Below are positions 1 to 43,271 of a DNA stretch of 43,271 nt, in pieces (position 1 is the first letter of the stretch; each line of letters opens with the position of its first letter). The position numbers and the translations under genes were made by a program. The DNA comes from Orenia marismortui DSM 5156. Lineage in GTDB: Bacteria > Bacillota > Halanaerobiia > Halobacteroidales > Halobacteroidaceae. The notes below the pieces were generated by a model. It saw only the letters and a program-made list of their open reading frames with translations. It had not been told where the DNA came from and made no database searches. The DNA is taken from positions 9,824-53,094 of the forward strand of contig NZ_KB900624.1 in NCBI RefSeq assembly GCF_000379025.1, in the 5' to 3' direction.

Positions 1-98
1 GTTATATTTCTTTTTTTCTAGCAATCTTTTTAATTCCTCAAAGCTTCTCTGCTCCCTTTCTGACTTGTACTCGAACAATCTAGCTTGTACCCCCCCCC
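1..98. repeat. Terminal direct repeat, left copy
   Basis: These bases are identical to 43174-43271 at the other end of the window. The repeat falls inside a small coding region and ends in a C homopolymer. That fits an assembly overlap on a circular or circularly permuted genome better than a biological long terminal repeat. Confidence 0.95.
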
Positions 99-107
99 CG
101 ATTTCAT
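1..107 (-). CDS. Small charged protein across the genome junction, N-terminal part (poly-G interrupted)
   Basis: I do not recognise the family. The ATG at 107-105 has a good ribosome-binding site (AAGGAG, 9 bases upstream) and starts 21 bases after the helicase-loader stop. Codons for Met-Lys-Ser are followed by a run of ten G (plus-strand C at 90-99). With ten G the frame closes after 23 codons. With eleven G (or eight) it continues across the junction to a stop at 43122-43120 and gives a Lys/Glu-rich, probably helical protein of about 53 residues. The downstream frame looks truly coding, so either the homopolymer is miscounted or the gene is length-variable. Confidence 0.55.
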
Positions 108-128
108 TGCATATCACTCCTTGATTAT

Positions 129-950
129 TTAATTATTCTTTCTATAATCTTCTCCAACCAACATAACACCTTTGCACATCTCATTTATCCTGCTTTCTAT
201 TCTTCCACCTAACTTATTCTTAAGATCTTTAACACTGCAATTAGTCGTGAATATAGTAGGTAACATTTTCTCGTACCTGGAATTAATAATCACAAATAAT
301 CTTTCTCTGACCCAATCTTTTGTATTTTCTGCTCCGATATCATCCAATACTACTAGATCTGCTTCAGTTAATGCAGTAATTAAATCCCACTCATTCTCTT
401 CTGTGTCCCAGGTGTTTCTTATTTTTGTGATTAAATCAGGAATAGATATAAAGACGCCTGTATGATCCTGGCTTATTACTTCTTGCAATATAGCAGCTGC
501 CAAATGTGTTTTTCCTGTACCAAAATCCCCAACTAGTAACAACCCTTCACCGTTCTTCATTTTATCGCTAAAGTCATTGGCGTAACTCACACAAGTCTCA
601 TAAGCTTTTTTATTTTTATTATCAAGTTTAAAATTATCAAAAGTTCTTCTCATGAATCTTTTGCTTAATCTACTTTGACTAAAATGTTTCTCTATTCTAG
701 CCTTCTTGATGTCTAAAGCTTTTTTGATTATTGCTTCTTTTTCTCTAGTAAGTTTTTCTCGATCACATTTGTCGCAAACATCTGGCGATAACCACTTTTT
801 AAGTAAAAAATTAACTTCTGGTTCAACTAATTTTCCGCACTCTTTACACTTTTTAGCTTCTGGTTTTTTAGTTGATAAAGAACCCCGGACTTGCTCCTTC
901 GGAATAGTCTTTGTCACCTGTTGAGTTAACATTTTGTTTATCTGTTCCAT
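129..950 (-). CDS. dnaC: DnaC/IstB-type AAA+ helicase loader
   Basis: Probable loader of the replicative helicase for lytic replication (273 residues). A CxxC-20-CxxC zinc site (Cys 35, 38, 59, 62) precedes an AAA+ domain with Walker A GDFGTGKT (141-148) and Walker B LVVLDDIG (199-206). I chose the ATG at 950 because GGAGGTG lies just upstream; a GTG five codons earlier has no such site. The first 83 bases overlap the end of the winged-helix initiator gene, the usual DnaD-like/DnaC-like pair of Firmicutes phages. Known of the family: ATP-dependent delivery of DnaB to single-stranded DNA. Confidence 0.9.
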   Translation of the reverse strand: MEQINKMLTQQVTKTIPKEQVRGSLSTKKPEAKKCKECGKLVEPEVNFLLKKWLSPDVCDKCDREKLTREKEAIIKKALDIKKARIEKHFSQSRLSKRFMRRTFDNFKLDNKNKKAYETCVSYANDFSDKMKNGEGLLLVGDFGTGKTHLAAAILQEVISQDHTGVFISIPDLITKIRNTWDTEENEWDLITALTEADLVVLDDIGAENTKDWVRERLFVIINSRYEKMLPTIFTTNCSVKDLKNKLGGRIESRINEMCKGVMLVGEDYRKNN

Positions 951-1881
951 TTTTAGCACCTCCACTTAAATTTTGTAATGTTTCCTTGGCTTCGGCTATA
1001 AAGCAACGAATAAACTTATAACTATTGATGCTAACACCAGCCTCTGGATCCCCATGCCTGTAATTCCCTCTCTCTGTTTGAGTGTATATGGCAATATCGC
1101 AAGCTTTTTTTATAATTTCTGGTCCATATTCCTCTAGATCATCTTTAAGCAAATATCCTTTTGACAGTTGGGTAAGATGTAGTTTTTTAGTTATATATTT
1201 CAATATTTCTTGAAAATCAGTGTTATTATTTTGCTGGCCAGTATTTTCTCCTTCACGCGTGCTAGGTAGTATAGTATTTATATCTTTAGTATTATTATTA
1301 GTATTATATAGTTCCCTCTTAGCTGGAAGCTGTGTTCCCTCTGAGCCGGAAACTTGTTTCCTTTTTAGCTTGTTGCTTGGTTCCATCTTAGAAGGAACCT
1401 GATCATCCTGGGGGTTTGTAGCTATTTTCTGCTTGTTTTTCTTTGAAAAATCATCTTTACCGAACAAAAAATTAATTATTGCATCTTCATTAATTTTAAA
1501 GTGTCTTTTAGCTGGAATTCCTATTAATTTCTTAGTTATAAGACCTAATTTTTCTAAAGCATCAATAGCTAAATCTTGTTGAGAACTGGACACACCAATT
1601 AACTGTTCTAACTTATTGTGGGTAATAAAAAACCACTCTCTTTTACCATCCTCTTTCTTTGTATTGCCCTTGATATTTACTAATTGTCCTTCTTTTTTAT
1701 GGTACTTATATCTAGAAATCAATTCCGACAAAACAGCAGCTGTCATCAATCCTCCTGCTGGTCTAAATTCTCTCTTGGTGTTCTCCCTATCATCTGCGAC
1801 TTTGGTTTTCTTTAACTTCTGTATTAAAGACTTATTTATAGTTAATGATCCATCACTTCTTAATAAATCTAATATATCCAT
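868..1881 (-). CDS. Winged-helix replication initiator (DnaD-like replisome organizer)
   Basis: 337 residues. The N-terminal half (about 50-130) reads as a winged helix, with LTAAVLSEL-like and ALEKLGLI segments typical of phage replication proteins. A low-complexity basic linker (about 165-215) carries repeated KMEP/KRKQ/KREL-like elements often seen in these initiators, and a C-terminal region (about 220-300) resembles the DnaB_2/DnaD tail. It is preceded by AAGGGGG and directly followed by the helicase loader. Role inferred: recognises the lytic origin, possibly in its own linker-coding DNA, and recruits the loader. Confidence 0.8.
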   Translation of the reverse strand: MDILDLLRSDGSLTINKSLIQKLKKTKVADDRENTKREFRPAGGLMTAAVLSELISRYKYHKKEGQLVNIKGNTKKEDGKREWFFITHNKLEQLIGVSSSQQDLAIDALEKLGLITKKLIGIPAKRHFKINEDAIINFLFGKDDFSKKNKQKIATNPQDDQVPSKMEPSNKLKRKQVSGSEGTQLPAKRELYNTNNNTKDINTILPSTREGENTGQQNNNTDFQEILKYITKKLHLTQLSKGYLLKDDLEEYGPEIIKKACDIAIYTQTERGNYRHGDPEAGVSINSYKFIRCFIAEAKETLQNLSGGAKNGTDKQNVNSTGDKDYSEGASPGFFIN

Positions 1882-1898
1882 TACTATGCCCCCTTATA

Positions 1899-2012
1899 TC
1901 AGTTACTCATTTTCTCTTTTAGAATTCTCACCCAACATAAGCTCTTTTCTCGCTTATCTCTTTTCTTAGATTTAGTTTCAGACTCTTCTCCAGGTAATCT
2001 GTATCTAGCCAT
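1899..2012 (-). CDS. Small basic protein, 37 aa, unknown
   Basis: Short gene between the RDF-like gene and the initiator. The ATG at 2012 has a strong AGGGGGA site 5 bases upstream. The product starts MARYRLPGEE, is rich in Lys/Arg/Glu and contains one Cys-Trp pair. The TGA stop lies 17 bases before the initiator start. Tight spacing and good start signals support a real gene; the function is unknown. Confidence 0.6.
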   Translation of the reverse strand: MARYRLPGEESETKSKKRDKREKSLCWVRILKEKMSN

Positions 2013-2047
2013 TTGTTTCCCCCTGAATATAATTAAGAAGGCTAGAA

Positions 2048-3136
2048 TTAACTAGCCTTACTCTTCAATTTCTTAAGTAAACCTTTGGCGTAGCCTTCTG
2101 GTAGATCTTCAACATAATTAAATTTAATATGACTTAAAAACTCCGTTATAATTTCTTTAGCTAGCTTTGATGATTCTTTGATTTCAAGTATCTCTTTTTG
2201 TTCTGGAGTTAGTTCTTTTTGCTCTTCTGCTTCCTGATCAGTGATCTCTTCCTTTTCACCCTTAGGATATCTTTGGTTAAGCTCTTTCTCCAAGCTCTCT
2301 GATTCTTTTCTTAACTGCTCATTCAATGCTGGATTTTGGAACTCCGTCTCATCACTTTCAATATTGCTACTTTCTAAAAAATCAATTTCTTCTTCAAATA
2401 AATTTATGTTTTCCAACCGTTCTAACTGAGACTTAATCTCTAAACGTTCTTTTTTTACTCTTACAACCTCTCTAATCAATTGAGTATTTGACCCACTAAA
2501 TTTAACATGAGTAAAATAGTTGGTTGTAGCTCCTTTACCTCCACCTTTCTTCTCATAATCATCTGCATAAGGTTGAATAGCTAACTTCAACGGTATACCT
2601 TCTAAAATACCACCAGTTTTGCTTTTGATCATCTTTAGACTATCTAATATAGCCTTTACCTTTTTAAAACCTTTGGGGCGATATTTCGCACACCCTCCAA
2701 CTTCTTCCATGCCTTTAATTTGGCAATTGAACACTCCATAAGGCTTACATCCTCTTTTCTCTGCACAAGGACAATCACTACCTTGACATATCCCTGTAAC
2801 TGGATCTTTATCTCCTGTCATCCCATAAAAGATAGATTGATTTCCATCGCCTTCACAAACTTTAACATTACCCTTATATGCAGAGAACCAGTGAGGAAAC
2901 ACCTTACCTATATCATCATGCATTAATATGATATCTATTTCAGTTGGTTTTTCTTTGTATAATTCAATAGCTCGTTTATTCTGTTTAAAATTGCCATTGG
3001 CTTTATTTGTATCAGTAATTTTTAAGTAGCTCAATTGGTTGGGCAATCCACTATCTTCTCTTCTTTCTCCGTCTTTTATCTTAAATACCTCTGGAATTTG
3101 AACGTTATCTTTGAACTCACTAATTTCTCTAAACAC
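2048..3136 (-). CDS. Gp3-like / recombination directionality factor-like protein
   Basis: 362 residues. The N-terminal 240 residues match the gp3-like family I recall from Firmicutes phages: a KPTEIDIILMHDDI segment, VFPHWFSAYKG, a CxGDG motif, a cysteine cluster CQGSDCPC...GCKPYG, then an IPLKLAIQPY strand. The remaining 120 residues are an acidic coiled coil. I chose the GTG at 3136 (AAAGGTGG upstream, 8-bp overlap with the preceding gene) over an ATG at 3157 that lacks a binding site. Related proteins steer large serine integrases, but none is encoded here, so its role may be elsewhere in replication or recombination. Confidence 0.65.
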   Translation of the reverse strand: MFREISEFKDNVQIPEVFKIKDGERREDSGLPNQLSYLKITDTNKANGNFKQNKRAIELYKEKPTEIDIILMHDDIGKVFPHWFSAYKGNVKVCEGDGNQSIFYGMTGDKDPVTGICQGSDCPCAEKRGCKPYGVFNCQIKGMEEVGGCAKYRPKGFKKVKAILDSLKMIKSKTGGILEGIPLKLAIQPYADDYEKKGGGKGATTNYFTHVKFSGSNTQLIREVVRVKKERLEIKSQLERLENINLFEEEIDFLESSNIESDETEFQNPALNEQLRKESESLEKELNQRYPKGEKEEITDQEAEEQKELTPEQKEILEIKESSKLAKEIITEFLSHIKFNYVEDLPEGYAKGLLKKLKSKAS

Positions 3137-3272
3137 CCTGCATCGCCACCTTTCCATTGCTGGAGGAGCTAGGTTTTACCCCGGCTCCGTCCTCCTGCTT
3201 CTCCACCAATACTGTCTTACTCATAGTGATTATCACCCGACCATAATCCTCAATTACTACAGCATCATTCAC
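3129..3272 (-). CDS. Small protein, 47 aa, unknown
   Basis: GTG start embedded in the stop of the preceding gene (GTGA overlap), with AAAGGA 9 bases upstream, which indicates translational coupling. The product begins VNDAVVIEDYGRVIITMS and ends in a Ser-rich tail. Its stop overlaps the GTG of the RDF-like gene. The start signals and the absence of another gene here support it; the function is unknown. Confidence 0.6.
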   Translation of the reverse strand: MNDAVVIEDYGRVIITMSKTVLVEKQEDGAGVKPSSSSNGKVAMQGV

Positions 3273-3646
3273 GCCACCACATCCTTTAGTGGCTCTAAAT
3301 AATAAGCTTGAGCTTCATGGTCAGTCATTCCAGATTCAATAGACGCTTGAGCTTTCGCTAAAGCATCTAATATGTCTTTTAGTTGTTGTTCAACACTGAC
3401 CTTCTCTGCCTCTTTGAATGTGTACGGAACTTTTGTATCAGCTGGATCTGATACAACTTGAACAGATCCCAGATAGCTTGTACCATCATACAGGTCAAAA
3501 ACATCTTGCTTAACTCTCTTGACTCTAGCTCTTGAAGCTGGGACTAAATAAGTTAAGTTAGCCCAAGCTTTCATCTCTTGAATAGAAATTGTAACCCCTT
3601 GGCCATTCTCCAACTCTACTTGATATCTATTATTTTTGTATTTCAT
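3269..3646 (-). CDS. Early protein of unknown function, 125 aa
   Basis: Start ATG at 3646 (MKYKNNRYQV) with AAGGAGA 10 bases upstream; the GTG three codons earlier would sit on top of that site. The N-terminal half is beta-like (KYKNNRYQVELENGQG), the C-terminal half helical (AEKVSVEQQLKDILDALAKA). It lies in the early operon after the secreted mini-protein and is coupled to the next gene through GTGA. I do not recognise the family. Confidence 0.7.
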   Translation of the reverse strand: MKYKNNRYQVELENGQGVTISIQEMKAWANLTYLVPASRARVKRVKQDVFDLYDGTSYLGSVQVVSDPADTKVPYTFKEAEKVSVEQQLKDILDALAKAQASIESGMTDHEAQAYYLEPLKDVVA

Positions 3647-3664
3647 CTTTTCCACTCTCCTTAA

Positions 3665-3820
3665 TTATTTTTGCACCCTCACAATACGTCCATCAGTCAG
3701 TTCAATCCATTCTCCATTGTCATCATATTTCTTGATTTCAGTCGCATTAGATGGTATAATTAAAGAAAGTGTTATTAATAATGCGACCGAGATTATTGTT
3801 ACAGCAATAATCTTTTTCAT
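3665..3820 (-). CDS. Small exported protein, 51 aa
   Basis: Short gene with an excellent ribosome-binding site (AAGGAGGTGATTTC before the ATG at 3820). The first 26 residues are a signal peptide or membrane anchor (MKKIIAVTIISVALLITLSL, then IIPSNA), followed by a short polar domain containing EIKKYDDNGEWIELTDGR. A surface or periplasmic role is likely, for example superinfection exclusion, but this is only inference from topology and early position. Confidence 0.65.
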   Translation of the reverse strand: MKKIIAVTIISVALLITLSLIIPSNATEIKKYDDNGEWIELTDGRIVRVQK

Positions 3821-3851
3821 GAAATCACCTCCTTTCGAGGTGTAATCAAAT

Positions 3852-4448
3852 TTAATAAGAATTTACTAAGGCACTTACTTGGCGGTTGGTGCCTTTTTCG
3901 TTTCTATTGCCACTTCTGTATCCCTTTGCTACCATTTTTCTTTCGCTATCATCTTCCACTTTACTAAGATTTATCCCGACCCTTTCTTTTAGAGCTTTCA
4001 AACACATTGCACCACAAGTCAACACATCCATTATTTGATCAGCTACATAATAAGCTATATCCCTTTCTCTATCGCTATACTGCTCTGGGTCTAGCTTATT
4101 AAAAACTCCTATCTCATCTAATTGATGCAAAGCATCTATCATTTCTTGAGCTTCGCCACCTTTTTGCCCATTAGTCATTATCCATCTAGTAGTATCTAAG
4201 CTCTGGTTAACAATATCAAGATAAGCTATTCGAACTGGAGTTCCGATTGCTTCCCACTTCAACTCTGTACTATCTAAAACTTTAGACATTTCAAGTAATA
4301 AATCCAGAGGTATGGAACTTTTGCTATTCTCATAATTGCTGATCATGCTCCTATCCACTCCAACAGCTAATCCTAATTCGCTCTGAGACATAAGGTTGTC
4401 TCTAGCTTCAAAAAGTAACTTAGATATCTTTTTATTTAATATCTTCAC
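3852..4448 (-). CDS. XRE-family HTH regulator with C-terminal extension
   Basis: 198 residues, GTG start with AAGGAGGCG 7 bases upstream. Residues about 8-60 form a Cro/C1 helix-turn-helix (SQSELGLAVGVDRSMISNYE). The rest has no domain I recognise. It is the second gene of the leftward early operon after the Cro-like gene, so it may act as an antirepressor or early-gene regulator. A copy of the switch operator half-site lies at 4540-4550, between the two genes. Confidence 0.8.
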   Translation of the reverse strand: MKILNKKISKLLFEARDNLMSQSELGLAVGVDRSMISNYENSKSSIPLDLLLEMSKVLDSTELKWEAIGTPVRIAYLDIVNQSLDTTRWIMTNGQKGGEAQEMIDALHQLDEIGVFNKLDPEQYSDRERDIAYYVADQIMDVLTCGAMCLKALKERVGINLSKVEDDSERKMVAKGYRSGNRNEKGTNRQVSALVNSY

Positions 4449-4539
4449 AGTCTTTCGCCTCCTTTCTAATAATTACCACAACAAACTCTAGATTCGTTAA
4501 TTAATAAAAGGTTATAATGTAACTAGTAAGGTGATTGTT

Positions 4540-4550
4540 GTTTAAAAAAA
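4540..4550. promoter_or_regulatory. Distal operator half-site
   Basis: GTTTAAAAAAA, the reverse complement of the TTTTTTAAAC elements in the 4845-4913 switch region. It lies just downstream of the Cro-like gene and could be a secondary repressor-binding site. AT-richness lowers the weight of a short match. Confidence 0.35.
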
Positions 4551-4557
4551 TGTCGGA

Positions 4558-4770
4558 TTAATTTAAAAAAATATACTTTTTAAAATCTAATTCATTTTTA
4601 TCACAATATTTAATTATACTACAAAAAAATTTATCTTTAGGTTCTGTAGAACCATTTATAATCTGAGAAACTAGCGACCTACTTACTCCTATGCTATCTG
4701 AAAATGAAGTAATATTATTGTCGAACCTATTTTTTATCAATTTTTTTATAGCTACAATATTAGCTTCCAT
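4558..4770 (-). CDS. Cro-like small HTH regulator
   Basis: 70 residues, nearly all helix-turn-helix (SFSDSIGVSRSLVSQIINGS). First gene of the leftward early operon, divergent from the S24 repressor across 177 bp that hold two promoters and repeated operators. By position and size it is the Cro-equivalent, expected to shut off repressor synthesis on entry to lytic growth. Confidence 0.8.
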   Translation of the reverse strand: MEANIVAIKKLIKNRFDNNITSFSDSIGVSRSLVSQIINGSTEPKDKFFCSIIKYCDKNELDFKKYIFLN

Positions 4771-4815
4771 TATCTCACCGCCTTGTTGTTTATTTTTTTA
4801 TCACTTTGTACCAAT

Positions 4816-4844
4816 AGTATAACATACAAAATTACTGTTGTCAA
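4816..4844 (-). promoter_or_regulatory. Early leftward promoter (PR-like)
   Basis: On the minus strand TTGACA (4844-4839), a 17-bp spacer and TATACT (4821-4816). This is a textbook sigma-A promoter driving the Cro-like gene and the early operon. A TTTTTTAAAC operator half-site abuts the -35. Confidence 0.85.
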
Positions 4845-4913
4845 TTTTTTAAACACTTTTTTTGACTATTTTTTAAACGGATGTTTTATTGTTTGGTTGT
4901 TGATATTTTAAAC
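4845..4913. promoter_or_regulatory. Operator cluster of the lysis-lysogeny switch
   Basis: TTTTTTAAAC occurs at 4845-4854 and 4869-4878, and TTTTAAAC at 4906-4913. The first abuts the -35 of the leftward promoter; the third fills the -35/-10 spacer of the rightward one. The layout suits binding by the S24 repressor and the Cro-like protein. Spacings are 24 and about 35 bp. Confidence 0.6.
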
Positions 4914-4927
4914 AATTTTGATATAAT
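4900..4927 (+). promoter_or_regulatory. Repressor promoter (PRM-like)
   Basis: TTGATA (4900-4905), a 16-bp spacer and TATAAT (4922-4927), followed by GGGAGGTG and the repressor ATG at 4948. An operator element lies within the spacer, so the repressor probably controls its own synthesis. Confidence 0.8.
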
Positions 4928-4947
4928 TTTATTAGGGAGGTGTCAAA

Positions 4948-5625
4948 ATGTTTAACAAAGACAAATTTAAAAACTTAATAGAAAAAGCAAAAGGAGATAG
5001 ATCTATATCGCAATATTCCAGAGAATCTGATGTTAGTCGTACTTATATTTCACAATCAATAAACAAAACTTTAGATAGCCCTCCCAACCCTGATATCTTA
5101 AGAAGGCTTGCTAATAAAGCTAAGAATGGAGTTGAATATAAAGATTTAATGTCTGCTGCCGGTTATCTTAAAGATGTTATTTTTGAAAATAAATTACCCC
5201 CTAACTCTATACCAGTAAACGAAGATACAACAACTTTAATTCCTGTTCTTGGGACTGTAGCTTGCGGGCAACCCCTATTAGCTGAAGAGAATATTATAGG
5301 TTATCGTTTAGTCTTGAAGAAAAGTATTAACGGGGGGGCTTATTTCTTTCTTCAAGCTGAAGGAGACAGCATGATCAATGCTGGGATTATACCAGGAAGT
5401 TATATTTTAGTAAGAAAACAAGAAGAGGTAGAAAATGGAGAGATTGCAGTAGTTGCTTTTATGAATGGGTGTGAAGCAGAAGCAACTGTCAAGCGAATAC
5501 ACAAAACTGACGGGAAATTAGTCTTGCAGCCAGAAAGCCCAAACCCTGTTCACAAAGTGGAAATTATCGATAGTGGAAAAGTGGAAGTTATAGGCAAAGT
5601 AGTTGGAGTTCAGACTGATCTATAG
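4948..5625 (+). CDS. cI: S24-family phage repressor (CI/LexA-like)
   Basis: 225 residues. N-terminal helix-turn-helix (SQYSRESDVSRTYISQSI, about 21-38) and C-terminal S24 protease-like domain (about 97-225). The Ala-Cys-Gly at 105-107 is the likely self-cleavage site, with Ser141 (EGDSM) as nucleophile and Lys182 (ATVKRI) as general base. Known of the family: RecA-stimulated autocleavage induces the prophage after DNA damage. It reads rightward with its own promoter and a terminator at 5728-5752, divergent from the lytic operon. Confidence 0.93.
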   Translation: MFNKDKFKNLIEKAKGDRSISQYSRESDVSRTYISQSINKTLDSPPNPDILRRLANKAKNGVEYKDLMSAAGYLKDVIFENKLPPNSIPVNEDTTTLIPVLGTVACGQPLLAEENIIGYRLVLKKSINGGAYFFLQAEGDSMINAGIIPGSYILVRKQEEVENGEIAVVAFMNGCEAEATVKRIHKTDGKLVLQPESPNPVHKVEIIDSGKVEVIGKVVGVQTDL

Positions 5626-5727
5626 GGATGTTTTTTATTTTTGTCTAATCTAAGAAAAATAGCAGTTATTTAAATAAAAATAATCTATAACATATCCATT
5701 TAAAGTCTGGTAAATAAGTCAATAAAG

Positions 5728-5752
5728 AGGACAAGTAGTCCTTTTTATTTTT
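5728..5752 (+). terminator. Terminator after the repressor
   Basis: AGGAC, 5-base loop, GTCCT, then TTTTTATTTTT. A short stem with a strong U tract, about 100 bases after the repressor stop. Confidence 0.6.
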
Positions 5753-5784
5753 ATATAGATTAGATATATTTAGTATATCTTCAT

Positions 5785-5821
5785 ATTGTCGGTAATTGTC
5801 GAATTGTGTTTATTATATAAT
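5785..5821 (+). promoter_or_regulatory. Possible promoter with ATTGTCG repeats
   Basis: ATTGTCG at 5785 and 5795, with ATTGTG at 5803, just upstream of TATAAT at 5816-5821. The -35 is poor, so an activator or repressor could act on the repeats. It would drive the accessory genes from 5841. Confidence 0.35.
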
Positions 5822-5840
5822 TTGTATAAGAGGTGCCGTT

Positions 5841-6164
5841 ATGAGCAAAGTGATAAAATTTGAAAGTCCTCACTCTAAAATAAAAGAAGCATTAAGTAAC
5901 AAACCTGGTCTATTAAACTTTTATAATAGCTTGCTATATAGAGATGAATGTAAGCCTTTCCTAAAAAAGTTTAAAGAATCAAATGATCTAACTAACCAAG
6001 ATATAATTAACATCTTTGAATTTATAAAAGCTAATGACGAAGGCAAAAATCAGATACATATAAATGGCGAAATATCTATCAATGATTTAGCTTTATGCTT
6101 TGCGAAGATAAAAGAAATGAAAAATGAGAAAAAAGATAACTTACATAATTTAAGGAGTGATTAG
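5841..6164 (+). CDS. Accessory protein, 107 aa, unknown
   Basis: Start ATG at 5841 (MSKVIKFESP) behind AAGAGGTGCC; the in-frame ATG at 5796 has no binding site. The product is soluble and helical, with a VIKFESPHSKIKEAL start and an IHINGEISINDLALCFAKI middle. First of three rightward genes after the repressor, which are likely expressed from the prophage. No family recognised. Confidence 0.7.
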   Translation: MSKVIKFESPHSKIKEALSNKPGLLNFYNSLLYRDECKPFLKKFKESNDLTNQDIINIFEFIKANDEGKNQIHINGEISINDLALCFAKIKEMKNEKKDNLHNLRSD

Positions 6165-6165
6165 T

Positions 6166-7284
6166 GTGTCAATTTGCCCAAAGTGCGGAGAAAAGAATAA
6201 TAATGAATCAAATTTTTGTCAAAATTGTGGAACTTCTATCAATAGAGAACCTGAAACTAAGAAAGGAGTAAAGCATTACTTAATTAAATTTGGAATTGTG
6301 CTTTTAACATTAATAATTCCACCAGTAGGTATCTTTTTTGTATTTAAATCAAACAAATTTGGAAAGCCAGGTAAAATAATATCTGGAATATACATAGGTT
6401 TATTTATTTTGATGCTTTTAGTACCTACAGATAACAGTAGCACCAAAGTAACTACTCAAGCTGGTTCAGAAAATGGTAAGGTTTATAAAAACATAGAAAT
6501 AACTAATTTGTATTCTGAAAAAAATAAGGTGTTTATTAAGGGTAAGACAGATCTACCAAACGGATCTAAAATATTAATATCCTTTAATGCTATTGATTCA
6601 GACTCAAAAGGGGAAACTATAAAATCAATAGTTGGCAACAAAGTATTCAAGGGCATATTAAATATTCCTGCTGATAAAAAATTTATAAAAGGTCCTTACA
6701 AGATTAAAGCTTCCTTTAATCCACAAGATCAAGAAAGAAAAGTTTTAAAACTGGTTGGCAAAAGAGGGACTAATTTAAAAGGAGATAATGTGAAAACTGA
6801 AATTTTCTCTCCTTCCATAATGGAAGTATCTAAAAAAATTGATATTAAGTTAGATTTACCTGCTGATAAAATACGTGAATATGAAACAAATAAATATATA
6901 TCAGAGGATTTAACTGAATATTTAGGAGAGACCAATGAGGATAAACAAGTTTACATCAAACATACTTACTCCGATATAAACAGGCATTTAACTTTATGGC
7001 TTAATGGCAGCGAGAATTTAACCAAAAACATGACTCGAGAAGGATTGTTATTAGAAAGTAAAAAGGTTTTTCAAGAAATTTTCACTTCAAGAGAAAATAT
7101 AAATAGCTTATCGATAATATGGCATTTACCTTTAGTTGATATCAAAGGAAATGTATCTGACTCTAAAGTAATGAGTATAGATATCACTAGAGCAAACTAC
7201 AATAGTATTAATTGGGGTAACATTTCAACTAGCAATATTCCTAGAATTGTTGATAATTATTGGGCTCATAGAGCTTTGAGATGA
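6166..7284 (+). CDS. Zinc-ribbon membrane-anchored protein
   Basis: 372 residues from the GTG at 6166 (AAGGAG 10 bases upstream). Residues 4-26 are a double-CxxC zinc ribbon (CPKCGEKNNNESNFCQNCG). One or two membrane segments follow (about 36-90, FGIVLLTLIIPPVGIFFVF and GLFILMLLVP), then about 270 residues that should lie outside the membrane. Similar zinc-ribbon/membrane proteins are common Firmicutes housekeeping or cargo proteins. Position beside the repressor suggests a prophage-expressed trait such as exclusion or envelope change (inference). Confidence 0.7.
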   Translation: MSICPKCGEKNNNESNFCQNCGTSINREPETKKGVKHYLIKFGIVLLTLIIPPVGIFFVFKSNKFGKPGKIISGIYIGLFILMLLVPTDNSSTKVTTQAGSENGKVYKNIEITNLYSEKNKVFIKGKTDLPNGSKILISFNAIDSDSKGETIKSIVGNKVFKGILNIPADKKFIKGPYKIKASFNPQDQERKVLKLVGKRGTNLKGDNVKTEIFSPSIMEVSKKIDIKLDLPADKIREYETNKYISEDLTEYLGETNEDKQVYIKHTYSDINRHLTLWLNGSENLTKNMTREGLLLESKKVFQEIFTSRENINSLSIIWHLPLVDIKGNVSDSKVMSIDITRANYNSINWGNISTSNIPRIVDNYWAHRALR

Positions 7285-7329
7285 TGAATTGATTCTTTGA
7301 TTTAGAATAAAAAACCACTTGTATAGGAG

Positions 7330-7623
7330 GTGGTGGCAATTCCAAAAAAAGAAGAAAGAATAGCAGAATTTGAGGTTCCAAATATTAAATATTCAGTCAA
7401 AACTATAGGCCGTAAAAAAGCTTTCGAAGAATCTTGGCCGCGCAATTATAAATTAATTGCAATTGTTTTGATAATTAATGTTTTAGGTATTATTTGTGGC
7501 CAAATTCCTTTTTGGGGAATCATAATAGGCGCAGTTTTATCAATAACAAGTACACTTATAGGTTTTAAGGCCGTTAACCATAAAACAGTGGAAACAATAT
7601 ATGAGATCCACACTAAAAATTAA
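7330..7623 (+). CDS. Small two-helix membrane protein
   Basis: About 97 residues. A polar N-terminal domain (about 40 residues) precedes two adjacent hydrophobic helices (KLIAIVLIINVLGIICGQ and PFWGIIIGAVLSITSTLIGF). AGGAGG overlaps the GTG at 7330, so the true start may be a few codons later (GTG 7333 or ATT 7339). It carries the only TGGCCA of the 3.7-13.8 kb stretch (7497). Function unknown; last of the rightward cargo genes. Confidence 0.65.
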   Translation: MVAIPKKEERIAEFEVPNIKYSVKTIGRKKAFEESWPRNYKLIAIVLIINVLGIICGQIPFWGIIIGAVLSITSTLIGFKAVNHKTVETIYEIHTKN

Positions 7624-7631
7624 CCAGCAAA

Positions 7632-7660
7632 GATTTCCGGATCACGGGAGTCTTTTTTTA
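7632..7660 (+). terminator. Terminator after the cargo genes
   Basis: GATTTCC, a 7-base loop and GGGAGTC (with G-U pairs), then seven T. It starts 9 bases after the stop of the two-helix membrane protein. Confidence 0.6.
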
Positions 7661-7699
7661 TATCAAAAAATAAATAAGCCATCAGTATTTTCATACTGA
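7660..7699 (-). terminator. Possible leftward terminator
   Basis: On the minus strand TCAGTAT, a GAAA tetraloop and ATACTGA, followed by a U-rich stretch (TTATTTATTTTTT). It is the first plausible stop for antisense transcription coming from the 8104-8133 promoter. Confidence 0.4.
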
Positions 7700-7766
7700 C
7701 AGCTCGCCCCCAGAAGTCCCTCGATTCCAAGTGCTAGACAACATCTTGATCTTATTATAACATATT

Positions 7767-7795
7767 TTGAAGCGATATATGTTATATGCTATAAT
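7767..7795 (+). promoter_or_regulatory. Promoter of the candidate toxin mRNA
   Basis: TTGAAG (7767-7772), a 17-bp spacer and TATAAT (7790-7795). Transcription should begin near 7802, immediately before an 8-bp stem-loop. Confidence 0.75.
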
Positions 7796-7804
7796 AATAA
7801 TTAA

Positions 7805-7863
7805 GCCAGCAGGTTGCGACTGCTGGCAGACCGGAAAACCTCCTAGAACTAACGAAAGGAGGT
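7805..7863 (+). promoter_or_regulatory. Structured 5' leader with sequestered ribosome-binding site
   Basis: GCCAGCAG (7805-7812) pairs with CTGCTGGC (7820-7827) at the predicted 5' end of the transcript. ACCTCCT (7838-7844) is the exact complement of AGGAGGT (7857-7863), the ribosome-binding site of the 25-codon gene. Such anti-Shine-Dalgarno pairing is a hallmark of type I toxin mRNAs. Confidence 0.7.
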
Positions 7864-7871
7864 GAATGCTA

Positions 7872-7949
7872 ATGGATTTGTATAAAATCATCATGCTGAT
7901 ATTAGCATTTCTCCAGTTAATTCTGGAAATAATGGACAAGCTATTGTAA
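7872..7949 (+). CDS. Hydrophobic 25-aa peptide, candidate type I toxin
   Basis: The peptide starts MDLYKIIMLILAFLQLILEI and ends in MDKLL: one transmembrane helix with charged ends, like Fst/TxpA-class toxins. The ATG at 7872 lies 9 bases after AGGAGG; an in-frame ATG at 7866 is too close. The transcript (about 7802-8036) has its own promoter, a 5' stem, a blocked binding site and a strong terminator. A strong opposing promoter lies 3' of it. Next to plasmid Rep and Par genes, an addiction role is plausible. Family assignment is by architecture, not similarity. Confidence 0.6.
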   Translation: MDLYKIIMLILAFLQLILEIMDKLL

Positions 7950-7997
7950 TATAAAATAGTCTTCAATTATTGCCTTCAGGAGATAGTACGGTCATCA

Positions 7998-8036
7998 GAC
8001 TGGTTAAGTGGTAGCGCACTTAATCAGTCTTTTTAT
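7998..8036 (+). terminator. Strong terminator of the candidate toxin mRNA
   Basis: GACTGGTTAAGTG (7998-8010) pairs with CACTTAATCAGTC (8017-8029) through 13 bp with one G-U pair and a 6-base loop, then TTTTTATATT. There is no U tract in the leftward direction. Confidence 0.85.
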
Positions 8037-8103
8037 ATTATTTATTTGTTACCTAGATTTATGCATCAAACATTGAATTTCAATGCTTGCTCCTTGTAAG
8101 CAT

Positions 8104-8133
8104 ATTATAACACTCTATGTTGTAAAACGTCAA
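8104..8133 (-). promoter_or_regulatory. Leftward promoter opposing the candidate toxin gene
   Basis: On the minus strand TTGACG (8133-8128), an 18-bp spacer and TATAAT (8109-8104). An RNA starting near 8097 would be antisense to the 3' end of the toxin transcript, as expected for an RNA antitoxin. No ORF follows it closely. Confidence 0.65.
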
Positions 8134-8144
8134 GACGTCTTCTA

Positions 8145-8258
8145 TTATTCAATTATATTTGGAGTTATTTCATTATATATCAAAATCATTAACCCTCCCA
8201 TAATTACTATACCCAATAACCCTATTATCATAACAATTAATCCTAATATTGATAGCAT
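8145..8258 (-). CDS. Hydrophobic 37-aa membrane peptide
   Basis: ATG at 8258 with AGAGGTGA 8 bases upstream. The product is almost wholly one transmembrane helix (MLSILGLIVMIIGLLGIVIM) with a short polar end (YNEITPN). It points toward the candidate toxin and ends just upstream of the opposing promoter. It could be a second toxin-like peptide or a small membrane modulator; unknown. Confidence 0.5.
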   Translation of the reverse strand: MLSILGLIVMIIGLLGIVIMGGLMILIYNEITPNIIE

Positions 8259-8588
8259 TTACTTATTCACCTCTGGGGTGTATTCTTCCCAAAAGATTGG
8301 AAATAATACCCGTAAGGCTTAATATTTATATCCTATTTATAATTATTTATTATATCTCGAAATTCAGCCAGACCAAATGGGGATTTATCCTCTAATATTT
8401 GAAATTCATCCTAAAGTTGATATAAAAATAAGACCAGCTTCACTGATCTGCAAGCTAAATTATATTAAATGTGATTTATTAGACTATGAAATCAAGATTA
8501 CAAACTAATATAAGCATAATAAAAATACTATATCTAAAATTAGACATAGTTACCCCTGGGATTTATTGAATTAATTTTTAATTGTCGA
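8259..8588. other. AT-rich intergenic stretch
   Basis: About 330 bases between the 37-aa membrane peptide and the end of rep. I see no convincing ORF with a ribosome-binding site and no clear terminator for rep. The stretch is A/T-rich with scattered short repeats and could hold part of the plasmid origin, but nothing specific supports that. Confidence 0.4.
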
Positions 8589-9653
8589 TTAGTATTGGGC
8601 TACTAACGCTCCATTTCTGGCTCTTTGTAGCAGGTGTCTCAAGTATCCAGCCGATCCAGAATAAGACTTGTCCAAATTATCATTATCAATGTTCTGCTTA
8701 ACGATCAACAGTTCTCTCTCGGTATATTCATCCATCAAATCTATAGCAGATTTAAAGTTTAACGCACAGAGTTTGATATCTAAGCGTTCAAATATATTTT
8801 TGATATGATTATATAGGTGGTGTGATTTATAGCTTTCTAGTTTATTTTGAACGTTTTCAATTATACCTAGAGTTGCATTATTGAAAGATACTTTAAGACT
8901 ATTCCAACTTCTCCAGAACCCTTTCTTAACTTCTTTTATAGCTGTAAAGAATTTATCTGTTAATGATCTCGCTAGTTCAATAACTTCTTTATAGCAATCA
9001 GCATTAACCATTTTTCTGATATGTCCCAGACTTAAGTCTGATTTCGATTTATTTTTTGGACTATGTAAATTTCTACACATGTATAGCCATTGTATTCTCA
9101 GTTGTTTCAATTTCATATGACTAACATCTTTCATTACTTCCTCAGGAACTACAAATCCCCCGGATTTGAAATTATAGTTATTAATAGTATAAATATACGG
9201 CTTAACATTACGATTGATTGTAATTAATCCTAAACCTTCTAGCTTGTCTAATCCATTTCTAACATTTCTGCTATCGCTATAACCATAATAATGCGCCATA
9301 TCAGAAGTAGTTAATCCAATTATGCGACCATTTTTATTGCTGTGCTTACACAATATGTAGAAAGCTGAATACATTGATTTAGAGCTGAATTTGAGCTTGT
9401 TTAAATCATATAAGTTGCGAGGAATCAATACTCCATTTTTAAAATGATCTATATCTTTTGTATTCTCTATATTCACTTCTGGAACTTTTGGAGCCTTGAC
9501 AATCTCCTCCTTTTGAATGCTCTTAGTGCTAGTATATTTTTTAGCTCTATTTTCTAATTGATCGATAGCTTGTCTATATTCTTGGTCTGTAATTTGCTTA
9601 TTGACCCATAAATTACCTAGTTTCTTTTTAGCCTGTTCGATTTTTGTTGACAT
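8589..9653 (-). CDS. rep: Plasmid-type replication initiator (winged-helix Rep)
   Basis: 354 residues; ATG at 9653 behind GGGGAGG. An N-terminal helical segment (KKKLGNLWVNKQITDQEY) is followed by a winged-helix domain about residues 80-165 (SMYSAFYILCKH, GLTTSDMAHYYGYSDSRNV, GLDKLEGLGLITINR), as in plasmid Rep and phage initiator proteins. A long helical C-terminal region follows. Its own promoter at 9909-9937, a structured leader of about 250 nt, a candidate antisense RNA and the nearby par operon argue for a copy-number-controlled plasmid Rep distinct from the lytic initiator at 868-1881. The exact family is not recognised. Confidence 0.7.
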   Translation of the reverse strand: MSTKIEQAKKKLGNLWVNKQITDQEYRQAIDQLENRAKKYTSTKSIQKEEIVKAPKVPEVNIENTKDIDHFKNGVLIPRNLYDLNKLKFSSKSMYSAFYILCKHSNKNGRIIGLTTSDMAHYYGYSDSRNVRNGLDKLEGLGLITINRNVKPYIYTINNYNFKSGGFVVPEEVMKDVSHMKLKQLRIQWLYMCRNLHSPKNKSKSDLSLGHIRKMVNADCYKEVIELARSLTDKFFTAIKEVKKGFWRSWNSLKVSFNNATLGIIENVQNKLESYKSHHLYNHIKNIFERLDIKLCALNFKSAIDLMDEYTERELLIVKQNIDNDNLDKSYSGSAGYLRHLLQRARNGALVAQY

Positions 9654-9680
9654 AAAAAATAACCTCCCCAGATTTTCTGA

Positions 9681-9826
9681 GCAGGTTCCCGAGCTTAAAT
9701 ATTATCTTGTAAGATATTTCTAGTTAATTATATCTTGACAAGTTTGTCTTGTATCTGATAATATATAGATACAAATTGATATTTAAGGTTTCGATTGGTT
9801 GGTAGCCATTTTTTTTGGGAACCTAC
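9681..9826. promoter_or_regulatory. Long-range inverted repeat in the rep leader
   Basis: GCAGGTTCCC (9681-9690) and GGGAACCTAC (9817-9826) are complementary at 9 of 10 positions, and the tenth can form G-U. In the rep mRNA this would bring the far leader next to the rep ribosome-binding site. The same GGGAACCTAC lies inside the candidate antisense RNA, so the two RNAs would compete. An inverted repeat TATCTTGTAAGATA (near 9700) lies between. Confidence 0.55.
9735..9764 (+). promoter_or_regulatory. Promoter of the candidate copy-control RNA
   Basis: TTGACA (9735-9740), then a 16-18 bp spacer to GATAAT/TAATAT (9757-9764). It reads against the rep leader. Confidence 0.65.
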
Positions 9827-9870
9827 TTCATAACCCTTGTGTTCCAGCACAAAGGGTTTTTTCTTTTTTT
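9771..9870 (+). ncRNA. Candidate counter-transcribed RNA controlling rep
   Basis: About 100 nt from the TTGACA promoter at 9735 to a strong terminator at 9832-9870, antisense to the rep leader and encoding no ORF. The gene order (rep promoter upstream, short opposing RNA within the leader) matches the attenuation or translation-inhibition copy control known in Inc18, pT181 and related Firmicutes plasmids. Inferred from promoters and hairpins only. Confidence 0.6.
9832..9870 (+). terminator. Terminator of the candidate copy-control RNA
   Basis: AACCCTTGTG (9832-9841) pairs with CACAAAGGGTT (9848-9858) with one bulged base and a 6-base loop, followed by TTTTTTCTTTTTTT. Confidence 0.85.
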
Positions 9871-9908
9871 GTATGTTTTTAATCAAAAATTATGTAAACT
9901 TATAAATA

Positions 9909-9937
9909 ATTATATAGCAAAAATTTGAATTAGTCAA
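9909..9937 (-). promoter_or_regulatory. rep promoter
   Basis: On the minus strand TTGACT (9937-9932), a 17-bp spacer and TATAAT (9914-9909). The start would be near 9903, giving a 250-nt leader before the rep ATG at 9653. Confidence 0.8.
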
Positions 9938-9986
9938 CTTACTATTATAAACATTATTCACAACAATACATAGTCTTTTATGACCA

Positions 9987-10013
9987 CGAGAAAAACCCAC
10001 CCTGTAAGAGTGG
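9987..10013 (-). terminator. Leftward terminator of the small-gene operon
   Basis: On the minus strand CCACTCT, 3-base loop, AGGGTGG, then GTTTTTCTC. It closes the 10792-10016 operon just upstream of the rep promoter. Confidence 0.75.
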
Positions 10014-10015
10014 AT

Positions 10016-10186
10016 TCAAAATAAATATATAACAGCAAGTATTGAAATCAACAAAATAGATCCTCCTATTATTGATTTCCTTTTTAATTCATTCCCTTCA
10101 GCTCCAGAAATAAATTTTATAAAAATTGATATTAATCCTAATATAGTTAAATGTTCAATTATAAAAAATAAATCATCCGTTATCAT
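10016..10186 (-). CDS. Small two-helix membrane protein, 56 aa
   Basis: The ATG at 10186 overlaps the stop of the HTH gene (TAATG), with GAGGTGA upstream, so translation is probably coupled. Two hydrophobic stretches (FIIEHLTILGLISIFIKF and GGSILLISILAVIYLF) are separated by a charged loop (GAEGNELKRK). Last gene of the small leftward operon. Function unknown. Confidence 0.6.
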   Translation of the reverse strand: MITDDLFFIIEHLTILGLISIFIKFISGAEGNELKRKSIIGGSILLISILAVIYLF

Positions 10187-10431
10187 TATTTCACCTCTTT
10201 AGTTTTTAATCCAAACTTGCTCCAATCAAATTTAAAGTCTGCTTTATGTTGTCTAAGAGCAGAATTAACTTGCTTCAATGCTTCCGCTCGCATTTTCTTG
10301 GGTGGATAATCATTTCTACTTAGTGCAGATCTAAAAGTTGACTCTGCCACTCCTGCCTCTTCTGCTATATCAGATAGCTCTCTAAATGGATTTTCTAAGA
10401 ATAACTGTATTGCTTTTTCTGTTTTACTCAT
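10186..10431 (-). CDS. Small HTH protein, 81 aa
   Basis: The central part (LSDIAEEAGVAESTFRSALS, about 19-38) is a helix-turn-helix of the kind found in phage and plasmid small regulators and terminase small subunits. The Lys-rich tail ends EVK. It lies in an operon with three tiny membrane proteins, behind a promoter with a palindrome in its spacer, so it may be the autoregulator. The binding site before its ATG (AAGGAGA) is rather distant. Confidence 0.7.
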   Translation of the reverse strand: MSKTEKAIQLFLENPFRELSDIAEEAGVAESTFRSALSRNDYPPKKMRAEALKQVNSALRQHKADFKFDWSKFGLKTKEVK

Positions 10432-10464
10432 ATATATTATTCATCTCCTTTCCTTTAAATTTTA

Positions 10465-10490
10465 GCCCTCTGAGGATGACCCCAGAGGGT
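10465..10490. terminator. Hairpin between small operon genes
   Basis: CCCTCTG (10466-10472) pairs with CAGAGGG (10483-10489). The leftward side has only a weak U tract (CTAAAATTT). It lies between the 46-aa membrane gene and the HTH gene and could be a partial terminator or an RNA-stability element. Confidence 0.45.
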
Positions 10491-10495
10491 CTATA

Positions 10496-10636
10496 TTATT
10501 TCTTTAAGTTTACAACAATCATAAGGACACCAACAGCTAACAGCAATCCCCCAAGTGTCCACTCCTTGCCTATTAAAAATGAGATACCAGCAACAACAAA
10601 AAATAACTTTGTTAATGTTGAAGTTTTCTTGTTCAT
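10496..10636 (-). CDS. Small two-helix membrane protein, 46 aa
   Basis: MNKKTSTLTKLFFVVAGISF begins the product. A short charged turn (IGKEWT) and a second helix (GGLLLAVGVLMIVVNLKK) follow. The ribosome-binding site is weak, which lowers confidence, but the hairpin topology with Lys ends and the codon periodicity look real. Position in the same operon suggests a role shared with its neighbours. Confidence 0.5.
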   Translation of the reverse strand: MNKKTSTLTKLFFVVAGISFLIGKEWTLGGLLLAVGVLMIVVNLKK

Positions 10637-10696
10637 GGCATATAATGAGATTAAGAGTTGGTAGATTGAGAGGAGGAAAACCTCCCCTCTTTAGAT

Positions 10697-10792
10697 TTAC
10701 TTTTTATTATCAAAGTAAATCTTAATTGTTAGCAAACCGACTGCAATCGTCACTAACTTAGAAACCACATCTACCAGCTCTGAAAAACTCAT
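10697..10792 (-). CDS. Small amphipathic/membrane peptide, 31 aa
   Basis: The ATG at 10792 follows AGGGGGTGA, directly behind a textbook promoter. The product starts MSFSELVDVVSKLVTIAVGL and ends YFDNKK, resembling holin-like toxin peptides of Firmicutes (short N-terminal helix, single hydrophobic helix, Lys tail). AGATTTACTTT/AAAGTAAATCT overlaps its stop as a stem-loop. A second toxin-like peptide is possible; the resemblance is topological only. Confidence 0.55.
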   Translation of the reverse strand: MSFSELVDVVSKLVTIAVGLLTIKIYFDNKK

Positions 10793-10826
10793 ATGTACTC
10801 ACCCCCTTTCCTCATGTTCTATATAT

Positions 10827-10855
10827 ATTATACAACACAATTTGTGTTATGTCAA
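10827..10855 (-). promoter_or_regulatory. Promoter with an operator palindrome in its spacer
   Basis: On the minus strand TTGACA (10855-10850), a 17-bp spacer and TATAAT (10832-10827). The spacer is almost filled by the palindrome AACACAATTTGTGTT (7-bp arms, one centre base). A dimeric repressor bound there would block RNA polymerase; the HTH protein at 10186-10431 is the obvious candidate. Confidence 0.8.
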
Positions 10856-10873
10856 GTAAATATCAAAATTATT

Positions 10874-10903
10874 TTGAATATTACTATAAATATTGGGTAT
10901 AAT
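10874..10903 (+). promoter_or_regulatory. Rightward promoter upstream of the par region
   Basis: TTGAAT (10874-10879), an 18-bp spacer and TATAAT (10898-10903). Transcription would start near 10910 and meet the terminator at 10939-10966. Confidence 0.5.
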
Positions 10904-10909
10904 TTAATA

Positions 10910-10966
10910 TTAACTTGGTTTAACATTTAATATAGACTGCTGGGGCTTATGCCCTGGCTTTTTTAT
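10910..10966 (+). ncRNA. Candidate short RNA in front of parM
   Basis: About 57 nt between the 10874-10903 promoter and the 10939-10966 terminator, with no ORF. It may be a small regulatory RNA or a transcription block insulating the centromere. Evidence is limited to the promoter and terminator. Confidence 0.35.
10939..10966 (+). terminator. Terminator upstream of the par centromere
   Basis: GCTGGGGC, TTAT loop, GCCCTGGC (two wobble pairs), then six T. Confidence 0.65.
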
Positions 10967-11165
10967 TTAAAATAGTTTAATATAAATTTAACATTTATAA
11001 TAATAGTTTTTTAATATAACCTTAATACAAAACTATTAAATTAATATATCTTTCATTGCAATTATAATTTATATTTAATGTTATTACAGTTAAGATTAAT
11101 ATTAACTTTATATTAGAAATACACTATATAACATAATTTTAATAGATTTTTTAATGGTTTAACTA

Positions 11166-11194
11166 TTGACCTTTTATTAAATTGCCATTATAAT
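11166..11194 (+). promoter_or_regulatory. parMR promoter
   Basis: TTGACC (11166-11171), a 17-bp spacer and TATAAT (11189-11194), followed by AAAGGAGG and the parM ATG at 11232. ParR bound to the adjacent repeats is expected to autoregulate it. Confidence 0.85.
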
Positions 11195-11231
11195 AGATGG
11201 TGTAAATGTAATATAAAAGGAGGAATTATAA

Positions 11232-12218
11232 ATGAGTAAACATATTATGGTCGATTTTGGACATAGCGGGCTAAAAGCTGGAGATGGAGAACAAGAAATA
11301 TTTATCCCTTCAGTGATCTCTAATGATATTTTTATGAAAAGAGATAAAAGTTTCTTTGATAATTTCGATGAGTTGAATAATTTAGTTGTAGAATATGAAG
11401 GAGTAGAATACGCTGTAGGTAATCTTGCTATAGACAAAGGTGGAAATCACAAAATAAGCGATGACGCTTCCACAAGTAAGTATGCAGAAAGATTAATTGT
11501 GTCTGCCTTGGCTTATCTCTGTAAAGACAATGATGAAATTAATTTAATGCTTAACCTTCCGGCTACTCACTTTAGAAATAAAAAAGAGTTAGTGAGTAAG
11601 TTTGAAGAGGATAATGTAAAAATCGGATTATACGATTACGATAAAAAAGAAATAGTACATAAAAACATAGTTGTTAATGCTTTGGATATAAAACCTCAAG
11701 GATATTATACTACTGCTGATTATATCTCTGATAGAGCAGAGGGGGCAGATGGATTTTTAGTTGGTGTTGATATTGGATATTATTCAACTGATCTTTATGT
11801 GTCGATTGACGGAGAATATCAAGATTACGTACCAACCAAAACAATCCCAGGATTACATTTAGTTCATGAAAAACTGTGCGATATCATCAAAGTGCAAACA
11901 GGAATAGAGAAGCAAGTATATGAAATGGAGTATTATATCGAGCAAGGATATATTAAGCATAGAGGACAAAAAATCAACTTAGAAGAAGCTACAAAGAAAT
12001 TATATAAATTTCTTGCAGATACTATCGCTGACCAAATCAAAAATTTATTACAGGACAAGTTCCATGAAGCTGATCAATTCATATTTGGCGGTGGGGGAAC
12101 TACTGTATTAAAAGATTATTTAAAAGAGCCATTCCACAGTTTTACTTTTCTTGAAGATCCACGTTTCGTTAATGTTAGAGCTGCCAATAAATTGGCTGAA
12201 CAAATATTTAACGATTAA
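11232..12218 (+). CDS. parM: ParM-type actin-like plasmid segregation ATPase
   Basis: 328 residues with the actin-fold signatures: phosphate-1 DFGHSGLKA (8-16), phosphate-2 VDIGYYSTDLY (179-189) and adenosine motif FGGGGTTVL (285-293). Known of the family: ATP-driven filaments push apart sister plasmids bound through ParR at parC. It has its own promoter, an excellent ribosome-binding site and a small ParR-like gene 12 bases downstream, the standard type II par layout. Its presence argues that the prophage is a plasmid. Confidence 0.92.
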   Translation: MSKHIMVDFGHSGLKAGDGEQEIFIPSVISNDIFMKRDKSFFDNFDELNNLVVEYEGVEYAVGNLAIDKGGNHKISDDASTSKYAERLIVSALAYLCKDNDEINLMLNLPATHFRNKKELVSKFEEDNVKIGLYDYDKKEIVHKNIVVNALDIKPQGYYTTADYISDRAEGADGFLVGVDIGYYSTDLYVSIDGEYQDYVPTKTIPGLHLVHEKLCDIIKVQTGIEKQVYEMEYYIEQGYIKHRGQKINLEEATKKLYKFLADTIADQIKNLLQDKFHEADQFIFGGGGTTVLKDYLKEPFHSFTFLEDPRFVNVRAANKLAEQIFND

Positions 12219-12230
12219 AGGAGGTATAGG

Positions 12231-12662
12231 ATGAAATCAAAAACTAAATCAATATATTTAAAAGGAACACTTCTGAAATGGTTTGAAAAAGTAGATAATT
12301 CAGCAGAATTATCCAGGATCTTTACATTGTATGGGATCTATGAAAGTGGAATTGGTCTTGAATATTTTAATTTGTCTCAGGAAGACAAAGAGATGTTAGA
12401 TAATTTAAAAAGCCTGCCTCATCATGCCAGGAAAGAAATATTCAAAAGTATAATGATTAAAGAATATAAAGATATGCCCATAGTTGAGAAGCCAACCAAA
12501 AACGAATCTGAACCACCTAAGCAAGAAGACAAAAAGAAGATTACAGAAAAGAGTAATAAAACAGAGGTTGACCTTGATATAAAGTTAGAAGTTGAAGAAG
12601 ATAAGGGAGAGAAAAAAAGCAAAAACTCTGTTAATAATTTTATTAAATCGGCACCTAAATAA
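12231..12662 (+). CDS. parR: ParR-like centromere-binding adaptor
   Basis: 143 residues, 12 bases after parM behind AAAGGAGG. The N-terminus (SIYLKGTLLKWFEKVDNSAE, about 7-26) fits a ribbon-helix-helix start; the last 60 residues are a low-complexity Lys/Glu tail ending IKSAPK, which may carry the ParM-binding segment. Sequence recognition alone is weak; gene order and size make the call. A 19-bp-stem terminator follows at once. Confidence 0.75.
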   Translation: MKSKTKSIYLKGTLLKWFEKVDNSAELSRIFTLYGIYESGIGLEYFNLSQEDKEMLDNLKSLPHHARKEIFKSIMIKEYKDMPIVEKPTKNESEPPKQEDKKKITEKSNKTEVDLDIKLEVEEDKGEKKSKNSVNNFIKSAPK

Positions 12663-12663
12663 A

Positions 12664-12702
12664 GAAAACCCTCCTAAGGAACTGTTCCTTAGGAGGGTTT
12701 TC
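12664..12702. terminator. Bidirectional terminator after par
   Basis: A perfect 19-bp stem: GAAAACCCTCCTAAGGAAC (12664-12682) and its reverse complement (12684-12702), with A and T runs on the two sides. It can stop both the par transcript and the leftward small gene at 12712-12825. Confidence 0.92.
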
Positions 12703-12711
12703 TTTATACAA

Positions 12712-12825
12712 CTACAAAATAACATCTAGTAGCTCCATAAATATATCTATAATAGGTGAATCCCATGCAAGGATTACGCCTATTATTAAAAGGGCTAAAC
12801 CTACAAGCAGGTTTAACTTTTTCAT
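12712..12825 (-). CDS. Hydrophobic 37-aa membrane peptide
   Basis: The ATG at 12825 follows GCGAGGTGA. MKKLNLLVGLALLIIGVILA is a signal-like or membrane helix, followed by a second hydrophobic stretch (PIIDIFMELLDVIL). It lies between the par terminator and the terminator of the late operon, so it is its own unit. It may be a toxin-like or holin-modulating peptide; unknown. Confidence 0.55.
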   Translation of the reverse strand: MKKLNLLVGLALLIIGVILAWDSPIIDIFMELLDVIL

Positions 12826-12909
12826 TAAAATCACCTCGCTTTCTTTTATTTAATATATTCTATTTCACTAATCTATAGATTCCAAAAAATAAATACAACT
12901 TTTTTTCAA

Positions 12910-12952
12910 AAAAATAAAAAAAGACCTCCCAGGGATCATCCCCCCAAGAGGT
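12910..12952 (-). terminator. Terminator of the late operon
   Basis: On the minus strand an ACCTCTTGGGG/CCCTGGGAGGT-type hairpin followed by TCTTTTTTTATTTTTTT. The stem overlaps the last codons and stop of the 12936 gene. It ends the long leftward lytic transcript. Confidence 0.85.
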
Positions 12953-13343
12953 TTCCAGCTCCAATACCAGCCAGGATATATAATAACTTTTGAATTATAT
13001 CTGGATCACTTATCTCTTTCTCATAATCCTTATTCAAATCTTTTAGGTCCTTAATCTGATTACTCTGTATATCTATAGTCTTGTTAGCTTGATCTATGAC
13101 ATTATCATAGCTCTGTCGCTCTTTTTCTAATATCTGCTTTAACTTAATATTCTCTTTCTCTAGGAGTTTATTCTTCTCCTGAAGCTTTTTAATCTTCTGG
13201 GCCAACTCAACCATTTCTTTCTCAGTCAAGTAATAGCCTTTATCCTTCTCCTTTGTCTCTGCTAGAGCTGGAGTTGTTGCCATTACGACCAAGCATACTA
13301 TCAAGAGTATCACGAGCTTCCTCTGGCGACATCTCAACTTCAC
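12936..13343 (-). CDS. Spanin-like periplasmic coiled-coil protein with signal peptide
   Basis: 135 residues; GTG start with GGTGGAG upstream. Signal peptide (KLVILLIVCLVVMATTPALA, cleavage after ALA), a long coiled coil rich in Lys/Glu (about 40-110) and a hydrophobic C-terminus (IIQKLLYILAGIGAG). The first 104 bases lie within the end of the upstream coiled-coil gene in another frame, the Rz/Rz1-type overlap. There is no lipobox, so it is not a standard o-spanin; the C-terminal hydrophobic segment may replace the lipid anchor. Last gene of the late operon. Confidence 0.55.
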   Translation of the reverse strand: MKLRCRQRKLVILLIVCLVVMATTPALAETKEKDKGYYLTEKEMVELAQKIKKLQEKNKLLEKENIKLKQILEKERQSYDNVIDQANKTIDIQSNQIKDLKDLNKDYEKEISDPDIIQKLLYILAGIGAGNLLGG

Positions 13344-13614
13344 TATTCTCCACCTCTTCCTTTTCTTTTTCTAGATCCTTAATCTCCTGATCATGATTTT
13401 GTTGTATCTCTTTTAGCTCATTTTGACTTTGGTATAACTTATCTTTCTCTTTTTCAATCTGCTTATACCTATCTTTAATCTTCTCTTTCTTCTCCTGGAC
13501 CTTCTTTTTAAAGTTCTCTTTCTTTTCCTGACTAAATAAGTAGAATAAAACAACTCCAACAGCAGATAAGATTAATATTAGCCAATCCTTGACCTTTACT
13601 AGCAATATAATCAC
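13240..13614 (-). CDS. i-spanin-like membrane-anchored coiled-coil protein
   Basis: About 124 residues. N-terminal membrane anchor (WLILILSAVGVVLFYLF, about 11-27), then a Lys/Glu coiled coil (about 30-95) and a polar Ser/Asn-rich tail. Starts at a GTG overlapping the holin stop (GTGA), or a TTG three codons later with better spacing. Topology, the lysis-cassette position and the out-of-frame overlap with the next gene match Rz-type inner-membrane spanins. Spanins are known from phages of hosts with an outer membrane. Confidence 0.6.
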   Translation of the reverse strand: MIILLVKVKDWLILILSAVGVVLFYLFSQEKKENFKKKVQEKKEKIKDRYKQIEKEKDKLYQSQNELKEIQQNHDQEIKDLEKEKEEVENSEVEMSPEEARDTLDSMLGRNGNNSSSSRDKGEG

Positions 13615-13841
13615 TTCCTATCAATATACTTATCTATCTTTTTCATGCCATTATTGGCTACCCCTGCCCCAGCAATCATTAACAAGTCAAATTTTAAGAT
13701 ATCAGCAAAGTTATCTCCTTTAAGTGGGCCATAAATAAAGACTAGAAACAAAGCTATAGCCACAATAGAAAGGATAACATCATTTCTTACACTATCAGTA
13801 TTTAAAGCATTTTTAATGCCTTCTTTGACCTTCTCCTTCAT
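13611..13841 (-). CDS. Holin, two transmembrane helices
   Basis: 76 residues. Polar N-terminus (MKEKVKEGIKNALN), two hydrophobic helices (DVILSIVAIALFLVFIYG and LKFDLLMIAGAGVA) and a basic tail (KKIDKYIDRK). Size, topology and position between amidase and spanin-like genes fit a class II-like holin that opens the membrane for the endolysin. Confidence 0.75.
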   Translation of the reverse strand: MKEKVKEGIKNALNTDSVRNDVILSIVAIALFLVFIYGPLKGDNFADILKFDLLMIAGAGVANNGMKKIDKYIDRK

Positions 13842-14072
13842 TTATACCACCCCATAATATAATAATAAAATAAATAAACCACCTGCTATGGTGGCCAGTA
13901 TGTCATATGTCTCCACTTGGTGCGACTGTGGATGATGATAGTCATACACTTCTTTACCAGCCGCTGCAGCAACTAACAGAACTAAAGTAACAATAATAGG
14001 CAGTTGGACCAACAAGCACAATAAAACAATTACTGTTCCTACTATAAAATGTAATACTTTATCTTTTTGCAT
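13842..14072 (-). CDS. Small membrane protein of the lysis cassette
   Basis: 76 residues from the ATG at 14072 (GGAGGGATAAG upstream; starts right after the amidase stop). KVLHFIVGTVIVLLCL, a second helix (IIVTLVLLVAAAAGKEVYDY), then HHPQSHQVETYD and a third helix (ILATIAGGLFILLLYYG). The D-K-(V/L)-L-H-F start and KEVYD motif recur in small phage membrane proteins near holins. It could be a second holin or antiholin. Confidence 0.65.
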   Translation of the reverse strand: MQKDKVLHFIVGTVIVLLCLLVQLPIIVTLVLLVAAAAGKEVYDYHHPQSHQVETYDILATIAGGLFILLLYYGVV

Positions 14073-14073
14073 C

Positions 14074-14592
14074 TTATCCCTCCAGGTAATCTTTAATTCC
14101 CTCAAAAATAGCTGAAGCTAATATGTACTGATATTCAGCATTATTAAGAGAGATCTCTTCCTTTGGATTAGATATAAATCCTGTCTCCACCAATACAGCA
14201 GGACACTTAGTCTTTTTCAAGACATATAAATCCTTTCTTTCTTTTACTCCTCTATCTATTCTTCCAGTCTGATACTTCAAGTTCTTCTGTATTAACTCTG
14301 CTAACCTCTTACCAGCTTCACTATAATGTAGAGTCTCAATTCCTTCTACTTCATAGTTGCCACAAGCATTACAATGGATTGATACAAATAGATCCTCAAC
14401 TGTAGATTTAACTCTATCTTCCCATTTAGGATAGCTATCATCTTCTCTAGTTAACCTGGTGTTATGGCCATTATCTTTTAAAATGGTATATAACATTCTA
14501 CTAATCTGTAAAGCTACATCCTTTTCATTGCTAAACTGGCCACTAGCTCCTGGATCCTTTCCTCCATGTCCTGGATCAATGATAATTTTCAT
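14074..14592 (-). CDS. N-acetylmuramoyl-L-alanine amidase endolysin (Amidase_3)
   Basis: 172 residues, a single catalytic domain with no wall-binding module. Zinc ligands His9 (DPGHGG), Glu23 (SNEKD) and His73 (VSIHCNA), with catalytic Glu136 (VETGF). It cleaves the bond between muramic acid and the peptide stem. ATG at 14592 behind AGGAGGTG; the upstream GTG lies too close to the site. No signal peptide, so release needs the holin. Small single-domain amidases are common where the wall is thin. Confidence 0.93.
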   Translation of the reverse strand: MKIIIDPGHGGKDPGASGQFSNEKDVALQISRMLYTILKDNGHNTRLTREDDSYPKWEDRVKSTVEDLFVSIHCNACGNYEVEGIETLHYSEAGKRLAELIQKNLKYQTGRIDRGVKERKDLYVLKKTKCPAVLVETGFISNPKEEISLNNAEYQYILASAIFEGIKDYLEG

Positions 14593-14604
14593 CAAGCACA
14601 CCTC

Positions 14605-15240
14605 CTATAATATATGTCCCTTAAACTTCTTTCCACTAAGCTCTCCATTAAGTACACTAAAGGTCTTTTCAGCATCATTAATTATATCTACAAAAAGAGC
14701 AGCATACACAACAAAGATAGCTGCAGATCTAGCTTTATCCTCTGTAAGAAATTCAGAAGTAGATAAAGAATCTATAGTTTGACCCATATACTCAATTCTG
14801 ACCTTGTTGAAGCAATTAAACTTTCTAATAGCTATCTCTAAACACTCCTGATCTTCTACCTGGTAATCATCTAATCTATAAAAACTGTTAAATCTACTGT
14901 GAGCCTTATTGAAATGACACATTTGAAGCTTATATAAGTTCTTATAATCATTACTATCTATCTTCTTAGCCAATTCTAATAACTCTTCTTGCCATATCTC
15001 AAACTTCTTATAGAGGATAGTCTTAGCTAACTCTTGCCTACCTCGATTCTTAATTGCTATATTGAACTTTACCTCAGACAATAAGGTATCTATTTGAGAA
15101 AAGATTCTATGATCTTCTAATTTGGCCACCTTTGGAGCAGGATCCTTATTGTTTTTCTGTTTTAGATACCAATTTAACCAACTTAAAAAAGCTGGTCCTA
15201 ATACTGCTGATATAGATACTACTATTATTTTATCGCTCAT
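14605..15240 (-). CDS. Late protein with N-terminal membrane anchor, unknown
   Basis: 211 residues behind GGGGGGTGTGAT. One N-terminal helix (IIVVSISAVLGPAFLSWLNWY) followed by a helical, charged cytoplasmic or periplasmic domain with a few Cys residues. Between fibre-associated and lysis genes. It may be a membrane-linked lysis or exclusion factor, but no family is recognised. Confidence 0.65.
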   Translation of the reverse strand: MSDKIIVVSISAVLGPAFLSWLNWYLKQKNNKDPAPKVAKLEDHRIFSQIDTLLSEVKFNIAIKNRGRQELAKTILYKKFEIWQEELLELAKKIDSNDYKNLYKLQMCHFNKAHSRFNSFYRLDDYQVEDQECLEIAIRKFNCFNKVRIEYMGQTIDSLSTSEFLTEDKARSAAIFVVYAALFVDIINDAEKTFSVLNGELSGKKFKGHIL

Positions 15241-15269
15241 ATCACACCCCCCAATAAAAAAGACACCTG

Positions 15270-15800
15270 TTAAGGAGTCTCGGTAGTTGTATTCTCTTGT
15301 GATGGCCAGGCTGCTAAAGCTTTAAGATTATCTTGACTTATATTTATTAACTCTAGTTCCTCTTTGGTTGTAGCTGCTTCTATTTGACTTTCCAAATCAT
15401 TACAAGCAGTTCTAATTGATAGAATATTATCTTTTACAATCTGTTTACCTACTCGTTGATCATTTAAATAGTCATTAATATCAGGCTTATTTTCAAGTAC
15501 AAATAGGTTTTCTCTGTCAAAAGGTTTATATCTACTATCAATTAAATCTCCTGTTATGGTTCTTATTTCTTTTAGTTTGGTCTCTTTTATTTCTAACAAG
15601 GTAGGAACATAAGGATTATATTGTAATTCTAATGTATCTGTATCAATTTTATATTTTCCTTGATTTTCTAAGCAGGTTTGCCATTCTTCTTCTGATATTT
15701 CAATATAAGGGCTTGGTACATCTTCCTCTTTATGAATATCATTTGTGTAAAATCCTTTTAACTCTCCTGTGACATCATCATAATGTACAAATACTTTCAT
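15270..15800 (-). CDS. Probable tail-fibre assembly protein
   Basis: 176 residues from the ATG at 15800 (AAGGAGGGATAAA upstream). The start (MKVFVHYDDVTGELKGFYTN), an ISEEEWQ motif and a Leu/Glu-rich helical second half resemble fibre-assembly or DUF4376-like proteins that follow fibre genes. It directly follows the fibre gene. The stop lies within a stem-loop (15255-15285) that may end or attenuate the transcript. Confidence 0.6.
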   Translation of the reverse strand: MKVFVHYDDVTGELKGFYTNDIHKEEDVPSPYIEISEEEWQTCLENQGKYKIDTDTLELQYNPYVPTLLEIKETKLKEIRTITGDLIDSRYKPFDRENLFVLENKPDINDYLNDQRVGKQIVKDNILSIRTACNDLESQIEAATTKEELELINISQDNLKALAAWPSQENTTTETP

Positions 15801-15811
15801 TTTATCCCTCC

Positions 15812-17986
15812 TTAATAGCCTATAGCCATCCAATTAAATGCTGCACCACTACCATTATTAATTGCTAATTGAAATGAGCTATTTGTTATATTATAAATTC
15901 CTGCAAATGTATCTGCTGGTGCATTAGTAGAAGAATTACCTGTAACTACTTGCAAACATTGTGTAGGGAAACTCGTAGGGAAAACAATAGTATTTCCAGT
16001 AGTATCTCCAAAAAAAGTTTTTGTTCTACCCCACATTAAATATAGTCCATTAGGCAATTTGACATGACCAGTTCCATTAAAGTTGTTTGAATAATCACTT
16101 GTTTTTACTGCATCAATATTGTTCAAATCCTGTATGGTAGCTAATAAATTCCCATTCCAACGAATACCTGTCTGCCCTATTATTAATTCGGTATCGGATG
16201 TAAATAAATTACCTACAGGTTGGGTGGAAACTAATAGAGATATGCCACCATTCTCGTCCATCTTGATATGACTACCTCCACCAACTTCAACAATTCTATT
16301 GTTATTATCCACGCCACTTTTGATGTTGAAATTACCAGATCCATCATGACATGTAATTCTGCTATTGCCACCATCAAATAGTAATTGCCCATCAATAGAA
16401 CCATTTCCATTAATATGACTTGCATCAATTCCATGAGGATTGTCAGCATTTTCATGATTAGACAAATTAGAGGAAGTAGCAAAATAATTGCTATCGTGTC
16501 CATCTAACTTACCTGCATTGAGTGTACCTTCATCTTGTGTCGTAAGGTATCTATCAGCACCATTATTAAATTTAATATAACTTCCATCTTTAGCAATTTG
16601 CATTTCTTGCGAATGATTGTTTGTAACAACTCCTTCACCTATTATAATTTCATCATTAGAGTTTTTAGTAATACCTGTAACCTCTTGATCGTTTCCATCA
16701 AGAAATCTAATTCCTGTTGCATACCGACTTACCCTTTCTCTGAATTTAACATAGCTTTTAGGACTGTGTATTAAATCACCTGTAATTGTATCACCATCAA
16801 CATTTAAATATCTGCTATCTAAATCTGACAAATGTTGTCCATCTAATAGGTCAGCATTAAGCCCATTTCCGCTTCCTTCATCAGCAGTAGTTAACACTCT
16901 TTTTCCCTCATTCATCAATTCTGCACCATTTATATTTAAAGTATCGGGCGTTGTTAGCATTATTCTTGCACCAAAATCCACATCAGATTGAGATGCAAAA
17001 TCAATAAATGGTTGTCCTCCATTGGTAGATTTTATTTCTAATGCAGGGTTACCTGCATCTATAATAGAAGTAGTACCTGTTATAGTACCCCCAGTATCAC
17101 TTCTTAAAAATTGACTACTATCAACACCATCTAAAGTGCCTGCATCAAGTTTTCCTTCATCGTTTGTAGTTAATACTCTACTCTGATTAACTTCGACTGT
17201 TCCATTAGGCTTGATTTGCAGGGGTGTTCTAATCCAATTTCCCGTGCCAACTTCTCTTTGCGTGAATAGCAAACTAGCACTATCGGGATGCTCATATATT
17301 TGAAAATATTTATTGTCTTCGCCGATATCTCTAAAATTTAATCTTCCTAAATTCTGTATATTTCTGTTAGCGAAATCAATATGACCTGTTATTGCCTTAC
17401 TGCCATCACGATAAAAAAATAAATCATCATTACCTTTATGCCACAAATTATAAGTATTATTGCCATCATAGTAGGTCGGTGTATTAGCACCTTCCAACAC
17501 CAATCCCGAACTTTGATTTCCTACCGATACAATATTATCACTTCTTAATTTGAGCAAATTTCTATTATTATCATAAGTATCTTTACCCACAATACCTTGA
17601 TCATTTTCAAATACTAAATCCCCTGCCATTGTGCCACCGGCAATATTTAGCTTCTTGCTGTCTAATTCATCAATAGCACCTTTAACTGTGGTTGCTACCA
17701 AACTGGAATCAATATTACTGTAGTCAACTTTAGCACTGGTGGTTTTGTGTGGATTCGCCATGTCTGCCAAATGATTATCTTGAGCATCATCAACTATTTT
17801 CAAAGCATTATCTAATTCTTTCAAACTTTCATAATACCTTTGATGTAGATAGTTAAACCACTGAGCGGGTGGTTTTTCTCCTGGATCCCATCCACTATTC
17901 CTTTTAGTCTCACTTGGCTCTACAGTATTAAGAGGATCTGGATTCCATACAGGAACTGCACTAACATAATTACCTTGATAAGACAT
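15812..17986 (-). CDS. Tail fibre with gp53-like C-terminal domain
   Basis: 724 residues. The N-terminal part (about 1-100) attaches to the baseplate (GWDPGEKPPAQWFNYLHQRY). The shaft is built of repeated units of the type LTTNDEGKLDAGTLDGVDSS and GGTITGxLxF. The last 80 residues (YLMWGRTKTF, FPTQCLQVVTGN, NWMAIGY) match the gp53-like fibre tip, which probably binds the host surface. It has no TGGCCA, while the neighbouring structural genes have one or more per kilobase, so the cassette was probably exchanged recently. Confidence 0.85.
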   Translation of the reverse strand: MSYQGNYVSAVPVWNPDPLNTVEPSETKRNSGWDPGEKPPAQWFNYLHQRYYESLKELDNALKIVDDAQDNHLADMANPHKTTSAKVDYSNIDSSLVATTVKGAIDELDSKKLNIAGGTMAGDLVFENDQGIVGKDTYDNNRNLLKLRSDNIVSVGNQSSGLVLEGANTPTYYDGNNTYNLWHKGNDDLFFYRDGSKAITGHIDFANRNIQNLGRLNFRDIGEDNKYFQIYEHPDSASLLFTQREVGTGNWIRTPLQIKPNGTVEVNQSRVLTTNDEGKLDAGTLDGVDSSQFLRSDTGGTITGTTSIIDAGNPALEIKSTNGGQPFIDFASQSDVDFGARIMLTTPDTLNINGAELMNEGKRVLTTADEGSGNGLNADLLDGQHLSDLDSRYLNVDGDTITGDLIHSPKSYVKFRERVSRYATGIRFLDGNDQEVTGITKNSNDEIIIGEGVVTNNHSQEMQIAKDGSYIKFNNGADRYLTTQDEGTLNAGKLDGHDSNYFATSSNLSNHENADNPHGIDASHINGNGSIDGQLLFDGGNSRITCHDGSGNFNIKSGVDNNNRIVEVGGGSHIKMDENGGISLLVSTQPVGNLFTSDTELIIGQTGIRWNGNLLATIQDLNNIDAVKTSDYSNNFNGTGHVKLPNGLYLMWGRTKTFFGDTTGNTIVFPTSFPTQCLQVVTGNSSTNAPADTFAGIYNITNSSFQLAINNGSGAAFNWMAIGY

Positions 17987-18002
17987 CTAATCACCTCACT
18001 TA

Positions 18003-18248
18003 TTATTGCTTATCCTCTTCAACCTTTTTAACTTCTTCCTCAGGCTCTTTTTTACCCTCATCAGCATTAGCTAGTCCTTCTAAATAAGTAACTACTGATT
18101 GCTTAGATAAAACATTATCTCTAGCTGCACTTACTGCTTGATTAGCTTGTTGAATTAAAGTTTCTCTTTTTTCTGCTGTTGCTTGATACTCTTCCTTAGC
18201 TCCTGCTAATTCTTTCTGTGCTTTTTCTAATTCTTTATTAATATTCAT
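18003..18248 (-). CDS. Small coiled-coil protein, 81 aa
   Basis: Wholly helical and charged (ELEKAQKELAGAKEEYQATA start, Glu/Lys tail). Between the fibre and the gpI-like baseplate gene, so it may be a fibre connector or structural helper. No family recognised. Confidence 0.6.
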   Translation of the reverse strand: MNINKELEKAQKELAGAKEEYQATAEKRETLIQQANQAVSAARDNVLSKQSVVTYLEGLANADEGKKEPEEEVKKVEEDKQ

Positions 18249-18272
18249 CTCTATCTCCTTTTTATTTTTAAT

Positions 18273-18899
18273 TTACCAATCTGGTAGTTCTACTGGATTT
18301 TCAGGCTCATGCCAACTTCCAAAGAATCCTCCAGTAGATTCATTATTCAAATCACCAAATCCAGCATTATTATCAACCTCTGGACTTCCATCACTAAACT
18401 CAAAAGTACCATTTAACCTGGTATATGGTCTAACTCCAGCTGCAGTAATTCGATTTAGTATCGTTATAAAATGTTCTCTAGTAATGTTATACTGGCCAAC
18501 AGCTACCAAAGGAATCTCAATATAAACACTGGCAGGCTCATTACCTGGATTCTCCTCCAGAAGTATATATTCTTGCCTAATATCTAACATAGATTCCATT
18601 ACAGTTAGAATAGTATTAATATCGCCTGTTGACCTGTTACGAGCTACTTTAGACTTAATTAGTAATCGATAAGTAGGATCACCTAAGGATCCTCTTTCCT
18701 GTTGGACTGCTTCTCCAATTTTATCTAAGGTTTCACCAAAAGCAGTCTCTATATTTCTACTATCTTTAATCTTATCTTTAACAACATAAATCTCATCAAT
18801 CTGCTCAGTAACTAAAGTTATAAACTTAGCTATCTTACTATCTTGGGTCTTGGTATAGACACTAGTTAAAGCTTCTAATAACCTCTCTTTTAGATTCAT
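18273..18899 (-). CDS. Baseplate protein, gpI/DUF2612-like
   Basis: 208 residues. ETAFGETLDKIGEAVQQERG and YRLLIKSKVARNRSTGDINT are typical of the tail protein I/DUF2612 group. The C-terminal part is Gly/Asn-rich and probably contacts the fibre. Its ATG overlaps the stop of the J-like gene. Expected to link the baseplate wedge to the fibre. Confidence 0.75.
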   Translation of the reverse strand: MNLKERLLEALTSVYTKTQDSKIAKFITLVTEQIDEIYVVKDKIKDSRNIETAFGETLDKIGEAVQQERGSLGDPTYRLLIKSKVARNRSTGDINTILTVMESMLDIRQEYILLEENPGNEPASVYIEIPLVAVGQYNITREHFITILNRITAAGVRPYTRLNGTFEFSDGSPEVDNNAGFGDLNNESTGGFFGSWHEPENPVELPDW

Positions 18900-20092
18900 T
18901 GATGAATCACATCCACTTTAGCAGTATCAGTCTCAGCTACACTATTACCAGCTATATCAATATTAGCTATGCCTATAGGATTATCACTAGTTCCAATAGT
19001 AACAGTAGCATCATCAATACCAGCTATCTTATAGATTTCACCAATTATACGAGAATGAATAACCTTCTCCCCTACATTAGTACCAGGATGAGTATTGCCA
19101 TCTCTATCAGTACCACCAATATATTTAATAATAGCTCTCTCAACTTGAATATCACCATCTACTGGATAAACTGGACTAATATTTAAGCTTACATCAACAT
19201 AGATAGGAACTGATGTTGGTCTGCTAAAGGAAATAGATCTATTATTACCTGCATTGTCTTGAACATCTACAGTATATGCTCCAGCAGTCTCTATTCCAGC
19301 TGCTTTAGAATCTAAAATTGCTTTACCAATACTTGCTTCAGCTCCACCCAAAACAACTGCTTCTATCGATTTTGGAGGTAATCCATCCATTATATCCATA
19401 GTATGATTTTCACGAATATAAACAGATCTAACTCCTGCCACCTCATATATAGCTGAGCGAATAGCATCTATAGTAGATGCACCACTTAAAGTAATAGATT
19501 CTTTATATCTCTGCCTAAACTCATAATCACTCTCTCTATCTTGGCCACCATAAGTAGGCTCATTATTAGTTACCTCATATACAAAAGGAGATGGATTTAT
19601 AAATTCAGTTAATTGATTCTGAACAACCTCATAATCTTCTCCAGCTTCTACAGCTTTAATTGGAAGAGTAATAGTCCCATCCTGCTCTATGATTCCACTC
19701 CTGGTAGTCTCATAGATAATTTTAGGATCTGTATCAGTTGAGATTCTAAATCCATTAGGTATAACTTCATCAGCTTGACCAGTAAAAAGAGCTTCTCCTA
19801 CTGCTTTAGCTGCAGGTTTTCTTTTAACCCCAATATACTGGCCAACATAATCAAGACTCTTACCTACTGCAGTATCTAAAAAAGCTGAATTATAAACTCC
19901 TGCTAATGCCTTCCATACTAAAGCTAAAGCATAAGAAATAAGGGTAATCAATAATCCTAATGGTGAGTTTTCCTTTAAGTTAATATCATCACCAAAAAGA
20001 TTACGAGCTGTATTTTTCATATCATTCTCTATATCTTCCCTGGTCTTTCTTTTAAATCCCTCTTGGACCACTCCATACTCTTCATCAGCCAC
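18896..20092 (-). CDS. Baseplate J-like wedge protein
   Basis: 398 residues, GTG start. The J family shows in SPLGLLITLISYALALVWKA (about 43-62), LDYVGQYIGVKR, and the RESDYEFRQRYKESITLSGA motif (about 184-203). Baseplate J proteins form wedges whose rearrangement triggers sheath contraction. Neighbours are the gp25-like gene upstream and the gpI-like gene downstream, the standard order. Confidence 0.9.
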   Translation of the reverse strand: MADEEYGVVQEGFKRKTREDIENDMKNTARNLFGDDINLKENSPLGLLITLISYALALVWKALAGVYNSAFLDTAVGKSLDYVGQYIGVKRKPAAKAVGEALFTGQADEVIPNGFRISTDTDPKIIYETTRSGIIEQDGTITLPIKAVEAGEDYEVVQNQLTEFINPSPFVYEVTNNEPTYGGQDRESDYEFRQRYKESITLSGASTIDAIRSAIYEVAGVRSVYIRENHTMDIMDGLPPKSIEAVVLGGAEASIGKAILDSKAAGIETAGAYTVDVQDNAGNNRSISFSRPTSVPIYVDVSLNISPVYPVDGDIQVERAIIKYIGGTDRDGNTHPGTNVGEKVIHSRIIGEIYKIAGIDDATVTIGTSDNPIGIANIDIAGNSVAETDTAKVDVIHQ

Positions 20093-20449
20093 CTATACCA
20101 CCTCCTCTAATATGATTTCTTCTCCACTTTCAATTAAAATAACAAGAGTAACCTTAGCTTTTCTAGTCTGTCTATCTAAACTGATATCAAACTTCTCTAC
20201 CTGATCTACACCTACAATATCATTTAACATAGTAACAGTCTCTTGCTTAAACTCTTCTTCACTAATCTCTCTTCTAAATAACTCTAACCAGGGAGTACCA
20301 AAATTAAGATTAAGAAACCATTCACCACGATTAGTCAATAAGGTTAATCTAATCTGCTGTTTAATTTCTGCTGGTCCTTCCACCATCTCTAAACTTTTAA
20401 ACTGATCTAACCCTAAACCTCCACTTGAATTAAGTAATAAACTCTTCAT
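20093..20449 (-). CDS. gp25/DUF2634-like baseplate protein
   Basis: 118 residues. IKQQIRLTLLTNRGEWFLNL and NFGTPWLELF are typical of the gpW/gp25 or DUF2634 wedge component, which connects sheath and wedge. It lies between spike and J-like genes and touches both. Confidence 0.8.
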   Translation of the reverse strand: MKSLLLNSSGGLGLDQFKSLEMVEGPAEIKQQIRLTLLTNRGEWFLNLNFGTPWLELFRREISEEEFKQETVTMLNDIVGVDQVEKFDISLDRQTRKAKVTLVILIESGEEIILEEVV

Positions 20450-21126
20450 TCAGCCACCACCTTAGATGTACCACTAGGCATCTCTAATTCACTAATAGGT
20501 TTAAGTGGAGTACCTGTTGTACCACTAGGAGCAGTATGGGTATGTTTGTTAAAAGTGTTAATTACATCTTCAAGTTCAGATAATAATGCCAGAGCTTCAG
20601 AAGCATCTTTAGAGCCTAATTTAATATCACTTGACTCTACTACTAAATCATTAACCTCTAAAATTGCTCCTCCAGCTTTCTTTAAAACTGCTTTTTCTTG
20701 AGTATCTCTATTGTAGATTAAAAAATCCTCCTGGTGATCAGAAGGATAACTGCTTTCTCTTTCAGTTTTAAGTCCAGCTATAACTATTGCATCATCTAAA
20801 CTATGCTTTCTATTAAATTCAGGACTTTCAGCTCTATTACTGGCCAATAAATTATCAATAGCTCTCTCATTGAAAAGTACCTGGACCACATCACCACGAT
20901 TATAAGGTGGTCTAATAATAAAAGGACCAGCCTTAAAATGAGATACTGGAACTTCAAGCACTGGAGGAATCTCCACCTCTTCCTCTCCTAATTCTTTCTT
21001 AGCTAAAACCACTATGTCAGCTATCATCTTCTCAGGATCATAGTTCTGTATCTTAGCTGGTAAGGCTATGTGAATATCCTCCAACTCCTTATCCAACATA
21101 CCTTTTATTAACTTATTTAGATTCAT
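20446..21126 (-). CDS. Baseplate spike (gp138/gpV-like)
   Basis: 226 residues. The N-terminal 110 residues match the gp138 OB-fold (IHIALPAKIQNYDPEKMIAD; RPPYNRGDVVQVLFNERAID). The C-terminal end has the KHTHTAPSGTTGTPL segment; such His-x-His ends can bind a metal at the spike tip. Punctures the envelope on contraction. Confidence 0.8.
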   Translation of the reverse strand: MNLNKLIKGMLDKELEDIHIALPAKIQNYDPEKMIADIVVLAKKELGEEEVEIPPVLEVPVSHFKAGPFIIRPPYNRGDVVQVLFNERAIDNLLASNRAESPEFNRKHSLDDAIVIAGLKTERESSYPSDHQEDFLIYNRDTQEKAVLKKAGGAILEVNDLVVESSDIKLGSKDASEALALLSELEDVINTFNKHTHTAPSGTTGTPLKPISELEMPSGTSKVVAE

Positions 21127-21890
21127 AGTTTGACCACCTCACATTCTGTAATAAAATCACTGGTAAAACTACCACTAACCACTCTATACTGGCCATTAAG
21201 AGTAAGACTCTCTATATCTAACACAATATCAGGCTCAATCTCATACCTTAAAAGTGCTTGTACCTTCCAACGCTCTTCCTCTCCACTATCGATTAATTGA
21301 GGACTAGCAATTAGACCATTATCCTTATTAAGCTTAATTACCCTATAGGTTGCCTTATCTAATGGTCTAAAGTAGATTTTACCTCTAGATACATGGAATT
21401 TAGACTCTGTATCTTTGGCCAACTCCTTTAGAGCTTCTTTAGCTTCACAGGAGAAGGTCTTGCCCTTTCTGTACTTCTTATCAGTAGCTATATCTAAATC
21501 ACCTAAATCTAAAGGTATCTTATCTATAACATCTTTAATTATAGTGCTGGCTCTTGTATTCTTAGACCAGGATAGATTAATAGTACCTTCTATTGCTTCA
21601 CTCAATACTATCTTAGTTATTTTATCATTACCATTAAATTCAGAAGTAGCTGATTTAATAATAGGTTTCATAATTGCACCTATATCATCACCATAACCAG
21701 CCTTTAGCACTACCTTTTTATCCTTCTTAAATAATTCTATCGACTTATCATTAAGATTATAAAGCTTTATATTACCTGAGTTACTATCACTTTCAGTATC
21801 AAAATTAACTCTAAAATCTATCTCTAGTTCAGGAAACTTAAAAACTCTATCATCTACAACAAATTCAGCAACTCTACCAAAGTTAATCAC
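21123..21890 (-). CDS. Baseplate hub protein (gp27/XkdQ-like)
   Basis: 255 residues, GTG start next to the preceding stop. An N-terminal strand-rich domain (VFKFPELEIDFRVNFDT; GNIKLYNLNDKSIELFKK) and a second domain (TRASTIIKDVIDKI; GKIYFRPLDKATYRVIKLNK) are typical of hub proteins that hold the spike trimer. Confidence 0.75.
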   Translation of the reverse strand: MINFGRVAEFVVDDRVFKFPELEIDFRVNFDTESDSNSGNIKLYNLNDKSIELFKKDKKVVLKAGYGDDIGAIMKPIIKSATSEFNGNDKITKIVLSEAIEGTINLSWSKNTRASTIIKDVIDKIPLDLGDLDIATDKKYRKGKTFSCEAKEALKELAKDTESKFHVSRGKIYFRPLDKATYRVIKLNKDNGLIASPQLIDSGEEERWKVQALLRYEIEPDIVLDIESLTLNGQYRVVSGSFTSDFITECEVVKL

Positions 21891-22212
21891 TTAATATCAC
21901 TGGAAGAACACTTTCCATAAAGTTCTCCTTTGTAATACCTGTCTTTTCAGCTTGGCCAGTCTTATCAAAAGGTATAATTGCAACCTTATCAAGTCCATAG
22001 CTGATTACTGGAGCTATCATATCGATCCCATAGGTAATCCTGCGACCTGCTAAAATTAACTCTTCACCTTTATATAAGTTCAAACTATAAAAACTCTCTT
22101 CATTATTCCAAAAGATTTCAAAGATAAACTCCTCATTTAAAATATCAATAGCAAATCTATCTGGCTCCTTATCAATATCACTTTTATCAATCGGTAAATA
22201 ACTAAGCTCCAT
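21883..22212 (-). CDS. Baseplate plug/hub-associated protein, DUF6983-like
   Basis: 109 residues from the ATG at 22212 (GGAGGAG upstream). The start MELSYLPIDKSD and NLYKGEELILAGRRITYGID resemble small phage proteins between tape measure and hub. It overlaps both neighbours by a few bases. Confidence 0.6.
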   Translation of the reverse strand: MELSYLPIDKSDIDKEPDRFAIDILNEEFIFEIFWNNEESFYSLNLYKGEELILAGRRITYGIDMIAPVISYGLDKVAIIPFDKTGQAEKTGITKENFMESVLPVILSD

Positions 22213-22720
22213 TGCTTTTCTCCTCCAAATATCTCTCTCCATAAGCTATCCACTCTGCTGTCCTACCAGTTGCAGGAACTTCAGTAGTCTTAGGCTCTTT
22301 TTTAGGAGTGTTATCATTATTCTTTTGGACTTGCTGGCCAGTTGCAGGCTCTTTACCTAATTTAGTAACTTGTGATCTCTCTTTAACCATCTGAATCTGT
22401 TGTAGTTGCATAGAGCCACTAAATCCATCTTTAATAGCAGCAGTACGAGGGATAGATAAGGATTTAATAGCCATATTAGCATAAGAGAAATCAATTCCCT
22501 CATAAGTGAATACTTTACTAGCATCTCTTAACTTAATTAACTGTCTAGCTATCTCTTGGCCATTCTTTTCTACTAAAAACTTTATATTTATAGCTACTGG
22601 ATCCTGAAAGATATGATCAGTAATATCTGCTCCATCTTCAATAGGTTTAGATGGGACTGAATTACTAAACTGAGGATCCTCTTCTTTAACGAATATTGAA
22701 ACTCCACCTATTGACTGCAT
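22202..22720 (-). CDS. Dit-like/baseplate-associated protein
   Basis: 172 residues. DGADITDHIFQDPVAINIKF and LIKLRDASKVFTYEGID fit the N-terminal domain of Dit-like tail proteins found just after the tape measure. The last 60 residues are low-complexity Lys/Thr/Pro. Probably the base of the tube. Confidence 0.6.
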   Translation of the reverse strand: MQSIGGVSIFVKEEDPQFSNSVPSKPIEDGADITDHIFQDPVAINIKFLVEKNGQEIARQLIKLRDASKVFTYEGIDFSYANMAIKSLSIPRTAAIKDGFSGSMQLQQIQMVKERSQVTKLGKEPATGQQVQKNNDNTPKKEPKTTEVPATGRTAEWIAYGERYLEEKSNGA

Positions 22721-22721
22721 A

Positions 22722-25322
22722 CTAATTCACCCCCGCTGATGCTGCTGCTTCTAAGATTATAGTCTTAAATTCTTCTCTTAATATCTTAACTATATCTTGG
22801 CTATTCTCTCCACTAACCTCAATTTGAATAGCTCCTTCATTGAACTGAATAACTGTTCTCTTTTGAGTATTACTTTCATTAATACTCTGATTAGTCTCAT
22901 TAATAACCCTATTATCATTAGATGGGTTCTCCTGTAAAGATCTATTATGGTTTGGTATTAATCCAAAAGGTGAGAATCTAACAGGACTTACATCTTTGAC
23001 ATTAGTCCACATATTAGAAATGGTATCACTTATTCTATTCTTAGTCTTATCTATTCCACTAGCTATAGTATTAACAAAGCCAGGACCAGTTTTATCTAGA
23101 TCTGACAATGGCCCTTCCTTAGCTGGACTGAAAGGTAAATAGTTTCTAACCTTTTGAGTCAATCCAGCTACTGCTCCTATAGCTGTATCCTTAGTCTTAT
23201 CTATCCCATTTCTAATCGAGCTACCAATATCAAAGTTTGATAACTTATCTTCTAACCATCTAATCTTTTCTTTTATAGAGTTAAATACATCAGTAATTGA
23301 AGGTATCTTAAACTCTGGTAACTCTAATCCTGTCTTTTCTGCTAACCAATCCCTAGCTTTAGCATAAGCCCAATTAATTGGCTCTATTAAATTTAATCCA
23401 GGAATAACAAACTTAACTACAGTCAAAGGATTCTCTTGGATAAATCCAATAAATTCAGTAAATTTACTTTTGGCCATACCAACTAGATCTGGAAAAGAAG
23501 GTATATTAGCAAATAAATTCTGAACTTTAACTCCAACACTATCTATTGGATCCTTCATTGCATTAAATATACCTGGAAGATCAGGAACTTTATTAGCTAA
23601 TCCCCATAGATAATTACCAAAAGCTATAGTTTTATCTCCTAACCAACTAAATCCACTACCTATAGCATTAAAGGTACTGACAGTTGATGATTTAATAGTA
23701 TCCCAATGCCTAGGAATCAGCAGTATTGGAGCTGTAAAAGCTAATAACCAACTAGGAGTTTTATCTAAAGTAGTCTTAAACCAACCAAAGAACTGGCCAG
23801 CTCCTACTTTAATTTCATTCCAATACTCAGGAATTAAGGTTATTGGTGCAATTAGTAGCTGTATCCAATCGGGAGTAGCTTCTAATTTACCTTTAAACCA
23901 ACCAAAGAATCCTAAAGTTTTTTCTTTCACTGTATCCCAATGAGTAACTATTCCATAAAGAGCAGCCCCCAAAGCAACAACTCCCACTACAATTCCTGTA
24001 ATTGGATTAGTAAGTAGTGCTGTATTAAATCCTACTGTGGCTCCTTCTGCTGCCATAGCTGCAGGTGTATAAATACCTAATGCTGTAGCTGCAGTAGTTA
24101 GTGGTCCTATTAAGAATCCTGCTGTAGTAGCTAGACCTAATAATACTGTAGTAGCTCCTGCTGTAATAGCAATAGTAGATTGTACTGGTGCAGGTAACTT
24201 ATTAAATCCATTTACTAAAGTAGTAATTCCTTTAGCTACAAAGTTAATTGCTGGAGCCAATTCACTACCAAAACCTATAGCAGCTACATTAAGGGATCCT
24301 TTAAGTTGATCAAAGGCTCCAGTTAATGTATTCATCTGCTCTTTGGCCATCTTTTCAGTAATTCCAGCTGAACTATATAACTCTGTTCTAAATCCTTGTA
24401 ATTCATCAGTTCCCTGATTAATTATAGCCACCATAGCACTAGCAGCTTCTTGACCAAAGATATTAGATAAAGCAGCCTGCTTACTAGCATTTCCCATACC
24501 TTTCATACTAGTTTGAAATTGAGAGACTATATCTACAAATCCAAGCATATTACCTTGAGAATCTGTAAGATTTATTCCTAATTCATCTAAAACCTCAGCA
24601 CCTTCTTTAGTTGGTGCTGATAATTTATTCAATGCCCCTCGCAAATATTGACCTGCTTGACCACCTTTAATACCAACATTGGCCAACATTCCAACAGCTG
24701 CAGACATAGTTTCTATATCATAACCTAAGTTTTGAGCAGTAGGACCAAGATATTTCATTGATTCCCCAAGCATAGATACATTAGTGTTGGCTCCACTAGA
24801 GGTAGCCTGCAATGTATCTACAACTCTTGTCATATCCTCAGCCTTTAATCCAAAACCAGTTAATATATCACTAGCTATATCAGAAGTTCTTCCTAGATCC
24901 ATCTGTGCTGCAGAAGCTAGATTTAACACATCAGGTAAGGCAGTAATATTCTCTCTAACACTAAATCCAGCCATGGCCAGATATTCCTGACCTTCTGCTG
25001 CTTCTTTAGCTGAAAAAGCAGTAGCAATACCTAACTGTTTAGCATTTTTCTCTAGTAATTCTAATTGCTTAGCATTAGCACCAGATACTTGGCCAACTCT
25101 AGTCATCTGACTCTCAAAGTCAGCAGCCTGTTTAACTGCAAATCCTAATCCACCAGCTGCAGCAGCAGTAAATCCTAATAACTTATGTTTATTCTCCTGG
25201 AGTGCAGTGTCAATCTGTTCTGTTCTATTTCTAAATCTATCGGTAGCTTGGTTAGCACTATCTAAACCTCTATTATCTACATTCCAACCAATACTAAAAT
25301 TTAACGATCTAACAGTGGCCAT
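22722..25322 (-). CDS. Tail tape measure protein
   Basis: 866 residues. The N-terminal half shows the TP901-type tape-measure domain (AKQLGIATAFSAKEAAEGQE; TNVSMLGESMKYLGPTAQNL). Two transmembrane-like segments follow (about 380-460), then two or three Trp-rich repeats of about 46 residues (FFGWFKxxLxxTPxW...APIxLIPxxW). A coiled C-terminus follows. Sets tail length and is ejected with DNA. The ATG immediately follows the stop of the chaperone extension. Confidence 0.93.
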   Translation of the reverse strand: MATVRSLNFSIGWNVDNRGLDSANQATDRFRNRTEQIDTALQENKHKLLGFTAAAAGGLGFAVKQAADFESQMTRVGQVSGANAKQLELLEKNAKQLGIATAFSAKEAAEGQEYLAMAGFSVRENITALPDVLNLASAAQMDLGRTSDIASDILTGFGLKAEDMTRVVDTLQATSSGANTNVSMLGESMKYLGPTAQNLGYDIETMSAAVGMLANVGIKGGQAGQYLRGALNKLSAPTKEGAEVLDELGINLTDSQGNMLGFVDIVSQFQTSMKGMGNASKQAALSNIFGQEAASAMVAIINQGTDELQGFRTELYSSAGITEKMAKEQMNTLTGAFDQLKGSLNVAAIGFGSELAPAINFVAKGITTLVNGFNKLPAPVQSTIAITAGATTVLLGLATTAGFLIGPLTTAATALGIYTPAAMAAEGATVGFNTALLTNPITGIVVGVVALGAALYGIVTHWDTVKEKTLGFFGWFKGKLEATPDWIQLLIAPITLIPEYWNEIKVGAGQFFGWFKTTLDKTPSWLLAFTAPILLIPRHWDTIKSSTVSTFNAIGSGFSWLGDKTIAFGNYLWGLANKVPDLPGIFNAMKDPIDSVGVKVQNLFANIPSFPDLVGMAKSKFTEFIGFIQENPLTVVKFVIPGLNLIEPINWAYAKARDWLAEKTGLELPEFKIPSITDVFNSIKEKIRWLEDKLSNFDIGSSIRNGIDKTKDTAIGAVAGLTQKVRNYLPFSPAKEGPLSDLDKTGPGFVNTIASGIDKTKNRISDTISNMWTNVKDVSPVRFSPFGLIPNHNRSLQENPSNDNRVINETNQSINESNTQKRTVIQFNEGAIQIEVSGENSQDIVKILREEFKTIILEAAASAGVN

Positions 25323-25568
25323 CTATTCACCACTCCCTACTTGCTCTTTTACAGATTCATTGATTACTTCTAAAGCCTTATAAGCTTCTATCAATCTATC
25401 CATATCCCAACTATCTATATCTTCTAAGCTTTCTCCTGAATTATAAAAGACAGTATAAATCATTTTCTTTCTGGGATTTTTCTTGATCTCTTTCTTATAA
25501 CTGTTGTAATCAATCTCTGCAAAGACACCTATTCCAGACTTAACATGTTTAGGAGTTAAGAAAGGATT
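25323..25568 (-). CDS. Tail assembly chaperone extension (probable +1 frameshift product)
   Basis: Open frame without a usable start, coding like a gene: PKHVKSGIGVFAEIDYNS, KKEIKKNPRKK, YNSGESLEDIDSWDMDR. It overlaps the 3' end of the small chaperone in the +1 frame and ends just before the tape measure, exactly where a gpGT-type extension lies. A Phe UUU codon followed by C (25563-25560) would let tRNA-Phe slip onto UUC, joining ...IESF to LTPKHV.... Alternative: an independent 46-aa gene from the internal ATG, which lacks a good binding site. Confidence 0.6.
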   Translation of the reverse strand, partial: NPFLTPKHVKSGIGVFAEIDYNSYKKEIKKNPRKKMIYTVFYNSGESLEDIDSWDMDRLIEAYKALEVINESVKEQVGSGE

Positions 25569-25830
25569 CTATCTTCTCAACCAACTGATTAAGAGTTTTC
25601 ATTCCATAATTTCCACCTGGGCCAAAATCATCAATAGAATTAATATCAGCAGGCTCTACAACTACATTCTTAAGAACTTCATCAGTGTATTTTGCCTGTT
25701 GCATTACTCCAAATCTGTTCTTACATCTATCAGTTAATTCTAAATACCATCTAGCTCCTGGATGTTGGAACTTAAAATCTACACCATCAATAGTCTCTGT
25801 AGCTTGTTTAACTGAACTTTCTTTTGCCAT
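25549..25830 (-). CDS. Tail assembly chaperone (gpG-like)
   Basis: 93 residues from the ATG at 25830 (AGAGGAGATGATT upstream). FKFQHPGARWYLELTDRC and FGPGGNYGMKTLNQLVEKIE are similar to the small acidic proteins that follow tube genes in DUF3277/DUF3383 phages. The position between tube and tape measure is diagnostic for the chaperone that coats the tape measure during tail assembly. Probably also made as a longer frameshift product. Confidence 0.75.
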   Translation of the reverse strand: MAKESSVKQATETIDGVDFKFQHPGARWYLELTDRCKNRFGVMQQAKYTDEVLKNVVVEPADINSIDDFGPGGNYGMKTLNQLVEKIESFLNS

Positions 25831-25853
25831 TTCAATCATCTCCTCTAATTTAA

Positions 25854-25890
25854 AATAAAAAAGCACCCTTTCGGATGCTTAATCTCTAAA
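25854..25890 (-). terminator. Intergenic stem-loop A, copy 1
   Basis: Leftward AAGCATCCGAAAGGGTGCTT followed by TTTTTATTTT, beginning at the tube-protein stop. It differs at one position from 35187-35223. It may partly terminate after the highly expressed tube gene or protect its mRNA. Confidence 0.7.
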
Positions 25891-26296
25891 AGTCTGTAAT
25901 AAATGCATGATCATAGTCTGCAACTAACAAATTCCACTCAACTTCTCCTACTTCTGCTCCTCTTTCAAAGTCAGGTAAGGTCTTAACCACACATCTAGAC
26001 CCTGCAATACCAATATCACCATCAATATTAGCATCTACACAAGCAAACTGGAACTCATCATCTGAGTTATAAAGTCTTTTCAACATTGCATTACCAGGAC
26101 TATTATGCTTCAAAATAAAAGTAACCTCTCCAGTATCATCTGCTGACTTACTAAAAGTAACTTCTCCTTTAGCAGAAACATGAGTATTTCTTTTATCTGA
26201 GTTTCTGCTTCCTTTAATAAAAGTATCTTCACCAAAACCAGTAAGAACAAATCCTGCCACTGTTACACTTACCTTATTAGGATCATACTGCTTCAT
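25886..26296 (-). CDS. Tail tube protein (DUF3277-like)
   Basis: 136 residues. YDPNKVSVTVAGFVLTGFGE, TFIKGSRNSDKRNTHVSAKG and GDIGIAGSRCVVKTLPDFER match the tube family that pairs with DUF3383 sheaths. It forms the rigid inner tube. Between sheath and chaperone genes. Confidence 0.85.
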   Translation of the reverse strand: MKQYDPNKVSVTVAGFVLTGFGEDTFIKGSRNSDKRNTHVSAKGEVTFSKSADDTGEVTFILKHNSPGNAMLKRLYNSDDEFQFACVDANIDGDIGIAGSRCVVKTLPDFERGAEVGEVEWNLLVADYDHAFITDF

Positions 26297-26309
26297 CTTA
26301 TCACCTCAC

Positions 26310-27338
26310 TTATATTTCTAAATAGAAATCAACCTGTACCTCGTGAATCGCACCCCCGAATGTAATAGAAGGCTTAATTCCACTAAGTATTCTATTAGCT
26401 CTATCATTAGCTGGAATATCAACTCTACGAGGGAACTTAACTGACATAATATAGTTCCCGCTATCATCTTGAGCTACCATCTTGTTACTAGCAGCCTGCT
26501 TATTTACAGATTTAACAACTGATACTATTTGAGTTATACCATTGTCTCCAAAACCAACTTTATCATTATCTTTCAATAACTTAAAAATTCCTTCTCTATA
26601 TCTAGCACTAATCCAGTCTTTTGCTACTTGAGTATCAATAAAATCACCATTACTTAACTTGCCTTCACTGATATAATCCTCACCCATGTTATTCACATAA
26701 GTATTACAATCAGCATTAAGGATAATATCTGCTTCCTGGTATGTTGTAGATGCTACTGTATTGATAGTCTTAAACTTAACAGTATAGCTTCCAGGAACTA
26801 ATGCAGCAATTCTACCAACAGTTCCAGCTGCTAAGAACTGATCCTCAGTATCAATGCCTCCATCATGAGCAAATATGGCCATTCTTTGATTACTCATTCC
26901 AGCCATAAAGGTCTCAATCTCTGTTGGTGTCTTAGCAATATCTAATTGAGCAGCTCCTACCTTTGCTTTAGATGCTATCCAATCAGAAAAGGCAGTTATA
27001 TCTGCATCTACCCTACTGGCCAACACCCCCCAATACCAATCATTCCTACGAGTAATCAAATCGTCTAAAGCTTCTCCAATAGTAGTAAATGTAGCATCAA
27101 CAGCACTAATATCAAAGCCATAGATAGCTACTTTCTCTGGCTTTGGCTCTTGACTAAGAATAATATTAGCTTGATCATAAGCTAAATCACCAGCTACAAC
27201 CCCTGAAATCTGACTAGTATCTGTAACCTCTTGATATACAAGATTGTTATTTGGATCAAATATCAAAGGTAACCCAAAACCATTTTGAGCTATCGCTCCT
27301 GTCTTATCATAAATATTGACTTTAACTTCTTGTGGCAT
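26310..27338 (-). CDS. Contractile tail sheath protein (DUF3383-like)
   Basis: 342 residues. KVNIYDKTGAIAQNGFGLPL at the start, YGFDISA and an LVPGSYTVKFKTINTVASTT segment, and the closing SGIKPSITFGGAIHEVQVDF are typical of DUF3383 sheath proteins, short relatives of the T4 gp18 fold. Proves a myovirus-type tail. Strong ribosome-binding site; preceded by stem-loop B. Confidence 0.88.
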   Translation of the reverse strand: MPQEVKVNIYDKTGAIAQNGFGLPLIFDPNNNLVYQEVTDTSQISGVVAGDLAYDQANIILSQEPKPEKVAIYGFDISAVDATFTTIGEALDDLITRRNDWYWGVLASRVDADITAFSDWIASKAKVGAAQLDIAKTPTEIETFMAGMSNQRMAIFAHDGGIDTEDQFLAAGTVGRIAALVPGSYTVKFKTINTVASTTYQEADIILNADCNTYVNNMGEDYISEGKLSNGDFIDTQVAKDWISARYREGIFKLLKDNDKVGFGDNGITQIVSVVKSVNKQAASNKMVAQDDSGNYIMSVKFPRRVDIPANDRANRILSGIKPSITFGGAIHEVQVDFYLEI

Positions 27339-27357
27339 CTTATCACCTCTCTAAATT

Positions 27358-27383
27358 AAAATAACACCTATCTCTAGGTGTCT
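27358..27383 (-). terminator. Intergenic stem-loop B, copy 1
   Basis: Leftward ACACCTA, GAGA loop, TAGGTGT, then TATTTTAATTT. The neck-gene stop TAG lies within the stem. A second copy is at 38527-38553. Confidence 0.7.
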
Positions 27384-27922
27384 ATTTCTATATTGGAATC
27401 TGGCCCAATAATCTGAATCTTTTCTATTGTCTTCCCTCTCACTTGAATCACATCTTCAAACTCCAGGATAACATCAAATCCCTTTCTTATTTCATAATCA
27501 TTCTCTAAAAAGGTAGTCTTATCAATAGTATCTCCTACATTGACTACTACCCCTTTATAGTCCTCAAAAAAATAACCAGCTAACTTAGGGATCATAAAAA
27601 ACTCTCTAACCTTATTCAAATAAAGATCTATAGGATTCTTATTACTCCCATAGCCAGTAATAGATAAGGTTACACGAGGATTATAATAATAGTTATACAT
27701 TAAATCCTTATCAAACTCTGCTTCAATGCTTTCTACTACCTCCTTAACCTCAGTAAAATTAATATTTCCAGTATTATAAGGTCTAGAAAAGTTATATATA
27801 ACCCTCTGATCTTTAAGCTTCTTTGGTGGTATCTTCTGATTGGCCAATAATATTTGAGGACATCCAGAATAATCTTTTAGTGGTTGCCAGATGTCATTAG
27901 CTATAGTCTCTAAATCAATCAT
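27374..27922 (-). CDS. Neck/tail terminator protein (LIC_12616/gp12-like)
   Basis: 182 residues. DQRVIYNFSRPYNTGNINF, YYYNPRVTLSITGYG and DLYLNKVREFF are characteristic of the neck terminator family of myophages with DUF3383 sheaths. It caps the tail tube at the head end. Overlaps the preceding gene by 8 bp. Confidence 0.75.
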   Translation of the reverse strand: MIDLETIANDIWQPLKDYSGCPQILLANQKIPPKKLKDQRVIYNFSRPYNTGNINFTEVKEVVESIEAEFDKDLMYNYYYNPRVTLSITGYGSNKNPIDLYLNKVREFFMIPKLAGYFFEDYKGVVVNVGDTIDKTTFLENDYEIRKGFDVILEFEDVIQVRGKTIEKIQIIGPDSNIEIDT

Positions 27923-28295
27923 CTATAACCACCCTCTTAGCTACAAACTCATAGAAATCTGAATTAATAGTTTGGTCCTGGAACTCTTCAAGAGAATAAT
28001 GATCCCCTCTGAATATAATTTCTTCTTCTTTTTCAATACTAATCTCTTCTTCTTGGCCAGTCTCTTTATTTACAGCTGTAAAATCCTCTATAATATAGAG
28101 CTTGATATCCTTAGTTGTGTAGGATCCTCCATCATACTGCTTAATATCTTCAGTAGTTAGATGAAATACTGCAGCTTCTAATAAATAATGAGTAGTTTGG
28201 CCATATACCCATCTTGGCCCATCTTGATAACCTTCTGATTCTTTGATTAGCCCTATTGGGACACTATTCTCTTTAATCAAATCACTAAATTCCAT
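27915..28295 (-). CDS. Head-tail connector protein (stopper-like), unknown
   Basis: 126 residues. IKESEGYQDGPRWVYGQTTH and IIFRGDHYSLEEFQDQ: beta-rich, with the size and order of head-completion stoppers (between the gpG-like and neck terminator genes). Family not recognised with certainty. Confidence 0.55.
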   Translation of the reverse strand: MEFSDLIKENSVPIGLIKESEGYQDGPRWVYGQTTHYLLEAAVFHLTTEDIKQYDGGSYTTKDIKLYIIEDFTAVNKETGQEEEISIEKEEEIIFRGDHYSLEEFQDQTINSDFYEFVAKRVVIDD

Positions 28296-28297
28296 AA

Positions 28298-28819
28298 TTA
28301 CACCACCCTATAGCTGATAGCTCCTTTTAGCCTTCCTGTATTCTCCAAAGGACTATCTCCAACACCAGCTGAGGTAGTCTTTTGCTGTACAGTAAAAGGA
28401 TGATTAGGAGGATTCTCAATAGATACAATCTTCTCCTGGATAAGACTCACTAAATACTCCCCATATAGAGCAAAGAAGGTATCAGCACTCTGCCTTCCTT
28501 CTACTACTTTGGCTATACCTGCTTCTGCTTTCTTAATCATATCCTTATACTCTTCATCAAAGGTAGATCTAATAAAGCTTCTTTCAGGTATCTTAACCTT
28601 TTTCGTACTCTTTTTAAGGTGTAAACCTTGACTATGAAGATAAGCTCTCATCTTAGGAGTAACATCTATCTCAACTCCAAACTCATTCACACTTGCTATC
28701 ATAAGTAATTTAGAATCTTGATCTCCTAATACTCCTATTTCTATCTTCTTATTCTGCAACTTATAAAGCTCTTCTATAATTTGAGGGACTTGGTTATCAT
28801 CTTCTACTCTAACTGTCAT
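28298..28819 (-). CDS. Tail completion/virion morphogenesis protein (HK97 gp10 or Mu gpG-like)
   Basis: 173 residues. KIEIGVLGDQDSKLLMIASV...NEFGVEI, then PERSFIRSTFDE and ENTGRLKGAISYRV form the pattern of these proteins (IPxRPFLR-like motif and a closing TGxLxxSI/SYRV). Joins tail to head. Confidence 0.8.
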   Translation of the reverse strand: MTVRVEDDNQVPQIIEELYKLQNKKIEIGVLGDQDSKLLMIASVNEFGVEIDVTPKMRAYLHSQGLHLKKSTKKVKIPERSFIRSTFDEEYKDMIKKAEAGIAKVVEGRQSADTFFALYGEYLVSLIQEKIVSIENPPNHPFTVQQKTTSAGVGDSPLENTGRLKGAISYRVV

Positions 28820-29148
28820 GAAAACACCACCATAGCTGGGCCATTACATTTCCTCAATATCCTTAGGACCTCTTTACCATACTCAGTTAATTTCAGTCCC
28901 TCTTGGCCAGTTCTATTAGGATACATATTTCTCATTGGTCCTAACATTTTATCAGTTGGCTTAGGCTTATCTAAAGTACCAAGATGAGCAGCCATATATC
29001 TCTCTAGCTTTTCTTGGTACTTTTCATCATATCTAAAGTCCTCCAGCTCCAAGACTGCATCATCTATATACATTTCAATAGTTGAATCTTCCAAACTAGA
29101 TAAATTAGAAGCAATACCTCTTACTTTCGCTACAGTAGTAAGGGCCAA
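28816..29148 (-). CDS. Head-tail adaptor, DUF4054-like
   Basis: 110 residues, TTG start (TTG GCC A..., ribosome-binding site GGGGATG). VAKVRGIASNLSSLEDSTIE and MYIDDAVLELEDFRYDEKYQ fit the DUF4054/gp6-like helical adaptor that sits under the portal. Confidence 0.7.
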   Translation of the reverse strand: MALTTVAKVRGIASNLSSLEDSTIEMYIDDAVLELEDFRYDEKYQEKLERYMAAHLGTLDKPKPTDKMLGPMRNMYPNRTGQEGLKLTEYGKEVLRILRKCNGPAMVVFS

Positions 29149-29150
29149 CT

Positions 29151-29489
29151 TTATTCATCCCCTTCTCCTTCTTCATTCAAATACTCTATCTGCTTATCAA
29201 TAGCTTCCTTAACACCTTTTCTATCTGCCTGCTCTTTCCACTCCAATAACTGCTTCTCATCAAAAGTAGATTCTATAACCTCAACAGCTTTAGAAATAGG
29301 CTTAATTTCATTGATATCAGATAGATCTCCTTCTTCAACTTCAACAGTACCCATATCTAACCACCCTTTTACTACTGGATGACTTTTAACTTTGGCCCAT
29401 TGCTCTTCTTTAACTACATTAGCACCAATATTTAAAGACACATCACCAACATGCTTAATTACATTACTCTTATTGAATATTCTCATCAT
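29151..29489 (-). CDS. Small virion/neck protein, unknown
   Basis: 112 residues; the ATG overlaps the stop of the capsid gene (TAATG). MMRIFNKSNVIKHVGDVSLN, an ANVVKEEQWAKVKSHPVVKG motif and an acidic tail. Similar short proteins occur after capsid genes in related phages; the exact role is unclear. Confidence 0.55.
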   Translation of the reverse strand: MMRIFNKSNVIKHVGDVSLNIGANVVKEEQWAKVKSHPVVKGWLDMGTVEVEEGDLSDINEIKPISKAVEVIESTFDEKQLLEWKEQADRKGVKEAIDKQIEYLNEEGEGDE

Positions 29490-30409
29490 TAAATACCATC
29501 CCCTCTCACTATACCAAGTGGGAATCTAACAACAGCCCCTCCAGTACGCTCCTCAAAGTTAATTTGCTCTGCTAGATTATCCTTTTGGATAGGATCATGT
29601 CTATATAGATCCATAGGTAAAGACATTTGAACTACATCTTCTGAGCTATCAAAAACAATAAAGCTATCTTCATCAGCATCTCCTGCTTTTTCTAACTCGG
29701 CAATAGGCTCAATTCTGCTAAACCAATTCTTAGCTTCCAATACTTCACGAATAGTCTTATCATTAGAAGTTCCTGGCTTATATTCCCTATCTAAATCCTC
29801 ATAGTGTGAAGGAGGTAATCCTAAAGTATCTGCCTGTAATCCAGGCTTAATATTTACTTTCTTTCTTCCCTGTCTAATATCTTCAATGATTTCTGGCCCT
29901 GTCTTATCAGCCCACTCAGTACTAGATCCTGCATCATTAGTATCTACTGCAAAAGTCTGAATACCAGTAAAGTTAATTAATCCCTCAGCATTATAATCAG
30001 AATCACCAACAAAGAAGAAGTCATTTTCCTTTTCTGCTGCAGCTCTTCTAGCAGCAACAGCATAAGTAGCATCAATAGAAACTCCATTAGCTCTAGCAGC
30101 TCTTAAATCATCATAAGGAATTACAAAACCATCAACAATACCAAATACTCTTTGAGTATGCTCTTCAATATCAGCACTAACTAAAGGTACATCATCTGCA
30201 CCATAAGCGAATATCTTAGCAGCACCTTTCTTAGTAATCTTCTTATAGGAAATCACCTTAACATGAGCTGGATCATCAGTCTTTAATGACACTAATGTCC
30301 TAGCCTTTAACTCATCCTCTTTCGCTTCATACAACTTATTATCAATAGCTTTTAAATCATCATTAGTTAATAAAGAATCTTGTCTTTTTACTCCAGTTAA
30401 TCCTTTCAC
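29489..30409 (-). CDS. Major capsid protein (HK97-fold)
   Basis: 306 residues, GTG start. VKRQDSLLTNDDLKAID, IPYDDLRAARANGVSIDATY, AVAARRAAAEKENDFFF and FVGDSDYNAEGLINFTGIQT are typical of DUF2184/DUF6260-like or encapsulin-like capsids. The order scaffold, decoration, capsid supports it. Confidence 0.85.
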   Translation of the reverse strand: MKGLTGVKRQDSLLTNDDLKAIDNKLYEAKEDELKARTLVSLKTDDPAHVKVISYKKITKKGAAKIFAYGADDVPLVSADIEEHTQRVFGIVDGFVIPYDDLRAARANGVSIDATYAVAARRAAAEKENDFFFVGDSDYNAEGLINFTGIQTFAVDTNDAGSSTEWADKTGPEIIEDIRQGRKKVNIKPGLQADTLGLPPSHYEDLDREYKPGTSNDKTIREVLEAKNWFSRIEPIAELEKAGDADEDSFIVFDSSEDVVQMSLPMDLYRHDPIQKDNLAEQINFEERTGGAVVRFPLGIVRGDGI

Positions 30410-30426
30410 CTACATCATCTCCTCTC

Positions 30427-30903
30427 TTATAATTGAACTACCTTAGTAGCAGTTGGCATATCAATCTCAACCTTAACGACTTCTCCAGGTTGGCCAGCAG
30501 TCTTAAACTCTGCATTAGTCAACTCTACTCCATAACTTCCACTAGTACCAGTAGTTAATGGAGCTTTATCAAATAGACTATCATTACGAATTGCTACTTG
30601 ATCTCCAGCTGTAACTGCTGATGCATTATCGCTTAACTTAACCCAGATAACGCCTTTTCTTAATACAGTAGTAGGGACACCATCTGGATAATGGCCATTC
30701 TCTAAATCTCCCTCAATTGAAAACATAGCAATACCTTTAAACTTATCATTACCAGTAGCACCATCCCAAGCAGCTACTTGCTTTTCTGGATTAGTTCCTG
30801 CCTTAGCTCCAGCACCAAAAGGAATAGTTCCCTCTGAAGCTTTAGAATCTGCACTCATTCTTCTTCCTTCTGCTAATTCTCCAGGATTAAGAGTACTTCT
30901 CAT
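30427..30903 (-). CDS. Capsid decoration/cement protein
   Basis: 158 residues. EGTIPFGAGAKAGTNPEKQV, FKGIAMFSIEG, VLRKGVIWVKLSDNASAVTA, GDQVAIRN and GQPGEVVKVEI form the beta-rich pattern of gp24/DUF2190-like structural cement proteins. Directly precedes the capsid gene. Confidence 0.8.
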   Translation of the reverse strand: MRSTLNPGELAEGRRMSADSKASEGTIPFGAGAKAGTNPEKQVAAWDGATGNDKFKGIAMFSIEGDLENGHYPDGVPTTVLRKGVIWVKLSDNASAVTAGDQVAIRNDSLFDKAPLTTGTSGSYGVELTNAEFKTAGQPGEVVKVEIDMPTATKVVQL

Positions 30904-30926
30904 CTTATATCACTCCCTAATTTAAT

Positions 30927-31439
30927 TTATTTTTTCAAGTTAAGTCTCTTATTCTTTTTCTTCTGAATACTAGAATCATCACCATCTTGTTTCTTCTTCT
31001 GATATCTTAAATTATTATCTCCTGTAGATCCTTCACTGGCCATCTCAATCATAGCATCAAATCTAGCATCTATATAATCATCTGAGCGACCTTCAGGATC
31101 AAAGCTATCATTTACAGCCTTAATACAATCAATTTTAATATCTTTAGTTTCTTTGTCAGTAAAGTCATACTCAGAATCTAAGAATAACTTAGCATCTTCA
31201 AGAAGGGCCAACCTTTCATCAATCTTCTTTTGAAGAGTCTCGCTATCAATCTGATTCCCTTCTAGTTCTGCCTTATCTTCTTTAAGTTGCTTAATGGTAT
31301 CATTTTGAGCATCTACCTTACCTTCTAACTGGCCAACCTCTTTAGTTAAGTCTTTATTGTTTGACTCTAGACTGTCTAACCTAGCCTTTACAGCTTCATC
31401 TACTTCAAATTCCTTATTATCTAATTTAATTACAGCCAT
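30927..31439 (-). CDS. Nested scaffold protein (internal start)
   Basis: The in-frame ATG at 31439 (MAVIKLDNKEFEVDEAVKAR) has AAAGGAAGTGG upstream and begins precisely where the protease domain ends. It would give 170 residues: scaffold coiled coil (about 20-80) and a Lys-rich capsid-binding tail, analogous to lambda Nu3 inside gene C. Independent expression is inferred. Confidence 0.6.
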   Translation of the reverse strand: MAVIKLDNKEFEVDEAVKARLDSLESNNKDLTKEVGQLEGKVDAQNDTIKQLKEDKAELEGNQIDSETLQKKIDERLALLEDAKLFLDSEYDFTDKETKDIKIDCIKAVNDSFDPEGRSDDYIDARFDAMIEMASEGSTGDNNLRYQKKKQDGDDSSIQKKKNKRLNLKK

Positions 31440-32039
31440 CTTTCCACTTCCTTTCTTGTTATTGTCTAAATTATCTTCTCTAACTTGATATGCTGAATCT
31501 TGCCTAACCTCTCCATCCTCACTATCTAACTTAGCAAAACAATCTGATCCACAGCGACCTTTGGGGACCATGGCCAAATGATTAAGCTTAAAATTAGTCT
31601 GCCTTCTATCGTAATGTTGGCCCTCAAATTCTCCTGATTCATCTACTATCTCACAGGTAAAACCTAAACTACACTCTCTTTTATCACCAGTAACAATAGC
31701 AGCTATTAGATTGCCATCAAAAACAGTTGCATTATTGGCCAGTTTATTATCATCTACCTTAGCATTTTGACCTGTAAGTCCTTTGACTAGCTCGGTTGAG
31801 TTCTCTGTATTAACAAACTCAAAAGGATGCTCATTACAAATCGGTAGATTATTCAACTGCTCTAATACTTCATCAGTTAGTAGATCATCTGGATGCTTTA
31901 ATTCATAGACTATCTCTCCAGTAGCATAGTCTCTATAAGGGAATACTCCAGTTTGAGCTGCTAGTAAATCATAAGTTAAGAATCCAGCATCATTCTTCTT
32001 AACATTCTCTACCTCAACTGAATCAAACCTCTCTGCCAA
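30927..32039 (-). CDS. Prohead protease (DUF2213-like) fused to scaffold
   Basis: 370 residues; TTG start behind AAGGAGGTGATT. The N-terminal 170 residues (FLTYDLLAAQTGVFPYRDYA; LNNLPICNEHPFEFVN; FKLNHLAMVPKGRCG) are DUF2213, associated with prohead maturation. The C-terminal 170 residues are a coiled-coil scaffold with a basic end (KKKNKRLNLKK). A second start at 31439 probably yields the scaffold alone. Confidence 0.8.
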   Translation of the reverse strand: MAERFDSVEVENVKKNDAGFLTYDLLAAQTGVFPYRDYATGEIVYELKHPDDLLTDEVLEQLNNLPICNEHPFEFVNTENSTELVKGLTGQNAKVDDNKLANNATVFDGNLIAAIVTGDKRECSLGFTCEIVDESGEFEGQHYDRRQTNFKLNHLAMVPKGRCGSDCFAKLDSEDGEVRQDSAYQVREDNLDNNKKGSGKMAVIKLDNKEFEVDEAVKARLDSLESNNKDLTKEVGQLEGKVDAQNDTIKQLKEDKAELEGNQIDSETLQKKIDERLALLEDAKLFLDSEYDFTDKETKDIKIDCIKAVNDSFDPEGRSDDYIDARFDAMIEMASEGSTGDNNLRYQKKKQDGDDSSIQKKKNKRLNLKK

Positions 32040-32072
32040 TTCTCAATCACCTCCTTACTGAAATAGTTGCAA

Positions 32073-32339
32073 CTATCCTTTTAATAGCAACTTTCCTACT
32101 TCTTGAAGAGTATCAGCATGAGTAAATCCTACAATCTTGATTCCATCTGCAAACTTATGGTTTAAATTATCATCATAAGTTTTTTTATAATACTCCAGTT
32201 TACCATCAAAATTAGTATTTGGATTTACTATTAATTCTGGCAACTCATTCTCTTTAACTTCTACTAAAACACCTATCATCTCAGCATTTTCTTTCTTAGC
32301 AATCTCAAAACAATTAATCAGATTCTCTTTAGATAACAT
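32073..32339 (-). CDS. Small head-module protein, 88 aa
   Basis: NLINCFEIAKKENAEMIGVL, a PELIVNPNTNFDGKLEYYKK centre and IKIVGFTHAD: a compact alpha/beta protein found in head modules of similar phages. Function unknown. Confidence 0.6.
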   Translation of the reverse strand: MLSKENLINCFEIAKKENAEMIGVLVEVKENELPELIVNPNTNFDGKLEYYKKTYDDNLNHKFADGIKIVGFTHADTLQEVGKLLLKG

Positions 32340-32382
32340 AGATTAACACCCCTTTTAAAATAATAAAACACCCTTTCAGGTG

Positions 32383-32520
32383 TTATTTACTAGCCATCTT
32401 TACAATTTTAATTACTAACCAATTTAAGCCTTTTATCAACATTACTAAAGGTTGCACAAACCATCTATAACGCCATTTTAATTTATAGTATGGTGTATTC
32501 CAAATATGCTTAGGTAACAT
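32383..32520 (-). CDS. Small basic membrane-associated protein, 45 aa
   Basis: The ATG at 32520 follows AAGGAGGGG, directly after the head morphogenesis gene. MLPKHIWNTPYYKLKWRYRW is basic and aromatic, then a hydrophobic helix (LVMLIKGLNWLVIKIVKM). A stem-loop (AACACC/GGTGTT) with a U tract overlaps its end. Unknown. Confidence 0.6.
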   Translation of the reverse strand: MLPKHIWNTPYYKLKWRYRWFVQPLVMLIKGLNWLVIKIVKMASK

Positions 32521-32531
32521 CTAACCCCTCC

Positions 32532-33380
32532 TTATGCAGCTTCCCACATCTCTTCTAACTCTTCTCTTACTAATGAAGCAGTACATCTACAATTAATCTC
32601 TTTACCAGGAAAGACTCCAGCACCAGCTCCATCCTCCCAAGTATAAACATGGCCATCAAAGTCATCATGCTTCTTTCTTACTCTAGAATCATTAGTAGCA
32701 ACCCACCTAAACTTTTTAAGTCCTAGATTCTTATGTCTAGCCTTAGTTAAATCTCCCTGTAAACTACCTGCCTGATCTCTAGCAATTAACTTAGCTCTAT
32801 TTTTAGTAACATCATATAACTTCTGAATCTCTTCTGCTATTTCTTCTGTACTATTTCCTGCTCTAATTCCATTTAAGATTATCCTATTTAGATCATCAAA
32901 GTATTTTCTAGGTATCGATTTAATTAATCTAACATTCTCTTTAACTGCTGCCTTAGCTATTTGGGCCAAAGCTGGATCATTCTTTAAGGGATCAAATCCT
33001 AAAACTGCTTTAACTTGATTTCCTACCTGGACAATAGAGTGAGTTCTTACTAAATCAATAAAGTCATTGGCCAGTTTATCTACAACCTGTTCAAATACAT
33101 TATTAATAGCTTCTTCTTCTATTCTTTCTAAAGCTCTATTCACTTCATCTATTTCATCATCTAACCTAACTTTACTAGGATTAGTATCAGGATTATCAGT
33201 CCAATATTTAGGACTGTTAAAAGATCTATCTATATCATCATTTCTTCTTAATACTGGTCTAACTTTTCTTTCAAATACTCCTTCAGCTAAGTTATGCATT
33301 TGATCTATTAAGCCAACCAACTTATCATAATAATCTACTGCTTGAGTAGTAGGAAACTTTACCTTTGGAAGTCTGGCCAT
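32532..33380 (-). CDS. Head morphogenesis protein (Mu gpF / SPP1 gp7-like)
   Basis: 282 residues. The C-terminal domain (RDQAGSLQGDLTKARHKNLG, KFRWVATNDSRVRKKHDDFD, GKEINCRCTASLV) is the Phage_Mu_F minor head domain with its conserved Cys pair. It follows the portal in the normal order and may be co-packaged and ejected with DNA. Confidence 0.88.
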   Translation of the reverse strand: MARLPKVKFPTTQAVDYYDKLVGLIDQMHNLAEGVFERKVRPVLRRNDDIDRSFNSPKYWTDNPDTNPSKVRLDDEIDEVNRALERIEEEAINNVFEQVVDKLANDFIDLVRTHSIVQVGNQVKAVLGFDPLKNDPALAQIAKAAVKENVRLIKSIPRKYFDDLNRIILNGIRAGNSTEEIAEEIQKLYDVTKNRAKLIARDQAGSLQGDLTKARHKNLGLKKFRWVATNDSRVRKKHDDFDGHVYTWEDGAGAGVFPGKEINCRCTASLVREELEEMWEAA

Positions 33381-33384
33381 ACTA

Positions 33385-34764
33385 TCACGACCTTCCTTCT
33401 TGGTATTGCTTTCTTGCTTCTTCTACTGTATCAGCTATAGCATCTAACTCTTCTTCGCTCATATCTAGCTTTTCTAATAATCCTATCTTGCCAAATTCAC
33501 CTTTTCTTACTTCATCTGGAGTTACTACATTACTTTCTATATAGATTTTATTAGTTTCAGCTACCATCTTACGAATCTTGGCATCAGTTTCTTTATCTAG
33601 TTTCCATAATGGATTAAATAACATCTTATATAAACCTGCTGGATCTATACTACCTGTACCAACTCCACTCTTTTCAGCCCAAAAGAGAAGATCTATTAAA
33701 TATTCTATATGAGGTCTTAAAAAGTTCTCCTGGAGACCTGCAATCCTAGCATAATAATTAAGACTGTCAAACTGGCCACCAGTAATAGTACCTTGAGCTT
33801 GACCTAGTAAATGAGACTTAGGCATCCTGGCACTTCCTGCTAAGTACTCCCAAGTAAAATTATAAATCTCTTTTAATGCATTGATATTTCCTGTAGGGGA
33901 TACAAAACTTAAATCATCTTCCTTTCCAATGATGGCCAAACTATTACTATTAAACTCTGCTTCATACCAGGCTCTTCTTTTCGCATAATCTTTTCTATTA
34001 GAAATATCGATATTATCACTCTTTAGGACCTTGAAAGCTAAAGAGTATGCTATCTGGCCAGTTGACCAAGCAACATTATCAAATATAACTAATGGATCAT
34101 AAAGCGACTGAATAAGAGGAATCCCCCACAGTTCATCTTCAACTGTCCTTACTTGGTGATGTAGGATCCTATCCTTATGCACTAACCTAGTATCAGCTGA
34201 ATTATTTTCTCCTTTAAGTTCATAATATTCTATCTCTCCATATTCCTTACTAAAGGGATCTTCATTTACAGCTGCATCTTTTACCTTCATCTTAGAAAAA
34301 GCATGAATATAATCTATATCAATTAATGATTTCTTATTTATCTCTTTACCTATATCCAAGCTCCCTTTCTCTCTTGCTCCAATACTACAGAAACCATCAC
34401 CTCTCAACCTCTCATACTCACACATATCATTAATTTTAGGTTGAGCATCAAGATCATTAAGCTTATCTAGTATCGATTTCTTTAACTTCTTATCTGTATC
34501 TTGAAAATCAATCCACTCTCTAGTCATATCCTCACCTGGAATATCGATTATATTTTGAAAGATACGATTAGTCTTATATAAATTAGTTACCTGTTCATCT
34601 GTAAGCTTAATTCCCTGATTAGGTCTTTGGCTAACTAATGGATCACCTCTTCCATTAACTAATCTAGACTTACCTTTACTACTATTGGGATTGCTAGAGT
34701 GCATAAAGTCCTGTCTAATTTCATCTTTAATTACATTCCCAATACTATATCCTTGTTGGCCCAC
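33385..34764 (-). CDS. Portal protein (DUF1073/Phage_portal_3-like)
   Basis: 459 residues, GTG start. LYKTNRIFQNIIDIPGEDMT (about 63-82), a YERLRGDGFCSIGARE motif, GTITGGQFDSLNYYARIAGL and LENFLRPHIEYLIDLLFW-like segments fit the DUF1073 portal. Forms the dodecameric DNA channel. Ribosome-binding site GGAGGTGATTAAG. Confidence 0.88.
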   Translation of the reverse strand: MGQQGYSIGNVIKDEIRQDFMHSSNPNSSKGKSRLVNGRGDPLVSQRPNQGIKLTDEQVTNLYKTNRIFQNIIDIPGEDMTREWIDFQDTDKKLKKSILDKLNDLDAQPKINDMCEYERLRGDGFCSIGAREKGSLDIGKEINKKSLIDIDYIHAFSKMKVKDAAVNEDPFSKEYGEIEYYELKGENNSADTRLVHKDRILHHQVRTVEDELWGIPLIQSLYDPLVIFDNVAWSTGQIAYSLAFKVLKSDNIDISNRKDYAKRRAWYEAEFNSNSLAIIGKEDDLSFVSPTGNINALKEIYNFTWEYLAGSARMPKSHLLGQAQGTITGGQFDSLNYYARIAGLQENFLRPHIEYLIDLLFWAEKSGVGTGSIDPAGLYKMLFNPLWKLDKETDAKIRKMVAETNKIYIESNVVTPDEVRKGEFGKIGLLEKLDMSEEELDAIADTVEEARKQYQEGRS

Positions 34765-34783
34765 TTAATCACCTCCTCAAGCT

Positions 34784-34987
34784 TTAATCAAAACCTAATA
34801 CATATATAATAAATCTTGTAATTGTAAATAGTAATAAAAACATAAAAAAGGAATCTCTTAGATTAAGTATTAAGTATTCTAATTCAAATAAACTATAAGC
34901 ACCATTTAAATATGGCTCAATAAAATATTTTACAGATAATAATACACTCCAAACCAATATAGCTTTATCCATTCCACTAGCCTTCAT
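34784..34987 (-). CDS. Small two-helix membrane protein
   Basis: 67 residues from the ATG at 34987 (AGGTG upstream, 10-bp overlap with the preceding gene); a GTG at 34996 is an alternative. Two helices (AILVWSVLLSVKYFIE and DSFFMFLLLFTITRFIIYVL). Part of an inserted three-gene block with the recombinase; unknown. Confidence 0.6.
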   Translation of the reverse strand: MKASGMDKAILVWSVLLSVKYFIEPYLNGAYSLFELEYLILNLRDSFFMFLLLFTITRFIIYVLGFD

Positions 34988-35162
34988 TGGATTCACCTAT
35001 TTCTAAACCATCCTCTTTAACCTCTACTTCTATTTCAAAATTATTTATCTGATCTAATAACTCTTTTAATTCACTCGCTTTATCACTAGCTTGATCTAGC
35101 AAGATGCTTAATTGACCTAAATTATTATTAACTTTAAACACTAGCTTCTTTTTAGCTTTCAT
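34977..35162 (-). CDS. Small helical protein, 61 aa
   Basis: MKAKKKLVFKVNNNLGQLSI, then a predicted coiled coil (ASELKELLDQINNFEIEVEV) and an acidic end. Between the recombinase and the small membrane protein. Possible regulator or Xis-like accessory, but no motif supports that. Confidence 0.55.
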   Translation of the reverse strand: MKAKKKLVFKVNNNLGQLSILLDQASDKASELKELLDQINNFEIEVEVKEDGLEIGESNEG

Positions 35163-35186
35163 TTTTGTTAACTCCCTCCTTTCCCA

Positions 35187-35223
35187 AATAAAAAAGCACC
35201 CTCTCGGATGCTTAATCTCTAAA
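35187..35223 (-). terminator. Intergenic stem-loop A, copy 2
   Basis: One base different from 25854-25890 over 37 bp. The recombinase stop TAA lies in the element. Followed leftward by TTTTTTATTTGGG. Confidence 0.7.
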
Positions 35224-35862
35224 GTTCATCATAGCTTCAACTACTTCTACTGGAGCTACATGAGTATAAATTTCTGTAGTGGCTATATCACTATGACCCA
35301 AAGCTTCTTGAACTAACCTCAAATCTTTAGTTCTTCTATAAAGATCTGTCGCAAAAGTATGTCTTAAACTATGAGGAGTTACCTTCTTTTCTTTATAAGT
35401 ATCTTCAAGCTTATTACCATCATCATCTGTGTAATGTCTTTCTACCTCTTCTTGAATACCAGCTTTATCAGCATATTTATAAATCATTCTCCTTACATTC
35501 CTAGAATCTAGCTTATTCCCTGTAAGGCTAGTAAAAACTAAATTATCATCATTGCTACAATTTTTCTTTTCTAATGCTTCTTGTTGCCTTTTCTTCCAAT
35601 GACTAATCATTTTAAGACTTTCCTGCCTAACTCCTGCATATCTATCTTTCTTACCTTTACCTTCAACCACTTTAACAAGATTTCCGTCAATGTGATTCCA
35701 TTTTAAATTGATCATTTCTGATAATCTAAGTCCAGTATCCAATATAAACCTAATTATTGTCTTGTTTCTTTCTCCAGTAGGATACCTGGTATTAAAAACA
35801 CCTAATAAAGCTTTTTGCTCTTCATCATTTAAAATATAAGGTAATTTTCTCCTTCTAGCCAT
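35212..35862 (-). CDS. Tyrosine recombinase (short, arm-binding domain absent)
   Basis: 216 residues, catalytic domain plus a short lead. Active-site set: Arg46 (GLRLSE), Lys about 71 (GKGKKDRY), His164-x-x-Arg167 (HSLRHT), His190 (LGHSD) and Tyr199 (EIYTH). No N-terminal arm-binding domain, and it lies between terminase and portal rather than beside the repressor. In a phage with Rep and ParM it may resolve plasmid multimers, as Cre does in P1, rather than integrate. Own promoter at 35931-35959 with repeats. No TGGCCA here, suggesting a separate origin. Confidence 0.88.
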   Translation of the reverse strand: MARRRKLPYILNDEEQKALLGVFNTRYPTGERNKTIIRFILDTGLRLSEMINLKWNHIDGNLVKVVEGKGKKDRYAGVRQESLKMISHWKKRQQEALEKKNCSNDDNLVFTSLTGNKLDSRNVRRMIYKYADKAGIQEEVERHYTDDDGNKLEDTYKEKKVTPHSLRHTFATDLYRRTKDLRLVQEALGHSDIATTEIYTHVAPVEVVEAMMNFRD

Positions 35863-35887
35863 ATTAACACCCCTCTATACTTGAATG

Positions 35888-35911
35888 ACCCTATTCGATA
35901 TGAAATAGGGT
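35888..35911. repeat. Lox-like inverted repeat upstream of the recombinase
   Basis: ACCCTATT (35888-35895), 8-bp spacer CGATATGA, AATAGGGT (35904-35911): perfect 8-bp arms. The arm-8-arm layout recalls tyrosine-recombinase core sites (usually 11-13 bp arms). It could also act as an operator or a rightward hairpin with a TTTTATT tail. Confidence 0.45.
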
Positions 35912-35930
35912 TTTATTAACTTATATATTT

Positions 35931-35959
35931 AGTATAGCATAATAATATATATAGTTCAA
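35931..35959 (-). promoter_or_regulatory. Recombinase promoter flanked by direct repeats
   Basis: On the minus strand TTGAAC (35959-35954), 17 bp, TATACT (35936-35931). AATAAAACCCTA occurs on both sides (35977-35966 and 35917-35906), just upstream of the -35 and between the promoter and the gene, which suggests a bound regulator or the recombinase itself. Confidence 0.75.
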
Positions 35960-35996
35960 GTAAATTAGGGTTTTATTCACAATTAGAGTATTAACA

Positions 35997-37532
35997 CTAA
36001 TTAAATAAATTTGAAATACTATAGCCTTGACCATTGTTAATCATCTCAGCTAATCCAGTAGTAGCATCTGGACCATCATCATTTTTATTTTTACCTTCTT
36101 TCTGATAACTGTTCATAGCTTCATAATATTTTGGCCATCTTTCTCTCCAATTGTAAGGGAAATAAATATGATTCATTACAAAGGTACTATTAGAAATTAT
36201 TCTAGCTTTTTTATTCTGCGATTGATGAAACCAATCTATATTAACTTTCTTAGTCCTATGTCTTTCCCAAATTAACCTTTTTACATTTCTAGCAAAACCT
36301 CTACCACCATTATTACTCTCTATCTTGGCCAAATTAACTTTATTAGCTACTAAGAAATCAGCTGTATCTGGCTCAGTAACTTCCATTCCTGCTTTAGTGT
36401 ACATAATATCAATAACATAAGCTTCACCAGCATACTCTACAGCTGCTAAAGTACATAAATAATCAGATCCAGTATCAGCTGTATCTGTATAACTTATAAT
36501 TCTATCCATCATTGGCTTACCTTGATTACTTCTAGGTAAATCTGTATAAGTCTTAAATGATTTATATAGTTTACCTTTCTGATCTATTGGCTTTTGGTGA
36601 TAGTTAGCTTGGAATATTTCAGGGACCATATTAGCTCTTAAACTCTTATAACTCTTATTAGATAATAATTCAGGACATAACATATTACCATCTTCATCTT
36701 TAGCTTCTAATTTTAATACAAACCATTCATCTGCTTCAGGGCCATCCAATAACCTACCACAAATATCTTTCTTGGCCCACCTAGTCATATTGACTATATC
36801 GATTGCTCCCTCTTCTTTTCTAGAAAGAAAAGTTCCAGTATACCAAGTCCAGATCTTGTCTAAAGCATTTTCATTAAGAGCAGCTTCTGCATCTTTTACT
36901 GGATCATCAACTATTGAGATATTACAACCTTTACCTGTGATGGATCCTCCAACACCTGCCCCCTTATAATTAAAAAACTGTCCTTCTAAAGCCCATTGGT
37001 GATAAGAAGCGTTTCCCTGTTTAATCTTGCTTTCAGGAAATATATCATTATAAACTATCTCATGAGGATAGGTCTTATCTTCATTAATTCCATCTCTTGT
37101 ATATCTTGAGAAGTCTGTGGCCATATCATCATTATAACTACAGGTAATTATCTTATTGCTTGGCTCATCACCTAAAGCCCATTTACAGAAATTAATTAAG
37201 GTCCTAGACTTACCATGTCTTGGTGGCTCATTCATCATTAACCTAGTATAGATCTTATCTTCTTTTAATCTATCAAAATCAAACATCTTCATAAATCCAT
37301 CTGGCACATGCTCTACACAAAAGTTATAAAAATCTTCTTTAGTCAATCTTCTCTCATATAAAGCCTGCAGTACCCAAGCTAATAATTTTAAGTGCCATCT
37401 ATCCTCTTTATAGAAATCTGGAGATAAAGTCTTACAAAAAGTCCAAAACTCTTCTTTGGATCCTCTTAACTTCCTTTCTCTTTTCAGGGCCAACAGTTTC
37501 TCTTTTTCTTTTCTACTCATCTTCTTCTTCAT
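35997..37532 (-). CDS. terL: Terminase large subunit
   Basis: 511 residues. ATPase motif PPRHGKS (103-109), Walker B ISIVDD (205-210), then an RNase H-like nuclease starting ISYTDTADTGSDYLCTLAAV (about 340-360), with acidic residues further on (DGPDATTGLAEM). Pumps DNA into the prohead and cuts it. The start overlaps the small subunit by 20 bp. Confidence 0.95.
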   Translation of the reverse strand: MKKKMSRKEKEKLLALKRERKLRGSKEEFWTFCKTLSPDFYKEDRWHLKLLAWVLQALYERRLTKEDFYNFCVEHVPDGFMKMFDFDRLKEDKIYTRLMMNEPPRHGKSRTLINFCKWALGDEPSNKIITCSYNDDMATDFSRYTRDGINEDKTYPHEIVYNDIFPESKIKQGNASYHQWALEGQFFNYKGAGVGGSITGKGCNISIVDDPVKDAEAALNENALDKIWTWYTGTFLSRKEEGAIDIVNMTRWAKKDICGRLLDGPEADEWFVLKLEAKDEDGNMLCPELLSNKSYKSLRANMVPEIFQANYHQKPIDQKGKLYKSFKTYTDLPRSNQGKPMMDRIISYTDTADTGSDYLCTLAAVEYAGEAYVIDIMYTKAGMEVTEPDTADFLVANKVNLAKIESNNGGRGFARNVKRLIWERHRTKKVNIDWFHQSQNKKARIISNSTFVMNHIYFPYNWRERWPKYYEAMNSYQKEGKNKNDDGPDATTGLAEMINNGQGYSISNLFN

Positions 37533-37926
37533 ACTTTTTCAACTCTTCTTCTAATTCTTCATCTGATAAATAAGATAAATCCAAAGTATGAGTTAGATTT
37601 CCTTCGTGCTTATGCTCGTGCTGTTGCTTATATTTACCCTTTAGCTCAAAAAATAATTTAATGGCCTGAGTTTCTCCACGCTTTACCTGGTTAATTAATG
37701 AGTTCCAAGCTGTGGATAAATGGCCATCAGTTACTATATCAATTTGAGTATTTAGGTAATCTAAGAAATCACGATCTTTAAGCCATCTATAAGCTGTAGA
37801 TGGTGCAACACCAACCTCATTAATTTTGGCCCTTCTAGTTCTCCTATCTTCTGGATCTAGTAGTAGCTCAGCAAATTTCTGTTGTTTAGCTGTTGGAACC
37901 CAATCTGTTTCGTTATGTTCAGCCAA
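37513..37926 (-). CDS. terS: Terminase small subunit
   Basis: 137 residues, TTG start behind GGAGGTGGTG. An N-terminal helix-turn-helix (KQQKFAELLLDPEDRRTRRA; VGVAPSTAYRWLKDRDFLDY) binds packaging-site DNA; a His-rich segment (HEHKHEGN) and an acidic tail (LEEELKKYEEEDE) follow. Immediately upstream of the large subunit. Confidence 0.85.
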   Translation of the reverse strand: MAEHNETDWVPTAKQQKFAELLLDPEDRRTRRAKINEVGVAPSTAYRWLKDRDFLDYLNTQIDIVTDGHLSTAWNSLINQVKRGETQAIKLFFELKGKYKQQHEHKHEGNLTHTLDLSYLSDEELEEELKKYEEEDE

Positions 37927-38505
37927 TTACACCACCTCCTCACTTAATATATCTGGAACTTCTACTCCTTCAGAAGCCCAATCAATTCCATATTTTTGTA
38001 ATATATCTGAGAAATCTTCTATATCATGAGGAACTATATAGCCATTAGGACCAATATGTTTTAACTCATGATACATTAAGATCTTCTGCTGGTTTACTGA
38101 TAATAAAGAAGTATTATAATCATAAAAAGTAATTATAAACTTATAAGGTATCATAGCTGCATAAGGCCCTGTTACCTTTCTACAATCTGCATAAGTAACT
38201 TTACCTCTGCTTTTCTTCTTGAGAAAACACCTAACAAAACCTATATTCTCTATTCCTATTGCATCTCTAACCTGCCATAGATCTCTTTTCTTCTCTAATA
38301 TCTGCTTTGCTAAATGCTTCATTCTGCCATCTAATTTATAATTAACATTATGGGCCAACCTAAATCCATGTTCATATCTTTGGTATTCGTGCTGCCAGCA
38401 GTACCATTCACCATTAAAATTCATTGATACTTCTTTTTCTCTTCCACATCTGCTATTATTGTTCTTATGGCCAGAACACCTAATAACCTTAGTTTCAGCT
38501 CCCAT
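37927..38505 (-). CDS. Putative phage metallopeptidase
   Basis: 192 residues. A CSGHKNNNSRCG zinc-like start with further Cys/His residues, then a HExxH-type active site (MYHELKHIG, about 152-160) in the putative phage metallopeptidase domain. First gene of the late operon in front of terS. Related proteins occur at this position in several Firmicutes phages; substrate unknown. Confidence 0.7.
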   Translation of the reverse strand: MGAETKVIRCSGHKNNNSRCGREKEVSMNFNGEWYCWQHEYQRYEHGFRLAHNVNYKLDGRMKHLAKQILEKKRDLWQVRDAIGIENIGFVRCFLKKKSRGKVTYADCRKVTGPYAAMIPYKFIITFYDYNTSLLSVNQQKILMYHELKHIGPNGYIVPHDIEDFSDILQKYGIDWASEGVEVPDILSEEVV

Positions 38506-38526
38506 TCACTAGCAACACCCCCTTAA

Positions 38527-38553
38527 TAAAAATAACACCTATCTCTAGGTGTC
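38527..38553 (-). terminator. Intergenic stem-loop B, copy 2
   Basis: The same ACACCTA-GAGA-TAGGTGT stem and TTATTTTTATT tail as at 27358-27383, in the leader between the 23-aa peptide and the metallopeptidase gene. Confidence 0.65.
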
Positions 38554-38575
38554 TGATTCTGATCTCATTCTTTTT

Positions 38576-38647
38576 TCAACTATAATTTATTAATACATAT
38601 ATAATTCCTGTCCAGATCAATCCCATAAATACTGCATTTGCTATCAT
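38576..38647 (-). CDS. Hydrophobic micro-peptide, 23 aa
   Basis: ATG at 38647 with AGAGGGAA upstream. MIANAVFMGLIWTGIIYVLI ends in NYS: a single transmembrane helix. In the late leader. A real gene is plausible but short length limits confidence. Confidence 0.4.
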   Translation of the reverse strand: MIANAVFMGLIWTGIIYVLINYS

Positions 38648-38718
38648 TGATTTCCCTCTTTTCTTATGGTCATAAATGAACAATATTTAATTGACTATTA
38701 TTCCTTCCTACATATAAC

Positions 38719-38749
38719 AAAGACACCCTGTTAAGAGTGCCTTTACCTT
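38719..38749 (-). terminator. Hairpin in the late leader
   Basis: Leftward AAAGGCACTC, TTAACA loop, GGGTGTCTTT (wobble pairs), then GTTAT. It could attenuate late transcription before the structural genes. Confidence 0.5.
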
Positions 38750-38806
38750 ACATAAGAAGGTTGTCTATATAAATAAAATGGCTAACTAAATTAAATTCAA
38801 GTTCAA

Positions 38807-38834
38807 GAGCAGTGCTTCTTGGAGACTCCTGCTC
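38807..38834 (-). other. 5' stem-loop of the late transcript
   Basis: GAGCAG (38834-38829 on the minus strand) pairs with CTGCTC (38812-38807) at the predicted start of the late RNA. It may stabilise the mRNA. Confidence 0.5.
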
Positions 38835-38835
38835 T

Positions 38836-38918
38836 ATTATACAGTATAACATATAAAAGTATTTTAAAAGTATAATGAAAGTATAAAATTAGTATATCAA
38901 AAGTATATAAAAAGTATA
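38836..38918 (-). promoter_or_regulatory. Late promoter with 11-bp phased activator array
   Basis: AGTAT(A/T) starts at 38858, 38869, 38880, 38891, 38902 and 38913: six copies exactly 11 bp apart (TATACTTTNNN leftward). A seventh AGTATA lies 15 bp further at 38843. The -10 TATAAT is at 38841-38836; its -35 position (38864-38859) falls inside the nearest array unit and lacks a consensus. That arrangement points to an activator-dependent promoter. The regulator gene at 38925-39362 lies directly upstream, and all packaging and virion genes lie downstream. Confidence 0.7.
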
Positions 38919-38924
38919 TTTTGA

Positions 38925-39362
38925 CTATGAAACCCTTAAATATGATATTAATTCATCTAAAACCTCTCTTTTTTTAAGCTTAATTGTTGGCTCTGCAAGA
39001 CCTATAGTTACTGAGGTTTGGAAGATGGAATTATCTTGGCCATAGAATAACCTTAATATCTCCTTGTATGTAGTTCCATCTGGTACATTGTTAAGTCTGT
39101 TGAAGAATCTATCTAATCTCTTTTTAGCTTCCTTTAATTTCTCCAGCTGGTCTGCTTCTGGATTAAACAGGCCTGAGCTAGTAAATAGATCACTAACTAC
39201 TCCTTCTTTTCTACCAAGAGTGATTACTATATCTTTACTTCTTGCCTTCCCTCTGCTATCTTCTTCTAATTCTTTGATGATACAATCTAATTCACCTGTA
39301 AAATACCATCTTATTAAAACCCCTGTCATTTTCCTAGCCTTCCTGTCTATTGCTTCCATCAT
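38925..39362 (-). CDS. Late transcription regulator, sigma-region-4/ArpU-like
   Basis: 145 residues. The middle is a charged helix (ADQLEKLKEAKKRLDRFFNR) and the C-terminus a helix-turn-helix like sigma region 4 (YKEILRLFYGQDNSIFQTSV, then GLAEPTIKLKKREVLDELIS). Size, domain order and position just before terminase match ArpU/RinA-type activators of late genes. The 11-bp array that follows is the likely target. Confidence 0.65.
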   Translation of the reverse strand: MMEAIDRKARKMTGVLIRWYFTGELDCIIKELEEDSRGKARSKDIVITLGRKEGVVSDLFTSSGLFNPEADQLEKLKEAKKRLDRFFNRLNNVPDGTTYKEILRLFYGQDNSIFQTSVTIGLAEPTIKLKKREVLDELISYLRVS

Positions 39363-39613
39363 CTACAAACCCCCTTATTATTCCTGGTATCCCAATAAGC
39401 TTCTTTATGATCTTTTAATAAATAATCTGATTCAACTACTCTATATAACTCATCTACTTTTCCATGTTTACCACAACTACAAGACCATTTACCTGTATTA
39501 ATGCTAATTCTAGCTTGTTTTTCATCACAATAAGGACAAATAACTACTATTTCAGCTTTTACACCTATTCCTTGTAATCTACAAATCTTCTTTGCTACTC
39601 CTAGATTGCTCAT
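39359..39613 (-). CDS. Zinc-ribbon protein, 84 aa
   Basis: CPYCDE and CSCGKHGK form a CxxC...CxC zinc ribbon resembling those in primases or small phage regulators. Its stop overlaps the late regulator start (ATGA). Unknown role. Confidence 0.65.
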   Translation of the reverse strand: MSNLGVAKKICRLQGIGVKAEIVVICPYCDEKQARISINTGKWSCSCGKHGKVDELYRVVESDYLLKDHKEAYWDTRNNKGVCR

Positions 39614-39693
39614 TGTTTTACCTCCAGTAGTCTGATAACCTTTCCTAGTGCTGCAGATAAACCAGAAAAGGCTACCAGATAGATATTAGTCAT
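39610..39693 (-). CDS. Small hydrophobic protein, 27 aa
   Basis: ATG at 39693 with GGAG 9 bases upstream. MTNIYLVAFSGLSAALGKVI, then a short polar tail. Overlaps its neighbours at both ends (stop of the HNH gene; ATGA with the zinc-ribbon gene), which supports coupled translation. Confidence 0.5.
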   Translation of the reverse strand: MTNIYLVAFSGLSAALGKVIRLLEVKQ

Positions 39694-40552
39694 TATATAT
39701 AACTCCAACTATATGCCACTTTTTACTGAAAGACTCCCAACCCCCATTATCATTATGTGCTTTAGAATGACAAATAGAGCATAAACTAGCTTTTTTATGA
39801 TTACTATCATCTAACTTCTGTCTGTTATTCCCCATACCAATAGTTTGGACATGGTGTTCTTGTACCTCAATTCCTGTGCCTGTCTCTCGATCATATGTAT
39901 GCTCTGCCCCACAAACTGCACATTTCCTAAGCTTCAAGCATAGATACATATATTTCTCTGAATCCATTAACTTGGCTGGATGTTCACTCTCATTAAGTGG
40001 CACACCTCGACTTAAAGCATAAATTAAACAATGCTCTATAAACTCTCCAGCTATTGACTTATCTACATCACTAAGGCTAAACTCTTCATAACCATTACCA
40101 TTAGCAAAGTTTCTCATTAAGTCTTTTCTCTTCTCGTTAACTTCTTCTCCTTCCCACTCACAAATATCATTGAATATTGCAAATAACTTTCTCCTCTGGC
40201 CATCTGTAATCTTTCTTAACATCTTTTGATACTCTTCTCCATCTATAAGCATATTGACTATTAAAGCTTGTCTATCAAATAGATAAATCTTCTCCAGTAG
40301 TCTATCTTTGTTCTCTTCATCTAATTTAATAATGATCTTAATGTTACTATCAAACCTATGAAGCTTAGTAAAATCTGCTTTAAACTCTAAATTATCTTTA
40401 CTGCTGGTCAATAAATCTATAATTAAAGGTTTGCCATCAAACTTATACACATCTTTTAGCACTGTCATTCTATCCTTTTGATCTACTATAATTGGAAGCT
40501 TCATCCCACTAGATAAAGTTGTGAAATTCCCTAGTTTAGCATTAAACTTCAT
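39686..40552 (-). CDS. HNH nuclease (HNHc_6/YqcB-like)
   Basis: 288 residues. A long N-terminal domain, then a zinc-bound HNH motif: CAVCGAEHTYDRETGTGIEV, EHHVQTIGMG, LCSICHSKAHN. Members of this family (putative HNH nucleases of Firmicutes phages) sit in the replication-recombination block, as here. Probable role in recombination or resolving intermediates. Confidence 0.8.
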   Translation of the reverse strand: MKFNAKLGNFTTLSSGMKLPIIVDQKDRMTVLKDVYKFDGKPLIIDLLTSSKDNLEFKADFTKLHRFDSNIKIIIKLDEENKDRLLEKIYLFDRQALIVNMLIDGEEYQKMLRKITDGQRRKLFAIFNDICEWEGEEVNEKRKDLMRNFANGNGYEEFSLSDVDKSIAGEFIEHCLIYALSRGVPLNESEHPAKLMDSEKYMYLCLKLRKCAVCGAEHTYDRETGTGIEVQEHHVQTIGMGNNRQKLDDSNHKKASLCSICHSKAHNDNGGWESFSKKWHIVGVIYND

Positions 40553-40797
40553 TTCCTAGCCTCCTCTTTACCTGCTTTCATAGCTCTTTTAGTTTCTACT
40601 CTGGCCATCTGTTCAAATACTGGTGATAACTTTTTACTTATTTCTTTAAATGCTTTGGCTGCTTGCTTAACTACTTCATTAATGCATTTACCAACTTCTT
40701 TAAACTTGCCCCTTAGAGTTAAACTCATTTTTAAGATACAAAGTTCTTTATATACTGCTGGTTGCTTATCTTGAATAATCTCTTCTACAGTGGCCAT
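40549..40797 (-). CDS. Small helical early protein, 82 aa
   Basis: ATG at 40797 (ATGGCCAC, part of a TGGCCA site) behind GGAGGTTG. MATVEEIIQDKQPAVYKELC, helical and basic. Unknown; coupled to the HNH gene by ATGA overlap. Confidence 0.6.
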   Translation of the reverse strand: MATVEEIIQDKQPAVYKELCILKMSLTLRGKFKEVGKCINEVVKQAAKAFKEISKKLSPVFEQMARVETKRAMKAGKEEARK

Positions 40798-40798
40798 A

Positions 40799-41014
40799 CT
40801 ACTCAACCTCCTCTGCTCCTGAAATTAATAATTCCATACAGCCAAACATTAATAAGGACCAACCCGATATACCTAAAGCTACCCAGAAAGGAGATCCTAA
40901 TAACATAGTTGCTAATCCTACTATTGAAACTCTGCCTATATAAAAGATAACCTCCTTTATTACCTGGACACTCTCTATAAGACAAATCTCACCTTCTATC
41001 TCAATCCTCTTCAT
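40799..41014 (-). CDS. Small membrane protein, 71 aa
   Basis: ATG at 41014 (MKRIEIEGEICLIESVQVIK) close behind AAAGGAGA. Two hydrophobic helices (EVIFYIGRVSIVGLATMLLG and FWVALGISGWSLLMFGCMEL). Unknown. Confidence 0.55.
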   Translation of the reverse strand: MKRIEIEGEICLIESVQVIKEVIFYIGRVSIVGLATMLLGSPFWVALGISGWSLLMFGCMELLISGAEEVE

Positions 41015-41138
41015 TCTCCTTTGCCCTCCTCTCTTCAATCATTCTATCGATTACCTCTTGGGTTACAACTCCACCCTCTCCTGCAGGTTTCACTATATCC
41101 ACCTCCTCTAGTGCTTTTACTAGACTATAGATCAGCAT
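41001..41138 (-). CDS. Small acidic protein, 45 (or 30) aa
   Basis: The frame from the ATG at 41138 (MLIYSLVKALEEVDIVKPAG) has a somewhat distant AGGAGGAGA. A GTG at 41093, with AGAGGAGGTGG at ideal spacing, would give 30 residues. Both contain GGVVTQEVIDRMIEERRAKE. Overlaps its neighbours at both ends. Unknown. Confidence 0.5.
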   Translation of the reverse strand: MLIYSLVKALEEVDIVKPAGEGGVVTQEVIDRMIEERRAKENEED

Positions 41139-41430
41139 TGTCTTTGGATCTCCTCCTATTGTGCTTATTCTTAATACATACTTTACAGTGATAAGTGCCT
41201 GGTTGAATTGCTAATACTTGCTTATCATGGAATTTACAATAAGGAACTTCATATCTTCGCATCATCTTATTTTCATAAAAATCACAATCAGGGTATAATC
41301 TATCTGACTTGCATTTAGCACATAACTCATAATCTCCCTCGATTCTTCTCCCACAAGAACATAATTTATTAATACTCTTACTTAATGGCTGCATTGGCCC
41401 ATTCTTTCTTCCTAGATTCCAACTTATCAT
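41125..41430 (-). CDS. Cys-rich zinc-binding protein, about 101 aa
   Basis: Multiple zinc-type pairs (LCSCGRR, LCAKCKS, YCKFHDK, YHCKVCIK). Start at ATG 41430 (GGAG 4 bases upstream) or ATG 41394. Zinc-ribbon proteins of this size are common in early phage operons; function unknown. Confidence 0.6.
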   Translation of the reverse strand: MISWNLGRKNGPMQPLSKSINKLCSCGRRIEGDYELCAKCKSDRLYPDCDFYENKMMRRYEVPYCKFHDKQVLAIQPGTYHCKVCIKNKHNRRRSKDNADL

Positions 41431-41851
41431 TATGCTCCTGGAGGAATCTATTTAATAACTCACTTCTGTACTTCTGGCAACCTCGATCATGTTCACAAAT
41501 CAAATCATAAAACATATCTAGTATGTTGCCAACTACATGAAGAGAAACTACTATATGCATATACTCTTCTTTAATCCTCTCGATCCTAGTTAAAAAATAT
41601 TGATAATTCTCTTTCAAATTATATTCACAAAATTTTAAGTTCCTATGAAAAACAAATTTTTCTGATTCTCCAGTGGTAACTAATACATCCATATAACTCA
41701 TAATAGTTTGTGCAAGATCTAATAATTCTTTAGCTCTATCCTCCCAATTATCTGCTTCTAAAACTTCATTGTACTCTTCTTTAATTTTTTCTAATTGTTC
41801 TTCTATGGTCTGACCTTTTGGATAGCATGGGTATAATTCTATATACTTCAC
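41378..41851 (-). CDS. MazG-like nucleotide pyrophosphohydrolase
   Basis: 157 residues, GTG start behind AAAAGGAGATGG. EQLEKIKEEYNEVLEADNWE with the ExxE motif (about 25-29) and KELLDLAQT (the ExxD motif, about 43-46) match the all-alpha MazG fold. Phage MazG proteins adjust nucleotide or ppGpp pools. The C-terminal half is longer than the minimal domain and has extra Cys/His residues. Confidence 0.7.
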   Translation of the reverse strand: MKYIELYPCYPKGQTIEEQLEKIKEEYNEVLEADNWEDRAKELLDLAQTIMSYMDVLVTTGESEKFVFHRNLKFCEYNLKENYQYFLTRIERIKEEYMHIVVSLHVVGNILDMFYDLICEHDRGCQKYRSELLNRFLQEHNDKLESRKKEWANAAIK

Positions 41852-42060
41852 TTTACCATCTCCTTTTTTAGTTGCAGCTGATCTAGGCTAAGACCAGCTG
41901 CATAAGATGAATAATAATTAAGGTGGCTCTATCCTCCTTTTATATTTTAGTTACCTGAGTTATTCCATGCCCTTGCAACCATTGGAGAAAATATGAGCCT
42001 GTCCTTCGTTACTTTCTGCCATCAAGTCCTAAGTCGGATATCGATAGCAGACATTAGTTA
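41852..42060. other. Intergenic stretch, no clear gene
   Basis: About 210 bases in an otherwise packed operon. It holds AAAAGGAGG near 41935-41943 followed by an open frame that lacks a start (ending at the MazG-like start), and ORFs of 10 and 20 codons with a weak binding site (42054-41970). It may be a decayed gene or a structured leader. Confidence 0.4.
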
Positions 42061-42585
42061 CTAGATATCTATACTAAACTTTTCCTCTCTTGACTCAATA
42101 GTAACACCTTCAATTACTTCTCCTGTATCTGGGTTAATAACATTGCTTCCAACAACTTTAACTAATTTCTTAAACTCTCTTTTATCTACTGACTTCTTAA
42201 CCTTAATTAAATCATTAAGCCCTGCACCTTCAACTGACTCTACTAACTTATCATCCTCATAATTCCACTTGTCACTTTGAGCTCTAAACTTCAATGAACC
42301 AAATGGCAGCTTATGAGTCTTTAGTTCCTTATCGCTCTCTTTAAGATTCATAGCATATTCGGTTAATATTCCCTCATAAAATTCAATATCACTATCAATG
42401 CTGGACACTTCTTTTTCTAACCAGTAATCTATCTCTCTTTTAAACTCTTCTGCTTGCTCTTCTTTCTCTTGCTTCTTAGCTTTTAACTCTCTAAGCTTTC
42501 TTAAGGCTGAATTGGCTTTACTATCATTATCAATTACATATCTATCCTCTTGGTTCTCTTTCACTTCTTCTTTTATCTCACTCAT
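42061..42585 (-). CDS. gam: Gam-like host-nuclease inhibitor
   Basis: 174 residues. KREIDYWLEKEVSSIDSDIE, then FYEGILTEYAMNLKESDKEL, KLPFGSLKFRAQSDKWNYED and VKKSVDKREFKKLVKV form the Gam (Mu Gam/Ku-like) pattern. It binds DNA ends and blocks RecBCD/AddAB-type nucleases during lytic replication. Confidence 0.85.
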   Translation of the reverse strand: MSEIKEEVKENQEDRYVIDNDSKANSALRKLRELKAKKQEKEEQAEEFKREIDYWLEKEVSSIDSDIEFYEGILTEYAMNLKESDKELKTHKLPFGSLKFRAQSDKWNYEDDKLVESVEGAGLNDLIKVKKSVDKREFKKLVKVVGSNVINPDTGEVIEGVTIESREEKFSIDI

Positions 42586-42588
42586 TAT

Positions 42589-42729
42589 TTACTCATCCTC
42601 CTCTAAAGGTTTTATAATAATTTCTTCTCCACAATCAATAACTTCAACATCTTCTCTATTCTTTAATACCTCAATTATTTCTTTAGAATCAATATTACTT
42701 AAATGCTTTTCAATCAAATATGCTCTCAT
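42589..42729 (-). CDS. Small acidic protein, 46 aa
   Basis: ATG at 42729 with AAGGGGG upstream. MRAYLIEKHLSNIDSKEIIE, ending in a run of Glu/Asp; compact alpha/beta pattern. In the early operon just before gam. Unknown. Confidence 0.6.
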   Translation of the reverse strand: MRAYLIEKHLSNIDSKEIIEVLKNREDVEVIDCGEEIIIKPLEEDE

Positions 42730-42735
42730 TATTTC

Positions 42736-42873
42736 TTATTCCCCCTTGTCTCCTTCGGTAAATTGAACCCAGCAATCTAAACTACAACAACAAGCCCATT
42801 TACCTCCTTGATATCTTGGGTAGCCTAACTTATACTCTCTACCACAATTTACACACTCTTTCTTATCTTCCAC
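42736..42873 (-). CDS. Zinc-finger protein, 45 aa
   Basis: GTG at 42873 overlapping the preceding stop, with AAAGGAGA 9 bases upstream. ECVNCGREY and WACCCSLDC provide two Cys pairs. Short zinc-finger proteins of this kind are frequent early phage proteins; unknown role. Confidence 0.6.
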   Translation of the reverse strand: MEDKKECVNCGREYKLGYPRYQGGKWACCCSLDCWVQFTEGDKGE

Positions 42874-43087
42874 TATTGGCTCTCCTTTCTGCTAAAAAGT
42901 CATCCCATTTCTTAGTTAGCATTATTTCCTGTTCTGGGTCAAAAGTTAAATTTAAAAACGTTTCACACTCTGGGCATCTTCCATGGCCAGCTTCATTTAT
43001 TCCTGAATGTTGCATTATAGATTTATTAGCAAAGAACTCATTCCCACATACACAACAAGTAGCTTCATATCGTTTCTCTTCACTCAT
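42863..43087 (-). CDS. Zinc-ribbon protein, 74 aa
   Basis: CCVCGNEFFANKS and GRCPECETF form a CxxC...CxxC ribbon, followed by a helical tail. ATG at 43087 with AAAGGATG upstream. Unknown, in line with the other zinc proteins of this operon. Confidence 0.65.
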   Translation of the reverse strand: MSEEKRYEATCCVCGNEFFANKSIMQHSGINEAGHGRCPECETFLNLTFDPEQEIMLTKKWDDFLAERRANSGR

Positions 43088-43119
43088 TTATATCATCCTT
43101 TCTTTATAGTCATAATAGA

Positions 43120-43271
43120 CTAAGTTTTTATTAACTGTCTTTTTAAAAATATGACATCTATATAATCTAGCTCGTTATATTTCTTTTTTTCTAGCAATCT
43201 TTTTAATTCCTCAAAGCTTCTCTGCTCCCTTTCTGACTTGTACTCGAACAATCTAGCTTGTACCCCCCCCC
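43120..43271 (-). CDS. Small charged protein across the genome junction, C-terminal part
   Basis: Continuation of the gene that starts at 107. After the G run the open frame begins VQARLFEYKSEREQ, continues with a helix-forming stretch (SFEELKRLLEKKK) and ends in IKT then TAG. It lies 33 bases upstream of the zinc-ribbon gene at 43087, in the same leftward operon. The function is unknown. Joining it to its start codon needs one more G than the ten assembled. Confidence 0.55.
   Translation of the reverse strand, partial: GGVQARLFEYKSEREQRSFEELKRLLEKKKYNELDYIDVIFLKRQLIKT
43174..43271. repeat. Terminal direct repeat, right copy
   Basis: Exact copy of bases 1-98. It stops after nine C residues, where the left copy continues to ten. 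Joining the two copies restores a continuous gene order (helicase loader, small gene, zinc-finger genes), so the window represents a closed genome of about 43,173 bp. Confidence 0.95.

Follow-up and report, generated by a model that had tools for sequence, protein, structure and literature searches.

The locus is the early-late junction of a temperate phage, located in a window (the whole stretch of DNA that was analyzed) of 43,271 nucleotides from Orenia marismortui DSM 5156, contig NZ_KB900624.1. On the gene strand, the order is a gene for a 145-amino-acid protein, which is probably the end of the early gene cluster, an array of short repeats, a promoter, a leader of about 330 nt, and the late genes from position 38505. 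The late operon of about 25 kb comprises genes for a metallopeptidase-like protein, TerS, TerL, a tyrosine recombinase, portal, head, tail sheath, tape measure, baseplate, and fibre, and the sheath gene suggests a contractile tail. The array is thus located between a regulator gene with a sigma-region-4-like domain and the late operon, and we infer that the 145-amino-acid protein regulates the late promoter downstream of it. The features are as follows.

38925..39362, minus strand, 145-amino-acid late regulator, Alt/Ltr-like, with sigma-region-4-like C-terminal domain (PHROG, profile matches, AF2 model)
38858..38918, minus strand, array of six 11-bp units, gene-strand unit TATACTTTTnA
38913-38918, 38902-38907, 38891-38896, 38880-38885, 38869-38874, and 38858-38863, minus strand, the six array hexamers
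38843..38851, minus strand, probable extended -10, TGTTATACT, read as TG-T-TATACT (pattern TGnTAnnnT, same place in relatives)
38836..38841, minus strand, second -10-like element TATAAT (TAnnnT downstream of the first hexamer is common in relatives)
38806..38835, minus strand, leader stem-loop AGAGCAG...CTGCTCT (CTGCTCTTGA arm), directly after the -10, folds in the leader RNA
38703..38760, minus strand, long inverted repeat in the leader, inner part like a terminator hairpin, weak T tract
38534..38553, minus strand, terminator-like hairpin with T-rich tail upstream of the first late gene (sequence match only)
12936..38505, minus strand for nearly all genes, late operon (gene order)

Two further genes of the prophage were recorded. 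The 216-amino-acid tyrosine recombinase (35212-35862) lies inside the late operon in the gap between terminase and portal genes, and its translation is nearly identical to the one encoded in the related viral contig L002 (8093-8743), far closer than the neighboring proteins. In the early region, a Mu Gam-like end-protection protein is encoded at 42061-42585 (PHROG 2205, E 1.6e-44).

An 11-bp array of six AGTAT(A/T) copies had been proposed from the letters of the DNA, and it was borne out by all measures used. The copies start at 38858, 38869, 38880, 38891, 38902, and 38913, with exact 11-bp spacing, and Tandem Repeats Finder reported 38854-38920 with period 11, 6.1 copies, and a score of 71. 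The lag-11 self-match at the array (31 of 40) was the maximum of the window for lags 7 to 21, with a runner-up of 27 at lag 19; over 56 bases, it reached 43 compared to 31 at the runner-up place in the whole window. The lag-11 score was matched by none of 300 dinucleotide-conserving shuffles of the array region. The hexamer itself occurs 109 times in the window, with 109 expected by chance; the unusual feature of the array is its phasing and not hexamer frequency. Relative to the first base of the promoter hexamer TATACT, the units start at -70, -59, -48, -37, -26, and -15. A further AGTAT(A/T) copy at 38843, off the 11-bp register, is the complement of this TATACT.

The first-pass annotation had taken TATAAT as the -10. 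This element is present at 38836-38841, but the sequence comparison places the late -10 probably at TGTTATACT, in which TATACT starts seven bases upstream of TATAAT and is preceded by TGT, making it an extended -10. The same TGnTAnnnT stands behind the array in L002 and in the Lactococcus phage TP901-1 (both TGATATACT) and in the related loci L012 (TGATAGAAT), L003 (TGCTATAAT), and L004 (TGATATTAT). A promoter scan found no promoter-like pair of -35 and -10 ending at TATAAT or at TGTTATACT. In the scoring table for extended -10 elements, the row of the window is an array unit, which ties with the promoter in score.

A second TAnnnT starting 6 to 8 bp downstream of the start of the first hexamer was observed in 25 of 33 related loci with an extended -10, a rule-based set with the element in the tested interval that superseded a hand-picked one (22/28). 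Counted by sites in the same loci, which are partly non-independent, it was found at 25/41 compared to 18/295 control sites (Fisher P = 6.6e-16). Another control, other gene ends (0.24), was left unused, as it overlaps late regions via duplicate loci and other frames. The second element may serve as an alternative -10, signal a pause, or help in melting.

The leader RNA as a whole folds with a z score of -3.73. Its stem-loop AGAGCAG...CTGCTCTTGA is nearly identical in L002 (about 5516-5545) and kept in L012/L024, hence in three prophages, one of which differs in its terminases and shares only about 25% identity in the regulator. An rrn-type boxA was considered in the leader (TGCTCTTGAA) and rejected, the host rrn leader having GGTCTTTGAAAACT, only a loose likeness. 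In Rfam, neither the leader region of the window nor 12 related loci gave a match, except for a tRNA in TP901-1. The late leader of the latter (L008, 2135-2376) contains a tRNA-Lys and a tRNA-like gene according to ARAGORN, and a stretch of the L002 leader (about 5560-5600) resembles the 3' half of a tRNA.

The adjacent gene had been described as encoding a region-4-like helix-turn-helix protein. It is a real open reading frame of 145 amino acids, and the domain, weak in the window sequence (sigma70-ECF, E 0.031), was clearer in relatives (Sigma70_r4, E 1.4e-5 and 1.6e-5) and in the predicted fold, an AF2 model with pLDDT 76 whose C-terminal half matches sigma region 4 domains. The similarity to sigma-70-type proteins recovered in these searches is region-4-like and lies in this half. 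The PHROG search of the window protein gave weak matches to PHROG 2198, "Alt-like transcription activator" (E 0.0012), and PHROG 36 (E 0.00099). Profile comparison was stronger, both with the Alt family (probability 88.8, E 2.4e-6, 105 columns) and with DUF1492-like late regulators (probability 94.1, E 1.2e-7). No match was obtained by direct tblastn against phages or by the Pfam search, PF06530 included. By sequence, then, the window protein is a distant member of the Alt/Ltr-type regulators. It is small and basic, with a computed pI of 8.96, and the 6.33 of Alt itself indicates that basicity is not strict.

Homologs of the regulator were identified in L002 (61% identical), in L012, which is identical in DNA to L024 and comes from a different species of the host genus (roughly 25% identical), and in L003 and L004 from the same order (34% and 24% identical). 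The scans of viral contigs and genomes yielded one close relative, L002; the pattern scan missed L002 even though it bears the pattern, so the scans of these collections are incomplete. Genome matches to PHROG 2198 were set aside as weak; many were open reading frames of 240 to 300 amino acids, a length at which host sigma factors would be expected.

Relatives that keep the regulator without the array had been named as the observation that would speak against the proposal. The array was retained in all four relatives with a recognizable homolog and in TP901-1. In the relatives the best period after the regulator was again 11, with the units AAGTAATTATT in L002, ACAATTAACCC in L012, TGGCACTTTGC in L003, and TGTGGTTTTTA in L004. 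Lag-11 periodicity exceeded that of 300 of 300 shuffles in the window, these four loci, and TP901-1, and in all six the array lies just after or overlaps the 3' end of the regulator gene. Measured from the first -10 hexamer, the unit starts of the window and L003 run from -70 to -15, those of L002 from -71 to -27, and those of L012 from -60 to -27, so that the register of array and promoter agrees within 1 bp despite differing units. The unit starts were set by eye; the ACT core shared by the window and L003 gives the same phase. No clear lag 11 was detected in L115 and L120, two Alt homologs that were examined, and the clear 11-bp form was found in only these four relatives and TP901-1. Across the compared sequences, each phage has its own DNA word within a common geometry, a pattern to be expected of operators and their activator.

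The promoter of the window belongs to the Alt/Ltr late promoter type, previously known by experiment in TP901-1 and φ13. In TP901-1, the gene for Alt (DUF722, PF05263) likewise immediately precedes the late promoter and the terminase genes, the repeats have lag 11, and the extended -10 TGATATACT is followed by a second TA-rich element. Alt shows profile similarity to the window protein over the 105 columns, with about 18% identity. The window differs from TP901-1 in having six well-matched units compared to four imperfect ones of unrelated sequence, and a further difference is the tRNA-like sequences of the TP901-1 leader. Alt binds its four imperfect repeats of about 11 bp each from -76 to -32 of the late start, and the late promoter of the Staphylococcus phage φ13 requires its repeats, its TATA box, and Ltr, being abolished by repeat deletion or loss of Ltr (PMC13123087). 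The repeats for the Ltr of φ13 (Ltr family IV), here grouped with the RinA-type regulators, are 18 bp compared to 11 bp in the window. The clostridial DUF1492-like regulators (L058, L066, L069, L074, and others) share with the window protein the profile similarity and the sigma-4-like domain, and their loci share phased arrays at the 3' end of the gene, an extended -10 with a second element, and a leader terminator; they differ from the window in a 10-bp period, an array over the stop codon, and a conserved structured leader. PhoB-type activators bind head-to-tail tandem 11-bp boxes that replace or overlap the -35 and contact sigma region 4. These direct repeats at the -35 resemble those of the window; the protein family is unrelated.

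In the wider family, defined as loci matched by PHROG 36 and PHROG 248, a lag-10 self-match of at least 19 of 30 was observed at 11 of 42 regulator ends and in 4 of 1,068 control stretches from the same loci; these are best-scoring loci with near duplicates included, and the fraction is no census. Such arrays straddle the regulator stop codon with a 10-bp step, and other lags are at or near background. At this threshold, a strong array was missing from most of the 42 ends. A step of one helical turn per repeat, 10 or 11 bp, is a frequent trait of these regulators, not a universal one. A lag-7 repeat in L096 was judged unrelated. Of 45 related regulator genes, 34 had an intrinsic terminator in the 320 nt that follow them, compared to 7/45 upstream and 16/45 antisense controls. 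The terminator behind the late promoter separates the early transcript from the late genes and must be passed by the late polymerase, as in the lambdoid pR'-tR' arrangement.

The leaders behind clostridial-type late promoters have in common a structured RNA of about 150 nt with 34 predicted pairs, 8 of them changed on both sides, in which AGGUAUAGAAA pairs with UUUUCUAUGCC at the U tract of the terminator. It is possibly a new family of late-leader RNA; it had no Rfam match. It was located at the following positions.

L058:1333-1483, structured leader RNA
L060:1951-2098, structured leader RNA
L066:1310-1470, structured leader RNA
L067 and L068:1317-1467, structured leader RNA
L069:1317-1472, structured leader RNA
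L070:1944-2105, structured leader RNA
L074:1963-2138, structured leader RNA

After the leader terminator, directly before the first late gene, a TTTTTCTATGCCC-like motif recurs in L055, L069, L074, L101, and others, and may belong to a signal for packaging or translation.

The array is very probably the operator of the late promoter, through whose phased repeats the adjacent regulator would activate transcription. The evidence from the present DNA consists of the phased array, its position, the conserved register, the co-occurrence with the regulator, and the re-coding of units between phages; repeat-dependent activation by the adjacent regulator is known from other members and is carried over here by analogy. 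We infer binding in the window, one protein per unit, polymerase contact, and the start site. With a start seven bases past TATACT, the units would begin at about -82, -71, -60, -49, -38, and -27, and the last two would overlap the place of the -35, where a -35 box is missing. The regulators would bind side by side on one helix face, and the promoter-proximal bound protein would contact polymerase, as happens on the tandem 11-bp boxes of PhoB-type activation; because the promoter-nearest units are at the -35 position, it may replace the absent -35 contact. In this way the regulator could recruit or hold host polymerase at the extended -10 for transcription of the late operon. One-face operators with one unit per turn for the adjacent regulator, as suggested in the first-pass annotation, gain support from the arrays kept in relatives and from the Alt and Ltr experiments. 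The repeat length in φ13 speaks against activation from one repeat per turn as a universal design.

Other explanations of the array fare much worse than activation. Binding of another protein, such as a phage repressor, a host nucleoid protein, or a replication initiator, is conceivable given that iterons and repressor operators can also be phased repeats, but it is very unlikely, as the array site always adjoins the late regulator and the extended -10, and known members bind their own regulator at the corresponding site. In another reading, polymerase would be trapped by the units, which would act as -10 decoys and keep it near the late promoter in an off or standby state. TATACT is present in five of the six units, and one has the extended -10 sequence TGATATACT; the resemblance is restricted to the window phage, however, and the relatives retain the phasing with units that are not -10-like, so the trap reading fails and was given hardly any weight. 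The least credible explanation is a functionless tandem duplication or AT-rich low-complexity tract. The array region is very AT-rich and short repeats arise easily, but relatives have independent arrays of different sequence at this very place and register, and such arrays are rare in the rest of the DNA of these loci.

Antitermination is a more serious, if still rather doubtful, alternative or addition to activation: the protein, besides or instead of aiding initiation, would act like the Q antiterminator of phage 21. It would use the direct repeats next to the promoter to load onto polymerase during a pause at the duplicated -10, and polymerase would then resist terminators in the leader and along the late operon. 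Q21, with its sigma-R4-like fold, recognizes direct repeats at its late promoter and depends on a pause element resembling a -10 (PMC6606751). A sigma-like helix-turn-helix is also predicted in the antiterminator GafZ (PMC11150451), and the promoter-bound regulator AlpA reportedly turned out to be an antiterminator and not an activator (PMC7969949). The model of the L024 relative (pLDDT 63) had Q21 as its top match (6p18_Q, Z 9.4, root mean square deviation 3.2, 96 residues aligned), with 6p19, 6p1b, 6p1a, and 6jnx also within the top 11 matches, and the window model matched 6p18_P (Z 6.9) and 6jnx_P (Z 6.5) over residues 3-145, with sigma-4 domains at similar Z. Such a role is also favored by the terminators behind most related late promoters and by the enriched tandem -10 elements. 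The window resembles Q21 (PF06530) in the sigma-R4-like domain, the direct-repeat site at the late promoter, a terminator downstream (38534-38553, by sequence match only), and perhaps the predicted fold along the chain, and differs in that its protein has no sequence similarity to Q21. Profile comparison with the Q21 family alignment indicated no relation (probability 0.5, E 0.13), and the structural match is largely the common sigma-4 domain, with Z values in the gray zone where helical folds can match by chance and with a weak L024 model. The array also lies upstream of the -10 with an 11-bp spacing, its last unit overlapping the -35/spacer, compared to a Q21 site between -35 and -10 with 8 bp. 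In addition, the second -10-like element overlaps the discriminator, closer than the classical pause element, the window's own terminators are weak or 250 to 300 nt away, and a φ13 reporter ending at +50 is already Ltr dependent, which points to initiation. Activation is the main reading; activation and antitermination may both hold, so the likelihoods given to them need not add up to one.

It is tentatively proposed that the Alt/Ltr/DUF1492-type late regulators of Gram-positive phages might be structural counterparts of Q21, which would load onto polymerase from the phased arrays with the aid of the duplicated -10 and carry it through leader terminators. As the part for the RNA exit channel, the candidate would be the flexible Gly/Ser-rich stretch that links the N-terminal helices to the sigma-4-like domain. 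Among the results listed by a literature search that covered subscription journals poorly, and in which absence is unproven, no paper linked Alt/Ltr/RinA regulators with Q-type antitermination.

The present loci are further independent examples of a promoter design that may be common to many temperate phages of Gram-positive bacteria, and they provide a search rule for it: a regulator gene, an array with a 10- or 11-bp step, an extended -10, a second -10-like element, and a leader terminator. Because the unit is rewritten and the geometry kept, the relatives form a natural experiment on the joint change of a sigma-4-like domain and its DNA word. If the Q-like role is true, Gram-positive and lambdoid phages would control their late genes by one common mechanism, and systems treated as plain activators would need a read-through test.
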